From contig JAKOVT010000063.1 in the NCBI GenBank assembly GCA_029781935.1, forward strand, positions 1-64,000: a DNA stretch of 64,000 bases, read 5' to 3'. The notes beneath the pieces were generated by a model that saw nothing but the letters and a program-made list of their open reading frames with translations, ran no database searches and was not told the origin of the DNA. Each line of letters starts with the position of its first letter. Within the stretch, counting starts at the first letter, position 1. Position numbers and translations under genes: made by a program. This document shows, one piece after another, positions 1 to 64,000 of the stretch. Source of the stretch: Actinomycetes bacterium (GTDB taxonomy: Bacteria; Actinomycetota; Actinomycetes; S36-B12; CAIYMF01).

Positions 1-201
1 GGGTTCGTCATCGAGGTCGCGCTCTACACGCCGTCGGTGCCGGCCTGGGGCTACTGGTTCTTCCTGTTCCACGTCGCCGTGGCGATGGAGCTGATGCTGC
101 TGCTGCCGTTCACGAAGTTCGCGCACGCGATCTACCGTCCGGTCGCGCTCTTCTTCTACTCCCTCGCCGGAGAGAAGGACCGCCAGCTCCAGGACGCGTG
201 A
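1..201 (+). CDS. C-terminal fragment of a membrane electron-transfer protein (NarI/heterodisulfide-reductase-like)
   Basis: The frame is open from the first base and stops at 199-201, so only the last 66 residues are present. The fragment has aromatic-rich hydrophobic stretches, then the signature LPFTKFAHAIYRP and a short charged tail (GEKDRQLQDA). That FTKFAHA-type ending is typical of NarI-like cytochrome b or the membrane part of heterodisulfide-reductase-related proteins, which pass electrons at the membrane. The heme- or cluster-binding part would lie upstream of the window, so the exact family cannot be fixed. Confidence 0.55.
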   Translation, partial: GFVIEVALYTPSVPAWGYWFFLFHVAVAMELMLLLPFTKFAHAIYRPVALFFYSLAGEKDRQLQDA

Positions 202-223
202 TCCGCTCGCTCTCCGCGACACC

Positions 224-254
224 ACGGGACCCCCTCTCCTGGAGGGGGTCCCGT
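224..254 (+). terminator. Rho-independent-type terminator hairpin
   Basis: A perfect 13-bp inverted repeat (224-236 with 242-254) and a 5-nt loop follows the stop codon at 201. A weakly T-rich tail follows. It sits between converging genes and may serve both. Confidence 0.75.
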
Positions 255-265
255 CGTGTCGCGGG

Positions 266-436
266 TCAGGCGTTGGCCTTCTTCCGCCCGCCGAAGAGCC
301 GCTCGACCAGGGAGGGCGCCGGCGGGCAGGTGCACCGCTGCGACTTGGGGACGCCCTTGAGGACGTGGTTGACGTGCTGGCCGCAGCCCGACCAGGTGGC
401 CTTGCCGCATCGGCGGCAGGTGACGCGCGTGCACAT
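266..436 (-). CDS. Cys-rich miniprotein (CxxC...GCGxH...CxC), 56 aa
   Basis: This 56-residue protein starts at the ATG complementary to 434-436. It has the pattern CRRCGKATWSGCGQH followed by QRCTC, so five or six Cys plus a His could form one zinc or redox site. Its central part matches the miniprotein at 3949-4065 almost residue for residue, so the window has two paralogues. Both lie beside an ATACCCC/GGGGTAT palindrome, which links them to the same repressor. The C-terminal tail here is longer and basic (LFGGRKKANA). The molecular role is unknown; a metal or sulfane-sulfur binding function is an inference. Confidence 0.7.
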   Translation of the reverse strand: MCTRVTCRRCGKATWSGCGQHVNHVLKGVPKSQRCTCPPAPSLVERLFGGRKKANA

Positions 437-472
437 GGGGACGACTCCTCGGTGAGGGGTGGAGCGGCCATG

Positions 473-488
473 ATACCCCAGGGGGTAT
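473..488. promoter_or_regulatory. CsoR/CstR-type operator palindrome
   Basis: ATACCCC-AG-GGGGTAT is a perfect 7-bp inverted repeat with a 2-bp spacer. It lies 37 bp upstream of the minus-strand miniprotein (start 436) and in the leader of the divergent DUF2892/sigma-factor genes. It matches the G-tract operators bound by CsoR-family tetramers and resembles the palindrome at 3866-3893. Confidence 0.75.
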
Positions 489-626
489 ATCCCTCCGTGC
501 TGGGGGCGTCGACGACGAGGTGATGCAGCGCACAGGCCGACGGTGTATCCCTGCGCGCCCCGGGACCGTCGAGGACAGCAGAGGACCCGCAGCGACGCCG
601 ACGGCGTCGGACAACCAGGAGGAACC

Positions 627-872
627 ATGAAGCGCAACGAGAGCAGCGTGGACCGCATCATCCGTGCCGTCGTCGCGATCGCGGCCGTGGCCGGGGCCGC
701 CGTGCTCGGCATGACCACCGTGGCGGGGATCGTGCTCCTCGTCGTCGCGGCGATCATGCTCGTCACCGCGGCCGTCGGATGGTGCCCGCTCTACAGCCTC
801 TTCGGCGTGAGCACCTGCGCCGTCACGACGTCGACGTCGTCGGCGCAGGACGAGGTCGGCGCGGCATCCTGA
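627..872 (+). CDS. DUF2892 (YgaP-like) small inner-membrane protein
   Basis: An 81-residue protein with a clear ribosome site (CAGGAGG) seven bases before the ATG at 627. After a basic N terminus there are two hydrophobic helices (about residues 11-30 and 32-50), then GWCPLYSLFGVSTC, the CPLY..G..TC pattern of DUF2892. In E. coli the same domain is fused to a rhodanese in YgaP, a sulfide/persulfide-responsive protein. Here it stands alone but shares an operator type with the rhodanese operon at 4 kb. The ECF sigma gene starts 5 bp downstream, so the two are probably one transcript. Confidence 0.75.
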   Translation: MKRNESSVDRIIRAVVAIAAVAGAAVLGMTTVAGIVLLVVAAIMLVTAAVGWCPLYSLFGVSTCAVTTSTSSAQDEVGAAS

Positions 873-877
873 CGGTC

Positions 878-1666
878 ATGGCCCAGGATCCGCCCCTCGA
901 CCCGGCTCGGCTCAGCGACGCCATCGTCGCCGAGCTGCCGGCGCTGGCGCGCACCGCGCGCGTGCTCGTCCGCGATCCCGCACGCGCCGAGGATCTGGTC
1001 CACGACACGGTGGTCCGCGCGCTCGAGAAGGCGGAGGGCTTCCGGGGCGAGTCGTCGTTGCGCCACTGGCTGCGCCGGATCATGCACAACCTCGCCATCG
1101 ACCAGGCGCGCCGTCCCTCCGAGCTCCTGGTCGACGAGGTCGAGGCGCTCTGGCACCAGGACGAGTACAGCGTCGACGCCGAGGCCGTCGTGCTCCGCGC
1201 GGAGACGCAGGACGAGGTCCTCGACGCGCTCGTCCACATCCCGTACGCCTATCGCGCCACCGTCGTGCTCCACGACATGGAGGGACTCACCTCCCAGGAG
1301 GTCGCCGACGTGATGGACGTCAGCCTGCCCAACGCCAAGCAGCGGCTCCGACGGGGTCGGATGGCGCTGGTGACCGCGCTCGCGTCGGGCCACGAACGGC
1401 GGGTCGCGCTCGACGGGGTGCCGTTGCGCTGCTGGGACGCACGGGCGCAGGTGTCGGACTACCTCGACGGCGAGCTCGAGGCCGGCAGCGCGCTGCGCGT
1501 CGAGCAGCACCTCGAGACCTGCCCGACCTGCCCCCCGCTGTACGCCGCGCTGGTCGGCGTCACCGGTGCGGTGGCCGGAATCCGCGATCGTGACGACGTG
1601 GTCGAGCCGGCGCTCGCGCGTCGCATCCGCGACGTGCTGGAGCCGTCGACGCCGGTCCTCGACTGA
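878..1666 (+). CDS. ECF sigma factor with a C-terminal zf-HC2 anti-sigma-like domain
   Basis: The 262-residue product begins with sigma region 2 (about residues 20-80; ARAEDLVHDTVVRALEK and FRGESSLRHWLRRIMHN). Region 4 follows (about 125-170; YRATVVLHDMEGLTSQEVAD, then SLPNAKQRLRRGR). The last third is a zinc-binding anti-sigma-type domain, C185...YLDGELE...H211-x3-C215-x2-C218. A normal ECF sigma has about 170-200 residues and a separate anti-sigma; here the zf-HC2 module is on the same chain and no separate anti-sigma gene follows. This suggests redox- or metal-sensitive self-control, which is inferred. The start at 878 is 5 bp after the DUF2892 stop. Confidence 0.8.
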   Translation: MAQDPPLDPARLSDAIVAELPALARTARVLVRDPARAEDLVHDTVVRALEKAEGFRGESSLRHWLRRIMHNLAIDQARRPSELLVDEVEALWHQDEYSVDAEAVVLRAETQDEVLDALVHIPYAYRATVVLHDMEGLTSQEVADVMDVSLPNAKQRLRRGRMALVTALASGHERRVALDGVPLRCWDARAQVSDYLDGELEAGSALRVEQHLETCPTCPPLYAALVGVTGAVAGIRDRDDVVEPALARRIRDVLEPSTPVLD

Positions 1667-1669
1667 CGC

Positions 1670-3007
1670 TCAGGCTGTGCGCTGCCTCGGCACGTGCGGG
1701 CACTCGGTGGTGGTCGTGGGCGCGACCGCTGCCTGGTCGCCGTGCCGCACCCAGGTGCCCTCGGCATCGGTGAGCACGGCGCTGGGTCGCACGCCGGACA
1801 CGCAGCTGGCGACGTAGGCGCTGGTGAGCCCGGTGACGTCGACGACGGTCCCGATCCGGAACAGCGAGCGGGTCTCGGCGATGACGTCGTGGTTCCCGGC
1901 GCGCAGGACCACGGGGAGGTCGGGCGCGACGGCGCGTGCCGTGACCGCCACCGCGACGTTGTCGAGCTCGTCGGAGCCCACGGCGCACAGGGCGAGCGCC
2001 TGGTCGGCGCGGACGCGGGTGAGCACGCGTCGTCTGCTGCCGTCGCCGATGAGGACCGGGATCCCGAGCGCTCGGGCGGTGCGCAGGTTCGACGCACGGG
2101 GGTCCCGGTCGATCCCGGTGACGGCGAGCCCGAGCCCCCGCAGCTCCGCGGCGAGGCGGAGACCGACCTGTCCCATGCCGACGACGATGACGTGACCGCG
2201 ACGGGGGAGCACCCGTCGACCGACCAGCCCGATGAGGCGCCCGGACAGCAGGTGCTCGACGATCCCCGCAGTGAACGCCGCGGTGAGGCCGATGGTGAGC
2301 AGCATCGCGGCGGCCGCGAAGAGCAGGTAGGCCGTAGGTGCGTGCTCGACCGGCACCGGTCCCACCGTGGCTACCGTGCGCACCGCGCCGTGCAGCGCGA
2401 TGACGAACGGCTCGTGCAGGACGGTGAGGCCGAGCACCGTGTCGATCGCGAGCAGCAGCCCGATGCCGGCGAGCCCGGCGAGCAGGAGGGTCGATCCCGA
2501 GTCGTGCGGCTGCAGCTGGCCGAGCAGCACGCCCAGCCGCGCGCGGGCCCGCAGCGTCCCGGGGACCCGGTAGGTGACGGCCGGCGCCGAGCCGTCGGGG
2601 TACGCCGTCCAGCCCTCGTCCGCGCGACCGATGCCGGCGTGGCCGCCGGGCAGGCAGGCGGCCGTGAGCGAGGGCGTCGCGACGTCGGCGGGCGAGGTCA
2701 CCCGGCAGTTCGGGACGACGGAGACCAGCGCCGCGGCGGCGGTCTTGTCGAAGAGCGCGGCGACCATCGGCATGCCGGGTCGCAGGTGCTCGGCGGCCAG
2801 GCAGTACCGCAGCGCCTGCGTGTCGTCGTGCAGCAGCACCACGAGGCTCGTGACGTCGTCGCGCAGGGCCGCGGCGAGCTCGGCGTCGGTCGGCGCATCG
2901 AGGTGGACGACCTCGGCCCCGCGTTCGAGCAGCGCGGCGCACGTGCGGGCTGCTTCCGGGGTCGTGCCGACGAGCACGTGCCGCTCGTTCCCGAGGTGCT
3001 CGTTCAT
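1670..3007 (-). CDS. TrkA-N/RCK-domain membrane protein (potassium-channel-like)
   Basis: A 445-residue protein with three parts. Residues 1 to about 110 form a Rossmann-like region (RHVLVGTTPEAARTCAAL). The middle has two hydrophobic stretches (STLLLAGLAGIGLLLAID and APTAYLLFAAAAMLLTIG). The C-terminal half is a classic TrkA-N/RCK NAD-binding domain with GHVIVVGMGQVGLRLAAEL and a downstream acidic VTGIDRD. Such proteins regulate or form K+ pathways at the membrane. The ATG overlaps the stop of the upstream gene (ATGA), so it is the last gene of a three-gene operon reading away from the 3866-3893 operator. No TVGYG-type selectivity filter is obvious, so it may be a regulatory subunit. Confidence 0.7.
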   Translation of the reverse strand: MNEHLGNERHVLVGTTPEAARTCAALLERGAEVVHLDAPTDAELAAALRDDVTSLVVLLHDDTQALRYCLAAEHLRPGMPMVAALFDKTAAAALVSVVPNCRVTSPADVATPSLTAACLPGGHAGIGRADEGWTAYPDGSAPAVTYRVPGTLRARARLGVLLGQLQPHDSGSTLLLAGLAGIGLLLAIDTVLGLTVLHEPFVIALHGAVRTVATVGPVPVEHAPTAYLLFAAAAMLLTIGLTAAFTAGIVEHLLSGRLIGLVGRRVLPRRGHVIVVGMGQVGLRLAAELRGLGLAVTGIDRDPRASNLRTARALGIPVLIGDGSRRRVLTRVRADQALALCAVGSDELDNVAVAVTARAVAPDLPVVLRAGNHDVIAETRSLFRIGTVVDVTGLTSAYVASCVSGVRPSAVLTDAEGTWVRHGDQAAVAPTTTTECPHVPRQRTA

Positions 3008-3342
3008 GAGGTGCTCGCTGGGGCCGCGGGATCGACGATCTCGTCGAGCGCGTCGACGCCGCCGGTGCGGTACGCGACCCAGTCGCTGCCCGCGCCGCGC
3101 AGCAGCAGCGTCTCGAGGGCGGTCGACCACTCCTCGCGACCGGTCCGTACGGCGTCGTCGTACGACGCGCCCTTGCCGACCCTGCGCTGCACCTCGCGCA
3201 GCGCCGCCCACCGGCCCTCGGCGTACTTGATGCCCGGCACCGGCGTGCCGGACCGGGTGAACGTGCAGACCGCCGCGCTGCCCGTGGCGCTGTCGAGCGC
3301 GCGAGCGGCCGCCTCGACCAGCTGATCGAGGTCGGCGGTCAT
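3004..3342 (-). CDS. Conserved-looking hypothetical protein, 112 aa
   Basis: A soluble 112-residue protein with no signal peptide or membrane helix and a single Cys (AAVCTFTRSG). It overlaps by four bases both the membrane protein upstream (3339-3342) and the TrkA-N gene downstream (ATGA at 3004-3007), which strongly supports expression as the middle gene of the operon. I do not recognise the family. It is mixed alpha/beta with a basic central part (REVQRRVGKGASYDD). Its job is presumably tied to its membrane neighbours. Confidence 0.6.
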   Translation of the reverse strand: MTADLDQLVEAAARALDSATGSAAVCTFTRSGTPVPGIKYAEGRWAALREVQRRVGKGASYDDAVRTGREEWSTALETLLLRGAGSDWVAYRTGGVDALDEIVDPAAPASTS

Positions 3343-3803
3343 GTCGCGCTCGCGGTAGGGGAGGGGCAGGCGATCTCGCCGGCGAGGCGTCGGTGCAGGG
3401 CGTACAGCAGCAGCGCGACGCCCGCCACGGCGAGCAACGGCTGCACCGGTGCGAACCAGCGCAGCGCACCGGCGTACCCGAGCGCCAGCAGCGCGAGCTT
3501 GTTGCAGACCGGGCAGCCGACAGCGAGGTAGGTGAGGAAGCCACCGACCAGACCCGCCCGCGAGGGCGCCGCGGACAGCGTCGCCGGGTGCCGGACGTAG
3601 CTGGCCATGAGCAGGCCCGAGAGCACCGCGGTCACCGCCAGCGCGGGCCACGCCCACCACGTCACGGCCACTTCGCGCCCGAACACCGGGTTGGGCACCA
3701 GCACCGTCGGGACGCCGACCACGAGGACGGTCGCGACGGCGGAGAGAGCGGCCGCGACCCATCGGCGGGCGGGCCAGCCGCGCAGGACGCGCCAGGAGCT
3801 CAT
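3339..3803 (-). CDS. Four- to five-helix membrane protein with a VGCPVCNK motif
   Basis: A 154-residue integral membrane protein, first gene of the minus-strand operon. Hydrophobic segments lie near residues 17-37, 49-68, 85-108 and 115-135. The third contains GCPVCNK, a CxxC inside or at the edge of the membrane that could bind a metal or take part in thiol chemistry. The operator at 3866-3893 is 63 bp upstream of its ATG, so it should be induced together with the rhodanese/TauE genes on the other strand. The family has no name I can assign. A thiol-redox or sulfur-compound transport role is an inference from the CxxC and the regulon. Confidence 0.6.
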   Translation of the reverse strand: MSSWRVLRGWPARRWVAAALSAVATVLVVGVPTVLVPNPVFGREVAVTWWAWPALAVTAVLSGLLMASYVRHPATLSAAPSRAGLVGGFLTYLAVGCPVCNKLALLALGYAGALRWFAPVQPLLAVAGVALLLYALHRRLAGEIACPSPTASAT

Positions 3804-3865
3804 GCGGGTCCGATCCCTTCCCTCGAGCCGGCCGCGTCGGGCGTCGGCCGCGCGGTCCTCGGTTC

Positions 3866-3893
3866 GACAATATACCCCCCGGGGTATATTGTC
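3866..3893. promoter_or_regulatory. Extended CsoR/CstR-type operator between divergent operons
   Basis: A perfect 13-bp inverted repeat (3866-3878 and 3881-3893) separated by CC, centred on ATACCCC-CC-GGGGTAT. It occupies the 145-bp gap between the minus operon (start 3803) and the plus operon (start 3949), which ends in the CsoR-family gene. It is the longest of four such sites in the window. Autoregulation of both operons by the 5209-5511 product is the simplest reading. Confidence 0.8.
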
Positions 3894-3948
3894 TGCCCCA
3901 GCGCGACGCCGTCCCGAGGTGTCGCCCCCGACTCCGAGGAGCCCCGAC

Positions 3949-4065
3949 ATGTGCCGTCCCGCCGCGTGCCCCGCCTGCCAGAAGACCACCTGGGCCGGGT
4001 GCGGCCAGCACGTCGACGCCGTGATGGTCCACGTCCCGACCGAGCAGCGCTGCACCTGCAAGTGA
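3949..4065 (+). CDS. Cys-rich miniprotein (CPAC...GCGxH...CxC), 38 aa
   Basis: A 38-residue protein with six or seven Cys: CRPAACPAC, then TTWAGCGQH and a final RCTCK. It is a shorter paralogue of the product at 266-436, sharing the (T/A)TW(A/S)GCGQHV core. It is first in the persulfide-type operon, about 55 bp after the operator, and its stop overlaps a GTG that may start the rhodanese. Zinc or copper binding, or acting as a sulfane-sulfur carrier, is plausible but unproven. It is too short for most gene callers. Confidence 0.65.
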   Translation: MCRPAACPACQKTTWAGCGQHVDAVMVHVPTEQRCTCK

Positions 4066-4418
4066 CGGACCGGTCCGCGATGCATGCCACGCCCGAGGTC
4101 GAGGCGGCCGAGGGGAGCCGGCTCGTCGTCGACGGCGCGGTCCTGCTCGACGTCCGCGAGCCCGACGAGTGGAACGCCGGCCACGCGCCTGCCGCGGTGC
4201 ACGTGCCGCTGGGCGCCCTGGCTGCCACGGCGACCGACGGCTGGGCCGGTCGGCAGGTCGTCGTGATCTGCCGCAGCGGGAACCGGTCGCGCACGGCCAC
4301 CGACGCCCTGCGGGCGCGGGGGATCGACGCCGTGAACCTCGCGGGCGGCATGCGCGCCTGGGAGGCCGCAGGACTGCCCGTCGTGACACCGAGCGGCGAC
4401 GCCGGCCGCGTCGCCTGA
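4062..4418 (+). CDS. Single-domain rhodanese (thiosulfate:cyanide sulfurtransferase family)
   Basis: The frame encodes a rhodanese fold with LLDVREPDEWNAGHAPAA near the N terminus and the active-site loop VVICRSGNRSRT, where the Cys would carry a persulfide. RGIDAVNLAGGMRAWEAAGLP follows, as in the family. The GTG at 4062 overlaps the miniprotein stop (GTGA) and is chosen for translational coupling; the ATG at 4080 is the alternative and would remove six residues. In the operon with a TauE/SafE exporter and a CsoR-family repressor, it likely transfers or detoxifies sulfane sulfur, as rhodaneses of staphylococcal cst operons do. Confidence 0.85.
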   Translation: MTDRSAMHATPEVEAAEGSRLVVDGAVLLDVREPDEWNAGHAPAAVHVPLGALAATATDGWAGRQVVVICRSGNRSRTATDALRARGIDAVNLAGGMRAWEAAGLPVVTPSGDAGRVA

Positions 4419-4430
4419 TCGAGGAGAGCC

Positions 4431-5180
4431 GTGGAGCTGCTGCTGGCCCTCGCCGTAGGACTCGTCCTCGGGACGGTCCTCGGGCTGCTCGGTGGTGGTG
4501 GCGGCATCCTCGCGGTGCCGCTGCTGCTGGCGCTGGGGCTGCCCTACGCGGCCGCCACGACGACGTCGCTGGTGGTCGTGTTCATCGGCGCGATCGCGGG
4601 TCTCACCACCCACGGCCGGTCCGGACGCGTGGACTGGACCGTCGGCACCATCTTCGGCCTGGTGGGGTCGGCAGGTGCCGTCCTCGGCTCCCGGGCCTCC
4701 ACGGTCGTCGACGACCGGCTGCAGATGGCCGGATTCGTCGTGCTCCTGCTCGTCGCCGCCTGGGCCATGCTGCGCAAGAAGCCGTCGGCCGCCGAGGACG
4801 ACGGCCGACCGGCCACCCTGCGGTGGGGTCGGGTGATCCTGCTGGCGACCGGCGTCGGTCTCATCACCGGCTTCTTCGGCGTCGGAGGCGGGTTCATCGC
4901 GGTTCCTGCGCTCGTGCTCGCAGTCGGCCTGCCGATGCGACGCGCGAGCGCGACAGCGCTCCTCGTCATCGCCATCAACACCTTCGTCGCCTTCCTCGCC
5001 CACGGGGTGGGCGGCCTCGACGTACGGCTGACCGTGGTGGTGGCCGCCGCCACCGCCGTCGGAGCCGTCGCGGGCGCGATCGCGCAGAGCCGCGTCAACG
5101 CGGCCTCGTTGCAGCGCGCGTTCGGGATCCTCCTCGTCGTGGTCGCCGCGTACGAGACGGCCCAGGTCATCACCAGCTGA
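4431..5180 (+). CDS. TauE/SafE (TSUP) family sulfur-compound exporter
   Basis: A 249-residue membrane protein starting at a GTG preceded by GAGGAG. It opens with a long hydrophobic helix ending in the glycine-rich LGLLGGGGGILAVPLLL, and the motif recurs in the second half as GFFGVGGGFIAVPALVLA. This inverted two-fold repeat is diagnostic of TSUP permeases, which move sulfite, sulfoacetate or related anions. Eight helices are expected. Its place between the rhodanese and the CsoR-family gene fits export of sulfite or other products of persulfide detoxification. Confidence 0.85.
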   Translation: MELLLALAVGLVLGTVLGLLGGGGGILAVPLLLALGLPYAAATTTSLVVVFIGAIAGLTTHGRSGRVDWTVGTIFGLVGSAGAVLGSRASTVVDDRLQMAGFVVLLLVAAWAMLRKKPSAAEDDGRPATLRWGRVILLATGVGLITGFFGVGGGFIAVPALVLAVGLPMRRASATALLVIAINTFVAFLAHGVGGLDVRLTVVVAAATAVGAVAGAIAQSRVNAASLQRAFGILLVVVAAYETAQVITS

Positions 5181-5208
5181 ACGCACGGCGAGCCTCCAGG
5201 AGGAACGC

Positions 5209-5511
5209 ATGAGCAAGAACGAGGAGAAGACGCTCGAGGCGGGTCCCGCTGTGTCCGACGACGAGGTCGTGCACGCCGTCGTCAACCGGCTCAAGCGAGC
5301 GCAGGGCCAGCTCGGTGGCGCCATCACGATGCTCGAGGAGGGCCGGTCCTGCGCGGAGGTGGTGCTGCTGCTCTCGGCGTCCAGCAAGGCTGTCGAGCGC
5401 GCCGCCTTCCAGCTCATCGCGACCACGCTGCAGGAGTGCATCGTCGCCTCGCCGCAGGACAGCGGCGAGGTGACCGCCCAGCTGCAGAAGCTGTTCATCT
5501 CCATGGCCTGA
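5209..5511 (+). CDS. CsoR-family repressor lacking the copper His, CstR-like persulfide sensor
   Basis: A 100-residue DUF156 protein with VVNRLKRAQGQLGGAI in the DNA-contact helix, EGRSCAEV (first Cys) and TTLQECI (second Cys). In copper-sensing CsoR the ligands are Cys-His-Cys, with the His four residues before the second Cys. Here that position is Thr, so the Cu(I) site is incomplete, while the two Cys needed for a di-/trisulfide switch remain, as in CstR. It has a good ribosome site (CAGGAGG) and closes the operon that begins at the 3866-3893 operator. It probably represses its own operon, the DUF2892/sigma genes and perhaps the copper-region sites. Confidence 0.8.
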   Translation: MSKNEEKTLEAGPAVSDDEVVHAVVNRLKRAQGQLGGAITMLEEGRSCAEVVLLLSASSKAVERAAFQLIATTLQECIVASPQDSGEVTAQLQKLFISMA

Positions 5512-5560
5512 CCGCGGCGACCACCCTCCGGTGCGCGCCGGTCGCGAGTAGCCTCACGAC

Positions 5561-6823
5561 GTGCCTGCCGAGCCGGAGATCACGGTCGCGAACCGCAAGG
5601 AGCTGACGTACCTGCTCAGCCAGGGCGCCGAGCTCGAGCACGCGCTGATGTGCCAGTACCTGTACGCGGCCTTCAGCCTCAAGACGGAGGCCGACGGTCT
5701 CGCGCCGGAGGACATCGCACTGGTCGAGGGCTGGCGCCGCTCGATCCTGCGGATCGCGGGCGAGGAGATGCTGCACTGGGCGGTCGTCCAGAACCTGCTG
5801 TCGGCCGTCGGATCAGCGCCGTACGTCGGCCGTCCGCACCTCCCGCACCAGGCCAAGGGCTACCCGCCCGGGGTCCAGCTGCGGCTGCTGCCCTTCGGCG
5901 AGACGGCGCTGCAGCACTTCATCTACCTCGAGCGCCCGGAGGGCTTCGACGACGTCGACGGCGTCGGCTTCGACGCGGCCGGCGAGTCGCTGGGGGCGAT
6001 GCGGCCCGACGAGATCGTGCCGCGAGGACAGGACTTCTCGACGGTCGGCCACCTCTACCGCTCGTGCGCCCGGGGGCTCGCGCAGCTCGCCGACCGCATG
6101 GGCGAGGACCGGCTGTTCATCGGGCCGGCGTTCCACCAGACCGAGGACTCCGCGTTCGGCTGGGACTGGCTCGGCCCGATCACCACGCTGGCCCAGGCCG
6201 AGGCGGCGATCGCGCGCATCGTGGAGCAGGGGGAGGGGGCGACGGGCGCGTGGACCGACGCGCACTACGGCCGGTTCCTCTCGGTGCGCGACGAGTATCT
6301 CGCCCGGCTCGCGGTCGACCCGTCCTTCGACGTCGTGCACCCCGCCGTGGCAGCCGGAGTCCGCGCGGTCGAGGGCGTCGCGCCCGACGTGTACATCACC
6401 GACCCGGCGACCGCCGCGTGCTCCGACCTGTTCAACGCCGTGTACGAGCAGCTGCTCCAGCTCATCGCCCGGTACTTCGCCTTCGGCCACGAGACCACCG
6501 AGCAGCGCGCCGTGCTCGCCGACGTCGCCGTCGACCTCATGTTCACCGCGATCAAGCCGCTCGGCCTCCTGCTGGCCGGGATGCCGGTCGGTCCCGAGCA
6601 CCCGGGCGCGACCGCGGGCGCCAACTTCCAGCTGCCCTACCGCGGCAACTTCCTCCTGCCGCACCGCCGCGCGTCGTGGATCCGGTTCGCCGAGCGCCTC
6701 GACGAGCTCGCGCTCTTCGCGGACAACCAGGCCTCGGCGTACGTCGAACCCCGTGTCGCCGAGGTCGCCGCTGCCCTCCGCTCCGCGTCTGCCCGTCTCA
6801 CCGCCCACATCGAGTCGGTCTGA
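5561..6823 (+). CDS. Ferritin-like (VioB-type) domain protein
   Basis: A 420-residue protein starting at GTG 5561. The N-terminal 200 residues form a ferritin-like four-helix region: ELEHALMCQYLYAAFSLK gives one carboxylate/His cluster and RIAGEEMLHWAVVQNLL gives the ExxH of the second. This organisation matches the ferritin-like domain seen in VioB-related proteins. The remainder is helical with further His (PAFHQTEDS, FGHETTEQ). A di-iron oxidase-type activity is possible but the substrate is unknown. It follows the repressor by 50 bp but has no visible operator of its own. Confidence 0.65.
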   Translation: MPAEPEITVANRKELTYLLSQGAELEHALMCQYLYAAFSLKTEADGLAPEDIALVEGWRRSILRIAGEEMLHWAVVQNLLSAVGSAPYVGRPHLPHQAKGYPPGVQLRLLPFGETALQHFIYLERPEGFDDVDGVGFDAAGESLGAMRPDEIVPRGQDFSTVGHLYRSCARGLAQLADRMGEDRLFIGPAFHQTEDSAFGWDWLGPITTLAQAEAAIARIVEQGEGATGAWTDAHYGRFLSVRDEYLARLAVDPSFDVVHPAVAAGVRAVEGVAPDVYITDPATAACSDLFNAVYEQLLQLIARYFAFGHETTEQRAVLADVAVDLMFTAIKPLGLLLAGMPVGPEHPGATAGANFQLPYRGNFLLPHRRASWIRFAERLDELALFADNQASAYVEPRVAEVAAALRSASARLTAHIESV

Positions 6824-6840
6824 CGTCGCAGGTCGGGGCA

Positions 6841-6855
6841 GTTCTGACCAAGAAC
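6841..6855. promoter_or_regulatory. Possible MarR operator (short inverted repeat)
   Basis: GTTCT-gacca-AGAAC lies 29 bp before the MarR start, and CAGTTCTG occurs twice as a direct repeat in the same 25 bp. This is a plausible autoregulatory site but short. Confidence 0.35.
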
Positions 6856-6883
6856 AGTTCTGTGTCAGATGTAATCTGCGGGC

Positions 6884-7459
6884 ATGAGCCCTGCCTCCGG
6901 CCGTTCCGTCGGTGACGCCACGACGCTCGCCGGCCTCGTCACCCGGCTGCGGCGCGCCCTGCGCTCCGGCATCCGCAGCGAGATCCCGTGGGAGCGGCTG
7001 CCGATGGCGCAGGTGGAGCTGCTCCAGCGGCTGCAGGAGGAGCCCGGGCTGCGCGTGGGGGAGCTGGCCGCCCGCCAGCACCTGGCCACGAACACCGTGA
7101 GCACGCTCGTGCAGCAGATGGTCGACGCCGGTCTGGTCGAACGCAGTCCCGACGCCGCAGACCGGCGGGTGCTGGTGGTGACAGCCACGACGGCCGGCCG
7201 GGCCGCCCTGCGCGACTGGCAGCGGGCCAACGCGCGGCGGATCGAGGCAGGGTTGCGGGCGCTCGACCCTGCCGAGCGCGAGTCGCTCACCCGCGCCATC
7301 CCCGCGCTGACCCGGTTCGTCGAGGCGCTCGAGGCGCAGGGGGCGGACCCCTCGCCACCCGCCGCTCGGCCACGGCGTCGGCCCGCGACCGTGGCCCGGG
7401 GCGCGGAGTCCTCGGCCTCCGTCGCCCGCACTGGGCGCGGCTCCGGCCCGAGGTCGTGA
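6884..7459 (+). CDS. MarR-family transcriptional regulator
   Basis: A 191-residue winged-helix protein. The recognition region reads GELAARQHLATNTVSTLVQQ, followed by the wing VERSPDAADRRVLVVTAT, the usual MarR DxRxxxVxxT pattern. The C-terminal 40 residues are an unusual Pro/Arg-rich extension. Its stop overlaps a possible GTG start of the ClC gene, so it likely controls that channel and itself. The effector is unknown. Confidence 0.8.
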   Translation: MSPASGRSVGDATTLAGLVTRLRRALRSGIRSEIPWERLPMAQVELLQRLQEEPGLRVGELAARQHLATNTVSTLVQQMVDAGLVERSPDAADRRVLVVTATTAGRAALRDWQRANARRIEAGLRALDPAERESLTRAIPALTRFVEALEAQGADPSPPAARPRRRPATVARGAESSASVARTGRGSGPRS

Positions 7460-7467
7460 GGGCGCGC

Positions 7468-8880
7468 ATGCCGTGGGCGGCAGAGCGCGGGCGCGACGCC
7501 GGTTCGCGGTCCGGCCGTGACGACCGGGTCGGGAGGCTCGCGCGCCTCCTCGTCGGGGCGGTGCTCACCGGGATCGTGGCGGGCCTCGGCGGCGTGCTGC
7601 TGCTGTCGCTGCTGCACCTGGTCCAGCACCTGGCGTTCGGCTACACCGAGGAGTCGTTCCTCGCCGGCATCGAGCAGGCCAGTGCGCTGCGGCGCATCGT
7701 GGCGCTGACGATCGGCGGCACCGTCGTCGGCATCGGCTGGTGGATCCACCGCCGCATCGTGCGGTCGACGGTGTCGGTCACCCACGCCCTGCACTCGGGC
7801 ACGGCCCGCATGGCGATCGGCCCGGTCGCCAGCGACGGAGCGCTGCAGGTGGTGGCTGTCGGTGCGGGCGCCTCTCTCGGCCGCGAGGGTGCGCCGCGCG
7901 AGCTCGGCGCGGCGTTCGGCGGACGGATCGGCAGCTGGCTCGGCGTGCCGCTCGCGGATCGCCGTCTGCTGCTGGCCGCCGGTGCCGGCGCGGGGCTGGC
8001 TGCCGTCTACAGCGTGCCCCTGAGCGGCACGGTGTTCGCGCTCGAGGCGCTGCTGCTCACCGTCAGGCCGCGGGCTGTCGTCGTCGCCGCGCTGAGCAGC
8101 GCCAGCGCCACTGCCACCACCTACGCACTGCTGGGCCGGGAGCAGACCTATCGCCTCCCCGCGCTCGAGCTCTCGCCCGTCCTGGTCGCGGCTGCCGTCG
8201 TCGTCGGAGTCCTCGCCGCGCTGACGGCACAGCCGTTCCGCGCCTCGATGACCCATGCGCGCACCCACGCTCCTCGTGGTTGGCGCTCGGCCGTGGCCAT
8301 CCCGGTCGCGTTCGCGGCGACCGGCGTCCTCGCGATCGCGTACCCCGAGATCCTGGGCAATGGCAAGGCGCTGGCCCAGGATCTGTTCTCCTCGCCCGCG
8401 CCGGCGGCCCTCGCGGCCGGGTTCGTGATCGCGAAGCCCACGGCCACCTGGCTGTGCCTGCGGGCGGGTGCCATCGGCGGTCTGCTCACCCCCGCGTTCG
8501 CGACGGGCGCGGCGCTCGGCGCGCTCGTCGCCGCGCTCTGGGGCATGGGCGACGGTGGCAGCGAGACGGCTGAGCTCGCGCTGATGGGCGCCGCCGCGTT
8601 CCTCGCGGTCGCCCAGCACATCCCCGTGACCGCGGGGCTGCTCGCCCTCGAGTTCACCCACGTGGGGCTGGCCTTCGTGCCGCTGCTCGCGCTCGCCGTC
8701 GCCGTCAGCTGGCTCGTCGGGCGCGGTGCCCGCCGAATGCACCCGCTGTCCTGGCCGCGGGTCGCGCGCGTGCGCGCCGCCGTCGGTGCACGCCGGCACA
8801 CCGCGGATCGGCCCGCTGCGGCCGACCAGCCCGACGACGCCGACCCGGCATCCGGAACCGGCACGCCCGGCCGCGCCTGA
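7468..8880 (+). CDS. ClC-family chloride channel/transporter
   Basis: A 470-residue polytopic membrane protein with about ten or more hydrophobic helices. GASLGREGAP corresponds to the ClC GREGP filter with the gating Glu kept, the final Pro being replaced by Ala. GGLLTPAFATGAALG corresponds to the GxFxP motif. The C-terminal 40 residues are a polar tail rich in Asp/Pro. ATG 7468 has AGGG just upstream; a GTG at 7456 overlapping the MarR stop would add four residues. It probably exchanges chloride for protons. The linked MarR gene suggests induction by an anion or acid stress. Confidence 0.85.
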   Translation: MPWAAERGRDAGSRSGRDDRVGRLARLLVGAVLTGIVAGLGGVLLLSLLHLVQHLAFGYTEESFLAGIEQASALRRIVALTIGGTVVGIGWWIHRRIVRSTVSVTHALHSGTARMAIGPVASDGALQVVAVGAGASLGREGAPRELGAAFGGRIGSWLGVPLADRRLLLAAGAGAGLAAVYSVPLSGTVFALEALLLTVRPRAVVVAALSSASATATTYALLGREQTYRLPALELSPVLVAAAVVVGVLAALTAQPFRASMTHARTHAPRGWRSAVAIPVAFAATGVLAIAYPEILGNGKALAQDLFSSPAPAALAAGFVIAKPTATWLCLRAGAIGGLLTPAFATGAALGALVAALWGMGDGGSETAELALMGAAAFLAVAQHIPVTAGLLALEFTHVGLAFVPLLALAVAVSWLVGRGARRMHPLSWPRVARVRAAVGARRHTADRPAAADQPDDADPASGTGTPGRA

Positions 8881-8919
8881 CGCGCCGACCGGCTCCCGCA
8901 GCAGCGCTCGTGACACGGA

Positions 8920-8962
8920 GGAGCCCGCACGGGCCGCGGCGGGCGCGGCTCGTGCGGGCTCC
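8920..8962 (+). terminator. Terminator hairpin after the ClC gene
   Basis: A 12-bp perfect stem (8920-8931 with 8951-8962) with a 19-nt GC-rich loop, 40 bp after the stop. It marks the end of the resident chromosome before the integrated element. Confidence 0.65.
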
Positions 8963-9008
8963 GTCCTCGTAGGCGCTTCCGTCCCCGACCCGAGTCAGGG
9001 ACAGGCGG

Positions 9009-9026
9009 GATCAGATGTCGTAGTAG
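9009..9026 (+). repeat. attL core (18-bp direct repeat)
   Basis: GATCAGATGTCGTAGTAG occurs here and, perfectly and in the same orientation, at 18154-18171. A third, imperfect version lies at about 28771-28788. It lies outside any recognised gene. Confidence 0.75.
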
Positions 9027-9087
9027 AGCGTCGTGCCGGTTCGTCGGCGCCCGTGACCTGCGGCGACATCACACCTGGTGTGGTGCG

Positions 9088-9111
9088 GGCGCACGGCTGG
9101 CGCACGAGAGC
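9088..9111 (+). repeat. Integrase arm-type repeat, left end
   Basis: GGCGCAC-ggc-TGGCGCACGAGAGC matches the segment at 18035-18058 in 21 of 24 positions, same strand. Each copy holds two GGCGCAC units 11 bp apart. In the excised circle they would flank the core at about 60 and 95 bp, as arm-type integrase sites do. Confidence 0.6.
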
Positions 9112-9142
9112 TCCGGCGGATGCTCGGCAGAGGAGTCGAGCA

Positions 9143-9595
9143 ATGGAAGATCAGACGCGCGTGTGGCGTTGCGATGTGTGCGGCAAACCGGTCAGCCGGC
9201 TGCTGGGGTGGGCGGCCGCTGTCGAGATGGGCGGCACCGAGACTCAGATTCGGCCCGTTGTTCGCGGCTTCTGCGCTGCCCATCGTGACGATGTGCCCGA
9301 GGCATATCGGCGAGAGCTCGAGCAGCTGGGCACGGTCGTGTGGTGGGCGGATGACATCGTGGAGCTGCGCCCGCGCGAGGTCGAGGACTTCCTGCTCGAG
9401 GCGGACCGTGTCCTCGGTACCTTCCGGCCCCCGGGCGCTCCGCCAGCTGATCACTCGAGCACCGACTGCCCGCAGTGCGGAGCCGTGGTGACGTGGGGTG
9501 TCGACCCGCACGTCGAAGACGCGGCGTTGCGCCGTGGCGCACTGGCCTGGCTCTGCTCCGAGTGCGGTTCAGCAGGGTTCGCGTACCTGCTTTAG
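9143..9595 (+). CDS. Zinc-ribbon-like hypothetical protein, 150 aa
   Basis: A 150-residue soluble protein that starts at the ATG after AGGAG. It has three CxxC units: CDVCGKPVS at the N terminus (residues 10-13), then CPQCGAVV and CSECGSAGF in the last third, suggesting one or two structural zinc sites. The centre is acidic (ELRPREVEDFLLEADRV). It is the first gene inside the left end of the element, 117 bp after attL. I do not recognise a named family. A role as a small accessory or regulator of the adjacent nuclease is only a guess from position. Confidence 0.6.
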   Translation: MEDQTRVWRCDVCGKPVSRLLGWAAAVEMGGTETQIRPVVRGFCAAHRDDVPEAYRRELEQLGTVVWWADDIVELRPREVEDFLLEADRVLGTFRPPGAPPADHSSTDCPQCGAVVTWGVDPHVEDAALRRGALAWLCSECGSAGFAYLL

Positions 9596-9733
9596 GAGCG
9601 CGGGGCGGGGCGGTGGGGCGACGGGGGATGCCGCAGAGGCTCCGCGCGTCGCGAAGCGACGTGTGGAGGAGCGGCACCGTCCCGCCCCGCGCGGAACGTC
9701 ACTCTGGTTGTGTCGAGCTGATAGAAGTTGTCC

Positions 9734-11557
9734 ATGAGTGCTGCCTCTGGGAGAGAGCGCTTCGACGCTCGGTACGGCGTGGAGCAGGAGAGCTGGGTCG
9801 GTGGGAACGCATCAGCTGTCTCGCTCAAGCTGCGCCGCGCGCATCTGTTCGGTGGTGCGGAGCTGCAGTTCGCCGCGAGTGGAGTCACGGCGATCGTGGG
9901 CGCGAACAACGTCGGGAAGTCCACTCTGCTTCGGGAGATCGTGAACGTCCTGCACCGCGATCCTCAGATCGGCGCCGGAACCTCTGCTGGTTTGATCGTT
10001 GATCGGCTCGAACTCGATGGGGCGGGTACCGTCGCGGACCTGTTCGCTTGGCTGGCAGAGCATTCTCATGTCCGGGAAGTCGACAACGCGCATCTCGGAT
10101 TCGCGAGGATGGGCTCGATGCCCGTTCACCCGTTGAACGTCCTACGACAATGGCAGCCTGAAATGGGCAGCCTTGGGGAAGCGGCGCAGTTCTTCGCACA
10201 CTACGCAGATGGCACAAGCCGTTTGACCACCGCGGTGAGTGTGGAGATGCGTGATGATGCATCGACGCCGGCCTCGCACCCTGTCCATCGTTTGGAGGAC
10301 GATCCGGAGCTCTTCGAGGCCTTCGACGGCATCTCGTTCGAAGTGTTCCGTAAGCATCTCGAGCTCGACCGGTCGGCCCGCTTCATTCGACTGCGAGTGG
10401 GACGCCTAGACATGGAAGCTCCCCCCGTAAATGCGGTCACCCCTGCCTATCGCGCTGCGATGGCGGAGCTCCCTGTATTGGACTCTCAGGGCGATGGCAT
10501 GCGCAGCCTTCTAGGGCTCGTACTTCCCCTTGTGACGTCGGAGTTCCCGATTGTCGTGATCGACGAACCGGAAGCGTTCCTGCACCCGCCACAAGCTCAG
10601 GCGCTCGGTCGAATTCTCGGTCGCATGACCGTCGAGCGCGGTATTCAGGTCGTGCTGGCGACGCACGACAAGAACCTTCTGGCCGGCTTGTTGACTTCGG
10701 GCGCTGGTGTGACTGTGGCTCGCCTGCGCCGCGAGCGGGACGTCCCCTTCATTGCTCAGTTGGACACGGACATTCTCAAGGAGCTCTGGGGAGACCCCTC
10801 CCTGAAGCACACCAACGTTCTTGATGGGTTGTTCCACAGACTGGTAGTCCTGTGCGAAGCGGATGGTGACTGCCAGTACTACGCCAGCACCCTCGACGTA
10901 CGCACGACCGAGGCGCAGGTGCCTGGTAGCGAGATCCTGTTCGCTCCCACGAATGGCAAGGCGGCGATGGCGAAGGTTGCTCGGATGCTTCGTGTGGTCG
11001 ATGTGCCGGTCGTGTGCAGTCTGGACTTGGACTTTCTCGACGATCCCACCATCGTGAAGAACTTGGTTGCTGCAATGGGCGGCGATTGGGCGGAGTTGGT
11101 TGGCCTGTACAGGGACGCCGTGGCCAACTTCGCAGGCGCGGACAGCGGCGTCACATGTGAGCAGGTACTAGATGGTGTTGAGAGCGTTCTTCGTCCACTT
11201 GGCGCAACCCCGTACGACGCGGCCGCAAAGGAAAGCGTGCGGGTCCAGCTCCGGGCCTCGGCGGGCCCTTGGGAGCGAGTGAAGGTTTCAGGGGTTTCGG
11301 CGTTTACTGGCACAGCCTGGACTGCTGCCGATGAACTCATCAGACGCCTTGACTCGCTCGGCATCGTCCTGGTGAAGGAGGGCGTGTTGGAACGGCTGGC
11401 GCCCGAAGTTGCGGTCAGAAAGGGACCTGCTTGGTTGGTCGCGGCGCTGGACACCGGAACACCCGGGAACGCCCTTTCACAAGCCCACCTGGAACGGCTG
11501 CTGACCTCTGGACCGGCAGTAGCTGCCGCAGACTCGTCGGCGGGTGCGCGTCTGTAA
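9734..11557 (+). CDS. OLD-like AAA ATPase with C-terminal TOPRIM nuclease domain
   Basis: A 607-residue protein. The N-terminal ABC-type ATPase has Walker A GANNVGKSTLLREI (about residues 57-66) and Walker B IVVIDEPEAFLHPPQ (about 275), then the ATHDKNLL switch. From about residue 365 there is a TOPRIM-like region with VVLCEADGDCQYY (catalytic E and D) and VVCSLDLDFLDD (DxD), as in OLD and GajA nucleases. Such enzymes cut or nick phage DNA under nucleotide control. Gabija would need a UvrD-like helicase next door, which is absent; here the neighbour is a convergent GIY-YIG gene. The start is the ATG at 9734; a TTG two codons earlier is possible. Confidence 0.8.
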   Translation: MSAASGRERFDARYGVEQESWVGGNASAVSLKLRRAHLFGGAELQFAASGVTAIVGANNVGKSTLLREIVNVLHRDPQIGAGTSAGLIVDRLELDGAGTVADLFAWLAEHSHVREVDNAHLGFARMGSMPVHPLNVLRQWQPEMGSLGEAAQFFAHYADGTSRLTTAVSVEMRDDASTPASHPVHRLEDDPELFEAFDGISFEVFRKHLELDRSARFIRLRVGRLDMEAPPVNAVTPAYRAAMAELPVLDSQGDGMRSLLGLVLPLVTSEFPIVVIDEPEAFLHPPQAQALGRILGRMTVERGIQVVLATHDKNLLAGLLTSGAGVTVARLRRERDVPFIAQLDTDILKELWGDPSLKHTNVLDGLFHRLVVLCEADGDCQYYASTLDVRTTEAQVPGSEILFAPTNGKAAMAKVARMLRVVDVPVVCSLDLDFLDDPTIVKNLVAAMGGDWAELVGLYRDAVANFAGADSGVTCEQVLDGVESVLRPLGATPYDAAAKESVRVQLRASAGPWERVKVSGVSAFTGTAWTAADELIRRLDSLGIVLVKEGVLERLAPEVAVRKGPAWLVAALDTGTPGNALSQAHLERLLTSGPAVAAADSSAGARL

Positions 11558-11578
11558 CACAGCACCCGCAAACTGCAT

Positions 11579-12373
11579 TCAGTCGAGCAGGCTGCCGGGC
11601 TCGAAGACGCGAACGATCTCTAGTCCGGCCGAGGTCGCCACCTGATCGAGGAACTTCAGGCTCGTCAGGAACCATTCCGTTCCCCCGGTCCGGGCGGTTG
11701 ACCGGTCGTGGTCGGCAGACTCGAGGAAGTTGTGGAAGTAGCGCTCCTTCGAAGGGAGGTCCTCGGTAGCCGGGTAGACCCTCAGAAGGACTGGTTCCTC
11801 CGGTAGAGCCGTCGTTCTCGTCTGCTCGGTGAACCGCTGGATTACTGAACGATCACTGCGTCCGACCTTCATGAGCGTTCGGTTCGACGAGGCGTCGTAG
11901 GGGTGCCGCAGGTAATGGGGGAGCGCGTAGACGTAGATGCCGGGTGTCGCAGCGCGTTCGGCCGTAGTGGTAACCGCGAGAGCGCGAGCGTCCTCTTCGT
12001 CTCGTGCTTCCCGGTCGTTCACACGCCCCGTGAGATCTGCCAAGCATGACTCGAGGTAGTCACGCGTCTCGAGCGTTAGCCCAGGCGCTCGCAGGAGCCG
12101 ACGGAAGGTTGACGCAGCTCCAGCTGCCACCGTCGGTGCCGTCGGCAGATCTCCCTCGAGGACTGCCTTCGCGATGCGGTTGTAGTTCCAGACGAAGTTC
12201 GGTCGATCCGTTCCCCGAGCCGCCTGGATGTCCTCGGGGCGTTCGCCGGCGCGTGTTCGTCGCCACACATCGCCGAGTGCGGATTGGTCCTGCTGGAGGA
12301 CGCCCTCAAGCTCGGCACGCACCTCTGGTGAGGGCTGTGTTGGCCCGTGAGCGCCCTCGTCCGAGATCGTCAT
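11579..12373 (-). CDS. GIY-YIG (T5orf172/MUG113-type) nuclease-domain protein
   Basis: A 264-residue protein. The N-terminal 130 residues are helical and charged with no named domain. From about residue 140 the GIY-YIG fold appears: PGIYVYALPHYLRHP, then TLMKVGRSDRSVIQRFTEQ (the YIG-like strand and the catalytic Arg region), and SKERYFHNFLE with the conserved Glu. In T5orf172-type proteins this domain is a metal-dependent DNA nuclease often found in phage and restriction settings. It converges on the OLD-like gene with a 21-bp gap and lies 29 bp after the DUF262 gene, so it is probably cotranscribed with the latter. Confidence 0.75.
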   Translation of the reverse strand: MTISDEGAHGPTQPSPEVRAELEGVLQQDQSALGDVWRRTRAGERPEDIQAARGTDRPNFVWNYNRIAKAVLEGDLPTAPTVAAGAASTFRRLLRAPGLTLETRDYLESCLADLTGRVNDREARDEEDARALAVTTTAERAATPGIYVYALPHYLRHPYDASSNRTLMKVGRSDRSVIQRFTEQTRTTALPEEPVLLRVYPATEDLPSKERYFHNFLESADHDRSTARTGGTEWFLTSLKFLDQVATSAGLEIVRVFEPGSLLD

Positions 12374-12402
12374 CGCGGTAGTCCTCTACACGGTCGGTCG
12401 CG

Positions 12403-14295
12403 CTAGGGCCGCGGCCACAGCTTGATGGCTCGCTTCCACAGGTCTTCGCCTCGCGACTCGATCTCGCTCCGTGTCCACTCGTCCTGAGCCAGGATCGCCG
12501 TCGTCAGCTTGAGTGAGACCTTCGACTCGATCCACTCGCGCTTGACCGAGAACGCGCTGTTGGACAGCTCGGAGTTGTAGGCGGTCAGAGTGAGGTTGCC
12601 AATCGTGTCGCTGAGCAGCTCGATCGTCTCTGCAGGATCGGGGTCGCCCCAGTTGGCGAGATCGACCAGCCAGTGAGTGGGGTTTCGAGGCAGGACGTGC
12701 TCGATGCTGAACTCGGTCGATCCCCTGCCGAACTTGATCACGGGGCATTCCTTGCCCTGCATGTCTTCGGCCAAGCGCTTCAGGATCTGGAACGTCTGCG
12801 AGTTCGTTCGCTTGCGGTACAGGGGGCGCTGTAGGAATGCATTCCTCAGCTCAGAATCACTCGGCCACCGTCGCGCGGGTTCCAGCAGCTCGGCCTTCAA
12901 CGCGTCGATGAAGTCGACCTCGTCGCCCTGAAGTGCAGACAACTTGCCGGCAATGCGCGCGAACACGCTTCGAAGGTCATTGGGAGGTACCTGATTCGCG
13001 TATCGCCGAACGACGAAGCTCTCGAGCCATGACAGCGCTCGTGCTGCCTCCTTGGCGCTCAGAGTCCCGTTCTGGTAGCGAAGCATCACTTCGAGCAGCA
13101 CGGGTCGGAGCGGGACGTTCCCCCACTCTCGAAGGCGCTCGAGCTGTGTCGCGAGGTTGGGCGGCAGGCTGTGGTTAGCGAACGTTGAACGGGCTATGGG
13201 GTCCGTAGGTCGAATGACTGCCGAGAAGGCCCACGCGTCGCTGAGCAGCTGATCCAGGACGTCGCGTGTGGTTGCCGCGCGAAGTTCCTTCAGCATTCGC
13301 TGGTACATGTCCTTCAAGGGGACGTTGTGGCCCCTTCGGATCACCCAGGTGTGGAGGTACGACTCCAGCTGCTGCTTCCCAAATACGGCCTCGAGAGGGC
13401 GCCAGACCTCGTTGTGAGCCTTCTTAGCCTCCTTGTCGCTGAGCAGCATGAACACTGCGTTGCGCACGAGGTCGACTTGCGAAAGCGCCAGGCCGGTGCT
13501 GTTGAGCGAGGCGAAGATCTGGTACGCCTTGTCGTCTGGTACATCGGCGATGGAGACCAGCTCTAACTGCGCGGTCACCACGGTCAGAAGCCGTTCCCAG
13601 TCCCAGACAGCGTTCCGGGCCTCGCTGGACTCCGCTTCCACCGCCACGTCGTCGTCGGAGTCGTCTACCTCCAACTCGTCTCGAACGTCCCCAGCCTCGA
13701 GCGACGCCTCGTCGAGGACCGGTGCTTCTGGAGATTCCTTGCCTTCGTCGGGATCAGACTCCTCGCCGGGTCCCTTCCTGATCTCGTCGACGATGTAGGC
13801 GTACGCGCGAGCGACCTGGCTCTTCGGCTCCTTGACGTCCAGTCCCCGGACGATGCGTTCGTAGCTGTCACGGTCCTTGGACCCCGGCAGCACGCGGGTG
13901 ACGGATTCGTCCCCATCCGCGACAGTCAGATACTCGCGAGTGACCTGGCCGGCCGCTCCGGGAGACGTAGGTGCGATGACGACGTCTCGGATGGCGCACA
14001 GGATCAAGCTCAGTGTGATGAGTCGCTGCTGGCCGTCGATGATGGGGACCTGGGTGGGACCTAGCGCGCGCACTTTGCCGGCGCCCGTCACGACGGAGCC
14101 GATGAAGTGAGAGTCGAGCTCGCCGTCGCCGTCCTCGTCGGGGGAGGAGTACACGCGGGCAATATCGCCCCAGAGCGCCGCCACCTGCTTGCGCGGCTTC
14201 CATGAGTAGGAGCGCTGGTAGTCCGGTACGGCGAAGACCTTGTCGGTCTTTACGAGCTCGGAGAGCGGCCCGTAGTCGACGTCCAGCTTGCCCAT
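12403..14295 (-). CDS. GmrSD-like DUF262/DUF1524 restriction protein
   Basis: A 630-residue protein. The N-terminal DUF262 domain shows VPDYQRSYSWK and IIDGQQRLITLSL, the ParB-like nucleotide-binding motifs of GmrS. An acidic linker follows near residues 180-220. The C-terminal DUF1524 domain has IEHVLPRNPTHW and IGNLTLTAYNSELSNSAF, giving the His and Asn of an HNH-like nuclease as in GmrD. Fused GmrSD proteins are type IV enzymes that cut modified phage DNA. The ATG at 14293-14295 follows GGGGGC; an in-frame ATG ten codons upstream is less likely. Confidence 0.85.
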   Translation of the reverse strand: MGKLDVDYGPLSELVKTDKVFAVPDYQRSYSWKPRKQVAALWGDIARVYSSPDEDGDGELDSHFIGSVVTGAGKVRALGPTQVPIIDGQQRLITLSLILCAIRDVVIAPTSPGAAGQVTREYLTVADGDESVTRVLPGSKDRDSYERIVRGLDVKEPKSQVARAYAYIVDEIRKGPGEESDPDEGKESPEAPVLDEASLEAGDVRDELEVDDSDDDVAVEAESSEARNAVWDWERLLTVVTAQLELVSIADVPDDKAYQIFASLNSTGLALSQVDLVRNAVFMLLSDKEAKKAHNEVWRPLEAVFGKQQLESYLHTWVIRRGHNVPLKDMYQRMLKELRAATTRDVLDQLLSDAWAFSAVIRPTDPIARSTFANHSLPPNLATQLERLREWGNVPLRPVLLEVMLRYQNGTLSAKEAARALSWLESFVVRRYANQVPPNDLRSVFARIAGKLSALQGDEVDFIDALKAELLEPARRWPSDSELRNAFLQRPLYRKRTNSQTFQILKRLAEDMQGKECPVIKFGRGSTEFSIEHVLPRNPTHWLVDLANWGDPDPAETIELLSDTIGNLTLTAYNSELSNSAFSVKREWIESKVSLKLTTAILAQDEWTRSEIESRGEDLWKRAIKLWPRP

Positions 14296-14399
14296 GGAGC
14301 CCCCATTCGTGATGACTGACCCCACCCTACGGAAGCGCAGGCCGCATCGCTCGCACCTCGAAGAGGGCTGGCCCGTTGTCGAGTCGCTAGTGTGAGACT

Positions 14400-14807
14400 G
14401 TGACGGACTTCCGATCCGATCGAATGCCCTCCGCTGAAGGGCAGGGCCGCGCGAAAGCCGCCTGGGACGCGTACGCGCGGACCAGCAACAAGGTCCTGGG
14501 GCCAGCGGTCGAGCTCCTGGCCGGCCCGGCGATCAAGAGCTACTCAGCAGCGATGGTCTCCGACCTCATCGGCTTCTGGGTCCTGTGGCAGCTCGAGGGC
14601 GGCTTCGAGGGTCTCCGGCGGATCGGCATGAGCCGGGCGTCGATCTACCGCAAGACTTCGTCTTTTCGGAAGCTCTTCGGAGTCCATCCGGACGAGTTCG
14701 AGCTGCCCGGTCTGACTCTCAGTGTCGAGGGTTATCGAGCCGGGGCCGAGGAGGCCGAGAAGCGTCGACAAGAGGCGATCAAGAAGACGCGTAGTCGCAA
14801 AAGCTAG
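14400..14807 (+). CDS. Small helix-turn-helix protein upstream of rep
   Basis: A 135-residue protein from the GTG at 14400. The middle (EGLRRIGMSRASIYRK, then FRKLFGVHPDEF) has the look of a helix-turn-helix recognition pair. The C terminus is highly basic and Lys/Arg-rich (EKRRQEAIKKTRSRKS). It sits directly before the replication initiator, and a perfect palindrome (GACAA-CGT-TTGTC) overlaps its stop and the rep promoter region. It is therefore a good candidate for the element's copy or lysogeny-type regulator. The start has no clear ribosome site and may be leaderless. Confidence 0.6.
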   Translation: MTDFRSDRMPSAEGQGRAKAAWDAYARTSNKVLGPAVELLAGPAIKSYSAAMVSDLIGFWVLWQLEGGFEGLRRIGMSRASIYRKTSSFRKLFGVHPDEFELPGLTLSVEGYRAGAEEAEKRRQEAIKKTRSRKS

Positions 14808-14819
14808 ACAACGTTTGTC
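14807..14819. promoter_or_regulatory. Palindrome in the rep promoter
   Basis: GACAA-CGT-TTGTC, 21 bp before the rep ATG. TAGACA (14805-14810) and CATACT (14826-14831) could serve as -35 and -10 boxes, so a bound repressor would block rep transcription. Confidence 0.5.
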
Positions 14820-14840
14820 GGATCTCATACTGTCTCATCT

Positions 14841-15911
14841 ATGAGACTTCACGATCCGGCGCGTCAGCTCGTCGAGCTGACCTCTGGTGTGGATGCCCTC
14901 TATCTGTCGGGGGAGGGAACACTTCCGGCGCGCCTCGTTGAGGACCTGACGCTTGCGCGGGAGGAGGCGCGAGAGACGCGAGCCGAGGCACCGTTCGAGC
15001 TTGGAAACGAGACGTTTCGCGTGAGTTCGGGTGGGCTGCAGCGATACGGCTTCCGCCTCGATCACGTTCGAGGCGTCATCGCCTTCACTGTCAGCGAGGC
15101 GCTGCCAGCGGTTCGCGTGCAGCCTCGAGCGTCGTTCCTGCATGCGGTGGGAGCCGAGTCGGCAGTCCGGTGGTTCATGGAGCTCGTGGAATCGGTCCTC
15201 GGGTCGGTGAGCTGGAAGGCGAGCCGAGTGGACCTGTTCATGGACTCGCATGGCTGGGAGCTGGACGCGAACGACCGCGACAGGTTCCTGTGCCGGGCCT
15301 CGCAGCGAGTCGTGTATGAGGACGATGCCCTCTTCACTGGCCTCCGCTTCGGTTCTGGCAAGTCTGGAGCGGTCATGGCCCGGATCTATGACAAGACAGA
15401 AGAGAGCCGCCAGAAGGGCACCGACTGGTGGCCCGAGAAGTGGGGGGCCGACTACCGGCCGGGGGAGCGCGTGCTTCGGGTCGAGTTCCAGGTGGGGCGC
15501 GACTTGATGCGGGAGGTCGGTGTGTCCACGCCCGGGGACGTGCTCGCCGAGCTCTCGGGGTTGTGGGGCTACCTGACCGACCAGTGGCTGACCTATCGGA
15601 TCCCGTCAGGGGACGCCACGAAATCACGCTGGCTGATCGCACCCGAGTGGCAGGCCGTACAGGCGGCGAGCCTTCGCGGCGGAGCCGTGGGACTTGATCG
15701 CGTGTACGCCGGTGAAGTGTCGGGCTCGATCCGTCGTCTGTTGCCGGCGCTTCGCGGGTATCTCGCCTCGGCCGGTGCGCTCCTCGGGGCCGCGACGCTC
15801 GAGGACACGCTGCACCGCGTCTCCCGACTGCTCGTGCGCGACGAGCAGCTGTCGGGCGTGATGTTCGCTGATCGCATCCTCGAGAAGCGGATCGCACGGG
15901 GGCTCGCGTGA
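14841..15911 (+). CDS. Replication initiation factor (Rep_trans family)
   Basis: A 356-residue protein with the hallmarks of Rep_trans initiators of rolling-circle plasmids and integrative elements. ASRVDLFMDSHGWE carries the acidic/metal motif, ARIYDKTEESRQKG contains the Tyr-Asp-Lys-Thr segment, and VLRVEFQVGRDLMRE follows. It would nick the element's origin so the excised circle can replicate. The stop overlaps the GTG of the excisionase gene (GTGA), placing rep, xis and int in one operon. A perfect palindrome just upstream suggests control by the preceding HTH protein. Confidence 0.8.
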   Translation: MRLHDPARQLVELTSGVDALYLSGEGTLPARLVEDLTLAREEARETRAEAPFELGNETFRVSSGGLQRYGFRLDHVRGVIAFTVSEALPAVRVQPRASFLHAVGAESAVRWFMELVESVLGSVSWKASRVDLFMDSHGWELDANDRDRFLCRASQRVVYEDDALFTGLRFGSGKSGAVMARIYDKTEESRQKGTDWWPEKWGADYRPGERVLRVEFQVGRDLMREVGVSTPGDVLAELSGLWGYLTDQWLTYRIPSGDATKSRWLIAPEWQAVQAASLRGGAVGLDRVYAGEVSGSIRRLLPALRGYLASAGALLGAATLEDTLHRVSRLLVRDEQLSGVMFADRILEKRIARGLA

Positions 15912-16126
15912 GCAGCACAGGGGGCCGCCGCGATGAGATGCCCACGCGCCTCTGGACACACGAGGAGACCGCGGAGTTCCTCTCGATCCCGCGAGGAACG
16001 CTGTACCAGCTGAACCACAAGGGGACGGGGCCACGGTTCTTCCGCGTGGGCCGGCATTGCCGTTATGACCCTCGCGACGTGCTTGAGTGGCTCAGACGCC
16101 GTGCATCCGGTCCGCTGCAGGCCTGA
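15908..16126 (+). CDS. xis: Excisionase (MerR-type helix-turn-helix)
   Basis: A 72-residue protein with the pattern of Xis proteins: LWTHEETAEFLSIPRGTLYQ (helix-turn-helix), then GPRFFRVGRHCRYDPRDVLE (wing). It starts at a GTG overlapping the rep stop and ends 9 bp before the integrase start. It should bind near att and tip the integrase towards excision. Confidence 0.85.
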   Translation: MSSTGGRRDEMPTRLWTHEETAEFLSIPRGTLYQLNHKGTGPRFFRVGRHCRYDPRDVLEWLRRRASGPLQA

Positions 16127-16135
16127 GGAGGGTCC

Positions 16136-17320
16136 ATGGCGTCCATCTCGGATCGCTGGCACGTCACCGAACGATCCAGCGGTCGCCGAGTCCGCTCGGC
16201 GCGATATGGCTCGGGCAAGCGTTGGCAGGTCCGGTACCGAGATCCATCCGGCGAGTCACGCAACCGCTCGTTCGATCGCAAGGTGGAGGCGGAGCGGTTC
16301 CTGCTCGAGCTCAGCGCTCAGCTGCATCGGGGTGACTACGTCGATCCCCGGCGGGGCCGGCTGCCCTTCGAGGAGTACGCGGAGGGATGGCTCGGGCGGC
16401 AGATTCTCGAGCCCACCTCGCGAGGCGCTGTCGAGCTTCGACTTCGCGTGCACGTCCTACCGAGCTGGGGACACGTGCCCGTCGCGGCTATCCGCCCGTC
16501 TGGAGTGCAGCAATGGCTTCGCACTCTCCAGGAAACTCTGGCGCCCAGCTACGTGCGGCTCATCCTGACGACCTTCAGTGCAGTCCTGGGCGCGGCTGCG
16601 GAGGATGGTCTGCTCGCTCGCAACCCCTGCAGCTCGCCGGCCGTCAGGCTTCCTGCCTCGCCGCCACGCCGATTCGCTCCGTGGTCTGCCGACCAGACGG
16701 TGACTGTGCTGGACGCCTTGCCTGGTCGCTATCGAGCTCTTGCCGCCACGGCAGCCGGTTGCGGCCTGCGGCAGGGGGAGTGCTTCGGACTCCGGGTGCA
16801 GGATGTCGATTTCCTTCGAGGCGAGCTGCACGTCCGTCAGCAGATTCGCTTGGTCTCCGGCACGCCCACGCCCGCGTTGCCGAAGTACCGCCGCATCCGT
16901 TCGGTCCCGTTGCCCGAGTGGCTGGGTCGCGAGCTGTCCGCGCACATTGCTTCGTTCGAGCCGCTGGCGGGGGAGACGACCAACGCTCCGGGCCTTGGTG
17001 GGCTGCTGTTCTATGGGCGCGAGCGGAAGCCCCTGAACCGCAACTACTTCAACTCGAGGATCTGGAAGCCAGCTCTCGTGGCGGCCGGCATCACCCCCGA
17101 ACGCGAGACCGGCATGCACGCGCTGCGTCACTCCTGCGCTTCGACCTGGCTCGAGCACGGGGTGAGCATCAAGGCAGTCTCGGAGTACCTCGGCCACGCG
17201 GATCCTGGTTTCACGCTCAGGGTCTACACGCACGTCATGCCGTCGTCGGGAGAGAAGGCGCGGGCGGCGATCGACAAGGTCTTCGCAGGCGATGGTCCTG
17301 CGTGTGTATCTAGGGTGTGA
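16136..17320 (+). CDS. int: Tyrosine site-specific integrase
   Basis: A 394-residue phage-type integrase. The N-terminal arm-binding part includes YGSGKRWQVRYRDPSGESR, followed by a SAM-like core-binding region. The catalytic domain has the first Arg in AAGCGLRQGECFGLR, HALRHSCASTWL (H-x-x-R), LGHADPGFTLRVYTH (second His) and the nucleophile Tyr in RVYTHV. The ribosome site GAGGAGG precedes the ATG. The gene lies 830 bp from attR, and two arm-type repeats fit its arm-binding domain. It would recombine the GATCAGATGTCGTAGTAG cores. Confidence 0.92.
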   Translation: MASISDRWHVTERSSGRRVRSARYGSGKRWQVRYRDPSGESRNRSFDRKVEAERFLLELSAQLHRGDYVDPRRGRLPFEEYAEGWLGRQILEPTSRGAVELRLRVHVLPSWGHVPVAAIRPSGVQQWLRTLQETLAPSYVRLILTTFSAVLGAAAEDGLLARNPCSSPAVRLPASPPRRFAPWSADQTVTVLDALPGRYRALAATAAGCGLRQGECFGLRVQDVDFLRGELHVRQQIRLVSGTPTPALPKYRRIRSVPLPEWLGRELSAHIASFEPLAGETTNAPGLGGLLFYGRERKPLNRNYFNSRIWKPALVAAGITPERETGMHALRHSCASTWLEHGVSIKAVSEYLGHADPGFTLRVYTHVMPSSGEKARAAIDKVFAGDGPACVSRV

Positions 17321-17323
17321 GGC

Positions 17324-17953
17324 ATGTTCGAGACGCATCCCAACTGGGAAACGGTCGATGGCCGGTTTCCCCGGCCGGACCTCCTGCGGGAGGGCGACCA
17401 TCTCGCCGTCGACCGCGGTTTCTACACCCACCACGGCATCGTGACTGGTGTTGCGTCAGTGGGTGAGCCGACGATCGCGCACTACGCCGGCAGCGACTTC
17501 GGCGGTGAGATCAAATCGACTCCGCTGTCGTCCTTTGTCCAGGGGAGCCGTCGGGTGTTCCTCGTTCTCGAGCGTGACACCGGCTTGCTGGAACCAGCTG
17601 AGGTCGTCCATAGAGCGACCGCACTGGTGGGACACGCTCGCTACTTCCTGACGGACCACAATTGTGAGCATTGGTCGTCATGGTGCTCAACGGGCGTTTG
17701 GCGCAGCCACCAGGTGGAGGCTGCAGTGGATGCCGTGGGTTCGGCCGGGTACGTGGACCTTCTTGGTGGTGCCGTTCAGGTAGCCCGCTGGGGGCTCACG
17801 TCCATTGGCAGATGGTTGGCGAAGCCGGACAAGGTGCCGACCGAGTGTCCTTCCTGTGCTGACCATCACCCCTTCACATGGGTGGCGGATGGGTCGTCGC
17901 CGTATCTGCAGGTGCTTGTGGATCGCCTTCGAGATCTTGAGGGTGCAGCTTGA
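17324..17953 (+). CDS. LRAT/NC-domain (permuted papain-like) protein
   Basis: A 209-residue protein 3 bp after the integrase stop. LREGDHLAVDRGFYTHHGIVTG holds the family's HHGI, PTIAHYAGS gives a second His, and LTDHNCEHWSSWC holds the catalytic Cys in the NCEHW motif. This His-Cys order is that of the LRAT/NlpC-P60 superfamily (H-rev107-like acyltransferases and phospholipases). The C-terminal third has a hydrophobic segment and a CPSC...H region. It is probably cargo of the element. A membrane-lipid or protein-acylation activity is inferred; a link to defence or host entry is untested. Confidence 0.7.
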   Translation: MFETHPNWETVDGRFPRPDLLREGDHLAVDRGFYTHHGIVTGVASVGEPTIAHYAGSDFGGEIKSTPLSSFVQGSRRVFLVLERDTGLLEPAEVVHRATALVGHARYFLTDHNCEHWSSWCSTGVWRSHQVEAAVDAVGSAGYVDLLGGAVQVARWGLTSIGRWLAKPDKVPTECPSCADHHPFTWVADGSSPYLQVLVDRLRDLEGAA

Positions 17954-17981
17954 CCCCTGCGACCCTGCTGCGCAACGCAAA

Positions 17982-18028
17982 GGGCGCTGCGTTCGGCGGT
18001 GGGCGTAGCCCCGCCGAACGCAGCGCCC
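17982..18028. terminator. Strong terminator after the integrase operon
   Basis: An 18-bp perfect stem (17982-17999 with 18011-18028) and an 11-nt loop, followed by CTTCTT, 29 bp after the LRAT-like gene stop. It may act on both strands. Confidence 0.8.
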
Positions 18029-18034
18029 CTTCTT

Positions 18035-18058
18035 GGCGCACATGTGGCGCACGAGAGC
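18035..18058 (+). repeat. Integrase arm-type repeat, right end
   Basis: GGCGCAC-atg-TGGCGCACGAGAGC, the counterpart of 9088-9111, with the two GGCGCAC units again 11 bp apart. It lies about 95 bp inside attR. Confidence 0.6.
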
Positions 18059-18132
18059 ACCACCATGGGTGTGACCTGATGGAAAGCGTCGGAAGACGTT
18101 TCCGCAGGTCAGGAGCCGTCAGGCTCCATCAC

Positions 18133-18300
18133 TGCTGGTCAGCCGACCCGGTTGATCAGATGTCGTAGTAGCACCTGAACCTCCGCGTCGTGGGCCACCA
18201 TCGCGCCCCTGACCTGCAGCGTTGCACACGCCCCTGTCGTCGCACCCGGGACGACGGGGTGTGAACGGGGGTCGAGTTGTGCGAATCCTGTGCCAACCCG
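18133..18300 (+). repeat. Long direct repeat, copy 1 (att region)
   Basis: This segment aligns with 28752-28916 in the same orientation. By hand I count about ten mismatches over the 140 bases right of the core, plus a looser match of about 20 bases to its left. It abuts the 3' end of the sensor-kinase gene. The differences would nearly all be non-synonymous in the one open frame, so it looks non-coding. Confidence 0.75.
18154..18171 (+). repeat. attR core (18-bp direct repeat)
   Basis: A perfect second copy of GATCAGATGTCGTAGTAG. The sequence to its right (18172-18300) recurs near 28.8 kb and is therefore probably original target-site DNA. Confidence 0.75.
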
Positions 18301-18308
18301 GCGGCGTG

Positions 18309-19409
18309 TCACGCGGAGGCGAGCGGCAGCATGACGGCGAACGTGGCGCCGGTGCCCTGGCCTCGGCTGTGGGCGGTGAGAGTGCCGCCGTGCTCGCCGA
18401 CGATCGCGCGGGCGATCGTCAGCCCGAGGCCGCTGCCGGACCCGTCGCCGGCACGGCGGGACGGGTCGACACGGTGGAACCGGTGGAAGACGGCGTCCAG
18501 CTGGTCGACGGGGATGCCGTCGCCGTCGTCCGCGACCCGGATGACGGCGTTCCCGCGGTCGACGACGAGGTCGACGTCGACGCGGGTGCTGGTGTGGCGA
18601 AGCGCGTTGTCGAGCAGGTTCGCGAGGACCTGCTGCAGACGCACCGCGTCTGCGGCCACCGGCACGGGCCCGTCGGGCAGCCGGCAGCCCAGCGTGCGTC
18701 CGGCCTTGTCGTAGCCGGGCCTGGCGGCGGCGACCGCGGCCTGCACGATCGCGCGCGCGTCCTCCGTCTCGAGGTGGATGCCCAGAGCGTGCTCCTCGGC
18801 CAGTGCCGCTTCGCGCAGGTCGCCGGACAGGCGGCGCAGCCGCGCGGTCTGGTCGCGCATGGTGGAGAACGTGCCCGCGTCGTCGGGCAGGACGTCGTCC
18901 TCGAGCCCGTCGATGTACGCCTCGAGCGTGGCCAGCGGGGTCCTCAGCTCGTGCGCGAGGTCGGACAGCAGCTGCCGGCGGGTGGCTTCGTTGTCGGCGA
19001 GGCGGACGGCCATCGCCTCGAAGGCGTCGGTGAGCCGGGAGATCTCGCTGGAGAACGCGGCGTCGGGGACGGCGACGTCGAAGCTGCCCGACGCCAGCGT
19101 CTCGGCCGCGTCGGCGAGCTCCTCGACGGGGTGCGCGACCCGACGGACCAGGAACCACGACACAGCACCGGCCGCGACCAGGGACAGCAGCGTGGCGATG
19201 AGCAGAGCGATCGCGAAGGACGTGGCGAACGCCTCCTCGGCGTGGTGCTGGACCAGCGGGTCGGTCTCGCCGGTCTGGGCGAGGTGGTAGTGGAACAGGC
19301 CCGGCGCGACGAGGACAGCGGCGGCGATGAGCGCGAGCGCGCCGACGGCGATGACGACGACCTGCGCGGTCATCAGCCGGGTGACCAGGCGGGGCGCGCG
19401 GCGGGTCAT
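18309..19409 (-). CDS. Membrane sensor histidine kinase of a metal-type two-component system
   Basis: A 366-residue kinase. It has a first transmembrane helix at about residues 14-38, a short extracytoplasmic loop of about 25 residues with several His (GLFHYHLAQTGE, VQHHAEEA), and a second helix near 67-90. A HAMP domain and the dimerisation helix with DLAHELRTPLATLEAY (phospho-His) follow. The ATPase boxes are N (LANLLDNALRHT), G1 (ADDGDGIP) and G2 (GSGLGLTIAR). The His-rich loop would suit metal sensing. The ATG overlaps the regulator stop by four bases. It lies within the copper module, so copper or periplasmic stress is the likely signal. Confidence 0.85.
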   Translation of the reverse strand: MTRRAPRLVTRLMTAQVVVIAVGALALIAAAVLVAPGLFHYHLAQTGETDPLVQHHAEEAFATSFAIALLIATLLSLVAAGAVSWFLVRRVAHPVEELADAAETLASGSFDVAVPDAAFSSEISRLTDAFEAMAVRLADNEATRRQLLSDLAHELRTPLATLEAYIDGLEDDVLPDDAGTFSTMRDQTARLRRLSGDLREAALAEEHALGIHLETEDARAIVQAAVAAARPGYDKAGRTLGCRLPDGPVPVAADAVRLQQVLANLLDNALRHTSTRVDVDLVVDRGNAVIRVADDGDGIPVDQLDAVFHRFHRVDPSRRAGDGSGSGLGLTIARAIVGEHGGTLTAHSRGQGTGATFAVMLPLASA

Positions 19410-20095
19410 CCCGGCCCCATGCCGTAGCCGACGCCGCGCACGGTGCGGACGAACCTCGGTTCGGCGGCGTCGTCGCGCAGCTTGCGGCGCAGGTGGCCGA
19501 CGTGGACGTCGACGACGTGTTCGTCGCCGAACCACTCGCCGCCCCACACGTGCTCGATGATCTGTGCCCGCGACAAGGCCGAGCGGGGCCGTGAGGCGAG
19601 CGCGGCGAGGATGTCGAACTCGGTGCGCGTCAGGTCGACCGGCTCGCCGTCGAGGGTGACGGTGCGGGCGTCCGGGTCGACGACGAGCGCGCCGACGACC
19701 AGTGCAGGCACCGGCTCGGCGGACGTCCGGGGCCGGCGCAGCATCGCCTTCGTGCGCGCGATGAGCTCGCGGGGGGAGAACGGCTTGATGATGTAGTCGT
19801 CCGCGCCGACCGACAGTGCGACGACCTTGTCGGTCTCGTCGTCGCGGGCGGTGAGCATGATGACGTAGGCGTCGGTGAACGTGCGGATCTGACGGCAGGC
19901 CTCGACGCCGTCGAAGCCGGGCAGCATGAGGTCGAGCACGATGAGGTCCGGGCGAAGGGTCCGTGCCTGGTCCACGGCGGACGGGCCGTCATGGGCGAGG
20001 TCGACGGCGAAGCCCTCGCGCTCGAGGTAGCTCGCGACGACCTTGGCCAGCGGTACCTCGTCGTCGACGACCAGAACGCGGCCCAGCGGTTGCAT
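19406..20095 (-). CDS. OmpR/PhoB-family response regulator
   Basis: A 229-residue regulator. The receiver domain has the acidic pair in VLVVDDE, the phospho-Asp in LIVLDLMLPGFDG, MLTAR and IIKPFSPRE. The C-terminal winged helix ends in VVDVHVGHLRRKLRDD and VRTVRGVGYGM. It is translated with the kinase through an ATGA overlap and starts at an ATG after AAGGAG. Direct repeats of ATGAAG spaced 11 bp, found at 23879-23895 and 25725-25741, are the spacing expected for OmpR-family dimers and are candidate targets. Confidence 0.88.
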   Translation of the reverse strand: MQPLGRVLVVDDEVPLAKVVASYLEREGFAVDLAHDGPSAVDQARTLRPDLIVLDLMLPGFDGVEACRQIRTFTDAYVIMLTARDDETDKVVALSVGADDYIIKPFSPRELIARTKAMLRRPRTSAEPVPALVVGALVVDPDARTVTLDGEPVDLTRTEFDILAALASRPRSALSRAQIIEHVWGGEWFGDEHVVDVHVGHLRRKLRDDAAEPRFVRTVRGVGYGMGPG

Positions 20096-20305
20096 GTCCG
20101 GCTCCTTCTCCTCCTCGGGCTGCCCTGCTCGGCGTCGCTCGCCGTGCCAGGACCCATCGTGGTGCACCCGGCCCGCGGGCGCGTGGGCACCTCGTCGCCC
20201 GTCGATCCTGCCGTGCGCGCATCGCCGGGAGGACGCGGACTTCCGTCGCCGAGGCGGTGCGTGATGGCATTCCGATTCCGTGCGACACCCGGCAGTATCG
20301 CCCGG

Positions 20306-20617
20306 GTGAGAGTCTCGCTGCTCTACGTCGAGGGCTGCCCGTCCTGGCAGGTCGCCGCGGCGCGCCTGGACGAGGCGCTACGGCTGTCCGGGCACGCGGC
20401 CCAGCAGGTCGAGCGCATCCTTGTGACGAGCGTGGAGCAGGCTGATGCGCTGAAGTTCGTGGGCTCACCGACCTTTCTCATCGAGGGCGAAGACCCTTTC
20501 CTGGATGACGAGCGGAGACCCGTCGGGCTCGCGTGCCGTGTCTACCGAAGCCAAGAGGGACTTGGCGGCTGCCCGAGCATTGACGAACTGATCGAGGCCA
20601 TCGCTGCCCAGGCGTAG
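20306..20617 (+). CDS. Thioredoxin-fold small protein (alkylmercury-lyase-like)
   Basis: A 103-residue protein from the GTG at 20306; an ATG at 20264 would add 14 residues. It reads VSLLYVEGCPSWQVAAARLD (a thioredoxin-fold first strand with only one Cys) and FVGSPTFLIEGEDPF with the cis-Pro. It ends CRVYRSQEGLGGCPS. This is the small thioredoxin-like family often found beside mercury or copper genes. The single N-terminal Cys and two C-terminal Cys suggest metal or disulfide handling. It is divergent from the response regulator and shares its 210-bp promoter gap. Confidence 0.65.
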   Translation: MRVSLLYVEGCPSWQVAAARLDEALRLSGHAAQQVERILVTSVEQADALKFVGSPTFLIEGEDPFLDDERRPVGLACRVYRSQEGLGGCPSIDELIEAIAAQA

Positions 20618-20674
20618 GCACGGCCGTCATCACGCGAGAGCCCCGCAGGGCGCGGAGAGATCCCGTGAGCCGCC

Positions 20675-21592
20675 TCAGTGGTCACCGATCCCCGTGATCC
20701 GATCGGTGAAGGTGGCGCCGCCGTCACGGGACTCCCGCACCGTGGATCCCACGAGGACGGCCATGCTCCTACCGTCTGCGGCGAGAGCCGCGGGCTGGCC
20801 TCCGGCGTTGCCGCGTGCGGTCCAGGTGATGCCGTCGTCGTCGGAGGCGTGGACGGTGCCGTCCGGGGAGACCCCGATGAGCCCGCCCTGGGTCCAGGCG
20901 ACGAACGCCACCACCGGCGCCCCGGCCAGCGGGCTCCACGAGGATCCGGTGTCCTTCGAGGCGATCGGACCGGTCTGCGTGGTGGCGACGGCGCGGGTCG
21001 GCTGGTCGGGGTCGAGAGCGAGATCGAACATCCCGGGGTTGGTCAGCGTGGTCCAGGTGACGCCGCCGTCGCTGGAGCGCAGCAGCGTCCCGTCGTGCGC
21101 GGCCACGCCCAGGACCGTGCTGCCCGCGGCGGTGAGGCGGTGGAAGTCGACCTCGCCGAGCAGGCTGACCGTCGTCCAGGCGCGTCCGTCGGTGGAGGCG
21201 CGCAGGCCGAGATCGGCAGGGAGGTCCTCGCCCTGCCCGGGGTGGCCGGAGGCGAGCCAGCGCGTGCCGTCGTAGGCCAGACCCATGACGTCGAACGGGG
21301 TCTCGCTCAGCAGGGCCGGTGCCTGGCCGGGCTCCTGCCGGTACAGGCCCTCGTGCGTGCCCAGCAGCAGCGCCGTGCCGTCGTAGGCGAGGTTGTGCAC
21401 GTGCGCCCATCCGGCGCCGTCCACGTCCACCGCCTCGGCGGCGTCGGTGTCCGAGGGTGCGGTCGACGCGGACAGCGACGGGGTGCTCGACCGGTCGCCG
21501 CTGCTCAGCGAGGGCGACGTGGACGAGGCGGTGCCGCAGGCGGCGAGCAGCAGCACGCCGGCGGCGAGCGCCGTCAGACGTGCGGCGCTCAC
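20675..21592 (-). CDS. Lipoprotein with BNR/sialidase-like repeats (F510_1955-type)
   Basis: A 305-residue exported lipoprotein. The GTG start overlaps the DUF305 stop (GTGA). The signal peptide ends in the lipobox LLAAC, followed by a Ser/Thr-rich linker. The rest is a beta-propeller with recurring Ser/Asp boxes: LRASTDGRAWTT, LRSSDGGVTWTT, SKDTGSSWSP, ASDDDGITWTA and RESRDGGATFTD. AHVHNLAYDGTALLLGTHEG opens the propeller, as in a family often annotated as glycosylhydrolase but found in copper loci. Enzyme activity is doubtful; a periplasmic binding or scaffold role with the DUF305 protein fits the operon. Confidence 0.7.
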   Translation of the reverse strand: MSAARLTALAAGVLLLAACGTASSTSPSLSSGDRSSTPSLSASTAPSDTDAAEAVDVDGAGWAHVHNLAYDGTALLLGTHEGLYRQEPGQAPALLSETPFDVMGLAYDGTRWLASGHPGQGEDLPADLGLRASTDGRAWTTVSLLGEVDFHRLTAAGSTVLGVAAHDGTLLRSSDGGVTWTTLTNPGMFDLALDPDQPTRAVATTQTGPIASKDTGSSWSPLAGAPVVAFVAWTQGGLIGVSPDGTVHASDDDGITWTARGNAGGQPAALAADGRSMAVLVGSTVRESRDGGATFTDRITGIGDH

Positions 21593-22212
21593 GAGGCCAG
21601 GAGCTTCTGCATCGTGGTGATCTCGGCCGTCTGGCCGGCCACGACGGCCTCGGCGAGCTTCTTGACCTCGGGGTCGTCGCTGGCGGCGAGGACCTGGTTG
21701 GCCATCGCGACCGCGCCCTGGTGGTGGGCGATCATCATCTGCAGCCACATGCGGTCGAAGTCGGCGCCGGAGGCGTCCATCAGCTTCTGCATGTCTTCGG
21801 CGCTCATCATCCCGGCCATCGACATGCCGCCCATGTCCATGCCGGAGTGGTCCATCGACCCGTCGGAGGCGGTGGCGCCCTCCATCTGCTCAGGGGCTCC
21901 CCACGCGGACAGCCAGCCCTTCATCTGCGCGATCTCGGGGTCCTGCGCGGCCTTGATGTCCTCGGCGAGCTTCTTCACCTCCGGGCTGCTGGCCTGGGCG
22001 AGGGCGAGGTCGGCCATCTCGATGGCCTGCTCGTGGTGGGGGATCATCAGCTGGGCGAAGGAGATGTCCGCGGTGCGGCCCTCCCCGGCGACGACGGCCG
22101 TGCTGGCGCCGCCGCTGGTCATGGCGGAGTGGTCCCCGGAGCCGCAGGCGGCCAGCGTGAGGACGAGGGCGAGGCCGGTGGCGGCCAGGGCGAGGGGGCG
22201 TCGGGCGCTCAT
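21589..22212 (-). CDS. DUF305 lipoprotein (ferritin-like, His/Met-rich, copper-associated)
   Basis: A 207-residue lipoprotein with signal peptide and lipobox LTLAAC. It contains two DUF305 helical repeats: FAQLMIPHHEQAIEMADLAL and WLQMMIAHHQGAVAMANQVL, each with the M-x-x-HH motif. Between them is a Met-rich stretch (MDHSGMDMGGMSMAGMMS) able to bind Cu(I). DUF305 proteins recur in extracytoplasmic copper defence. It lies between the multicopper oxidase and the BNR lipoprotein, all on the minus strand, so one operon is likely. Confidence 0.85.
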   Translation of the reverse strand: MSARRPLALAATGLALVLTLAACGSGDHSAMTSGGASTAVVAGEGRTADISFAQLMIPHHEQAIEMADLALAQASSPEVKKLAEDIKAAQDPEIAQMKGWLSAWGAPEQMEGATASDGSMDHSGMDMGGMSMAGMMSAEDMQKLMDASGADFDRMWLQMMIAHHQGAVAMANQVLAASDDPEVKKLAEAVVAGQTAEITTMQKLLAS

Positions 22213-22280
22213 GGCGTTCGCTGTCTCCTTGCGTGGTCGTCGCCGGAGCACGGTGCCCCGACGCGTGGAACGGTGTCGGG

Positions 22281-23795
22281 TCAGGTCGTGTAGTCGAGGC
22301 GGGTCATCATCCCGGCCTCCATGTGCACGGCGGTGTGGCAGTGGAGCATCCAGCGGCCGGGGTTGTCGGCGAGCACGGCGACGTCGACCGCGCCCATCGA
22401 GGGGACCAGGACGGTGTCCTTGCGGGTGCCGGAGCCGCCTGCGGCGCCGAGCTGGAACGTGTGGCCGTGCAGGTGCAGCGGGTGGGCCATCATCGAGTGG
22501 TTCATGACCCGCAGCCGGGTCGTCTGCCCGGCCGCCACTGTGAGGGGGACGGTCTCGTCGTAGGTGCGGCCGTTGATGGTCCACACGTAGGGGGCCATCG
22601 ACCCGGACAGGACGACGTCCTGGCTGGTGTCGGCGTCGGCGGCCGGCAGCGCGGTCCCGGGCGCGGCGCTGAGCACGTCGGCGGTGAGCGGGTAGCCGGA
22701 CAGCTCGGTCGGCTGGAACGACGCCTCAGGGACGGTCCCGGCGCCGGTGCGCACGAGGGCGCGGGCCAGGCCGGGCTTGCCGTAGCGGCGGGCGACGAAC
22801 GGGAACACGCCGTCCTCGAGGGTGACGACCGCGTCGTAGCGCTCGCCCATCCCCAGGCGCAGCAGGCTCGTCGGGACCGGGTTCACGGCGTAGCCGTCGG
22901 TGTGGGTGATCAGCAGCTGGTGGCCGGCCAGCGCGACGTCGAACACGGAGTCGGCGGCGGCGTTGATGATGCGCAGCCGCACCTTCTGCCCGGGTTCGGC
23001 GGTCAGGACGTCGGGGTCGGCGGGCGCGCGGCCGTTGATGACGTAGAGGGAGTAGTCGACGTCGCCGCCGTCCATGTTCATGCCGCCCATCCCGGACCCG
23101 CCCATCCCGGACCCGCCCATGCCCATGCCGCCCATGTGGCCCATTCCGTCGCCGTCCTTGCCGGCGGCGACGAGGGCGTCGTAGGACTCCATGAGGCTCG
23201 GGCCGATCCCGTCGGACCAGTCGTCGAGCACGAGGATCCACTCGTGGTCGTAGCCGCCGGGCTCGTCGGCGGCGTCGACGATGAACGGGGCGTACAGGCC
23301 GCGGTCCACCTGGGCGCCGTGGTGCGGATGGAACCAGTGGGTGCCGGCGTCGGGGACGACGAAGTCGTACTCGAACGCGCCGCCGGCCGCGATCTCCGCA
23401 GTGGTGAGACCAGGCACGCCGTCCATGTCGTTGCGGATCGCCAGGCCGTGCCAGTGCACGCTGGTCGGCTCCGGCAGCCCGTTCTGCACCATGACCTGCA
23501 CGCGGTCGCCGACGGTGGCGCGGATGGGCTTGCCGGGGACGGAGTCGCCGTACGCCCAGGTCGTCACGATGCGGCCGGCGAGGTCGACCTGCAGCGGGGC
23601 GGCGGTGAGGGTGACGCGCTGGAGCGTGCCGGTGGTGGGTCGGGACTTCTCGGCGGCGGCGACCGCCGACGCGAGGGCCGCCGGGTCGCTGGTCGCGGTG
23701 TCGGGGGCGCACGCAGCCAGCACGCCGACGGCGCCGGCGCCGAGCGCCCCGGCGAGCAGCTGGCGGCGGCTGACGCACGCGTGGCGGATGGTCAT
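22281..23795 (-). CDS. Multicopper oxidase (CueO/CopA-oxidase-like), Tat-exported
   Basis: A 504-residue cupredoxin oxidase. The N terminus has a twin-Arg signal (VSRRQLLAGALGAG) and also a lipobox-like VLAAC. All four copper-ligand motifs are present: SVHWHGLA, HWFHPHHGAQ, HPLHLHGHTFQ and LHCHTAVHMEAGMM, so the T1, T2 and T3 sites look intact. Between domains 1 and 2 (about residues 220-245) there is a Met/Gly-rich loop of the type that feeds Cu(I) to CueO. It probably oxidises Cu(I) in the cell envelope. The ribosome site GGAGGAG precedes the ATG. Confidence 0.92.
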   Translation of the reverse strand: MTIRHACVSRRQLLAGALGAGAVGVLAACAPDTATSDPAALASAVAAAEKSRPTTGTLQRVTLTAAPLQVDLAGRIVTTWAYGDSVPGKPIRATVGDRVQVMVQNGLPEPTSVHWHGLAIRNDMDGVPGLTTAEIAAGGAFEYDFVVPDAGTHWFHPHHGAQVDRGLYAPFIVDAADEPGGYDHEWILVLDDWSDGIGPSLMESYDALVAAGKDGDGMGHMGGMGMGGSGMGGSGMGGMNMDGGDVDYSLYVINGRAPADPDVLTAEPGQKVRLRIINAAADSVFDVALAGHQLLITHTDGYAVNPVPTSLLRLGMGERYDAVVTLEDGVFPFVARRYGKPGLARALVRTGAGTVPEASFQPTELSGYPLTADVLSAAPGTALPAADADTSQDVVLSGSMAPYVWTINGRTYDETVPLTVAAGQTTRLRVMNHSMMAHPLHLHGHTFQLGAAGGSGTRKDTVLVPSMGAVDVAVLADNPGRWMLHCHTAVHMEAGMMTRLDYTT

Positions 23796-23878
23796 GGCGG
23801 CAACTCCTCCTGCGGGCGCCGTGCCGGCGTCCTTGTTCAAGCATCGGTGCCGTGGGCGGGTGCCCCGGTCCGGGAACG

Positions 23879-23895
23879 ATGAAGGTCCGATGAAG
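23879..23895 (+). promoter_or_regulatory. Candidate response-regulator site (ATGAAG direct repeat, 11-bp period)
   Basis: ATGAAGGTCCGATGAAG in the gap between the multicopper oxidase (start 23795, minus) and the small membrane protein (start 23974, plus). The same repeat, with one base changed, lies at 25725-25741 on the other strand. The 11-bp period is what tandem OmpR-family binding needs. Confidence 0.55.
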
Positions 23896-23973
23896 ATGAG
23901 GCCGGAAGGGGCCCCGCGGGGCGCTCCGGGCGCTGGCGGCGTCCACCATGTCGGTGAGCAGGAGGTGGACGGC

Positions 23974-24303
23974 ATGGTCGAGTGGCTGGTGGCTGCCGTG
24001 GCAGCGGCCGGGGCCGGCCTGGTCGTGTTCGGCCTGGCGACCGGCCGGCTGGACCGCGACGCGCAGGGCTGCTGCCCGGCCGACCCCGCCCAGGACCTGC
24101 GGATGCGGCCCGTCGCCGACGACGTGACCCGGGCCGGGGCCGCCGCAGGTGCGACGGCCCCTGGCCCAGGAGCCGGTCAGGCTGCTGCCGGCTCGGTGTC
24201 GCGCTCCGCCGCGGCGCCCGGCGTCGAGGACCGGAGCGTGACCGCGGCGAGGACCGCGCCCACCGCGGCGATCGCGGCGGACCCGACGAGCGCGGCGGAG
24301 TAG
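23974..24303 (+). CDS. Small single-pass membrane protein in the copper module
   Basis: A 109-residue protein from the ATG at 23974, which has a near-perfect ribosome site (AGGAGG) eight bases before. A single N-terminal helix (WLVAAVAAAGAGLVVFGLAT) is followed by DRDAQGCCPADPAQDLRMRP, where the CC pair could bind copper. The C-terminal 45 residues are Ala/Gly-rich and run antisense over the 3' end of the MFS gene (127-bp overlap), so this part is less secure. It diverges from the multicopper oxidase and shares the ATGAAG-repeat promoter. Function unknown. Confidence 0.55.
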   Translation: MVEWLVAAVAAAGAGLVVFGLATGRLDRDAQGCCPADPAQDLRMRPVADDVTRAGAAAGATAPGPGAGQAAAGSVSRSAAAPGVEDRSVTAARTAPTAAIAADPTSAAE

Positions 24304-25607
24304 CCGCCGGTCAGGTCGAGTGCGTCCGCCCCGGCCGTGGCGCCCGCCGCCGCTGCGACGGCGGTCATCCCCGCGAGGCCGAGCGCGGACCCGATCTGGT
24401 AGCTGGTGTTGACGATGCCCGACGCGAGGCCGCCCTCCTCGGGCGCGGCGGCGGACAGGGCGGTGCCCAGCGACGGGATGAACGCCATCGCCATGCCGGC
24501 GGCCGTGACGAGCGTCGCGGGGAGCACGTCGACCAGGTAGCTGCCGTCGGCGTCGATGCGCGAGAGCCACAGCATGCCGACCGCGAGGGTCGCCAGGCCT
24601 GTGACGGTCATGCGCTTGGGGCCGAACCGGCCGATGAGGCGCGGAGCCGCCACGACCATCCCGATCATGATCGTCACCGTCAGCGGGAGCAGGGCCGCGC
24701 CGGACGCGAACGCGCCGAGGCCGAGGACCTGCTGCAGGTAGAGGTTGACGAAGAAGAACATCGGGATCCACGCCGCACCCAGCAGCAGCTGGGCGACGTT
24801 GGCGGCCGCGAGGTTCGGCGCGCGGAAGATGCCCAGGCGCACCAGCGGGGCCTTGCGAGTGGCCTGCAGGACGACGAACACGACCAGCAGCGCTGCACCA
24901 ACGGCGGCCGGGACGAGCGTGGCCGCGGAGGTCCAGCCGTTCTCGGGCGCCGAGACGACGGCGTACACGACCGCGGCGAGGCCGCCGGTCACGGTGGCGG
25001 CGCCGAGCCAGTCGATCGAGCCGCGCTGCGCGCGACCGGCGGGCATGACCTTGGGCGTGGCGATCAGCACTGCGGCGGCGATGGGGATGTTGATGAAGAA
25101 GACCCACGGCCACGACAGATACTCGGTGAGCACGCCCCCAAGGAACACGCCGGCGGTGCCGCCGGCCGGTGCTGCGGCCCCGTACAGCGACAGGGCGCGG
25201 GTGAGCTCGCGCGGCTCGGACCCGAACACCATGAACAGCAGCGTCAGCGCCGACGGCGCGATGAGCGCCGAGCCTGCGCCCTGAACGGCGCGACCGACCA
25301 GCTCGACGGCCGGGGAGCCGGCCAGACCGGCCACGAGCGAGCCTGCGGCCAGGACGAGCCAGCCGGTGGTGAAGATGCGTCGCGCCCCGAGCAGGTCTGA
25401 GAGGCGTCCGCCGAGGAGCAGCAGCCCGCCGAACGCGACGACGTAGGCGTTGAACACCCACGACAACGACTCGGGGCTGAACCCGAGGTCGGCCTGGATG
25501 TGGGGCAGGGCCACGCCGATGATCGACGTGTCCATGATGACCATGAACTGGGCCGTCGCGATGACGGCCAGGGCCGCGCCCTTCGACGCGGCTGACGAGG
25601 ACGGCAT
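24177..25607 (-). CDS. DHA2-type major facilitator exporter (EmrB/QacA-like)
   Basis: A 476-residue transporter with about 14 hydrophobic helices. Motif A-like [17 protein letters not shown] follows helix 2, and [20 protein letters not shown] in helix 1 is the classic D1 motif of 14-helix drug:H+ antiporters. The Walker-free protein has a long, variable tail. The ATG has GGAGGGG upstream. Two ATACCCC/GGGGTAT palindromes and an ATGAAG repeat lie in its 213-bp promoter gap, so it should respond to the same signal as the CopA operon. Drug-type sequence under metal-type control is unusual; the substrate may be a metal-chelating or thiol compound. Confidence 0.8.
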
Positions 25608-25674
25608 GTCCCCTCCTTCGTGAATCCCCCCGGTGGTGCGCCGCTGGACGGCGGCGCGTTGACGGGGGTTCCAA

Positions 25675-25691
25675 GTACCCCAGGGGGGTAT
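25675..25691. promoter_or_regulatory. CsoR-type operator, MFS side
   Basis: GTACCCC-AGG-GGGGTAT, an imperfect version of the palindromes at 473-488 and 3866-3893, 68 bp upstream of the MFS ATG. Confidence 0.6.
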
Positions 25692-25724
25692 CTGCATTCC
25701 CGGTCGTCCCCGCTCCGGGCGGGT

Positions 25725-25741
25725 CTTCATCGGATCTTCAT
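25725..25741 (-). promoter_or_regulatory. Candidate response-regulator site, second copy
   Basis: On the minus strand this reads ATGAAGATCCGATGAAG, differing from 23879-23895 at one base. It sits between two CsoR-type palindromes in the MFS/CopA promoter gap and points towards the MFS gene. Confidence 0.55.
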
Positions 25742-25762
25742 GGAAGAAGCCCCCACCGACGG

Positions 25763-25783
25763 GCATACCCCGGGAGGGTATGC
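25763..25783. promoter_or_regulatory. CsoR-type operator, CopA side
   Basis: GCATACCC-CGGGA-GGGTATGC, a perfect 8-bp inverted repeat 38 bp before the HMA-like gene that opens the CopA/CopZ operon. The form is typical of copper CsoR operators. Confidence 0.75.
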
Positions 25784-25820
25784 AGTTGTCAGGGGTACCA
25801 CCCGATCGAGAGGACACGAC

Positions 25821-26072
25821 ATGAACACCCAGCGCGCCCTGCTCCAGGTCGGCGGCACCCGGTGGGCCGCCCGTCCCGCCACCGTCCGCGACGCCCTGTA
25901 CAGCCGCCCCGGCGTCCTGGGCGTCCGGACCAACCCGGTCAACCAGACGGCGCTGGTGTCCTTCGACGCCGACCGCACCACGTTCACCCAGCTGTCGGCG
26001 TGGGTGCGGGAGTGCCGTCGCCACTGCGCCGGCCAGACCGAGCCCGCGCACGAGTGCGCACTCACGCCATGA
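25821..26072 (+). CDS. HMA-fold small protein without the CxxC motif
   Basis: An 83-residue protein with a beta-alpha-beta-beta-alpha-beta pattern like heavy-metal-associated domains ([20 protein letters not shown], then [16 protein letters not shown]). The usual metal loop MxCxxC is replaced by TRWAARPA. The only Cys and His are C-terminal ([10 protein letters not shown]...HECALTP), so metal could bind there instead. First gene after the CsoR-type operator; its stop overlaps an ATG in frame with copA. It may be a copper chaperone with a relocated site or a CopA regulator. Confidence 0.7.
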
Positions 26073-26134
26073 CCGGCATGCACCCCGCCGCAGCGGGCGC
26101 CCCGACCACGAGCCACACACCGCAGGAGCACCTC

Positions 26135-28429
26135 ATGAGCACCCAGACCGACACCGGCACCGCCGCCGGCCCCGGCACGCGCACCGTCGACCTGCAGATC
26201 GGCGGCATGACCTGCTCGTCGTGCGCCGCCCGGATCGAGAAGAAGCTCAACAAGCTCCCCGGCGTCCACGCCGAGGTCAACTTCGCCACCGAGGTCGCCC
26301 GCGTCGAGGCACCGGCCGACGTCGACGTCGACCAGCTCGTGGCCACCGTGGAGGCCACCGGCTACACCGCGGCCGTCCCCCGCCCCGCGCACGAGACGAC
26401 CGGGGCCGACACCGGCGGGCACGACCACGGCGGCGGCGAACCCGCCCAGCTCACCAGCCTCCGCCAGCGCCTCGTCGTCTCGACCGTGCTCACCGTCCCG
26501 GTGGTGCTGTTGGCGATGATCCCGGCGCTGCAGTTCCCCAACTGGCAGTGGCTGTCGCTCACCCTCACCGCCCCCGTCGTCGTGTGGGGCGCGTGGCCGT
26601 TCCACAAGGCCGCCTGGACCAACCTGCGCCACGGCGCGGCGACCATGGACACCCTCATCAGCCTGGGCGTGTCCGCGGCGTTCCTGTGGAGCCTGTACGC
26701 GCTGTTCTTCGGCGACGCCGGCATGACCGGCATGACGATGGGCTTCGAGCTCATCCCCAGCCGGGAGAACGCGTCGGCCCACCTCTACCTCGAGGTCGCC
26801 GCCGCCGTCACCACCCTCATCCTGCTTGGGCGTTTCCTCGAGGCCCGCGCCAAGACCCGCTCCGGCGCCGCGCTGCGCGCCCTGCTCGACATGGGCGCCA
26901 AGGAGGTAGGCATCCTGCGCGACGGCGCCGAGGTCCGCCGTCCCGTCACCGAGCTCGCGGTCGGCGACCTGTTCGTCGTGCGGCCCGGCGAGAAGGTCGC
27001 CACCGACGGCGTCGTCGTCGAGGGCGCGTCCGCCGTCGACACCAGCATGCTCACCGGCGAGCCCGTCCCGGTCGAGGTCGGCACCGGCGACCCGGTCGTC
27101 GGAGCGACCGTGAACACCAGCGGCCGTCTCGTCGTGCGCGCCACCCGCGTCGGCGCCGACACCCAGCTCGCGCAGATGGCCAAGCTCGTCGCCGACGCCC
27201 AGAACGGCAAGGCGCCCGTCCAGCGCCTGGCCGACCGCGTGTCCGCGGTGTTCGTGCCCATCGTCATCGGCATCGCGCTGCTCACCCTCGTCGGGTGGCT
27301 GATCGCCGGCGCCGGCCTGGAGTTCGCGTTCACCGCGGCCGTCGCCGTCCTGATCATCGCCTGCCCGTGCGCCCTGGGCCTGGCCACCCCGACAGCGCTG
27401 CTGGTCGGGACCGGGCGCGCGGCCCAGCTCGGCATCCTCATCAAGGGCCCGCAGGTCCTGGAGTCCACCCGCCGGGTCGACACCGTCGTCCTGGACAAGA
27501 CCGGCACCGTCACCACCGGCGCCATGAGCCTGGTCGAGGTCGTCCCCGCCGACGGCATCACCGCCACGGACCTGCTGCGCTACGGCGGCTCGCTCGAGGA
27601 CGCCTCCGAGCACCCCATCGCCCAGGCCATCGCCGACGCCGCCCGCACCGCCCTGCCCGAGCTGTCCCCGGTCGAGTGGTTCGCCTCCACCCAGGGACGC
27701 GGCGTCGCCGGCATCGTCGACGGCCACGCCGTCGTCGCCGGCCGCACCGCCTGGCTGCGCGAGGACTGGGCCCTGGCCGTCCCCGACGACCTCGCCACCG
27801 CCCAGGAGGCGGCGGAGGCCCTCGGCCGGACCGTCATCGGCATCGGATGGGACGGGCAGATGCGCGGCCTGGCCGTCGTCGCCGACACCGTGAAGCCGAC
27901 CAGCGCCCAGGCCATCGCCGAGCTGCGCGAGCTCGGGCTTACCCCGGTCCTGCTCACCGGCGACAACGAGCGCGCCGCCCGCGCCGTCGCCGCCGAGGTC
28001 GGCATCGACGAGGTCATCGCCGAGGTCCTCCCGTGGGACAAGGTCGACGTGGTCAAGCGGCTGCAGGCCGACGGGCGCGTCGTCGCGATGATCGGCGACG
28101 GCGTCAACGACGCCGCCGCGCTCGCCCAGTCCGACCTGGGCATCGCGATGGGCACCGGCACCGACGTCGCCATCGAAGCCAGCGACCTCACGCTGGTCAC
28201 CGGCGACCTGCGCGCCGCCGCCGACGCCGTCCGGCTCTCCCGGCGGACCCTGCGCACCATCAAGGGCAACCTGTTCTGGGCGTTCGCCTACAACGTCGCC
28301 GCCATCCCGCTGGCCGTGCTCGGCCTGCTCAACCCGATCGTCGCCGGCGCCGCCATGGCGTTCTCGTCGGTCTTCGTCGTCACCAACAGCCTGCGGCTGC
28401 GCCGCTTCACCGGCCGCACCGCTGCCTGA
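26135..28429 (+). CDS. copA: Copper-exporting P1B-type ATPase
   Basis: A 764-residue ATPase. It has an N-terminal HMA domain with [16 protein letters not shown] and a His-rich linker (GGHDHGGGE). About eight membrane helices include the ion-site [14 protein letters not shown] (CPC). The actuator has LTGEPVPVE, the phosphorylation site is [12 protein letters not shown], the nucleotide domain has SEHPIAQAI, and the hinge is [12 protein letters not shown]. These mark a Cu(I) exporter of the inner membrane. The ATG at 26135 has CAGGAG upstream; an ATG at 26069 overlapping the previous stop would add 22 residues. CopZ follows 26 bp later. Confidence 0.93.
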
Positions 28430-28455
28430 CCCACCCACCACCAGGAGGAACCACC

Positions 28456-28668
28456 ATGAGCACCACCACCTACCCCGTCACCGGCATGACCTGCGGCCAC
28501 TGCGTCACCGCCGTCACCGAGGAGGTCGGCGCCCTGCCCGGCGTCACCGACGTCGCCATCGACCTCGTCCCCGGCGGCACCTCCCAGGTGACGGTCACCA
28601 GCGACGAGCCCCTGGACCGCGACGCGGTCGCCGCCGCGGTCGACGAGGCCGGCTACCAGCTCGCCTGA
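28456..28668 (+). CDS. copZ: Copper chaperone (HMA domain)
   Basis: A 70-residue single HMA domain with YPVTGMTCGHCVTAVTEEV near the N terminus and EAGYQLA at the end, the standard CopZ ferredoxin-like fold. The CxxC would carry Cu(I) to CopA. It has a clear ribosome site (CAGGAGG) and is the last gene of the operon before a strong hairpin. Confidence 0.93.
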   Translation: MSTTTYPVTGMTCGHCVTAVTEEVGALPGVTDVAIDLVPGGTSQVTVTSDEPLDRDAVAAAVDEAGYQLA

Positions 28669-28692
28669 GGGGCTCGCCCGCTCCCGCAAGCA

Positions 28693-28724
28693 CGAAGCCA
28701 GGCCCCGGACGGGGCCTGGCTTCG
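28693..28724 (+). terminator. Terminator of the copA-copZ operon
   Basis: A 14-bp perfect stem (28693-28706 with 28711-28724) and a 4-nt loop, 25 bp after copZ. No strong T-run follows. Confidence 0.8.
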
Positions 28725-28751
28725 CGGGTGCCTCGCGGCGCTTCGGAACGG

Positions 28752-28916
28752 GCTGGTGTCAGCCGGACCGGTCAGATGTCGTATTAGCACCTGAACCTCC
28801 GGGTCGTTGGCCACCATCGTGGCCCTGACCTGCAGCGTTGCACACGTCCCTGTCGTCGTACCCGGGACGACGGGGTGCGAATGGGGGTCGAGTTGTGCGA
28901 ATCCTGTGCGAACCAA
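28752..28916 (+). repeat. Long direct repeat, copy 2 (att-like region)
   Basis: Near-copy of 18133-18300. The att core here reads GTCAGATGTCGTATTAG, differing from the 18-bp repeat at a central base and at its left edge. The two copies bracket the entire copper module. Confidence 0.75.
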
Positions 28917-29179
28917 CCGGTTGACCGAATGCCACCCGATGCGGTCACAAGGTCAACACCATGACGCTCGGCACGTCCTCCTGCGCCCGCGTAGCGACTC
29001 CCGGGCTTCGTCCCGTGCCTCGCGCGCCGTGCTCGCCGAGCAGCGACCGCAGCGCCCACATCGCCTGCTCGTGTCAGCAGATGGGGCTCGTCGGCCAGCA
29101 CGTCCCGGCAGCCCGGGCTTTCGTGTCGGGACTCGCCGCTCCCGTCCAGGCTGTCGCCGCCCCCTGCCACGCTGACCCC
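28917..29179. other. Intergenic region without a supported gene
   Basis: I see no convincing coding signal or strong hairpin between the repeat and the gene at 29180. It probably holds that gene's promoter. Confidence 0.5.
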
Positions 29180-30079
29180 ATGACCGACGACCTCGCCCAA
29201 TGGATCACCGGACTGGCCGCGCGCCTCGAGACCGCCGGCCACCTCGTCATCCCGCGCGTTCTCATCGGCCCCGCCGCGAACGGGACGGTCACCTACACCG
29301 GACCGGACGACACCGACGCCTACCTCACCGACCTAGCCCGACTCGGCGCCCGCACCGTCCACGCTGGCGTCACCCGGTGGACCGCGGACGACTCCCAGGA
29401 CCTGCACGACCAGATACGGACCGCGCGCCGCCGCGCCGGCACCCCGTTCCCCGCCCCCGGCGACACCGACATCCTCGCGACCGCCGCTGCCCACGAAGGC
29501 GCGCCCTGCTACGCCCTCGCCGCCGCCGTCGTCGACGGGATCCGGTACCTGCTCGCCGCCACCGCCGAATGGGTCACCGCCCTCGACCAGGCCGTCGACG
29601 CCGCGCTGCGCACCGCCGACACCCGCAACCGGGCCGCCGACGCCGCAGCCGACGCCGCCTGGGCCGCCGAGCTCGCCGCCCTCGAAGCGATCCGGGCCCG
29701 CCTGGACCGGGCCCTCGACGGTCTCGTCGACGCGCTGCAGACCGACGAGGAGTTCCTCACCAGCGCCGGCCGCGCGGACACCACCCGCCGCGCCTACGCC
29801 CACGCCCTGCTGCGGGAACGCTCTGGCGTCGACGACCTGCCCGCCGACGTCCGCGGCCAGGCCAGCGCCGCCGCCGAGACCGCCTGGCGCTGGTGGAAGA
29901 CGACCGGCCGCCCCGCCCGCACCGCCGCCCTGCGGGACAAGATCCCCGGTTTGACCGGCCACCCCGACCTGACCGGGACCCTCGCCCAACGGCGCGCCAC
30001 CGCCAAGCGGCTCCTCACCGACCTCGACCCGGCAGCCGTCACCCCCGACCTCGTCGAGGAGCTCGCACGCAGTCGCTGA
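29180..30079 (+). CDS. Ala-rich helical hypothetical protein, 299 aa
   Basis: A 299-residue, almost wholly helical, Ala/Arg/Asp-rich protein, one Cys, no signal peptide or membrane segment. Residues about 150-200 (ADAAADAAWAAELAALEAIR) should form a coiled coil. A conserved-looking WRWWKTTGRPARTAALRDKI lies near residue 240. It is the first gene beyond the second att-like repeat and reads towards the TerB gene, 388 bp away. No family is recognised. It could be an accessory of the defence cassette, but only position supports this. Confidence 0.5.
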   Translation: MTDDLAQWITGLAARLETAGHLVIPRVLIGPAANGTVTYTGPDDTDAYLTDLARLGARTVHAGVTRWTADDSQDLHDQIRTARRRAGTPFPAPGDTDILATAAAHEGAPCYALAAAVVDGIRYLLAATAEWVTALDQAVDAALRTADTRNRAADAAADAAWAAELAALEAIRARLDRALDGLVDALQTDEEFLTSAGRADTTRRAYAHALLRERSGVDDLPADVRGQASAAAETAWRWWKTTGRPARTAALRDKIPGLTGHPDLTGTLAQRRATAKRLLTDLDPAAVTPDLVEELARSR

Positions 30080-30467
30080 CCGGCAACGAACCCTGCACCA
30101 GTCCTGCCCGGTTGCCCACGCCACCGGCCACGTCCGCCGGATGGCCAGCGCACTCGAGAACATCGAGCCCGCTAGCTCTCCGACGAGCTCGAGCTGTGCC
30201 CCACGCCAGTATCGGCCCCTCCCTCTCAGTACCCGTTCTTGACGCTGACGAGGCGGTGGGCCAGACCTCAGGGAGCCGACCGCCCCATGGGTCGCCGCGG
30301 CCCTGGTGAATCGACCGCAGAAGGACGACGCCGGTGAGAGCGCGGTCGCTGATGCAGCGGTGCGTTCACGCGGCCGGTGCTCGCACTACGCGTCAGTAGC
30401 AGTCGCTAGCCTGCTCGCGACGGGGGACGTTGCCGATCAGCCTCCCCGCGAGTGTGCGAGGAGCGCG
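30080..30467. other. 388-bp gap before the TerB gene
   Basis: No supported gene, hairpin or repeat seen. An open frame runs into the TerB gene from 30306 but lacks a ribosome site; the region most likely carries the promoter of the defence operon. Confidence 0.5.
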
Positions 30468-33074
30468 ATGAGTACCCCGGACAGGCCCGCCGCCTGGTAC
30501 CCCGACCCCATCGCCAGCGACCAGTTGCGCTGGTGGGACGGGAGCGCCTGGACGACGCATACCCATCCGGTCGCGTCCGCCTCCCGGACTGCCCCCGCCG
30601 AGGGCTCGTGGCCAGCCGGATGGTACCCGGACAGCACAGCGCCGGGAATGTTGCGCTGGTGGGACGGCACGGCATGGACCACGCAGACCACCGCAGCCAG
30701 CGGAACCCCCGCCCCGGGTGGGGCGTCCGCCACCTCCCGCGTGGCACCCATCGCCAAGCACGCCGCACCCGAGCCGACCAAGGAGAAGCGCGGCTCATGG
30801 TTCAGCCGCCTCCTCGGCGGCGCCTCTGACACCGGCACTCCGCCGACGCCGCAGAAGCCCATCCCCTCTCCCAAGCCGCGCCCCGCACGCAAGCCCGCCG
30901 CGGTCCCGACGAAGCTCACGAACAAGCAGCCGCGCGCAGCCCGACCGGCCGCCACGTCGGCGCAGTTCCGCGACAAGCAGGACGCTGCCACCGCGAAGAG
31001 CTCAGCCGGCGTCTGGGTGCCCGCCGGCCAGTACACCTCGGTGCAGAACCACACCCTGCCCGGCGGGATGCTCTACGTCGGTAAGCGCCTCCCGGCAGCC
31101 AACCGGCAAGGCCCCGACCCGGCCCTGATCAACCCCACCCTGCCCATCGACGTCCGCAACCCCGACACCTACGCCAACACCACCGACTACTGGCCGTCGT
31201 ACTCCACCATCACCCCGCGCGCCCGCGCCGCCTACCTCGCGTGGCTCGCCGGCGGTCGCCGGGACCCGCGCGCGCCCGTGACGTGGCCGTTCCTGTTCTT
31301 CTACGGCCTCGAGCGCCGCGCCCTGGTCGAATCGCCCGTCGACCCCGCCGCTCGCGCGGACCTCCCGATCATCCGCGCCGAGGTCGAGCGGCTCCTGTCG
31401 ATCTACGGCAGCAACGGCTCCTTCCACGGCTACGCCACCAGCTTCCTCGACGCCGTCGACGCGCTCACCGTCAGCGACGCCGAGCCTGCGCTCCCGCCGC
31501 GCACCCGAGACCGGTGGGACGTCCCGTTCGCGCTGCGCCAGGGACTCGGCCTGTTCGCCCAGCGCGGCGAGCCCGTCCCCGCCGAATGGGCGCTCGCCTG
31601 GGCCAACTACTCGCCGGAGGTCGGACTCCGTACCCCGGCGACCCGATGCCCTGAGGAGTTCGAGGCGCTGTTCCGCATCCGCTACCGGGCCGCGCACAAG
31701 GACGGCCTCGTGCTCAAGCCGGGCAAGACCACGATGCGGGTGCACTACCGCCCCGCCAGCGCCGGCATCTCCGCTGTGCGCCTCGACCTCGGCATCCCCG
31801 ACGTGTTCGAGCAGGCAGCGCCCGTCCGCAAGCTCGCCGTCGTCGTCGAGGACACCACGGGGTCGCTCGACGCCTACAGTCGTTTCCTCGGCCGACGACC
31901 CGACGAGCGAGGCAGTCTCGCCGCGGTCGCGCTCCTTCCGCCGGAGCTCGTCGCAGGCGACGACCCCCGTCTGGCCCGACTCACCGATCTGGTCACCAGT
32001 CGTCTCGGGACTGCCGACCGTGCTGTCGTCCCCGCCGACGATCTGCTCGCCTTCTGGCCCACAGCGACCGGCAAGCTCGCCAAGGCCGACGCCGTCGCGC
32101 TCGCACAGATTCTCGCCGCGCGCGGATTCGGGCTCGAACCCGACGTCCGCATGAACGGACCCGTCCCGACCGTCGGCACTTCCGTCGTCCTGTTCAAGGC
32201 TCACCCTGACCAGGGAGCGACCCTCACCCCGGAGTACGCGGCCAGCGCCGTGCTCATCCAGCTCGCCGCGACCGTCGCCGGCGCCGACGGGCACGTCTCC
32301 GATCACGAGACCGGTGTCCTCCATGACCAGGTCGACCGAGCTCCAGGGCTCGACGACGCCGAGCGCACCCGACTGCACGCGCACCTGGACTGGCTGCTCG
32401 CCGGCACGCTCAAGCTCACCGGCCTGTCCAAGCGGCTCGCCACCCTGTCCCTGCCCCAGCGCGAGGCCATCGCCGACTTCGCCGCCAGTGTCGCGACCGC
32501 CGACGGCGTGGTCACCCCCGCCGAGATCCGGACCCTGTCCGACATCAGCAAGCTGCTCGGCCTCGAAGCAGGCTCGGTGTACAGCCGCGTCCACGCCGCC
32601 ACTACCGGCCCCGCGACCGCACCCGTCACCGTGCGCCCCACCACCCCGGGGACGTCCGGCCGCACCATCCCGCCGCGCCCCACCGAGCCGCAGGTCGCTC
32701 CCGCAGCGACAGGCGTCGTGCTCGACCCCGCCGTCATCGCCGCCAAGCTCGCCGAGACCGCCGAGGTGTCCAGCCTCCTGTCCTCGATCTTCACCGAGGA
32801 AGAGCAGCCGCCCACGGCCCTAGCGGCGCCGGTCGTGGGGGACACGGTCGCCGGGCTCGACGTCGCCCACTCCGAGCTGCTGCGCCGCCTCGCCACCCGG
32901 GACACCTGGACCCGAGCCGACATCGAGGCCGCGTGCGACGAGCTCGGGCTGCTCACCGACGGTGCGCTCGACACCCTGAACGAAGCCGCCTACGACACCG
33001 CAGGCGACCCGCTGTCCGACGGGGACGACCCCGTCGCCATCGACACCCACGTAGCGCAGGAGATGCTCGCATGA
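30468..33074 (+). CDS. TerB-domain protein with two N-terminal DUF2510 repeats (Shango SngA-like)
   Basis: An 868-residue protein starting at the ATG after CGAGGAG. Two short DUF2510 units open it: AAWYPDPIASDQLRWWDGSA and AGWYPDSTAPGMLRWWDGTA. A basic Pro/Lys linker follows. TerB_N begins near residue 200 (YVGKRLPAAN, then RAAYLAWLAGGRRDP and FLFFYGLERRAL). The TerB-like domain lies at about 590-700 (ATVAGADGHVSDHE, SVATADGVVTPAEI), with acidic helical repeats as in tellurite-resistance TerB. Followed by an ATPase and an Lhr-like helicase, it fits SngA of Shango systems. DUF2510 is an actinobacterial addition, often near membranes or surfaces. Confidence 0.75.
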   Translation: MSTPDRPAAWYPDPIASDQLRWWDGSAWTTHTHPVASASRTAPAEGSWPAGWYPDSTAPGMLRWWDGTAWTTQTTAASGTPAPGGASATSRVAPIAKHAAPEPTKEKRGSWFSRLLGGASDTGTPPTPQKPIPSPKPRPARKPAAVPTKLTNKQPRAARPAATSAQFRDKQDAATAKSSAGVWVPAGQYTSVQNHTLPGGMLYVGKRLPAANRQGPDPALINPTLPIDVRNPDTYANTTDYWPSYSTITPRARAAYLAWLAGGRRDPRAPVTWPFLFFYGLERRALVESPVDPAARADLPIIRAEVERLLSIYGSNGSFHGYATSFLDAVDALTVSDAEPALPPRTRDRWDVPFALRQGLGLFAQRGEPVPAEWALAWANYSPEVGLRTPATRCPEEFEALFRIRYRAAHKDGLVLKPGKTTMRVHYRPASAGISAVRLDLGIPDVFEQAAPVRKLAVVVEDTTGSLDAYSRFLGRRPDERGSLAAVALLPPELVAGDDPRLARLTDLVTSRLGTADRAVVPADDLLAFWPTATGKLAKADAVALAQILAARGFGLEPDVRMNGPVPTVGTSVVLFKAHPDQGATLTPEYAASAVLIQLAATVAGADGHVSDHETGVLHDQVDRAPGLDDAERTRLHAHLDWLLAGTLKLTGLSKRLATLSLPQREAIADFAASVATADGVVTPAEIRTLSDISKLLGLEAGSVYSRVHAATTGPATAPVTVRPTTPGTSGRTIPPRPTEPQVAPAATGVVLDPAVIAAKLAETAEVSSLLSSIFTEEEQPPTALAAPVVGDTVAGLDVAHSELLRRLATRDTWTRADIEAACDELGLLTDGALDTLNEAAYDTAGDPLSDGDDPVAIDTHVAQEMLA

Positions 33075-34450
33075 CCGCCGCCCCGGACAACGCCGCCACC
33101 ATCCGTCCCCGCGAGCGCGACGCCATCGTCCAGGCCCTGCGCGCCGGTGTCGTGCCCCGCGTCGGCCAGCAGCACATCCAGGTCGGGCGTGCCGAGGAGG
33201 TGCGCGCGCTCGTCTCCGACATCGAGCGCATCGCCGACGGCGGGTCGGCGTTCCGCCTCACCATCGGCGAGTACGGGTCGGGCAAGACGTTCTTCCTCAA
33301 CCTGGTCCGCTCCATCGCCCTCGAGCGCAAGCTCGTCACCGTCCACGCCGACCTCTCGCCCGACCGACGCCTGCATGCCACCGGCGGCCAGGCCCGCTCG
33401 CTGTACGCCGAGCTGATGAGCAACATGGCCACCCGCGCCAAGCCCGAAGGCGGCGCGATGGGCAGCGTCGTCGAGCGGTTCATCTCCTCCGCCCTGACCG
33501 AGGCGCGCGAGTCCGGTCAGACGCCCGAGCACGTCATCCGTGCGCGGCTGCGCGACCTCTCGGAGATGACCGGCGGCTACGACTTCGCCGAGGTCATCGC
33601 GGCCTACTGGCGCGGCCACGACAGCGGCAACGAGCAGCTGCAGAGCGACGCCGTCCGCTGGCTGCGCGGGGAGTTCTCCACCCGCACCGACGCCCGCAAC
33701 GCGCTCGGCGTGCGCACCATCGTCGACGACGCGTCCTTCTACGACCAGCTCAAGCTCCTCGCCCGGTTCGTCACCATGGCCGGGTTCAACGGCCTGCTCG
33801 TCTGCCTCGACGAGATGGTGAACCTCTACAAGCTCGCCAACACGCAGGCCCGCAGCGCCAACTACGAGCAGATCCTGCGCATCCTCAACGACAGCCTGCA
33901 GGGCAGCGCCGCCCACCTCGGCTTCGTGCTCGGCGGCACCCCCGACTTCCTGCTCGACACCCGCCGCGGCCTGTACTCCTACGCGGCCCTGCAGTCCCGC
34001 CTGGCGGAGAACGCGTACGCCACTGGCGGCCTCGTCGACTACTCCGGTCCCGTGCTGAACCTGGCCAACCTCAGCCAGGAGGACATGTACCTGCTGCTCG
34101 GCCGGCTCCGCCACGTGTTCGCCGCCGGCGACCCGTCGGCCTACCTCGTCCCCGACGAGGCGCTGACCGCGTTCATGAACCACTGCTCGAGCCGCGTCGG
34201 CGACGCCTACTTCCGCACCCCGCGCACCACCATCAAGGAGTTCGTCAACCTCCTCGCCGTCCTCGACCAGAACCCGGGAACCGACTGGAACGCCCTCATC
34301 GGAACCGTCGAGCTCGCCCCCGAGACCAACCCCGACCTGCTGCCGCTCCCCACCGACGCCGAGCCCGACCCGACGTCGACCGCCACCTACCTACCGCCGC
34401 CCGTCGACCAGGGAGGCGCCGGCGATGACCTCGCTACCTTCCGGCTCTGA
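33071..34450 (+). CDS. BrxD/DUF2791-type P-loop ATPase (Shango SngB-like)
   Basis: A 459-residue AAA+ ATPase. It has RERDAIVQALRAGVVPRVG at the N terminus, Walker A GEYGSGKTFFLNLV (about residue 72), Walker B GLLVCLDEMVNL (about 250) and a sensor-like FVLGGTPDF. This is the DUF2791 type, also used as BrxD in BREX. It overlaps the TerB gene by ATGA and the helicase gene by 26 bp, so the three are tightly coupled. It probably loads or switches the helicase on foreign DNA; the target signal is unknown. Confidence 0.8.
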   Translation: MTAAPDNAATIRPRERDAIVQALRAGVVPRVGQQHIQVGRAEEVRALVSDIERIADGGSAFRLTIGEYGSGKTFFLNLVRSIALERKLVTVHADLSPDRRLHATGGQARSLYAELMSNMATRAKPEGGAMGSVVERFISSALTEARESGQTPEHVIRARLRDLSEMTGGYDFAEVIAAYWRGHDSGNEQLQSDAVRWLRGEFSTRTDARNALGVRTIVDDASFYDQLKLLARFVTMAGFNGLLVCLDEMVNLYKLANTQARSANYEQILRILNDSLQGSAAHLGFVLGGTPDFLLDTRRGLYSYAALQSRLAENAYATGGLVDYSGPVLNLANLSQEDMYLLLGRLRHVFAAGDPSAYLVPDEALTAFMNHCSSRVGDAYFRTPRTTIKEFVNLLAVLDQNPGTDWNALIGTVELAPETNPDLLPLPTDAEPDPTSTATYLPPPVDQGGAGDDLATFRL

Positions 34451-36764
34451 CACCGGCGCCGCCTCCGCGGCGTTCGAGCGCCTCCACCCACGCATCCAGC
34501 GGTGGGTGTGGGAGCAGCAGTGGACCGAGCTGCGCGACATCCAGGAGCGCGCCGCCGAACCCGTCCTCGCCGGCGACCGCGACGTCGTCATCTCCGCCGC
34601 GACCGCCTCCGGCAAGACCGAGGCCGCGTTCCTGTCCATCTGCTCGGTCCTGCTGCGCGACCGCGAAGCCCGCGAGCACACCCTCGGGCCCGGCGACCGC
34701 ACCGGGGTCCTGCCCGCGGGCGGGGTGCAGGTGCTGTACGTCAGCCCGCTCAAGGCGCTCATCAACGACCAGTTCGGCCGCCTCGACGCCATGTGCGAGG
34801 CTCTCGACATCCCCGTCCACCGCTGGCACGGGGATGTCGCCGGGTCCCGGAAGTCCAAGGTCGTCCGCGAGCCCGACGGCATCCTGCTCATCACACCCGA
34901 GTCCCTCGAAGCGCTGCTCATCACCCACGGGACCCACGTGAGCCGCATCTTCGCCGGGCTGCGCTACGTCGTCATCGACGAGCTCCACGCCTTCCTTGGC
35001 AGCGAGCGCGGCGCGCAGCTGCAGTCGCTGCTCAACCGGGTGGAGCTCGCCGTCCGTCGCCGCGTCCCGCGGATCGGGCTGTCGGCGACGCTGGGCGACA
35101 TGGCGGCCGCCGCCGAGCACCTGCGCCCCGGCGGCGGTCACCAGGTCACCATCCTCGTCTCGACCGACGGGTCCCAGGAGCTGCGGCTTCAGTTGCGCGG
35201 CTACGAGAAGACCGACCCGTCCCTGGCCAAGCCGCACGGCGAGGCCACCGACGCCGACGGGGAGACCGTCCCCGCCGACGACGCCGACACCCCCACCGAC
35301 GCCGTCACCATCGCCGACGACCTGTTCGCCCTGCTGCGCGGGACCGACAACCTCGTGTTCGCCAACTCCCGCCGCCAGGTCGAGGAGTACACCGACCTGC
35401 TCGCGCGCCGCTGCGCGGCCGCCCGCGTCCCGAACGAGTTCGTGCCCCACCACGGCAGTTTGTCCAAGGACCTGCGCGAGGACGCCGAAGCCCGCCTCAA
35501 GGACCGCTCGGTCCCGGTGACGGCCATCTGCACCTCGACCCTCGAGCTCGGCATCGACATCGGGTCGGTCACCTCCATCGCGCAGGTCGGCGCGCCGCAC
35601 ACCGTTGCCAGCCTGCGTCAGCGCCTCGGACGATCCGGACGGCGCGGCGACCCCGCCATCCTGCGGCTGTTCATCAGCGAGGAGTCCGTCTCGCCGCAGA
35701 CCGCACCGCCGGACGCCTTGCGCGCCCAACTCGTCCAGTCCATCGCGATGGTCGAGCTGCTCCTGCAGCGGTGGAACGAGGCCCCGGACTCGGGCGGCCT
35801 GCACCTGTCCACCCTGATCCAGCAGCTCCTATCCCTCATCGCCCAGCACGGCGGCGTCACCCCGCGCGAGGCGTACACCACCCTGTGCTCCCACGGCCCG
35901 TTCTCCGGCGTCTCCACCGACATGTTCGCCGCCCTGCTGCGCGCTCTGGCCGGCGAGCCAGGCAAGTACAACGACATGCTCATGCAGGCCAGCGATGGGC
36001 TGCTCCTCCTCGGCACGGCGGGGGAGCGGCTCGTCGGCCACTACTCGTTCTACGCGGCGTTCCGCTCTCCGCAGGAGTACCGCCTGGTCGCCCACGGCCG
36101 CCAGCTCGGCATGCTGCCCATCGACTACCCGGTGCTCATCGGGTCGCTGATCATCTTCGGCGGCCGTCGCTGGAAGGTCGTCGACGTCGACGACCGCGCC
36201 AAGCTCATCGAGCTTGAGCGCTCGTCGGGCGGGAAGCCGCCGGCGTTCACCGGCGACGGGGGTGCGCAGGTCGCCGACCGCGTCCGGCAGGAGATGCTCG
36301 CGCTGTACTGCCGCGACGAGGTCCCCGCCTACCTGGACGCGTCCGCCGTCCGCCTCCTCGGCCAGGGGCGCGCGAACTTCACCGCGTACGGCCTCGCCGA
36401 CAACCGGCTGCTGCGCTTGGGATCCGACACCCTGCTGTTCGGGTGGATGGGGGACCGCATCATGGGCACGCTCGCGGTCGCGCTGACCAGTGCCGGTGGC
36501 GATGTCTCGAACGACGGCCTATGCCTGACCGTCGCCGGCATGGCACCCGCTGACGTGTTCGAGATGCTCGACGAGCTCGCCGCTCAGGGCCCGCCCGATC
36601 CGGTGGGGCTCGCGGCGATCGTCCCGACGAAGGTCGCGGAGAAGCACGACGAGCTCCTGACCGAGCCTCTGCTGAACGCCGGCTACGCCTCCCGCAGCCT
36701 GGACGTGCTCGGCGCGTGGAAGCTCATCGACGATCTGCTGGCCACGCAGGTCTTGCGGGACTGA
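34425..36764 (+). CDS. Lhr/BrxHI-like superfamily 2 helicase (Shango SngC-like)
   Basis: A 779-residue helicase. Motif I is SAATASGKTEAAF, motif Ia VLYVSPLKALINDQ, motif II VVIDELHAF, motif III LSATLGD, motif IV region LVFANSRRQVEEY, motif V STLELGIDIG and motif VI RLGRSGRRGDP. The DELH box and long C-terminal domains mark the Lhr family. With the DUF2791 ATPase it mirrors BrxD-BrxHI of BREX, but the TerB partner points to Shango. The ATG lies within the ATPase 3' end, so translation is coupled. Confidence 0.85.
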   Translation: MTSLPSGSDTGAASAAFERLHPRIQRWVWEQQWTELRDIQERAAEPVLAGDRDVVISAATASGKTEAAFLSICSVLLRDREAREHTLGPGDRTGVLPAGGVQVLYVSPLKALINDQFGRLDAMCEALDIPVHRWHGDVAGSRKSKVVREPDGILLITPESLEALLITHGTHVSRIFAGLRYVVIDELHAFLGSERGAQLQSLLNRVELAVRRRVPRIGLSATLGDMAAAAEHLRPGGGHQVTILVSTDGSQELRLQLRGYEKTDPSLAKPHGEATDADGETVPADDADTPTDAVTIADDLFALLRGTDNLVFANSRRQVEEYTDLLARRCAAARVPNEFVPHHGSLSKDLREDAEARLKDRSVPVTAICTSTLELGIDIGSVTSIAQVGAPHTVASLRQRLGRSGRRGDPAILRLFISEESVSPQTAPPDALRAQLVQSIAMVELLLQRWNEAPDSGGLHLSTLIQQLLSLIAQHGGVTPREAYTTLCSHGPFSGVSTDMFAALLRALAGEPGKYNDMLMQASDGLLLLGTAGERLVGHYSFYAAFRSPQEYRLVAHGRQLGMLPIDYPVLIGSLIIFGGRRWKVVDVDDRAKLIELERSSGGKPPAFTGDGGAQVADRVRQEMLALYCRDEVPAYLDASAVRLLGQGRANFTAYGLADNRLLRLGSDTLLFGWMGDRIMGTLAVALTSAGGDVSNDGLCLTVAGMAPADVFEMLDELAAQGPPDPVGLAAIVPTKVAEKHDELLTEPLLNAGYASRSLDVLGAWKLIDDLLATQVLRD

Positions 36765-36915
36765 GCCGGACCCGGGACGGCGTAGCCGAGGGTCGATGAG
36801 GAGAGCTGTGTCGGTGCCTCCCGCTACCGTTGATCTTGGAGCTACTGGCCCGCACTGGGCGCACTGGCCCCAACATGAAAGCCGGTACAGCCGATAGAAC
36901 CTGGGGGAACTTGCC

Positions 36916-38022
36916 GTGTCTAGCGTGCGCATCCTGCACCTGGCCGACGTCCATCTGGACACGCCGTTCACGTGGGCAGGGCACGGGCAGGGCCGCGCCC
37001 GCCGGCAAGCGATCCGCGACGCGCTCCGCGCCGCGTTCGACCTGGCCGCCGCTGAACGCGTCGACGCCGTCACGATCGCCGGCGACCTGTACGAGCACGA
37101 CCGCGTCACCGACGACACCGGCGCGTTCCTCGCCGACCTCGCCGCCTCCATCGCCCCAATCTCGGTCCTGCTCGCCCCCGGCAACCACGACTGGTACGGG
37201 CCGTCGTCGCTGTACGCGCGGACCGTGTGGCCCGCCAACGTGCACGTGTTCACCACCGCGCGCCTCACCCCCGTCACCCTCACCGACGGGTTCACCGCCT
37301 GGGGCGCCGCGCACACCGGCCCGGCCAACACCCCCGGGTTCCTCGACGGGTTCACCGTCGACCGCGGCGGCATCCACGTCGGGGTGTTCCACGGCGCCGA
37401 ACGGTCCGCGCTGCCGCGCGAAGGCGTCGAGAAGCTCCCGCACGCCCCGTTCCACGCCTCCCAGATCCGCACGTCCGGCCTGCATCACGCGCTCGTCGGC
37501 CACCTGCACACCCCCGACGACGCAGCCCACCACACCTACCCCGGCAACCCCGAGCCGCTCACGTTCGGCGAGACCGGACAGCGCGCCGCCGTCCTGGTCG
37601 ACGTCGCCGACGACGGGACCGTGCGCCGCACCCGCCACGTCGTGTCCCGCACCGCGATCCACGACGTCACCGTCGACATCACCGGCCTGACCCACACCGA
37701 CGCGGTCCGCACGGCCGTCGCCGACCAGACCGCCGGGCTGACCGGCGTCGTGCGCATCACCGTCACCGGCGAGGTCGACCCGCGCCTGGACGTCGCTCCC
37801 GACCGGTGGAAGCCCGACGCCGCCGGCATCGACGCGCTCATCCTGCGGGTCGGGGACCTGCGGCCCGCGCTCGACCTCGACGCGATCGCGACCGAGGCGA
37901 CCGTGCGCGGCCAGTTCGTCCGCGACGTCCTCGCCGCCTCCCTCGACCCGGACGTGCAGCGCCGCGTCCTCGGGACCGGGCTGCGCGCCCTGGCCGGCGA
38001 CCCGGACCTGGAGGTGCGCTGA
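36916..38022 (+). CDS. YhaO/SbcD-like DNA exonuclease subunit
   Basis: A 368-residue metallophosphatase starting at GTG 36916. The Mre11/SbcD motifs are complete: ILHLADVHLDTPF, TIAGDLYEHDR, LLAPGNHDWYG, GVFHGAE and LVGHLHTPD. The C-terminal 100 residues match the length of YhaO rather than the longer SbcD. It ends 1 bp before the paired ATPase gene. The pair would process DNA ends or hairpins. It begins 151 bp after the helicase, so it may be the fourth gene of the cassette or a separate unit. Confidence 0.85.
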   Translation: MSSVRILHLADVHLDTPFTWAGHGQGRARRQAIRDALRAAFDLAAAERVDAVTIAGDLYEHDRVTDDTGAFLADLAASIAPISVLLAPGNHDWYGPSSLYARTVWPANVHVFTTARLTPVTLTDGFTAWGAAHTGPANTPGFLDGFTVDRGGIHVGVFHGAERSALPREGVEKLPHAPFHASQIRTSGLHHALVGHLHTPDDAAHHTYPGNPEPLTFGETGQRAAVLVDVADDGTVRRTRHVVSRTAIHDVTVDITGLTHTDAVRTAVADQTAGLTGVVRITVTGEVDPRLDVAPDRWKPDAAGIDALILRVGDLRPALDLDAIATEATVRGQFVRDVLAASLDPDVQRRVLGTGLRALAGDPDLEVR

Positions 38023-38023
38023 C

Positions 38024-40756
38024 ATGCGCGTCACCGAGGTCACCGCGCACGCGTTCGGCCCCATCGTCGGGCAGACGCTGCAGTTCGACGACGGGCTGAC
38101 CGTCGTCGTCGGCGGGAACGAGTCCGCGAAGTCGTCCTGGCACGCCGCCGTGTACGCCGCCATCTGCGGCCGCCGCCGCGGGAAGGGCGCCACCAACGCC
38201 GTCGACGCCCGCTTCGCCGACCTGCACCGCCCGTGGGACCGGGAGGAGTGGAAGGTCACCGCCCGCCTGCGCCTGGACGACGGGACCCTGCTCGACGTCG
38301 TGCAGGACCTCGCCGGCAAGGTCAACTGCCGCATCGTGGAGCTGCCGCTGGGCACCGACCGGTCCAACGAGCTCACCTACGACGGGTCCGTCGACGGGTC
38401 CCGCCTCGTCGGCCTGAACCGCAAGGCGTTCGCCGCGACCGCGTGCGTCGCCCAGACCGACCTGCTCGGCCTGCTCGACAACGCCGGCGCCCTGCAGGAG
38501 ATGCTGTCCAAGGCCGCCACGTCCGCCGACGCGGACGAGTCGACCGCCCGCGCGCTGTCCCTGATCGACAAGTTCAAGTCCGAGCACGTCGGCCTGGACC
38601 GGTCCAACTCCAGCCGGCCGCTGCGGGCCGCGCTCGACGCGGTCGAGAACGCGACCGCCGCGCTGCGGGACGCCGAGGCCGCCCGCGCCGACCTCGAGGA
38701 CCGCATCGCCGCCGCCGGCCGGCTCGCCGCTGCGGCCGCCGCCGCGCACGCCGACCACGACTACCACCGGGCCGCCGCCCTGGCCGCGACCGCGGCCGAG
38801 CTCACCGACCGGGCCGCGAAGGCGGCCGCCCTGGCCGACCGGCTCGGCCCCGACCGGCCGGCCGCTGCCGGGTCGCGCGCGGGGCTGGTGCAGGCGGTCA
38901 CCGCCGCCGTGTCCGCGTGGCGGACCCGGCCGACCCCGGTCACGCCGACCGACGACGTCGACGACCTCGCCCGGCGGCTCGACGACCTGCCGGCCCTGCC
39001 CGACCACGACACCGCTCCCGCCGCCGCGGTCAAGCAGGCCGCCACCGCCTACCAGCAGCAGGTCGCGCTGCTGACCGCGCACGACCGCAAGCCGGAACGC
39101 TCGATGATCGTCCCGCCGGTCACCGGGCCGACCAGCGCGCAGCTGAAGACCCTGGCCGGCGACCTGTCCCAGCTCCCGGCCGCTGCCCCTGCGGCCACGT
39201 CGACCGTCACCACGGCACCGGCCCGCACGCCCGGGCTCGCCGCCGCCGGGCTCGGCGTCGTCATCGCGCTCGCCGGGATCGTGCTGTCGATCCCCGCCCT
39301 CACTAGTGTCGGCGCGCTGCTCGCCGTCGGCGGGCTCGCGTGGGCGTTCACCCGCAAGCCGACCTCCACCACAGTCACCGACCCGCACGCCGGCCGCGCC
39401 GCCGCCGACCTCGCATCCCGCCGGTCCGCGTTGGAGTCGACCGCCGCGTCCTACGGCGTCCCGCTCGACATGCCGGCGCTCCTCGCCGCGATCACCGCCG
39501 CCGACGACGTCGAGAAGAAGGCCGCCGCCCGCGCCTCCTGGGTCGCCGTCCGCGAGCAGCTGGTGGGCGATGTCGACGCGGCCGCCGCGCTGCTCGCCGA
39601 CGCGCTCACGGGCCGCGGCCACCCGTGCCAGCCGTCGGACGCCGCCGCCGGATGGGACGCGTACGAGGCCGCGTGCACCGCTGCCGCCGCCCAGCTGGCC
39701 GCCGCCGGTCGCCGGGCCGCGCTCCAGGAGCGCCTGAACGCCGCCGAAGGCGCCCGGTCCCGGTACGACCAGGCGGTGCAGGCCGGACGTGACGCCGCCG
39801 ACGCGCTGCGGGCCGCCGCCCGGCAGGCCGCCGCCGTCCTGCCCGCCGACATCGCCGCCCTCGCCGACGACCCCGGCAGCGACCCCGACCGTCTCGCCGG
39901 GGCGCTCGACGCGTGGACCGCGCAGGTCGCCGCCGACGACGAGGCCGCCGCCCGCACCGCGGAGGAGTGGACGACGCTGACCGGCCTGCTCGGCACCGAC
40001 ACCCTCGAGCAGCTGCAGGCCCGAGCCCGCGCAGCGCAGGCAGCGGCCGACGCCGCGGCGGCCGGCCTGGACCCGGTCCGGCTCGCGGCGACCCCGGTCG
40101 TCGACCCGGCCGAGCTCGCGGTCCTCGCGGCCGACGCCGCGAACGCCGACGGGGAGGCGCGGGAGAACGCCGGGAAGGTCGCCGAGTTCGCCGCGTCGCT
40201 GCCCGACGTCGCCGCCGCGGAGGAGGCCCTCGCCGACGCGACCGCCGAGCTGGCCCGGGTCCGGTCGCTCGAGAGCGTCCTGGACCAGACCCGCGCGTTC
40301 ATGGCCGCCGCGCAGGAACGGGTCCACAAGGACATCGCGCCGGCGCTGCAGGCCCGCCTGCAGACGTGGCTGCCGGTCATCACTTCCGGCCGGTACACCG
40401 AGGCCAGCGTCAACCCGCAGACCCTCGCCGTGCAGGTCCGCGGCGCGTCCGGGGTGTGGCGTCAGGCGGCGCTGCTGTCGCACGGGACCGCGGAGCAGGT
40501 GTACCTGCTGCTGCGGCTCGCGCTCGTCGAGCACCTCACCGCCGGGCACGACACCTGCCCGCTGCTGCTCGACGACGTCACCGTCCACGCCGACACCGCC
40601 CGCACCCGCGAGGTCCTCACCCTGCTCGGGCAGGTCGCGATGCAGCGGCAGATCGTCCTGTTCACCCAGCAGGACATGGTCGCCGACTGGGCGCGCGCCA
40701 ACCTCGGCGGCGTCGTCGGCAAGGTCATCGAGCTCCGCGACCCGGTCCCAGCATGA
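38024..40756 (+). CDS. YhaN/SbcC-like membrane-associated ATPase with a variant Walker A
   Basis: A 910-residue Rad50-type ATPase with Ala-rich coiled coils. The P-loop region reads VVVGGNESAKSSWHAA (about residues 28-41): the usual Gly before Lys is Ala. A Q-loop-like VAQTDLLGLL follows. The ATPase C-half has LSHGTAEQVYLLLRLALVE (signature) and CPLLLDDVTVHAD (Walker B). In the hinge (about 402-444) two hydrophobic helices replace a zinc hook (LAAAGLGVVIALAGIVLSIP and SVGALLAVGGLAWAF), as in Bacillus YhaN. With the preceding nuclease it would form a membrane-tethered SbcCD-like complex. Confidence 0.82.
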   Translation: MRVTEVTAHAFGPIVGQTLQFDDGLTVVVGGNESAKSSWHAAVYAAICGRRRGKGATNAVDARFADLHRPWDREEWKVTARLRLDDGTLLDVVQDLAGKVNCRIVELPLGTDRSNELTYDGSVDGSRLVGLNRKAFAATACVAQTDLLGLLDNAGALQEMLSKAATSADADESTARALSLIDKFKSEHVGLDRSNSSRPLRAALDAVENATAALRDAEAARADLEDRIAAAGRLAAAAAAAHADHDYHRAAALAATAAELTDRAAKAAALADRLGPDRPAAAGSRAGLVQAVTAAVSAWRTRPTPVTPTDDVDDLARRLDDLPALPDHDTAPAAAVKQAATAYQQQVALLTAHDRKPERSMIVPPVTGPTSAQLKTLAGDLSQLPAAAPAATSTVTTAPARTPGLAAAGLGVVIALAGIVLSIPALTSVGALLAVGGLAWAFTRKPTSTTVTDPHAGRAAADLASRRSALESTAASYGVPLDMPALLAAITAADDVEKKAAARASWVAVREQLVGDVDAAAALLADALTGRGHPCQPSDAAAGWDAYEAACTAAAAQLAAAGRRAALQERLNAAEGARSRYDQAVQAGRDAADALRAAARQAAAVLPADIAALADDPGSDPDRLAGALDAWTAQVAADDEAAARTAEEWTTLTGLLGTDTLEQLQARARAAQAAADAAAAGLDPVRLAATPVVDPAELAVLAADAANADGEARENAGKVAEFAASLPDVAAAEEALADATAELARVRSLESVLDQTRAFMAAAQERVHKDIAPALQARLQTWLPVITSGRYTEASVNPQTLAVQVRGASGVWRQAALLSHGTAEQVYLLLRLALVEHLTAGHDTCPLLLDDVTVHADTARTREVLTLLGQVAMQRQIVLFTQQDMVADWARANLGGVVGKVIELRDPVPA

Positions 40757-40834
40757 ACACGCAGAGACGCGCCTGCTGACTGGAGTCTGCTCCGCCTCAC
40801 TGCGACTCGAGTCCGCACTCGGACGGTCGACGGT

Positions 40835-41008
40835 ATGGAACGGGACATCGAGGGTGTTGCAGCACCCGCCGTGGTGGCAGCGGCATGGGGTCAGCTGCAA
40901 AGGTCAGACGCGGTTACGTATGAGGAGTTGCTCGCGCTGTTGCAGGGGCGCTTGCTCATCGAGATCGATCTCGCGAGCGACGCTCATGACGACGTGGTAA
41001 ATGGCTGA
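40835..41008 (+). CDS. Possible small protein, 57 aa
   Basis: An ATG-started frame of 57 codons with an acidic, helical product (YEELLALLQGRLLIEIDL). It lies alone between the YhaN-like ATPase and the recombinase-like gene. No clear ribosome site and no recognised family, so it may be spurious. Confidence 0.3.
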   Translation: MERDIEGVAAPAVVAAAWGQLQRSDAVTYEELLALLQGRLLIEIDLASDAHDDVVNG

Positions 41009-41217
41009 CCTGCGGAAACGGTAGCCGCGGTGACCTGTCTGCAGAGGCTTCCGAAGCCCACATCTCATTTCGTAGCGTTCTGGGCTTCCGAACTCAGTGG
41101 CCGATTGACAGGGGCTGTCGTCCCGGCACGGTGCAGCGCATGAACGGTGCGACGCAAGGCTGTGACGGCATGCTGTGGGGTGTCATCCCGCTGGCCCGAA
41201 CCACCGAGGTGGCGGAG

Positions 41218-44200
41218 ATGGCGTATGTGCGCATGTCCGACAGGGAGGCTAGGGCCGAGCTGGGCCGCATGGTGGATGCACTCCGACGCACCTCGGACGG
41301 CGAGATGGCTGAGGTGCTTGCGGCGCTCGGGCCGTCCATCACGGAGGAGGGCGAACGAGGAGACGGGGACCGTTCAGCCGCCGGGCTTGTGCCGGTGACC
41401 TTGGCTGACCTCGATCCCCGCGCGAAGCCGAAGTTGTTGGCCTACGTCGGTGTGCGCGGCAAGGTACTCGTCGTCATCGTTCCCAGCAGCGCCATCGAGG
41501 ACAACCTCCCAGTCCTGCAGGGCGATCGCACGAAGACCGAACGCAACGCCGCCACCGAGTTGATCCTTGAGGCCGTCAACGTCCTGCCCCGCCTCGAGTT
41601 CCTCTGCACGCCTCGACTCGAACGCCTGTTCCGCACACCGAAGGGGCAGGGCGCCATCCTCGACGCATGCCGGGACGCCGACGTGCTCCTGGTCATCGAG
41701 GGCGTTCCGCGCGACCTCGCAGACACCGGCCAGATGATGACCACCTCTGTCGAGGGAATGGTCAAGGGCGACGCCGACGCCATCGCGCGCAAGAAGAACA
41801 TCATCGGGGGTCGAGTCGGCATCGTTGCGGCCGACTCCAAGGAGCACTCACAGCGTGATTTCGGTTACCACCAGTGTCCCTTGGGCTACCGACCCGAGCT
41901 CCGCACCGGTCCTGACGGCGTGACCGAAGTGGAGCGCGGCTCCATCCTCCTCAACGAGGAGCATGCGCCTGCCCTCAGGCGCATGTGGACGGAGTTCGCC
42001 AAGGGGACCCCAGTCGCCCACATCGCGGAGCTGGACGTCGTCAAGGACCTTCCGGCTCGCGACCGCAGTGGTCGGACGTTGCGAGACCTCACGAAGGGTA
42101 ACCGCCACAACGCCGTGTACCGGTTCTTCACCAGGACAAATCTCGAGTTGTACCGAGACGGGACATGGTGGCTGGAACGCAAGACCGGCGCTCCACTGAA
42201 GCAGGTCTCCGGATTCCCCCTCGTGAAGAGGGGCAAGAAGCGCGTTGCGACTGTCAAGGGATCCCTGCCTGTCCTTATGGTCGATGGTCTGCCCTGGGGT
42301 GTGCCAGACGAGTCCTGGAACTTGGCGGAGAAGCGGCTTCGGGACTCTGCCGACGAGACACCGGCGCAGCGTGGGGGCAAGCATGGCGAGGCTCTGCTCG
42401 CCTCCTCGGCTCCTTTCACGATGGACGGGGATCTGTACCGCGTCGTGAAGGAGCACAGCACGTTTCAGCTGCGTCGGATCGACGGTGGTGCGGGTGGTCG
42501 GTGGGATCCGAGCCAGTCTGTTCTGGTAGCGGCGGCCAACTGCCGCACCTTCTGGCAGTCCTTCGGACGTGCGCTCGGGGAGGGTTTGGTCGAGGTGGCC
42601 GGGCGGCTGAAGCCACTGACCTACGGCTCGGTGCGCGCGACCACTCCGGAAGGCATACCCGATTCCGTCGAGCGTCTCCTGGCGGACGCAGCCCAGCACG
42701 CGTCCGAGGCAGACGAGTGCGCCGAGAACGCGCGCGTGGCAAGGGCCGAGGGTAACGACCTCGTTCGTCAGCATTGGGAGCGCCAGCAGAACGGGTTCCT
42801 CCTCGAGGCGGAACGGCTCACGAAGGAAGCCGAAGCCGCACGTGAAGCATGGCTCGCCGCTCAGACCAAGACACCCGGGAACGTCCTCGACGTCGCTCAC
42901 CCGCTGGCTCTGGCCGCGGCGCTGGCGAAGTGGGACGGGTCGTACGACCCGGAGCTGCAGGCGGCAGTTCGTGCTCTGAACGTCCCGCCGAGCTTGACCG
43001 CCGAACTGACAGTAGCCGGCGAACTCCAGGTGACGTGCCGCGTCGAACTGGCATCGCTGGACGGAGGCAGCCTCCTTCTGGACATCACCTTCCGAGTTGC
43101 CAACACCAGCAACCAGCGAGACCTCGGACCGGACGCCGATCGCCTGGTGGCCCTCTGGGCCAGCACCTCTCTGACCATCCCAGAGCTGGCTGAAGCGACC
43201 GGCTACGCGCCGCGCACAGTCCGCAAGACCGTCTACTCCTGGCTCAAGCGCAACGGTGTGCCGGTCTTGGCCCTCGCACTCACGCTCTGCCCCGTCCAGG
43301 CCACGCGTGCTGCTGTCGCGTCGCATCTGCGTCCCGATCTGGTGGAGCCGCCGACGGTGGACGAGAGGGGCAATCCGGTCTCCGATGTCACACGGAAGTT
43401 CCTCGTCGCCATCTACCTCGCTGAGTCGCCCGGCGCCTTCCTCAAGGGCTGGACGCCTGCCGACCAGAGCGACGAGAGGCGAGTGGTGATGGCTCTCCGC
43501 CACGCCAATGCCGCCTGTGACGTGTCCCTGCTCGCCGCGGCAGCAGGCGTCGGCGTCGACTGGTCGCCCAGTAAGGACCGACCGCGCCCGTTCACCCTGG
43601 TCGGTGGCCGCCGGCGCCGACTCCTGGAGTGTCCCCATGAGGACTGTTCGTCAACCGTCGCCGATCACGTCCTCTACACACCCGAGACGGCGGTCGCTGG
43701 CGTGCTGTGTCGAACCTGCCGACGACTTCCGATCAAGGAGCTTGCCGACGTGGTGCTGCCGGTCGAGTACCTCGCTCTCTGGAATCGGGATGTTCACGCC
43801 GGGCGGGCTGACACAGTTCTGTTGTCCGCGGAAGAGATCAGCCCAGTTGATCTCGAGCTCGCCATGCGCGCAGGGAGGCTGGTGCGCATCCGAGAGGCCG
43901 CAAGGTTGGTCGGCCTGTCGGAAGACGCGTTCCGTGACCGCATCACGCGCGGCGAGCAGCCGGTGCACGTCACAGCCGGATCCAGTCGGTTCTTCGATCC
44001 GCACTTGCTGAAGGATGTCAGCGGGCCGCGGAAGGGCCCGCCGACGGTGCCCGCTGGATGGCTCTCCGTGGCACAGGTCGCACGACGTCTCGGGGTGCCC
44101 GAGTACCGGGTGCGCGAGTACTGCCAGGAAGGTCTCCTGGCGTTCAAGAAGGTCAGGGGGCGTATCTGCATCTCTCCCGCTGCGATGGCGGCAGTTGTCG

Positions 44201-44397
44201 TGCCGGAAGGAGACCTCCTGAGCTCGCTCTCCGTCGTCCAACTGGCGCGAGAGGCCGGCAAGACCAGGGGCCAGGTCGACTACGCGATGCAGCGCGGCTA
44301 CATCGCCACGGTCTACACGAGCCAGGGAACGCCGATGATCTCACGAGACGAGGCGAACCGATGGCTGTTGCGCATCAACGCTGCAGCGAAGGGCTAG
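41218..44397 (+). CDS. Giant serine-recombinase-like protein with C-terminal HTH repeats
   Basis: A 1059-residue protein (a GTG at 41131 would add 29). Residues 73-225 resemble a large serine recombinase catalytic region: LLAYVGVRGK aligns with the YxRxS strand but lacks its Arg and Ser. RLERLFRTPKGQGAIL aligns with the RLxR helix, and IARKKNIIGGRVGI then FGYHQCPLGYRPE with the helix and GY motif before the DNA-binding domain. An intact AYVRMS lies at residues 2-7. The C-terminal half has a zinc ribbon (CPHEDC...CRTC, 803-835) and at least four helix-turn-helix units (about 651, 888, 946 and 1003). It may be an active or dead recombinase turned regulator. Confidence 0.5.
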   Translation: MAYVRMSDREARAELGRMVDALRRTSDGEMAEVLAALGPSITEEGERGDGDRSAAGLVPVTLADLDPRAKPKLLAYVGVRGKVLVVIVPSSAIEDNLPVLQGDRTKTERNAATELILEAVNVLPRLEFLCTPRLERLFRTPKGQGAILDACRDADVLLVIEGVPRDLADTGQMMTTSVEGMVKGDADAIARKKNIIGGRVGIVAADSKEHSQRDFGYHQCPLGYRPELRTGPDGVTEVERGSILLNEEHAPALRRMWTEFAKGTPVAHIAELDVVKDLPARDRSGRTLRDLTKGNRHNAVYRFFTRTNLELYRDGTWWLERKTGAPLKQVSGFPLVKRGKKRVATVKGSLPVLMVDGLPWGVPDESWNLAEKRLRDSADETPAQRGGKHGEALLASSAPFTMDGDLYRVVKEHSTFQLRRIDGGAGGRWDPSQSVLVAAANCRTFWQSFGRALGEGLVEVAGRLKPLTYGSVRATTPEGIPDSVERLLADAAQHASEADECAENARVARAEGNDLVRQHWERQQNGFLLEAERLTKEAEAAREAWLAAQTKTPGNVLDVAHPLALAAALAKWDGSYDPELQAAVRALNVPPSLTAELTVAGELQVTCRVELASLDGGSLLLDITFRVANTSNQRDLGPDADRLVALWASTSLTIPELAEATGYAPRTVRKTVYSWLKRNGVPVLALALTLCPVQATRAAVASHLRPDLVEPPTVDERGNPVSDVTRKFLVAIYLAESPGAFLKGWTPADQSDERRVVMALRHANAACDVSLLAAAAGVGVDWSPSKDRPRPFTLVGGRRRRLLECPHEDCSSTVADHVLYTPETAVAGVLCRTCRRLPIKELADVVLPVEYLALWNRDVHAGRADTVLLSAEEISPVDLELAMRAGRLVRIREAARLVGLSEDAFRDRITRGEQPVHVTAGSSRFFDPHLLKDVSGPRKGPPTVPAGWLSVAQVARRLGVPEYRVREYCQEGLLAFKKVRGRICISPAAMAAVVVPEGDLLSSLSVVQLAREAGKTRGQVDYAMQRGYIATVYTSQGTPMISRDEANRWLLRINAAAKG

Positions 44398-44444
44398 CGA
44401 ACAACGGCACGCGCCGCTGGCCTGGAGCATCACCGCCTTGACGC

Positions 44445-44837
44445 TCAGGTCCTTGAAGTCCAGCCGTACATGTCGCGGACGGCGTCGACGGCGTCGTTCA
44501 AGCTGCCGAGCTCGCGGATGAGGATCGCGGCTGTCTCCCAGGATGTAGGCGGGGTCCGACCGTCCACGGCTAGCTGGCTGGCCGCCAGCTCAACGTGGCG
44601 CGGTGAGTCGAGCACCCGACTGGTGCCGATGCGGTCACCACAAGAGCAGCGCCCCCGGGAACGGGCTGACGGTCGGGCCGAGGTTGCCATCAGGATGTAC
44701 CAGCGGCGGCAACCTTCAGGAAGAAGGCGGAACAGCTGCTCCTCGAGCAGGTCGCAGGGGTGCCCGCAGACATGGCCAGGCCTGTATAGGGAGCCGACGC
44801 TGAGACAGACGATGCAGAAGTAGGTTCGCGAGGTCAC
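44445..44837 (-). CDS. Small putative zinc-binding protein
   Basis: The frame gives a 130-residue product from the GTG at 44837, or 162 from an ATG at 44933; neither has a clear ribosome site. The N terminus reads YFCIVCLSVGSLYRPGHVCG and then HPCDLL, followed by CSCGDR, enough Cys/His for one or two zinc sites. The C-terminal half is helical and acidic (ILIRELGSLNDAVDAVRDMY). It converges on the recombinase-like gene. Unrecognised family; coding status is likely from the amino-acid pattern but not certain. Confidence 0.45.
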   Translation of the reverse strand: MTSRTYFCIVCLSVGSLYRPGHVCGHPCDLLEEQLFRLLPEGCRRWYILMATSARPSARSRGRCSCGDRIGTSRVLDSPRHVELAASQLAVDGRTPPTSWETAAILIRELGSLNDAVDAVRDMYGWTSRT

Positions 44838-45343
44838 ATCCCGATCGGTGCGCCGACGGCCGATCCTGTCAGTCGCCCGGTCGGCGGCACGTTGCTTCTG
44901 CCATCGGTACGGGTTGGTGGTGCCCGCAGGCATCGAAGGGCTACTCGCCGATAGCCCGGCAGTCGGACCTCAGACGGGCCACAACAACGGACTGTCTACT
45001 CATCTCGTTCACTGGGACCACCGTGAGCCCCGTCCTGCACCACAAGCCCACGCAGGTCCGAGCGAGCCTTCCGCCCTGATGGTCACGCCCCAGCCTCTGA
45101 AGACGTTGTTGTGGCGGCTAGGACTTGACGCTGACCGTCCTGACCAGCGGCGAGGCTGCAGGAGTCCGTGCTCGAGCCTCCGATCCGCGGTAGGGGCTGG
45201 CAACTGGGCCAGCTGACCCGGGGGAGAGGGGTCCGGGAACGCACGGCACGGGTACCGCCTTGACCTCTAGTCCCGGCGGCTGTCGGACGCCGACCTTAGA
45301 GTGGCTGCGTCTGGACGGCCTGCGGACGAGGGGACCAACGGGG
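44838..45343. other. Intergenic region before the giant ATPase gene
   Basis: About 400-500 bp with lower GC and no supported gene. It likely carries the promoters of the divergent zinc-type gene and the giant ATPase gene. Confidence 0.45.
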
Positions 45344-48300
45344 ATGAGCAAGACCGGCCACAGGACTCGCATCAAGGGGCCCATCGGCGCGCCGCACTCC
45401 TGCGACGATCTGTACGTAGACGGGCACGACTGCCCGGCCCGCCTCTTCGGGCACGCCGCAGACCATCTCGCCGACGACGACATCGTCGAAGCGTTCGCGC
45501 TCCTGGCCCACGGAATCAGCACCGACGACCTGGCCGCCGCCCTGTCCCTCATGCCGCGCGACTACCGCTCCAGCGTCCTGTCGCACTTCAACGTCCCCCC
45601 GGTGCGCAAGGTCGGCAGCGCCAGCCTCGAGCAGCTCCACCGTCGCGCCACCACAGGTGCCCACCAGCCTCGCTGCTTGATCGAACGGATAGCGCCGCCG
45701 GTGTACATGGCGCTCACGAACCTCGACATGCTGGGAGAGGACGAGCTGGTCGCGGCGCTCGACCCGACCCTGGAGCCGAATCGGGACTCCTTTCCGTTCC
45801 TGCTTTCGGCGCTGGGCTCCCGCCAGCTGCCGCCCACCGTCGTGCGGGCAGCCCTGGCCGGGACCCTCCTCGACGACAGCGTGCTGTCCCCGCTGGCCAT
45901 CGGATGGCTAGCGGAGGACCCCGGGCCCCTCCCCGACCAGCTCGTCGCCAGGCTCGCCGCTGCCTGGGCTGCGGTCCGTAGCGACCATCCGTCGCTGCCG
46001 CCGTCGCTGCGCCCCCTGTACGACCTCGTCCACAAGGACCACAACGACGCCCCGGTCGCACGCACCGCAGCGCCGGAGCCCGCCGCCGAGGCAGCGACCG
46101 CACCGCCGGAAGGAAGGGCCGAAGTGACCGAGCTCCCCGACGTGACGACGCCGGTCGCCCCCGAACGGGTCGAGGCTGCCCCGTCGCTGCCCGATGCTCT
46201 CGGGGACATGCTGGCCGCCGTCGAGGGGGCCGTCGACGGCATCGCCGACCGCCTCTCCGTCCTGGCCGCCCAGCTCGACGACGGCGTCTACCCGGACAGC
46301 ATCGCCGACGACGCCGCAGCCCTCACCGCGCTGGCCGTCGAGCTGGCTGGCGTCCGCGGGACCGGTGTCGTGCTGCGCACCAGCGCGGACATCGCCAGCC
46401 TCCGCGCGCGGCTGTCCGAGGGCTCCGAGCGTGCCCGCCGTCTCGCCCGGGCAGCGAGGATCGAGGGCCCCGAGAAGGTGGAGGACCTCCTGGCCGAGGT
46501 GCGCACCAACGCCCACGACCTCGCCGAGCACGCCGACGCCGTCCTCGCGCTCGTCGACCTCGTCGACCACGTCGCCGCCCGACCGCAGGACTCCGACGGC
46601 CTCGACGACCGGCACGCCGCCTTCGTCGGCGCCCGACCTGCCCACTGGGACCCGCTCACCCTGTACGCGGTCACCGGACGGCTCTCCCTGCCGGACGGCT
46701 CCCAGGAGCCGGTCATCGCGGCTGCGGAGGACGGGTCCGGGGAGCTCGACGATCGGTCCGCATCGGGGTCTGCCGGGGACGAGCCGGGGACGGCGCAGCC
46801 CGAAGCAGCGCCCGCACCGGCTCTCGACGCCATCCTCGACGACCTGGCCAGCTGGGCCGCAGCCCCGAACCCGTCGCCTGTGGGCGAGGCTCAGGCCCCG
46901 ACCCAGCCCAAGCCCGAGCCGGAGCCGACGGTCGAGCCGGAGCCCGAGCCCGAGCCGGAGACCCCGGCGCCCTCGCGTGCGGAGACGCCCGGCGAGACGA
47001 CGCCGGCCGACAGCCAGCCGCGGGATGGGACCGCCGCCACCGGCGCCGAGCAGGCGCCGACCCCCGCCGCCACCGACGACGGCACCACGACCACCCCCGC
47101 CGAGGCCGCCGCCGGGGACGACGCGCTCGCCGCCCGGATGATGGACGAAGGACGCGTCGGTCTCGCCGCCTGGCTCGCCGACGCGACCGGTGACCCCGCG
47201 CTCGCGACCGCCCGCCGCATGGCAGCCCTCGCCGGCCAGGTCCGCTCCCTGACCGGGCGCTGCGCCGGTGCCGTCGCCACCCTCGCCAGCACCCTCGACC
47301 TCGACGACCTCCCCGACGACCCGCGCACCCGGCTGCTGCTCGCAGCAGCAGCGGCCAGAGCCGGCATCGTCGCCCCGGGCCCGTCCACCACCGCCGCCCT
47401 CACCACCGTCGCACCCGCACTGGCCCCCACCTACCCGCGCACCGCTGCCATGCTGTCCGCATACGCCCAGGCCGCCGCCACCGGCGTCCTCATCCTCCCC
47501 GTCGCCGACACCGCCCGAGCCGCCAACGAGGCCGCCACCTCCCGCGCCGAGTCCTCCGCCGCAGCCCGACGCCTGCTCGTCGAGGGCCCCAGCCGCACCG
47601 TGCGCTACCAGCTCGCCACCGCCGTATGGACCACCTGGATCCGCCCCGACGGGCTCCTCGGCCGCGCCGTGTCCGTCGCAGCCGACGACGACGACGACAG
47701 AATCGACATCGTCGACGAGGTCCTCGACAAGCTCGGCGACGACCACCGCATCGACCGCGAGGTCGACCTCGCAGCCACCGCGCTGCGCCGATCGAGCAGC
47801 CGCAGCGAGGCGATCATCTCCCGCGCCCGCGAGAAGCTCCTCGCCCTCATCGCGGAGGCGCTCGACATCCTGCGCCAGTGGCGCGACGACGTCCGCGAGT
47901 GCGAGGTCGTCGAGCAGGCGTCGCCACGGTCTTGGCAGGCGGGCCCGCTCGCCGAGCTGCGCAAGGCGGTCGCCGAGCACACCGACGCCAGCGCTGCGGA
48001 GACCGACGGCGACGGTGACGTCGCCGAGGCCGCACGCCTCATCGCCCAGGCCGGCGCCATCCTTGCCGGCACGGCCGTCGAGGGCGACGAGCCCGACCCC
48101 GACCGCATCCTCAACGGCGAGCTCCTCGCCATCCCCGAGCTCCCGCTCGAGAGCACCCGCCTGGCCCCCGTCCGAGCCGCCACCCTCGACGAGGTCGCCT
48201 CCGCCGCGCAATGCCCGCCCGACCCGCTCACCTGGTACGAGCGGCGCGCGGCCGTCGACGACCACCAGGCGACCGCCGTCCTGCTCACGATCATCCGCGA

Positions 48301-51300
48301 GACCGACCCCGACACCGCCGCGCGCCTTGCCGCATCCCGGGAGCAGGCCGTCGCCGGCGCCGTCGCCCGTCGCGAGACCGAGCACGCCCGTCTTTCGTCC
48401 GAGATCGACTCCGCCCTGCGCCACGGCCTCCTCGACGACGCCGAATGGGGCGTGCTCACCGCCAGGCTCGCAGCGCTCGCAGCCCCCGGTCGACTCGACT
48501 TCTCCACCGTCGCCGCCGGCCACGCCGCCCTCGCGTCCGCGCTCGACGTCGGCCGCGACCGCGCCCGCGACCGCGCCCGCGCCCGCCTCGAGGATAAGGC
48601 AGCTGCCGACCAGCGCGTCGCCGCCATCCGCGACCGGCTTGCCGAGCGCATCGCCGACGACGACCTCACCGCCTTCGAGGAGTACCTCGCCCTGGCAACC
48701 ACCGGCCAGGATCTGCCCGCACCGCGTAGCACCACCGACCACCTCGCCCGCTTCTTCCCCTCGTTCCCCCGCACGGTGCTCGCCGCAAGGACCGGCCGGT
48801 CCCGCAGCAGCGTCGAGATCATCCGCGCCCTCGAGAGCGCCCTGGCCGCACCCGCCACCGCCCACGGCTCCGACGCGCTCTCCGAGCTCCTCACCAGCGC
48901 CGGGATCGCCCTGGCCGCCCTCCCCGAAGCCCGGCGCGTCAACGCCGCCAGTGCCCTTGCCAAGTGGCGCGGCCTGTCGCAGGGACCCAAGAGCGGCCAG
49001 CCCGAGACCGCGCTGCACGCCGTCCTCGCCCTCGCCGGGCTGTCCTTCACCTCCGTCGAGGCGCTCGCCGAGGGCCGCGCCCGCGACCGCCAGATGTTCG
49101 AGCTGCGCGGGGTCTCTGGGTCCGGCCGGGCGATGCTGCCCGCGTTCGGCAGCGCCATGAGCCCCACCGGCGACACCCTGCGCGTCGCGATGGTGTGGGG
49201 CGCCCCCGACCCCGTCACGCTCGTCGACGGATACAGCGGCCAGCCGACCGACCGCACGCTGCTCACCCTGTACTTCGGCACCCTCGGCGTCGACGAGCGC
49301 CGAATGCTCGCCACCGCTGCCCGCCGCCGCCGCCGCCCCCCCGTCGTCGTGTTCGATGACGCCTCCCTCATGTACCTGGCCTGCCAGGACACCCACACGC
49401 GAGAGGCTGCGATCGCGGTGCTCGCCCCGTTCTCCGGGGTCGCGCCGTTCACCCCGCTCATGGCCGGCGACGTCCCCCGCGAGATGTTCTACGGGCGCAC
49501 CGAGGAGCTCGCCTCGGTCATCGACCCGCACGGCTCCTGCTTCGTGTCCGGCGGCCGACAGCTGGGCAAGTCAGCGCTGCTGCGCGCCGCCGCCCGGCGT
49601 TTCGACGACGGCTCCACCAGGCGCGCCGCCGTCGCCAGCATCTTCAGCATCGGGAGGTCCGCCGAGACCGACCGGCTGTGGCCGACTCTGTGGGCCCAGC
49701 TGGCCGACATGGGCGTCCTGGACGGCGTGTGCCCGCTGGACGACCCCGCTCAGGCGTTCCGCGACGCGGTCGCGACCTGGCTGGCCGCAGACCCGCACCG
49801 CCAGTTGCTGCTCCTTCTCGACGAGGCCGACGCGTTCCTCGACGAGGACTCCCGCGACGGGCACTTCCCGTGCGTGCACCTGTTCCGCCAGATGATGGAG
49901 GAGTCCGGCCGACGGGTGAAGATCGTGTTCGCCGGCCTGCACCAGACCGCCCGGTTCGAGCAGCTGGGCAATCAGCCGCTCGCCCACTTCGGCAGCCCCG
50001 TCTCCGTCGGCCCGCTCAACGCCCAGGCCGCCTACGACCTGCTCACCGAGCCGATGCGGACGCTGGGGTACCGGTTCGCCGACGAGAGCGTCCCCAGCCG
50101 CGTCCTGGCACTGGCGAACAACTCGCCCGCCCTGATCCAGCTGTTCGGCGCCGCGCTGCTCGAGCGGCTGATGAAGGTCCCCATGCCCGTCGACGGGCCG
50201 CCGGTCACCGTCACCAGCGACGACATCGAGCAGGTCTGGGCCGACCAGGAGCTCATGGACGACTTCCGCAGCCGCTTCGAATGGACCCTCAACCTCGACC
50301 CGCGCTACAAGGTGATCGCCTACCGCATCGCGTACGGGGCGCTGGCCGACGGGCCCGATACCACCATCCGCTCCGCGGACCTGCGCGCGTTCTGCTCCGA
50401 GCTGTGGCCCACCGGCTTCGCCACCTGCACGACAGACGAGTTCCGCGGCCTGCTCGGCGAGTGCGTCGAGCTCGGCGTGCTCACCAAGGTCGGCGACGGC
50501 TACCGGCTGCGGTCCCCGAACGTGCTGCGGCTTCTCGGCACCCTCGACGAGGTCGAGGCCGTGCTGCTCGAGGCGCAGAACTACCCGGCGCCTGCGGTGT
50601 TCGACGCCGCCGCCTACCGTCCGCCGTTCGCCGGCAGCGTGCGCCGCAGCCCCCTGTCGGACGCGCAGTCCCGCGAGATCCTCGCCCGCCGCGACCAGAT
50701 CCACGTCGTCTCCGGCTCCGCCGCGCTGCGCCTCGAGCGCGTCCCGAAGGCCCTGGAGGAGGCCGCCGCCCAGACCGGGCACGTCACCGTCCACCACGAC
50801 GGCCGCAACGGCAAGCTCGCAGCGCTGGCCGCACGCGCCGCGGCCGGCGACGGGCACCACGTGCTCGTCGTCGACCTCGCGCGCACCGGGACCGCCGACG
50901 CCGACGCGGTCGTCGCCGAGGCCGTCTCCGTGCTCGCCGACCCGCACCGGGGGACCCTGTCCGTGGTGCTGCTCGCCGACCCGGTCCACGCCCCGCTGTG
51001 GCTGGCCGCCGGGCGCGGCGACAGCCCTGCATCCCTGGTCGAGCTCGGCCGTCTCGACGCGACAGCGGTCCGGCTCTGGATGGCCGAGGCCCCGCTGCCG
51101 TTCCAGAATGGGACCTCCCAGGCAGGCTTGGTCGCCGCGACCGGAGGATGGCCGCTTCTGCTCGACCGTGTCGTCGAACCGATCTCGGAGGGCCTGGCGT
51201 CCCCCGACGCGGAGCTCGCCACGCTGTCGTCCCGCCTGGACGACGCCCAGTACGCGGGCGACGTGCTTACGGCCGCCGGGCTGACCGGCGACGGCCCGCT

Positions 51301-51535
51301 CGCGCAGGCGTGGAAGGCCCTCGTCGAGCTCGACGAGCCAGCCAGCGCCGTCGAGCTGGCCGCCCTGCTGGAGACCTACGACGAGCTGACGCCTTCGCGC
51401 CTGGCCGGCGCCGGCTACCGCAGCGTCTCCGACGTCGTCGAGGCCCTGCGGATCGCCGGGGCGCTCGCCGTCGACGCCACGGCCCGGTTGTCCTGCGAGC
51501 CGGTGCTGGCGCGTGTCACCCGGACCGCGTCGTGA
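45344..51535 (+). CDS. 2063-residue multidomain AAA/STAND-type ATPase, unrecognised family
   Basis: The start ATG follows GGGG and an in-frame upstream ATG is unsupported. Residues 1-240 are helical with a SCDDLYVDGHDCP motif. An acidic Pro/Glu linker (about 520-550, EPTVEPEPEPEPETPAP) is followed by about 750 residues of Ala/Glu/Arg-rich helical repeats. The segment VVVFDDASLMYLACQ near 1340 leads into VPREMFYGRTEEL and an ATPase with Walker A SGGRQLGKSALLRAAA (about 1403) and Walker B LLLLLDEADAFLDED (about 1488). Winged-helix and helical parts complete the chain. The stop overlaps the beta-CASP nuclease start. It resembles a sensor/switch ATPase gating that nuclease. Confidence 0.7.
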   Translation: MSKTGHRTRIKGPIGAPHSCDDLYVDGHDCPARLFGHAADHLADDDIVEAFALLAHGISTDDLAAALSLMPRDYRSSVLSHFNVPPVRKVGSASLEQLHRRATTGAHQPRCLIERIAPPVYMALTNLDMLGEDELVAALDPTLEPNRDSFPFLLSALGSRQLPPTVVRAALAGTLLDDSVLSPLAIGWLAEDPGPLPDQLVARLAAAWAAVRSDHPSLPPSLRPLYDLVHKDHNDAPVARTAAPEPAAEAATAPPEGRAEVTELPDVTTPVAPERVEAAPSLPDALGDMLAAVEGAVDGIADRLSVLAAQLDDGVYPDSIADDAAALTALAVELAGVRGTGVVLRTSADIASLRARLSEGSERARRLARAARIEGPEKVEDLLAEVRTNAHDLAEHADAVLALVDLVDHVAARPQDSDGLDDRHAAFVGARPAHWDPLTLYAVTGRLSLPDGSQEPVIAAAEDGSGELDDRSASGSAGDEPGTAQPEAAPAPALDAILDDLASWAAAPNPSPVGEAQAPTQPKPEPEPTVEPEPEPEPETPAPSRAETPGETTPADSQPRDGTAATGAEQAPTPAATDDGTTTTPAEAAAGDDALAARMMDEGRVGLAAWLADATGDPALATARRMAALAGQVRSLTGRCAGAVATLASTLDLDDLPDDPRTRLLLAAAAARAGIVAPGPSTTAALTTVAPALAPTYPRTAAMLSAYAQAAATGVLILPVADTARAANEAATSRAESSAAARRLLVEGPSRTVRYQLATAVWTTWIRPDGLLGRAVSVAADDDDDRIDIVDEVLDKLGDDHRIDREVDLAATALRRSSSRSEAIISRAREKLLALIAEALDILRQWRDDVRECEVVEQASPRSWQAGPLAELRKAVAEHTDASAAETDGDGDVAEAARLIAQAGAILAGTAVEGDEPDPDRILNGELLAIPELPLESTRLAPVRAATLDEVASAAQCPPDPLTWYERRAAVDDHQATAVLLTIIRETDPDTAARLAASREQAVAGAVARRETEHARLSSEIDSALRHGLLDDAEWGVLTARLAALAAPGRLDFSTVAAGHAALASALDVGRDRARDRARARLEDKAAADQRVAAIRDRLAERIADDDLTAFEEYLALATTGQDLPAPRSTTDHLARFFPSFPRTVLAARTGRSRSSVEIIRALESALAAPATAHGSDALSELLTSAGIALAALPEARRVNAASALAKWRGLSQGPKSGQPETALHAVLALAGLSFTSVEALAEGRARDRQMFELRGVSGSGRAMLPAFGSAMSPTGDTLRVAMVWGAPDPVTLVDGYSGQPTDRTLLTLYFGTLGVDERRMLATAARRRRRPPVVVFDDASLMYLACQDTHTREAAIAVLAPFSGVAPFTPLMAGDVPREMFYGRTEELASVIDPHGSCFVSGGRQLGKSALLRAAARRFDDGSTRRAAVASIFSIGRSAETDRLWPTLWAQLADMGVLDGVCPLDDPAQAFRDAVATWLAADPHRQLLLLLDEADAFLDEDSRDGHFPCVHLFRQMMEESGRRVKIVFAGLHQTARFEQLGNQPLAHFGSPVSVGPLNAQAAYDLLTEPMRTLGYRFADESVPSRVLALANNSPALIQLFGAALLERLMKVPMPVDGPPVTVTSDDIEQVWADQELMDDFRSRFEWTLNLDPRYKVIAYRIAYGALADGPDTTIRSADLRAFCSELWPTGFATCTTDEFRGLLGECVELGVLTKVGDGYRLRSPNVLRLLGTLDEVEAVLLEAQNYPAPAVFDAAAYRPPFAGSVRRSPLSDAQSREILARRDQIHVVSGSAALRLERVPKALEEAAAQTGHVTVHHDGRNGKLAALAARAAAGDGHHVLVVDLARTGTADADAVVAEAVSVLADPHRGTLSVVLLADPVHAPLWLAAGRGDSPASLVELGRLDATAVRLWMAEAPLPFQNGTSQAGLVAATGGWPLLLDRVVEPISEGLASPDAELATLSSRLDDAQYAGDVLTAAGLTGDGPLAQAWKALVELDEPASAVELAALLETYDELTPSRLAGAGYRSVSDVVEALRIAGALAVDATARLSCEPVLARVTRTAS

Positions 51536-53562
51536 GCAGGCGCAGCAGCGACCGGGCGCTGGTCGTCCGGGCGCTCGGCCCCGCGCTCGCGATGCTCGAG
51601 GAGCGCCTGCCCGGCATCACCTCCGACGTCCCGGCGCTGCTCGCCCACCGCGGCGGCTCCGTCGTCGACGCCGCTGCCGCCGCCGGGCTGGTCTCAGGAG
51701 CCGAGCTGGTCCGGCTGCGCAAGCTCGTCGCCGACGACGGTCTGCGCGCATCGGTCCTCCTGCCCGCCCTCGCCGCCCCGTCCGAAGCTGCTGAACCGTT
51801 AGCGCCGCCACCCGCCGCCCCGGCGTGCACCGACACGACGCATCGGCGGCTGCTCGCCAAGGTCGACGACCTCACCGCCAAGCGCGACCTGTGGAAGGGG
51901 CGGTACGACAACCTCGTCGCCGAGCGCGACGGGCTGATGTCGGAGTCCGCGACCCTCAACGCCACGATCTCGGCGCTGCAGGCCACCCTCGACGAGCGGG
52001 ACCGCCTCCTGCGCCTGGCCGACCAGCGCGCTTCCAGCGTCTCCGACGTCGCCCGCACGCTGAGCGACCTGCTCTCCGGCGCTGGCGGCGACCCGCGCGA
52101 GATGGAGCAGCGCGCGCTCGGCCAGGCCGACGACCCCGTTGCTGCCTCGCTCGAACCGACCGGGGTGACCCGCGAGCAGCTCGCCGCCGCCCTCGACGGC
52201 CTCGTCGCAGGGCCCCCCGCGCCCGTCGTCGTCGTCCGCGAACGGACGTTGCGCGTGACCCCGCTCGGCGGCGGGACCGAGATCGGCGGCTCCGCCATCC
52301 TCGTCGAGGCCGGCGGCACCCGGGTCCTCGTCGACGCCGGCATCCGCCCGCAAGGCGGAACCAACGCCGAGCTGGCGCCGCCGCAGATCGCCGCCGCGCT
52401 CGACGGCCCGCTCGACGCCATCGTCGTGACCCACGCGCACAACGACCACGGCGGATACATCCCCGCGCTGCTCGCGCAGCGTCCCGGGGTCCCCGTCCTC
52501 GCCAGCCCCGGCACCGCCGCCCTCCTGCCGACCATGTGGCGGGACTCGGCGAAGGTGTACGCCAACCGCACCGAGACCGAGCAGCGGTACGGCCTCGCCC
52601 GCGACGTCCTGTACGGGCCCGTCGAGGTCGCCCTCGCCGAGAACTGCCTGCGCAGCGTCCCGCTCGGCCGCCCCACCGCCGTCGGTCAGCTCACCATCGA
52701 GCTCTTCGCCGCCGGGCACATCGTCGGCGCGGCGGGTGTCGTCGTGGCCGCGGGCGGCGAGCGCGTCGTTGTGACCGGCGACATCGCCGGCTTCCCCCAG
52801 GCGTCCGTCGGCGGCTACGCGCTGCCCGAGTCGGCCGTCGGCGCGGATCTGCTCGTGCTCGAGACGACGTACTGCGGGGAGGCCCACCGCCGCCGCGAGG
52901 ACGAGGTCGCCCGCCTGATCGCGACCATCGCCGACGTCGTGTCCGCCGATGGGCGGGTCCTCGTGCCCGCGTTCGCCCTCGGGCGCGCGCAGGAGGTCGC
53001 GCTGAGCATCCACCAGCACCTGCCCGACGTGCCCGTGCTCGTCGACGGGATGGCCCGCGAGGTCTCGACGCTGGTCACCGCCCACACCGGGACCGCGGTG
53101 ATCACCGGGAACATCTCACGAGTCGGGGACCGGGTCGCCGCCATGCGTAACTTCCGCAGCGGCGTCGTCATCTCGACCTCCGGCATGCTCACCGGCGGAC
53201 CCGCCGTGGCCTGGGCCCACGAGATTCTGCCCGACCCCGCGGGCGCCCTGCTGCTGTGCGGCTACCAGGACGAGGAGTCCCCCGGCCGCGCGCTGCTCGA
53301 GCTGGCCGACTCCGCCGGGGACCGCAAGCTCCGCCTGCCCGGCCGGGACCGCGACACGGTCGTCGACGTGCGCGCTCGCGTGGACCGGTTCGGACTCTCG
53401 GCCCATGCCGACCGCGACGGGCTGCGGCGGATCGTCGACGAGGTCTCGCCGTCAGCCGTCATGCTCGTCCACGGGTACCCGGCCAAGCAGCGGCAGTTCG
53501 GCGAGCTCCTTGCGATGCACGGGCACGCGGTCGTCCCCACCGGGCCGTGGGGCGCCGACTAG
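51532..53562 (+). CDS. Coiled-coil plus metallo-beta-lactamase/beta-CASP nuclease
   Basis: A 676-residue protein whose GTG overlaps the stop of the giant ATPase. Residues 1-230 are helical with a coiled coil (LLAKVDDLTAKRDLWKGRYD onward). From about 240 comes a CPSF73/RNase-J-like nuclease: TPLGGGTEIGGSAILVE, the metal motif VVTHAHNDHGGY (about 298-309), ETTYCGEAH, VLVPAFALGRAQEV, ISTSGMLTGGPA, the RMMBL motif FGLSAHADRDGL (about 620) and VHGYP. All catalytic His/Asp are present. Housekeeping relatives lack the N-terminal coiled coil, so it is probably a dedicated effector that cuts RNA or DNA when the ATPase is triggered. Confidence 0.8.
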   Translation: MSRRSSDRALVVRALGPALAMLEERLPGITSDVPALLAHRGGSVVDAAAAAGLVSGAELVRLRKLVADDGLRASVLLPALAAPSEAAEPLAPPPAAPACTDTTHRRLLAKVDDLTAKRDLWKGRYDNLVAERDGLMSESATLNATISALQATLDERDRLLRLADQRASSVSDVARTLSDLLSGAGGDPREMEQRALGQADDPVAASLEPTGVTREQLAAALDGLVAGPPAPVVVVRERTLRVTPLGGGTEIGGSAILVEAGGTRVLVDAGIRPQGGTNAELAPPQIAAALDGPLDAIVVTHAHNDHGGYIPALLAQRPGVPVLASPGTAALLPTMWRDSAKVYANRTETEQRYGLARDVLYGPVEVALAENCLRSVPLGRPTAVGQLTIELFAAGHIVGAAGVVVAAGGERVVVTGDIAGFPQASVGGYALPESAVGADLLVLETTYCGEAHRRREDEVARLIATIADVVSADGRVLVPAFALGRAQEVALSIHQHLPDVPVLVDGMAREVSTLVTAHTGTAVITGNISRVGDRVAAMRNFRSGVVISTSGMLTGGPAVAWAHEILPDPAGALLLCGYQDEESPGRALLELADSAGDRKLRLPGRDRDTVVDVRARVDRFGLSAHADRDGLRRIVDEVSPSAVMLVHGYPAKQRQFGELLAMHGHAVVPTGPWGAD

Positions 53563-53568
53563 CCGAAG

Positions 53569-53589
53569 GCCAGCGAAATGGACGCTGGC
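53569..53589. terminator. Weak hairpin between converging operons
   Basis: GCCAGCG-N7-CGCTGGC, a 7-bp stem in the 52-bp gap between the beta-CASP gene and the jetD stop. It could end transcription from both sides. Confidence 0.4.
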
Positions 53590-53614
53590 GAGGCCGGGAC
53601 TGCTGCCCGCGGCG

Positions 53615-54865
53615 TCAGTGTCGCCGAGGAGCCCCCACCTCGACGTCGGCGAGCAGCTCCGGCAGCAGCGATTCCTCGAACACTGCAACCCCCGCCGCCG
53701 CGATCGCGGCACGCAGTTCGTCGTCCCAGCATGACGCGAGCGCCACATGAACCTCTGCCGCCCCGCCTCGTGAACGCCCGAGCTCGTAGTGCGCGGCATC
53801 CATGCGCCACGGCACCGCACCCGGCACGCCCGCGAGCAGCGCACCCGCGATCGCCAGCCCTGCCCCGTCGAAGTCCGCCCGCACCGCCACCCGCCAGCCG
53901 GCGGAGACCAGGCGCGCGACCGCCTCCACCTCCAACGCCGACACCGTCCCCGAGGTGCACAGCACGCGGGCCCGCGGCGAAGCGGCTGAGGCCGCGGCAG
54001 CGGTGAGCACCGAGGGGTTCTCCGTCACGAACACCCACGACCCCGACACCGCCGGGCGCTGCCAGACGCAGTCGCGCAACGTCCGCGGGGGCAGCGTCGC
54101 CACCGCCCCGTCCGGCAGGCTCCAGCCCTTCGGCCAAACACCCAGCGACACCAGCCCGCCGGTCAGGTCGTCGCCGAACACCCCGAGCGTCTCCCATGTC
54201 CTGGCGCCGCGCCGTCCCGCGAGCCCGGCCAGGGCCAGCACCAGCCCGGCCAATGGGGAGCCCGCGTCGAGGGCGTGCGGGTCGCCGGGCACCAGCGTGC
54301 GTCGGTCCACCTCGCGTCCCGGCTCCGGCAGCCGCGCCAGCACGTCGAACGCAGACCGCAGCGCAGCCTCCGGGGTCGGCCCGTTCTGCAGCCGCGCCAG
54401 CCACCCGGAGCGGGCGAACGCCTCCCAGGTCAGCACGTCCGGCGCCGTGGCCGGCAGCTGCGAGCGGAGCTGCCCGAACACCTGCTCCAGCGACGCGCGC
54501 TCGCTGCGGTGCGCCTCCTGCTGCGCCGCGCGGACCGCCAGGGGCCGCCCGACCGCGTGCGCCGCGACCGCCCCCGGCGTCAGGTCGGCACCGCGCATCC
54601 GCACCGCCGCCGTCAGGTGCTCCAACGGCAGCCGTCGGGTCTGCCCGGCTGCCAGCGGCTTCCCTGGGACGAGCCCCGCGGCAACGGCGCGCTCCTGCGC
54701 CGGGACGGGGATCCGCAGCGTCACGGTGCCGAGGGTCATCGTCGCATCGCCGCGCCGGTCGCCCGCTGCCGCGACCTGCTCCCACAGCCAGAGCAGCGAG
54801 GGGACGAGCAGCGGGTCGAGGTCGGCGCCGCCGCACGCACCGCCGCACAGCCGGCAGCTGCTCAC
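53615..54865 (-). CDS. jetD: Wadjet JetD (TIGR02679-like, TOPRIM/topo VI-type nuclease)
   Basis: A 416-residue protein beginning at a GTG that overlaps the jetC stop. The N terminus has a Cys cluster (CRLCGGACGG). The C-terminal part has a TOPRIM-like core: VLCTSGTVSALEVEAVARLV and the metal-binding RADFDGAGLAIAGAL (DxD). In Wadjet this subunit cuts closed-circular plasmid DNA after SMC-type loop extrusion. It is the last gene of the four-gene minus-strand operon. The TIGR02677-02680 gene set is one of the Wadjet types; I leave the type number open. Confidence 0.85.
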   Translation of the reverse strand: MSSCRLCGGACGGADLDPLLVPSLLWLWEQVAAAGDRRGDATMTLGTVTLRIPVPAQERAVAAGLVPGKPLAAGQTRRLPLEHLTAAVRMRGADLTPGAVAAHAVGRPLAVRAAQQEAHRSERASLEQVFGQLRSQLPATAPDVLTWEAFARSGWLARLQNGPTPEAALRSAFDVLARLPEPGREVDRRTLVPGDPHALDAGSPLAGLVLALAGLAGRRGARTWETLGVFGDDLTGGLVSLGVWPKGWSLPDGAVATLPPRTLRDCVWQRPAVSGSWVFVTENPSVLTAAAASAASPRARVLCTSGTVSALEVEAVARLVSAGWRVAVRADFDGAGLAIAGALLAGVPGAVPWRMDAAHYELGRSRGGAAEVHVALASCWDDELRAAIAAAGVAVFEESLLPELLADVEVGAPRRH

Positions 54866-57800
54866 AGGTACGCCTCGTCGCCGGGCAGGTCGTCCTCGCC
54901 CCGGACCAGCATCGGGAACGCGACGACCATCCCGTCGCTGGCCGCCTCGAGGTCGTGGGCGTCGACGCCGTCCCACGCACCCGGCGCCCCGTCCCACAGG
55001 TAGGACGTGCAGATGAGGTCTAGGTCCAGCGACGCGATGTAGCGGGCCAGGCCTTCGCGGCCGAGCTCGTCGACCTCCGCGGGCACCTCGTCCAGTGCCG
55101 CCAGGCGCAGGCTGCGGGAGTCGAAGTTGTCGAACGTCGCCGCGAGCGCCGCCAGCATCGGGGCGAGGACGACCAGGCGCCTCTCGCCGCCGGACAACCC
55201 CGTGCGGCCCGTCCACCGCTCCGGGGCCCGGCCCGGCCGCTGGACCTGGTAGGTGACGTCGAGCCAGTCCCGGATGTTCACCGCCGCGGCGACCCGCTCG
55301 ACCATCGTCTCGCCGGGTGCGGAGTCGATCAGCCGGCGCAGCGCCTGGCCGACCTCGACGCGCTGCTCCGGGGAGCGGACAGCGTCGGAGATCTTCGCCG
55401 CCAGCTGGTACACGGTGCGCTGGGTCGCGTCCAGGTCGTCGCGCACGACCGAGCGGACCTGCACACCGACGCCGGAGGACGCCGACGCCTCACGCATCTT
55501 GCGGTTCACGACGTCGACCCAGTCGGTGACGGTCGTGAACGCCGTCCCGATCTCGGTCGGGAGCCGTCCGATGACGAAGTCGTTGAGGGCCGTGGTCTCC
55601 GCCGCGGTCAGCGCCTCCTCCGCCCGCTTGCGCAGGTCCTCGGCGCGCGCGGCTGCCTCCGGCGGCGCGTAGCGGGTGTCCTCATGGGTGGCGACGAACG
55701 TTGTGAGGTCCAAGTGCTCCTCGCCGAAGTCCAGGCTCCACACGCCGGAGAGGGCCGAACGGACCGCGTCGAACCGGGTCACGATCGAGCTGCGCGTCAA
55801 GGTCCGCCCACCGATCCGCGACTCGACCAGGTCGAGCAGCTCGTCGTCAGGCGTCTCGTCGAACGCCGGCAGCGTCAGCGCGTCGGCGACGCCGGGCCCG
55901 CGCAGCAGCAGCCGCAGCTCCTCGACCCGTTGCGTCGCGACCGGCCCCTGCTCCTCCTGCGCGATCTGGAGGCTGCGCAGTTGCTCCTCGACACGCGCCT
56001 GCGTCTCGCGCGCCTCGGTGACCTCCTGGGCCTGGCCGGGCCTGCTGTCGCGGAACAGCTTGTGGGTGGTCTGCGCCTCCTCGAGCAGCTTGATGACGTC
56101 GACCGAGCTCTTGGCCGCCGCCTCCTCGCGTGCGGCGATCGTCGCGTCGAGACCGGCGAGCTCGGACTGGTCGTCGCGCAGCCGCTGGACGCTGCCGGGC
56201 AGCGCCTCGACGTGCCCGGCGAGGGAGGAGACCCGCCGCCCGAGCCGTGCAGCGCTGCCGCCGATCCGGTCGCGCAGCTCGCGCGCGGCCCCTTCGAGCG
56301 CCCTCGCGCCGCGCTCTCCGCGGCTCTCGATGCTGCGCAGCCGGTCGACGTCCGCAGGGAGGTCCTGTCCACGGGTGCGTGACGCCCACGTCGTGGTCGC
56401 GGTGTCCAGGTCGGTCTGCGCGTCCCGCTCGTCGGCCTCGGCCTCCTCGAGCTTGGCCTGCGAGACGTTTGCCGCCTTCGCGGCCTGCGAGCGCTCGGCC
56501 TCCGCTGCGCGAAGCCCACGCAGGTCGGGGAATCGGGAGCTGAGCGTCTCCACGCGCGCGGCGCGGGCACGAATGCCCCGCGCATCGGCCTCATGGTCCT
56601 GCGCCTGCTCGTCGAGCGCGGCTGCCTGCTCGTCCAGCCGAGCTGCCTCCTGCAGGGCGCGCTCGCGTCGCTGACGGCTGCCGATGAACTGGCTCGCCGG
56701 TGCCTGTCCCGGCCCAACCGGGTCCGCGGTCAGCACCCCCGCCCGCCAGGAACCGTCGACCGCGACGGCCAGCGCGCGGTCGCCTGCGTCGGCGAGCCGG
56801 TCGAGCAGCGGGATCCGCTCGAGCACCGCTGCAGCGGTCGCGGCGCCGGGGTGGTCGGCGTCGACGGTGATGACCTGGGCCAGCGAGCGGGCCGCCGGCT
56901 CGCCGGTGGCCGTGACCGCCCAGCTGTCGGTCGCGGCCCCGTCGGCGCTCAGCGACGCCGCCAGGGCGCCCATGCTCGCCAAGGCGGCCTCGACCCGGTC
57001 GCGCACCGCGGCGGGCGCGTCGTCCCGCCAGTCGAGGGCGGCGCCGAACGCCCGGTCGTCGTCCCCGTCGCCGGCCCATGCGGGCCGGGGGAACGGCAGC
57101 AGCTGACCGTCGCGCAGCGACTGGGCCGCGTCGCGCAGCCCGGTGGCCTCGGACCGCAGCGTCCGCGCCTGCACGTCGAGACCCTGGGCCTCGGCCCGCA
57201 GGGTCGCTGCGGCGGTCGCGGCGGTCGCGGCGACCGAGGCGGACCACGTCTCGAGCGCCGCCAGGACGCCGCTGGGCTCATCGGTGCTGTCGAGCTCGAC
57301 GAGCAGGTCGTCCCGCTCGGTGTCGACGGCGTCGGAGAGCAGCGCCGCCGCCTCCTCGGGCGTGCTCCACGCGACGAACGCCTCGCGGGCCCCGTCGCGG
57401 GCCTCGTTGGCCGCAGCCGTCGCCGAGGCGCGCAGCGTGCGCCGGTCCTCCGCCTCGGTCTCCGCCCGCTGCCGCTTCTCCACGGCCGTCCGCAGCCGGC
57501 GCTGTGACGGCGCGACGGAGGACTCGTGGTCGCCCAGCGCCAGGGACGCAGCCCGCGCCCGGCGGCGCTGCTCCTGCGCCGTCTGCTCGCAGCGCGCCCG
57601 GGCTGCGTCGAGCGCCTGCTGGTCGATGGCGACACGGACGTCGGGGCCGGGGTCGTAGGAGTCCTCGCCGATCTGGATCACCGCGCGCGGCGCCTTCGTC
57701 GCGGTCACCACCGGGCTGGTCTCGACGTCGCCGAGGTGCTCGGCGACACCCGCGAGCAGCGACGCGAACTCCGACTGGAGCGCCTCGGCGGCTTCGGCGA

Positions 57801-58974
57801 CGTACTCGCCGTCGTCGTGGACGGTTCTGGTCAGGCGCACCAGGTCGGTGGCGGCCTGCTGAGCCTGCGACACGAGCCCCACCCGCCGCTCGCGCATCTC
57901 GCGCAGCTCGCCGGCGTCGCGGTACTCGTCGCTGCCCTTATACCCCTCGATGGTGGCCCCGAGCTCGAGGATCTGTGCGTCGATGTACTGGAGCCGCTCC
58001 TCGGCCTGGTTCGCGGTGTCCTGCGCCTTGCGCAGCTCGCGCAGCTTCCCGGCGACCTGGCTCTGCGTGCGAGCGTGGAGCGCACGGGCCTCCCGCGCGG
58101 TATGCAGCCGTCCGCGAACGGTGTCGCCGACGTACGCCGCCCAGTCGTTCGCGAACTCAGCCAGGTGGCGCGCCGCTTCACGGTCCCGGTCGAAGGCCCG
58201 GCGGGTCTCCTCGGACTCCTCGAGCGCGTCGGCGGTGGCCTTCACGATCTCGTCGCCGACGCCGGGCAGCGACTGGCGCAGCGCGTCCGCGGCACCCTGC
58301 GGGGAGATCTCGCCGAGCAGGCTGGGGTTGCGCACCTGCCGGATCTGCTGGGCGAGATCGCGGACCGCGGCGCCCTCCACGCCCCACACGGCGCGGGCCA
58401 GGTCGTTGATGTAGGCATCGTCGGACGGGAACACCCGACCGCCGCCGTCCTCGACCAGCGAGGCGAACTCGTCCGGCGACAGCGTCGTGGTCGTGGGGAT
58501 CGCGAAGGTGTCGAACGGGATGCCCGGGACGGTGAACGGGACGACCTTGACCTGCGGGGAGGTGTTGGGGGAGTACGCCAGCCGGACGCCGTAGGAGTGG
58601 ACGGCCTGCTCGTCGGGTGCGGCGAAGCTCAGCCAGGCGAACCCGACCCGGCGCTTCCCGTCGGCGCCCTCCTTCATCAGCGACGACAGGTTCGTCCGGC
58701 GGGCGGTGCCTGCCGACAGCCGCTGGGCGTTGAGGTCCAGCAGGTACGGCCACAGCGCCTCGAGTGCGGTGGTCTTGCCGGTACCGTTCGGTCCGCGCAG
58801 CAGCAGCCTGCCGCTGGGCGCCGGGAGGGTCAGCAGCCCGTAGCGCCATACCTGGAACAGCCCTGCGCCGACCAGGCGCCAGCGGCCGCCGAACCGGTCG
58901 GCGTTCCCGGCCGGCGGGGCTGACGGCTGGTCGTACAGGTCGTCGAGGTCGCCGGGGTCCAGCGTGGTCGTCAT
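54862..58974 (-). CDS. jetC: Wadjet JetC (TIGR02680-like SMC/MukB-type ATPase)
   Basis: A 1370-residue SMC-like ATPase. Walker A is LLLRGPNGTGKTTALEALWP near residue 50. Long coiled coils occupy about 290-1050, with a hinge-like insert near 650-800. The C-terminal half has the signature GLSGGERRLVVLAP and Walker B LRLAALDEVPAEVDELG, then YIASLDLDLICTSYLWDG. This is the motor of Wadjet. It overlaps jetB (ATGA) and jetD (GTGA) by four bases each, so the four subunits are made together. Confidence 0.92.
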   Translation of the reverse strand: MTTTLDPGDLDDLYDQPSAPPAGNADRFGGRWRLVGAGLFQVWRYGLLTLPAPSGRLLLRGPNGTGKTTALEALWPYLLDLNAQRLSAGTARRTNLSSLMKEGADGKRRVGFAWLSFAAPDEQAVHSYGVRLAYSPNTSPQVKVVPFTVPGIPFDTFAIPTTTTLSPDEFASLVEDGGGRVFPSDDAYINDLARAVWGVEGAAVRDLAQQIRQVRNPSLLGEISPQGAADALRQSLPGVGDEIVKATADALEESEETRRAFDRDREAARHLAEFANDWAAYVGDTVRGRLHTAREARALHARTQSQVAGKLRELRKAQDTANQAEERLQYIDAQILELGATIEGYKGSDEYRDAGELREMRERRVGLVSQAQQAATDLVRLTRTVHDDGEYVAEAAEALQSEFASLLAGVAEHLGDVETSPVVTATKAPRAVIQIGEDSYDPGPDVRVAIDQQALDAARARCEQTAQEQRRRARAASLALGDHESSVAPSQRRLRTAVEKRQRAETEAEDRRTLRASATAAANEARDGAREAFVAWSTPEEAAALLSDAVDTERDDLLVELDSTDEPSGVLAALETWSASVAATAATAAATLRAEAQGLDVQARTLRSEATGLRDAAQSLRDGQLLPFPRPAWAGDGDDDRAFGAALDWRDDAPAAVRDRVEAALASMGALAASLSADGAATDSWAVTATGEPAARSLAQVITVDADHPGAATAAAVLERIPLLDRLADAGDRALAVAVDGSWRAGVLTADPVGPGQAPASQFIGSRQRRERALQEAARLDEQAAALDEQAQDHEADARGIRARAARVETLSSRFPDLRGLRAAEAERSQAAKAANVSQAKLEEAEADERDAQTDLDTATTTWASRTRGQDLPADVDRLRSIESRGERGARALEGAARELRDRIGGSAARLGRRVSSLAGHVEALPGSVQRLRDDQSELAGLDATIAAREEAAAKSSVDVIKLLEEAQTTHKLFRDSRPGQAQEVTEARETQARVEEQLRSLQIAQEEQGPVATQRVEELRLLLRGPGVADALTLPAFDETPDDELLDLVESRIGGRTLTRSSIVTRFDAVRSALSGVWSLDFGEEHLDLTTFVATHEDTRYAPPEAAARAEDLRKRAEEALTAAETTALNDFVIGRLPTEIGTAFTTVTDWVDVVNRKMREASASSGVGVQVRSVVRDDLDATQRTVYQLAAKISDAVRSPEQRVEVGQALRRLIDSAPGETMVERVAAAVNIRDWLDVTYQVQRPGRAPERWTGRTGLSGGERRLVVLAPMLAALAATFDNFDSRSLRLAALDEVPAEVDELGREGLARYIASLDLDLICTSYLWDGAPGAWDGVDAHDLEAASDGMVVAFPMLVRGEDDLPGDEAYL

Positions 58975-60194
58975 GCGAGTCCTCCGTGCGGCTCGTCGGC
59001 CGTCTCGCGGGTGGTCGGGGTGCGCCGTCCGTGCGTCGCGGGCGGCTTCCATCGGGCGGCCGCTGGCGACAGCCACCAGGTCGCGTCATCGAGGCGGAGC
59101 AGCGCGAGCCCGGTCAGCAGTCGGGCGATCTCGTCGGCGAGGTGTGTCAGGTCGGTGGCGTACTCGGCGGCCCACCCGCCCTTGCCGGTCGAGAACCGCA
59201 GGGAGAGCTCGCCCAGGCGGGCCAGGACGTCCTCGTAGTCCAGGCCCCGCCAGCCGAGCCGTTCGGGGTGGGGGCGTCCGGCGGCGAGGATGTTGTCGAT
59301 GGTGAGCAGAGTCGCCTGCCCGACGGTGCCGGGCACCGGGAACGGGAACGGCCCCAGCTCGTGGGGGTGGCGCCACACGCCGTCGGGGACGACGAACGCC
59401 GCCCCTTCGCTGCGCCGCTCGAGCCGCAGCCCGAACGCTGCCGCCAGCGGCTGCCCGTCGTCGCCGCGGACGCGGCGCCGCAGCCAGTCGGACTCGTCCT
59501 CGTCGAGGTCGTCGGCGTGGATCAGCGTGTCGTCGACGAGCCGGCGCCGCATGCGGCGGGCGGCGTCGCTCTCCCGCTCGGCCGCGTTCAGCCAGCCCGA
59601 CGGGTTCTCGATCGGGTCGAGCGGCGGGAAGTTCGCGACCACCTCGAGCAGGCGCGTGTGGTGGATGGCGAGCAGGACGTGCGCCTCCTCGACGTGGAGG
59701 TAGGTGGAGACGTCGCCGTCGACCTCCTCGATCACGCCGCGTTGGTCGAGCATCTTGAGCGCCTCGATGATCGCGCGCCGCTCGTCGATGAGGCCCGTGG
59801 ACGGCACCCCTGCCTCCGCGGCTGCCGCCCGCGCCGCGCTGACCAGCGAAGACATCGCCACGCGCGGTGGGAGCGTCTCCGCGCCGGCGACCAGGCAGTA
59901 GTACCAGGCGGCGGTCAGCGGCTTGGGTCCGTCAGCGGCGAACTCCGTACGCCGCGGCGGCGGGGACTTGCGCAGCCGGACGAAGTCGCGCTGGACGACC
60001 AGGGCCCAGCCGAGCCGGCCGAAGGTCTCACCGAGCTCGGCGCGGTGCCGGCGGACGGCGGCGATCGCGTCGTCGTCCCTGCCCGCAGACAGCCAGCAGC
60101 GCCGCGCCAGCAGCCGTGCGAGGTAGGCGCGCTCGTCGTCCGCCTCGGGCGCCCACGCCTTGCGCCGCCGGACCTCGGGCCCCGTGACGGTCAT
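58971..60194 (-). CDS. jetB: Wadjet JetB (TIGR02678-like, MukE-type subunit)
   Basis: A 407-residue protein of winged-helix type. Residues 17-60 read RAYLARLLARRCWLSAGRDD and include FGRLGWALVVQRDFVRL, the TIGR02678 start. ALKMLDQRGVIEEVDGD and HHTRLLEVVANF follow. By analogy with MukE/ScpB it bridges JetA and JetC. It is flanked by ATGA overlaps with jetA and jetC. No catalytic motif is expected or seen. Confidence 0.85.
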   Translation of the reverse strand: MTVTGPEVRRRKAWAPEADDERAYLARLLARRCWLSAGRDDDAIAAVRRHRAELGETFGRLGWALVVQRDFVRLRKSPPPRRTEFAADGPKPLTAAWYYCLVAGAETLPPRVAMSSLVSAARAAAAEAGVPSTGLIDERRAIIEALKMLDQRGVIEEVDGDVSTYLHVEEAHVLLAIHHTRLLEVVANFPPLDPIENPSGWLNAAERESDAARRMRRRLVDDTLIHADDLDEDESDWLRRRVRGDDGQPLAAAFGLRLERRSEGAAFVVPDGVWRHPHELGPFPFPVPGTVGQATLLTIDNILAAGRPHPERLGWRGLDYEDVLARLGELSLRFSTGKGGWAAEYATDLTHLADEIARLLTGLALLRLDDATWWLSPAAARWKPPATHGRRTPTTRETADEPHGGLA

Positions 60195-61750
60195 GCGACG
60201 TCCTCGGTGTCGGTCCGGACGAGCAGGACGGCACGCTCGTCGGCGTCCGCCGCTGTCGGCTCGGTCGGGAGCGCGGCGCGGGTCCCGGGTCGGTGGAACA
60301 CCGCGGTCCGGCCGGGGGTGAGGACCCGCCAGGTGCCGGCGTCGATGACGCCGTCGCTGCCCGGGGTGCGGAATAGGGTGACGGCCAGGCCGTCCTTGGC
60401 GGCGTAGCGCGCCCCGTGCCGGCCCGATGCGTGCGTGCGTGCGGCCGCCATCAGCGACGCGAGCGCGACGGTGGCGGCACGCCGTGACAGCCGCGCCCCG
60501 GGTGTTGCGGCGAGCACCTCGGCGACAGCGGCACGGTGCCGCGCTTGCTCGCGGGACCGGCGTGCGGCGACCTGCTCGCGTGCGCCGCGGTCGGATTTCG
60601 GCGCGGGGTTGCGCCCCCGGGCTCCGTTGCGTCCTGTGGTGCGCAGCATCTGCGGCACGTCGGTCCTGGGCGCGTCGTGCCAGGACTGCAGCCGCAGCCC
60701 GTCGTCCTCGGTCTCGCCGTGCAGCTTGCGCCACGGGTGGTCGCCGTTCGCCGCGAGGAAGATCGCGGTCCCGTACGTCGGGTCCAGGCAGGCCTTCGCC
60801 AGTGCCAGTGCGCGGGCTCGCCCGGTCGCTGTGCCGGTCGAGGTGTGGAGGCGCCGCAGGTTGGAGTGCATCGCCGGCAGGGCGCGGATCAGGCGCAGGG
60901 AGAACGCGCGCGCCCGTCCCGACGTCGGGTGCAGCCACGCGGCGAGAGCGTCCCAGTCGCCGACCGCCCCGCCGCGGGCCGCGACCAGTGCGCCGCTGGT
61001 GATCAGCTCGGTCGCGGCGGAGTCGTGGACTGCGATGGTCGCCAGCTCGGCGAACCGGTGGCGCAGGGCGCTGAGGCTGGCGGTGGCGCGCGCCGCACCG
61101 GTCTCGAGCTCGTTCGCGACGTGGGTGGCGTAGTCGACCAGCAGTCGCTTGAGCTCGTGGGTGTCGTCCTGCTCGAGGTCGAACCGGTCGATGAGGTCGA
61201 CGAGCCGGTCGGCCGCTCCGACGAGCGCCTGGTCGAGGTCGTCGTGCGCGGTGAACAGGGTGTTCACGAGCGTCGCGACCTGGGCCCACGTTCCGGTGCC
61301 GTCGAGGTCGAGCTCGGCGAGCGATTCGAGGCTGATGACGACCGCGTTCAGTGACCGCAGGGGGATCTCCCGTGCGGTCTGCGGGCCGGTGAGGTAGCGC
61401 GCCCAGAACCGGATGGTGTCGCGCCCGGTGCTCGTGCCGGTCCAGCGCCAGTTGCGTGCGAGCAGGTCGGAGTAGCGGGCGAGTTTCGCGGTCCCGTCGG
61501 CTCGTGCCGACACGGCTCCCCAGTTCTTTAGCTGGTCGAGCCGGGTCTGGGCGAGCGTCTCGTCGAGGACCGCGCCCCGCGCCCGGAGCTCGGTGACGAT
61601 CTCGTCGAGCGTCATGTCGTTGGGGGAGTCCAGGACGCTCATGATCGCGATGTAGTCGTCGGACTCCTGGGCGACGAGGAACGACACGACGGCCCGTGCG
61701 TCCTGACCCGCAGCGGCGGGTGCGGCCGGGGCGGTGTCGGGCTGGTCCAC
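60191..61750 (-). CDS. jetA: Wadjet JetA (TIGR02677-like, MukF/kleisin-type subunit)
   Basis: A 519-residue protein that opens the operon. The GTG at 61750 follows AGGGAAGGGG. The N-terminal winged helix reads IMSVLDSPNDMTLDEIVTEL, followed by LDQLKNWGAVSARADGTAKL, typical of TIGR02677. A helical middle and a basic linker (ARRSREQARHRAAV) lead to a C-terminal domain. As kleisin it would close the JetC ring. Its promoter should lie in the 61751-62023 gap shared with the divergent operon. Confidence 0.85.
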   Translation of the reverse strand: MDQPDTAPAAPAAAGQDARAVVSFLVAQESDDYIAIMSVLDSPNDMTLDEIVTELRARGAVLDETLAQTRLDQLKNWGAVSARADGTAKLARYSDLLARNWRWTGTSTGRDTIRFWARYLTGPQTAREIPLRSLNAVVISLESLAELDLDGTGTWAQVATLVNTLFTAHDDLDQALVGAADRLVDLIDRFDLEQDDTHELKRLLVDYATHVANELETGAARATASLSALRHRFAELATIAVHDSAATELITSGALVAARGGAVGDWDALAAWLHPTSGRARAFSLRLIRALPAMHSNLRRLHTSTGTATGRARALALAKACLDPTYGTAIFLAANGDHPWRKLHGETEDDGLRLQSWHDAPRTDVPQMLRTTGRNGARGRNPAPKSDRGAREQVAARRSREQARHRAAVAEVLAATPGARLSRRAATVALASLMAAARTHASGRHGARYAAKDGLAVTLFRTPGSDGVIDAGTWRVLTPGRTAVFHRPGTRAALPTEPTAADADERAVLLVRTDTEDVA

Positions 61751-62023
61751 GGCGTCCCCCTTCCCTGCGTGCCGCTGTTGGCTTCCAGACGTGATCTTGA
61801 GGATACGGCCGCCCCCCGACACGCCGCTGACCTGCAGGAACGCGCTCCGACCACGACCGGTCTGCCCCTGGACCTGACGCCGACGGCGGGCGCCCCGCAA
61901 CCGCCCGGCGACCTTCCTTCGTTGCGGTGGGTCCCACTGCAGACAGGGGTGCACGTGGCCATGAGGCCCGGTGTACCCGGGCCAGGAGGCCTAGGGACAC
62001 CCGACCCAGGGAGACACCTGGAG
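61751..62023. promoter_or_regulatory. Divergent promoter region of Wadjet and the coiled-coil nuclease operon
   Basis: A 273-bp gap between jetA (minus) and the gene at 62024 (plus). It should hold two promoters; I can see no strong palindrome to name as operator. Confidence 0.45.
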
Positions 62024-62359
62024 ATGCCCAACAACCAGTACGAACAGATGCTCGCCGAACGGATCTCCGCGGGGGAGCGCCTGATGCAGGCGCTGGTCCA
62101 CGCGGAGGCCACGGACGAGATGAGCGCGCTCTGGCGTGCGGTCGTGCGAACCGAGGAGCCGCTGCTGCGGTTCAGGCGGTACATGCGCGACTACGCCGGA
62201 CGCGTGATGCCCGCGGAGGACAGCGTCTTCCACCTGCCCGATGAGGACGGTGACGAACGGGCCGATTGCCCGTGGTGCGCCAGGCGCCAGTTGCGGATCG
62301 CCGAACCGATCCCGCTTCCCGCACCCGTGCTTGTCGTGGGCGATCGGAGGTCGGCATGA
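62024..62359 (+). CDS. Small acidic protein with one CxxC, partner of the downstream nuclease
   Basis: A 111-residue soluble protein. The first 65 residues are helical (NNQYEQMLAERISAGERLMQ), the last third holds DCPWCARRQ and a Pro-rich end. Its stop overlaps the next ATG (ATGA), so the two products are made together in a fixed ratio. It could be an adaptor, inhibitor or regulator of the coiled-coil nuclease. It is not a recognised family, and one CxxC alone cannot complete a zinc site unless it dimerises. Confidence 0.6.
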   Translation: MPNNQYEQMLAERISAGERLMQALVHAEATDEMSALWRAVVRTEEPLLRFRRYMRDYAGRVMPAEDSVFHLPDEDGDERADCPWCARRQLRIAEPIPLPAPVLVVGDRRSA

Positions 62360-63627
62360 GCGCAACCAGTCGCGAGCGCGGTGAGATCAGCCTGCGCGCT
62401 GACCGCCTGACGGTCGAGGCGTGGTCCACGGACGACGTGTCGATCATCCGCGCGGCGGCCCGCGCCAGAGACGCGAAGACATCGTTGAGCACCTGGATGG
62501 AGGCCTGCCTCCGCTCAGGGGCGGCCGCGACCGAGGTTGCCTCCACCAGCTCGGACCTCGTCAGGGCTGAGGCCGCGCTTGATCGGTTGACGGTCGGTGT
62601 CGGCCAGCGTCTCGATCAGGCGATGAGCCGGCTCACCACCAGCGTCGACGAGGCTATCGATCCAGCCTCGGGGGCTCTCGCCGTAGCGGTCCAGGAGCAG
62701 GTGACCCGACTCGCCAACGGTGTCGGCCAGCTGCTGCTGGGGCCGGAGGCACCAGTGCCGAGTCGGCTTCGGCACGAGATCGACTCCGCGTCGCAGGCGA
62801 TGCTCGGCGAGATCCAGCGTGTGCTGGCGGCCCAGCGGGCCGCCGTGGAGCAGTCCGTCCGCGTGGAGCGCGCGCAGATGGCCGAGTCCGTCCGGGCCGT
62901 GGTCCAGGGCCAGCACGCCGAGATCATCGCCGGTCTCGCCGAGGTCAGCCAGGCCGTGGCTGTCGCAGCCGAGACCCGCCGAGGGCTCGCTCTGCGAACC
63001 GCGGCCGGGACGGAGTTCGAGGGCGAAGTGACCGAGCTGCTGGGTCTCATCGCCGCCGACGCAGGTGACGGTGGAGCAACTCCCACCGGCACCACCGCGG
63101 GAGTGGACGGAAGCAGGGCCGGCGACGCGGTCGTCGACCTCGCCACCGGCGGCCGCCTGGTCATGGAAGCCAAGCACCGGGCATCCGGCATGAGCGTGGA
63201 TGCCTGGCGCAAGGAGCTCGCCCGAGCCAGGGCGGCCCGTTCCGCCGACGTGGCCCTCGGGGTCACGACGCCTGAGCTCATGCCGGTCACGGGACGCACC
63301 CTGCTGGTCATCGGAACCGATCTCGTCGTGGCCTACGACGAGACGGCCGCGGACCAGAGCTTGCTTGTCGCGGCGTACCAGGTCGCCCGGCTGCTCGCTC
63401 GCACCCAGGGCAAGGCGGACGCCAGCACCGACCTCGCTGTCGTGCGACGTCATGTGCAAGCCGTCGTCGACGACCTCGAGCAGCTGGCCGCCGCGCAACG
63501 GCAGGCGAGCAGCATGCGCAACGCCGCCGACAAGCTCGCGACTTCCCTAGCCGCCATCAGGGAGACCATCGCCGAGCGAGTCACCACGGTCAGTGCGCTC
63601 CTCGACGGACGCGACCGCGCCGCGTAG
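62356..63627 (+). CDS. Coiled-coil protein with a PD-(D/E)XK-type nuclease core
   Basis: A 423-residue protein. Residues 40-215 are helical with long coiled coils (EAALDRLTVGVGQRLDQAM; VERAQMAESVRAVVQGQHAE). A nuclease-like core follows: AGTEFEGEVTELL (leading Glu), then GDAVVDL with D257/D261 and VMEAKHR with E271-x-K273. That is the D-Xn-ExK pattern of restriction-type enzymes. A C-terminal helical segment may dimerise. The design, coiled coil plus ExK nuclease, is like RmuC/DUF2130-type proteins, but I cannot place it. It is the last gene before a strong hairpin. Confidence 0.6.
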   Translation: MSATSRERGEISLRADRLTVEAWSTDDVSIIRAAARARDAKTSLSTWMEACLRSGAAATEVASTSSDLVRAEAALDRLTVGVGQRLDQAMSRLTTSVDEAIDPASGALAVAVQEQVTRLANGVGQLLLGPEAPVPSRLRHEIDSASQAMLGEIQRVLAAQRAAVEQSVRVERAQMAESVRAVVQGQHAEIIAGLAEVSQAVAVAAETRRGLALRTAAGTEFEGEVTELLGLIAADAGDGGATPTGTTAGVDGSRAGDAVVDLATGGRLVMEAKHRASGMSVDAWRKELARARAARSADVALGVTTPELMPVTGRTLLVIGTDLVVAYDETAADQSLLVAAYQVARLLARTQGKADASTDLAVVRRHVQAVVDDLEQLAAAQRQASSMRNAADKLATSLAAIRETIAERVTTVSALLDGRDRAA

Positions 63628-63631
63628 GAAT

Positions 63632-63669
63632 ACTGAGGGCCGCCACGCAACCGCGTGGCGGCCCTCAGT
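63632..63669. terminator. Terminator between converging genes
   Basis: A 17-bp perfect stem (63632-63648 with 63653-63669) and a 4-nt loop directly after the nuclease gene; it may also end the minus-strand gene at 63747. Confidence 0.85.
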
Positions 63670-63746
63670 CGTGCTCCTCCCCACCCATGCCGCCGATTCG
63701 CCGGCCCTCTGCTCCGCCGCGTGAGCGCGGACAAGCCTGAGGGGCG

Positions 63747-64000
63747 TCAGTCCCTGCGAGCCAGCCAAGCCAGGAAGGTGAGTCCTCCGGCTACCAGCGC
63801 AGCGGTGATGATGTTGCCCGCGCGCATCTCCTGGTCGAACTGCTCCTGCCGTTCAATCGCCTGAGCCGACCCCGGCCTGCCGTCCCTCTCCCAGTAGGCA
63901 TGGGTGATGTCGTGGTACGCCCGGCCGCAGCAGTCGTGGTCGGCACTCGCCCCGGGCCGCGCCTTCTTGGCGCACCCGCTGTGCTCGCATCCGACGTACC
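63747..64000 (-). CDS. Partial Cys/His-rich protein with a C-terminal membrane helix
   Basis: Read on the minus strand, the frame is open from the window edge (63998) to the stop at 63747-63749, giving the last 83 residues. They read YVGCEHSGCAKKARPG, then DHDCCGRAYHDITHAYWERD (several possible zinc ligands), a charged stretch and a terminal helix NIITAALVAGGLTFLAWLAR. The start is beyond the window. It could be a tail-anchored zinc protein; the family is not recognised. Confidence 0.6.
   Translation of the reverse strand, partial: YVGCEHSGCAKKARPGASADHDCCGRAYHDITHAYWERDGRPGSAQAIERQEQFDQEMRAGNIITAALVAGGLTFLAWLARRD

Follow-up and report, generated by a model that had tools for sequence, protein, structure and literature searches.

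Results

At positions 41218 to 44397 of the window, the whole 64,000-nucleotide stretch of DNA analysed here, the forward strand carries a gene for a 1059 aa protein that starts at an ATG (a GTG at 41131 is an alternative start) and that we describe as derived from a large serine recombinase (LSR) and probably non-cleaving. The reading frame is real, as originally predicted, and its product is about twice as long as a usual LSR. On the same strand, the second half of a resolvase catalytic domain and the start of a recombinase domain are recognised at residues 125-271 (41590-42030), followed by a long helical, coiled-coil-like stretch at residues 482-550 (42661-42867), which is taken from a predicted model (pLDDT about 80) and a weak alignment with LSR coils. 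The several helix-turn-helix (HTH) units that had been foreseen are matched by HTH models: one at residues 640-682 (43135-43263; Pfam HTH_23, 1.3e-6) aligns in all relatives, another lies at about residues 881-909 (43858-43944; HTH_29, 2.7e-5, under that model's curated cut-off), and a MerR/excisionase-like unit occupies residues 948-990 (44059-44187; HTH_17, 5e-10; TIGR01764, 1.3e-7). The zinc ribbon, also anticipated, reads CPHEDC...CRTCRRLP at residues 805-838 (43630-43731), and its CPHxxC...CxxCRR pattern is the best-conserved signature of the family described below. In Pfam, PADLOC, NCBIfam and PHROGs the window protein matches HTH models and no recombinase model, and none of five relatives scanned against the Pfam Resolvase and Recombinase models matches them.

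The expected position beside defence genes is borne out by the upstream neighbour, a Shango system whose SngA, SngB and SngC genes lie on the forward strand at 30306-36764 (PADLOC, 4e-89, 2e-183, and 1e-277, respectively); the window protein matches none of these three PADLOC models. Directly downstream of Shango, an SbcD/SbcC-like pair (36916-40756) separates the system from our gene, and relatives of this pair are found in the same order on contigs without detectable Shango genes. A conserved Shango-SbcCD-recombinase operon was considered and rejected, as four relatives of the SbcCD-like pair, all on short contigs, show no SngA, SngB, SngC, or family gene. The window also holds a low-GC stretch at 9728-17953, in which an AbiEii-like ATPase, T5orf172, GmrSD, and a tyrosine integrase are encoded. 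At 45260-53562 a 2091 aa ATPase, whose relatives sit on Streptomyces and other plasmids, precedes a beta-CASP metallo-beta-lactamase.

Judged by its sequence, the window protein belongs to a rare, unnamed actinobacterial family, of which 11 full or near-full members were recovered; most of these are about 20-25% identical to it. Single-sequence searches of its own genome, its phylum and order, plasmids, phages, viral contigs, and 84,980 genomes returned HTH matches only, with no phage, plasmid, or viral-contig relative among them. Relatives came to light through an LSR profile, built from 25 LSRs that had been collected in the same phylum with PF07508. Against this profile, residues 60-480 of the window protein score 22.6 bits, with the match falling at residues 125-271; 2000 shuffles reach at most 5.0 bits, and a background of 797 real frames reaches at most 14.2 bits once LSRs and family members are set aside. 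Two higher-scoring frames in that background are Nocardioides relatives of the window protein (G787 and G855), 25-26% identical to it over nearly the full length; G787 has the C-terminal CPHxxC...CxxCRR ribbon, whereas in G855 a frameshift falls there. G1028 and two Aeromicrobium members came from a search of 200 genomes of the family to which these two genomes belong. When a DNA pattern written for the ribbon was run against the 84,980 genomes, it gave six matches, all of them family members (N. guangzhouensis, N. currus, AX2bis, zg-1230, Aeromicrobium Root472D3, and a partial copy in a metagenome-assembled genome); as this pattern misses variants whose first cysteine codon is TGT, the window's included, it is no full census. 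Further members are a second N. guangzhouensis copy, G760, and G532. Another N. guangzhouensis match (C100) lies inside a LuxR-like regulator; we attribute it to the HTH and do not count it as a member. A search of the openly accessible literature found no published description of such a family.

The 11-member family and LSRs align in hhalign with a probability of 97.8% and a score of 114, with 30 column-shuffled controls reaching at most 15.1, and in the reciprocal direction the family profile recovers two ordinary LSRs. Sequence homology to the catalytic and recombinase domains of LSRs is thus present over residues 125-281, and these comparisons indicate that it is real but remote. An LSR-like layout had been placed at residues 73-225; the likeness itself stands, and the significant match lies at residues 125-271. 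AlphaFold models of the window and N. guangzhouensis proteins, made from six-row alignments, have a mean pLDDT of 44-46, and Foldseek found no fold match for them at E <= 0.001, the matches listed being noise.

The family alignment points to a different active-site strand from those initially suggested. Window residues 85-92 (VVIVPSSA) align with FLRLSTSS in N. guangzhouensis, FCRITSSA in G760, FLNITLSS in other Nocardioides, and FLYLLTSA in Aeromicrobium. The nucleophile strand is therefore probably residues 85-91 (VVIVPSS, 41470-41490), at the Y-x-R-x-S-T-S position, and AYVGVRG, which had been read as the YxRxS strand, lies one strand earlier. Nor does AYVRMS at residues 2-7 (41221-41238) hold up as a separate intact motif: it has no counterpart in the relatives, where the aligned stretch reads, for example, MTLYTARKVYN, and a YxRxS string arises in 9% of shuffles of the window protein, so that we take it as a chance likeness. 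The nucleophile strand of gamma-delta resolvase is YARVSTSQ, which the N. guangzhouensis FLRLSTSS resembles in sequence. Only N. guangzhouensis keeps such an intact-like strand (F-L-R-L-S); the window protein reads V-V-I-V-P, with I87 and P89 as the equivalents of R8 and S10. Across the family R8 is kept in 2/11 members, S10 in 1/11, and the intact pair in 1/11. The R45 position is unconserved, and the distance to it from the nucleophile is about 20 residues, as compared with 35 in gamma-delta resolvase, the first catalytic half being shortened. Invariant in 11/11 members are S91, N110, R136, and R139, the last two lying in RLFR (residues 136-139, 41623-41634) and corresponding to the catalytic R68 and R71.

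Purifying selection acts on the family gene: dN/dS, calculated pair by pair, is 0.18 for an Aeromicrobium pair and 0.17, 0.21, and 0.31 for Nocardioides pairs. Across the remnant of the catalytic domain it falls to 0.10-0.14 in three of these four. In two Aeromicrobium genomes (L070 and L071) several proteins encoded upstream of the family gene are 100% identical, while the synonymous difference within the gene itself is 0.65 at the start of the gene and declines to 0.19 by its end, which suggests a mosaic produced by recombination.

Family members are physically linked to varied defence genes. A PADLOC-scoring gene lies near the family gene at 11/11 loci, a raw count with no background rate that is drawn from hand-chosen neighbours and from single matches rather than complete systems; we regard the association of the family with defence as suggestive. 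The neighbours include type IIG restriction, type III methylase, and E1-E2 genes, type I restriction, Dsr1, PDC-M19, and PDC-S48 genes, and further PDC-S48, HerA-like, and Orf5/HEC-06-like genes; they vary by genome, and no single defence gene is common to all loci. The weakest case is the C1 copy of N. guangzhouensis, whose sole such gene, HerA-like, is about 12 kb away. At six loci the family gene adjoins, in divergent orientation, a partner pair encoding a 120 aa protein and a 433 aa protein that combines a coil with a GDG...VVEAK nuclease-like part, and at four of these six, all in Nocardioides, a DUF3987 gene is also present. DUF3987 is a domain known from mobile elements. The cassettes of AX2bis and zg-1230 themselves include candidate defence genes. 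The 433 aa partner was seen once without the family (G712) and does not lie beside the window copy; a distant homologue (1.8e-9), a 453 aa protein with a coil and a PD-(D/E)xK-like part, is encoded at 62266-63627, 18 kb from the family gene.

Only weak two-copy repeats occur in the 40.7-46 kb interval, and none near 41 kb is convincing as an attachment-site pair. Since the genes on either side vary from genome to genome, no empty site was found.

Discussion

Here, we propose that the family is best explained as a recombinase-derived, non-cleaving, multi-domain DNA-binding protein that serves defence islands, a reading in which we have middling confidence. The residues needed for cutting are gone in nearly all relatives and the anti-phage neighbours are varied, so the protein probably binds or organises DNA rather than cutting it. 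An LSR ancestor would have given rise to a protein without canonical serine strand cleavage, whose remnant catalytic domain may serve in oligomerisation or DNA contact, and which would have been kept as a large DNA-binding protein through its recombinase domain, long coil, several HTHs, and CPHxxC/CxxCRR zinc ribbon. Such a protein would bind sites in or beside defence genes, most likely to control or organise those genes; for the window protein, we infer DNA binding and a regulatory or architectural role. The original prediction had offered, as one option, a dead recombinase with a new role in regulation or DNA targeting, and this fits the loss of the R8/S10 pair in 10/11 members, the purifying selection, and the retained HTHs and ribbon. 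Its other option, an integrase that brought the cassettes in, sits poorly with the lack of a canonical active site, of a convincing attachment pair near 41 kb, and of phage, plasmid, or viral-contig relatives in the searches made, and with the variation among neighbours.

What might argue for another role? The invariance of S91, N110, R136, and R139 exceeds what a wholly dead domain would require, which counts against a non-cleaving protein. Together with the F-x-R-x-S of N. guangzhouensis, the genome-to-genome variation of the adjoining cargo, and the DUF3987 genes of the four Nocardioides loci, it would suit a recombinase that is still active, its catalytic site rewired around S91 as nucleophile and the retained R136 and R139, and that would move or invert defence cargo. 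We consider this unlikely, since R8 is lost in 9/11 members and S10 in 10/11, R45 is unconserved, the segment between the nucleophile and R45 is shortened, and no convincing attachment repeats were found near 41 kb. It is similarly doubtful that the protein is a component of the defence systems themselves, such as a sensor or DNA-recognition subunit, rather than a regulator. The linkage to defence-type genes at 11 loci, the PD-(D/E)xK-like protein encoded by the conserved neighbour, and the candidate defence genes within the AX2bis and zg-1230 cassettes speak for such a subunit; however, the loci have no single defence gene in common, and Shango is complete without the family protein. A decaying integrase pseudogene, which could be read from the missing catalytic residues and the frameshifted G855 copy, is highly improbable: ten members have open frames of 1000-1150 codons, the ribbon cysteines are conserved, and a dN/dS of 0.17-0.31 argues against a pseudogene, so that the selection test largely refutes this explanation.

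Returning to the non-cleaving DNA-binding protein that we favour, its interest lies in what recombinases do near defence genes. One published account notes that they are often neighbours of anti-phage genes and describes what they do there as unknown (PMC12529663). A conserved family that lacks the cutting residues yet sits close to a wide range of unrelated defence genes gives a concrete example, open to testing, of how a recombinase scaffold may be reused around defence islands. More speculatively, this unnamed LSR-derived family could have a rewired resolvase pocket, marked by the invariant S91, N110, R136, and R139, and be the common factor of actinobacterial defence islands, often accompanied by the coil-plus-nuclease partner, that controls or shuffles interchangeable anti-phage systems.

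How does the family compare with known systems? Shango is the upstream neighbour in the window, where the window protein is no component of the system, and the relatives sit beside other systems. With MAD1 of MADS it has in common only a generic HTH: the PADLOC mad1 model matches residues 948-981 (8e-15), and the NCBIfam MAD1 model scores 12.9 bits, as compared with a cut-off of 80. In the order of its parts it resembles phiC31-type LSRs (Resolvase PF00239, Recombinase PF07508, zinc ribbon, and coiled coil), with which the window protein shares the succession of an RxxR-bearing second catalytic half, a recombinase-domain pattern, and a long coil. Unlike LSRs, it is without Y-x-R-x-S and a Pfam recombinase match, its first catalytic half is shortened, and there is no Cys4 ribbon between the recombinase domain and the coil (residues 311-480 include one cysteine); instead, it is extended at the C-terminus by about 400 residues, which carry HTHs and a ribbon of another kind.
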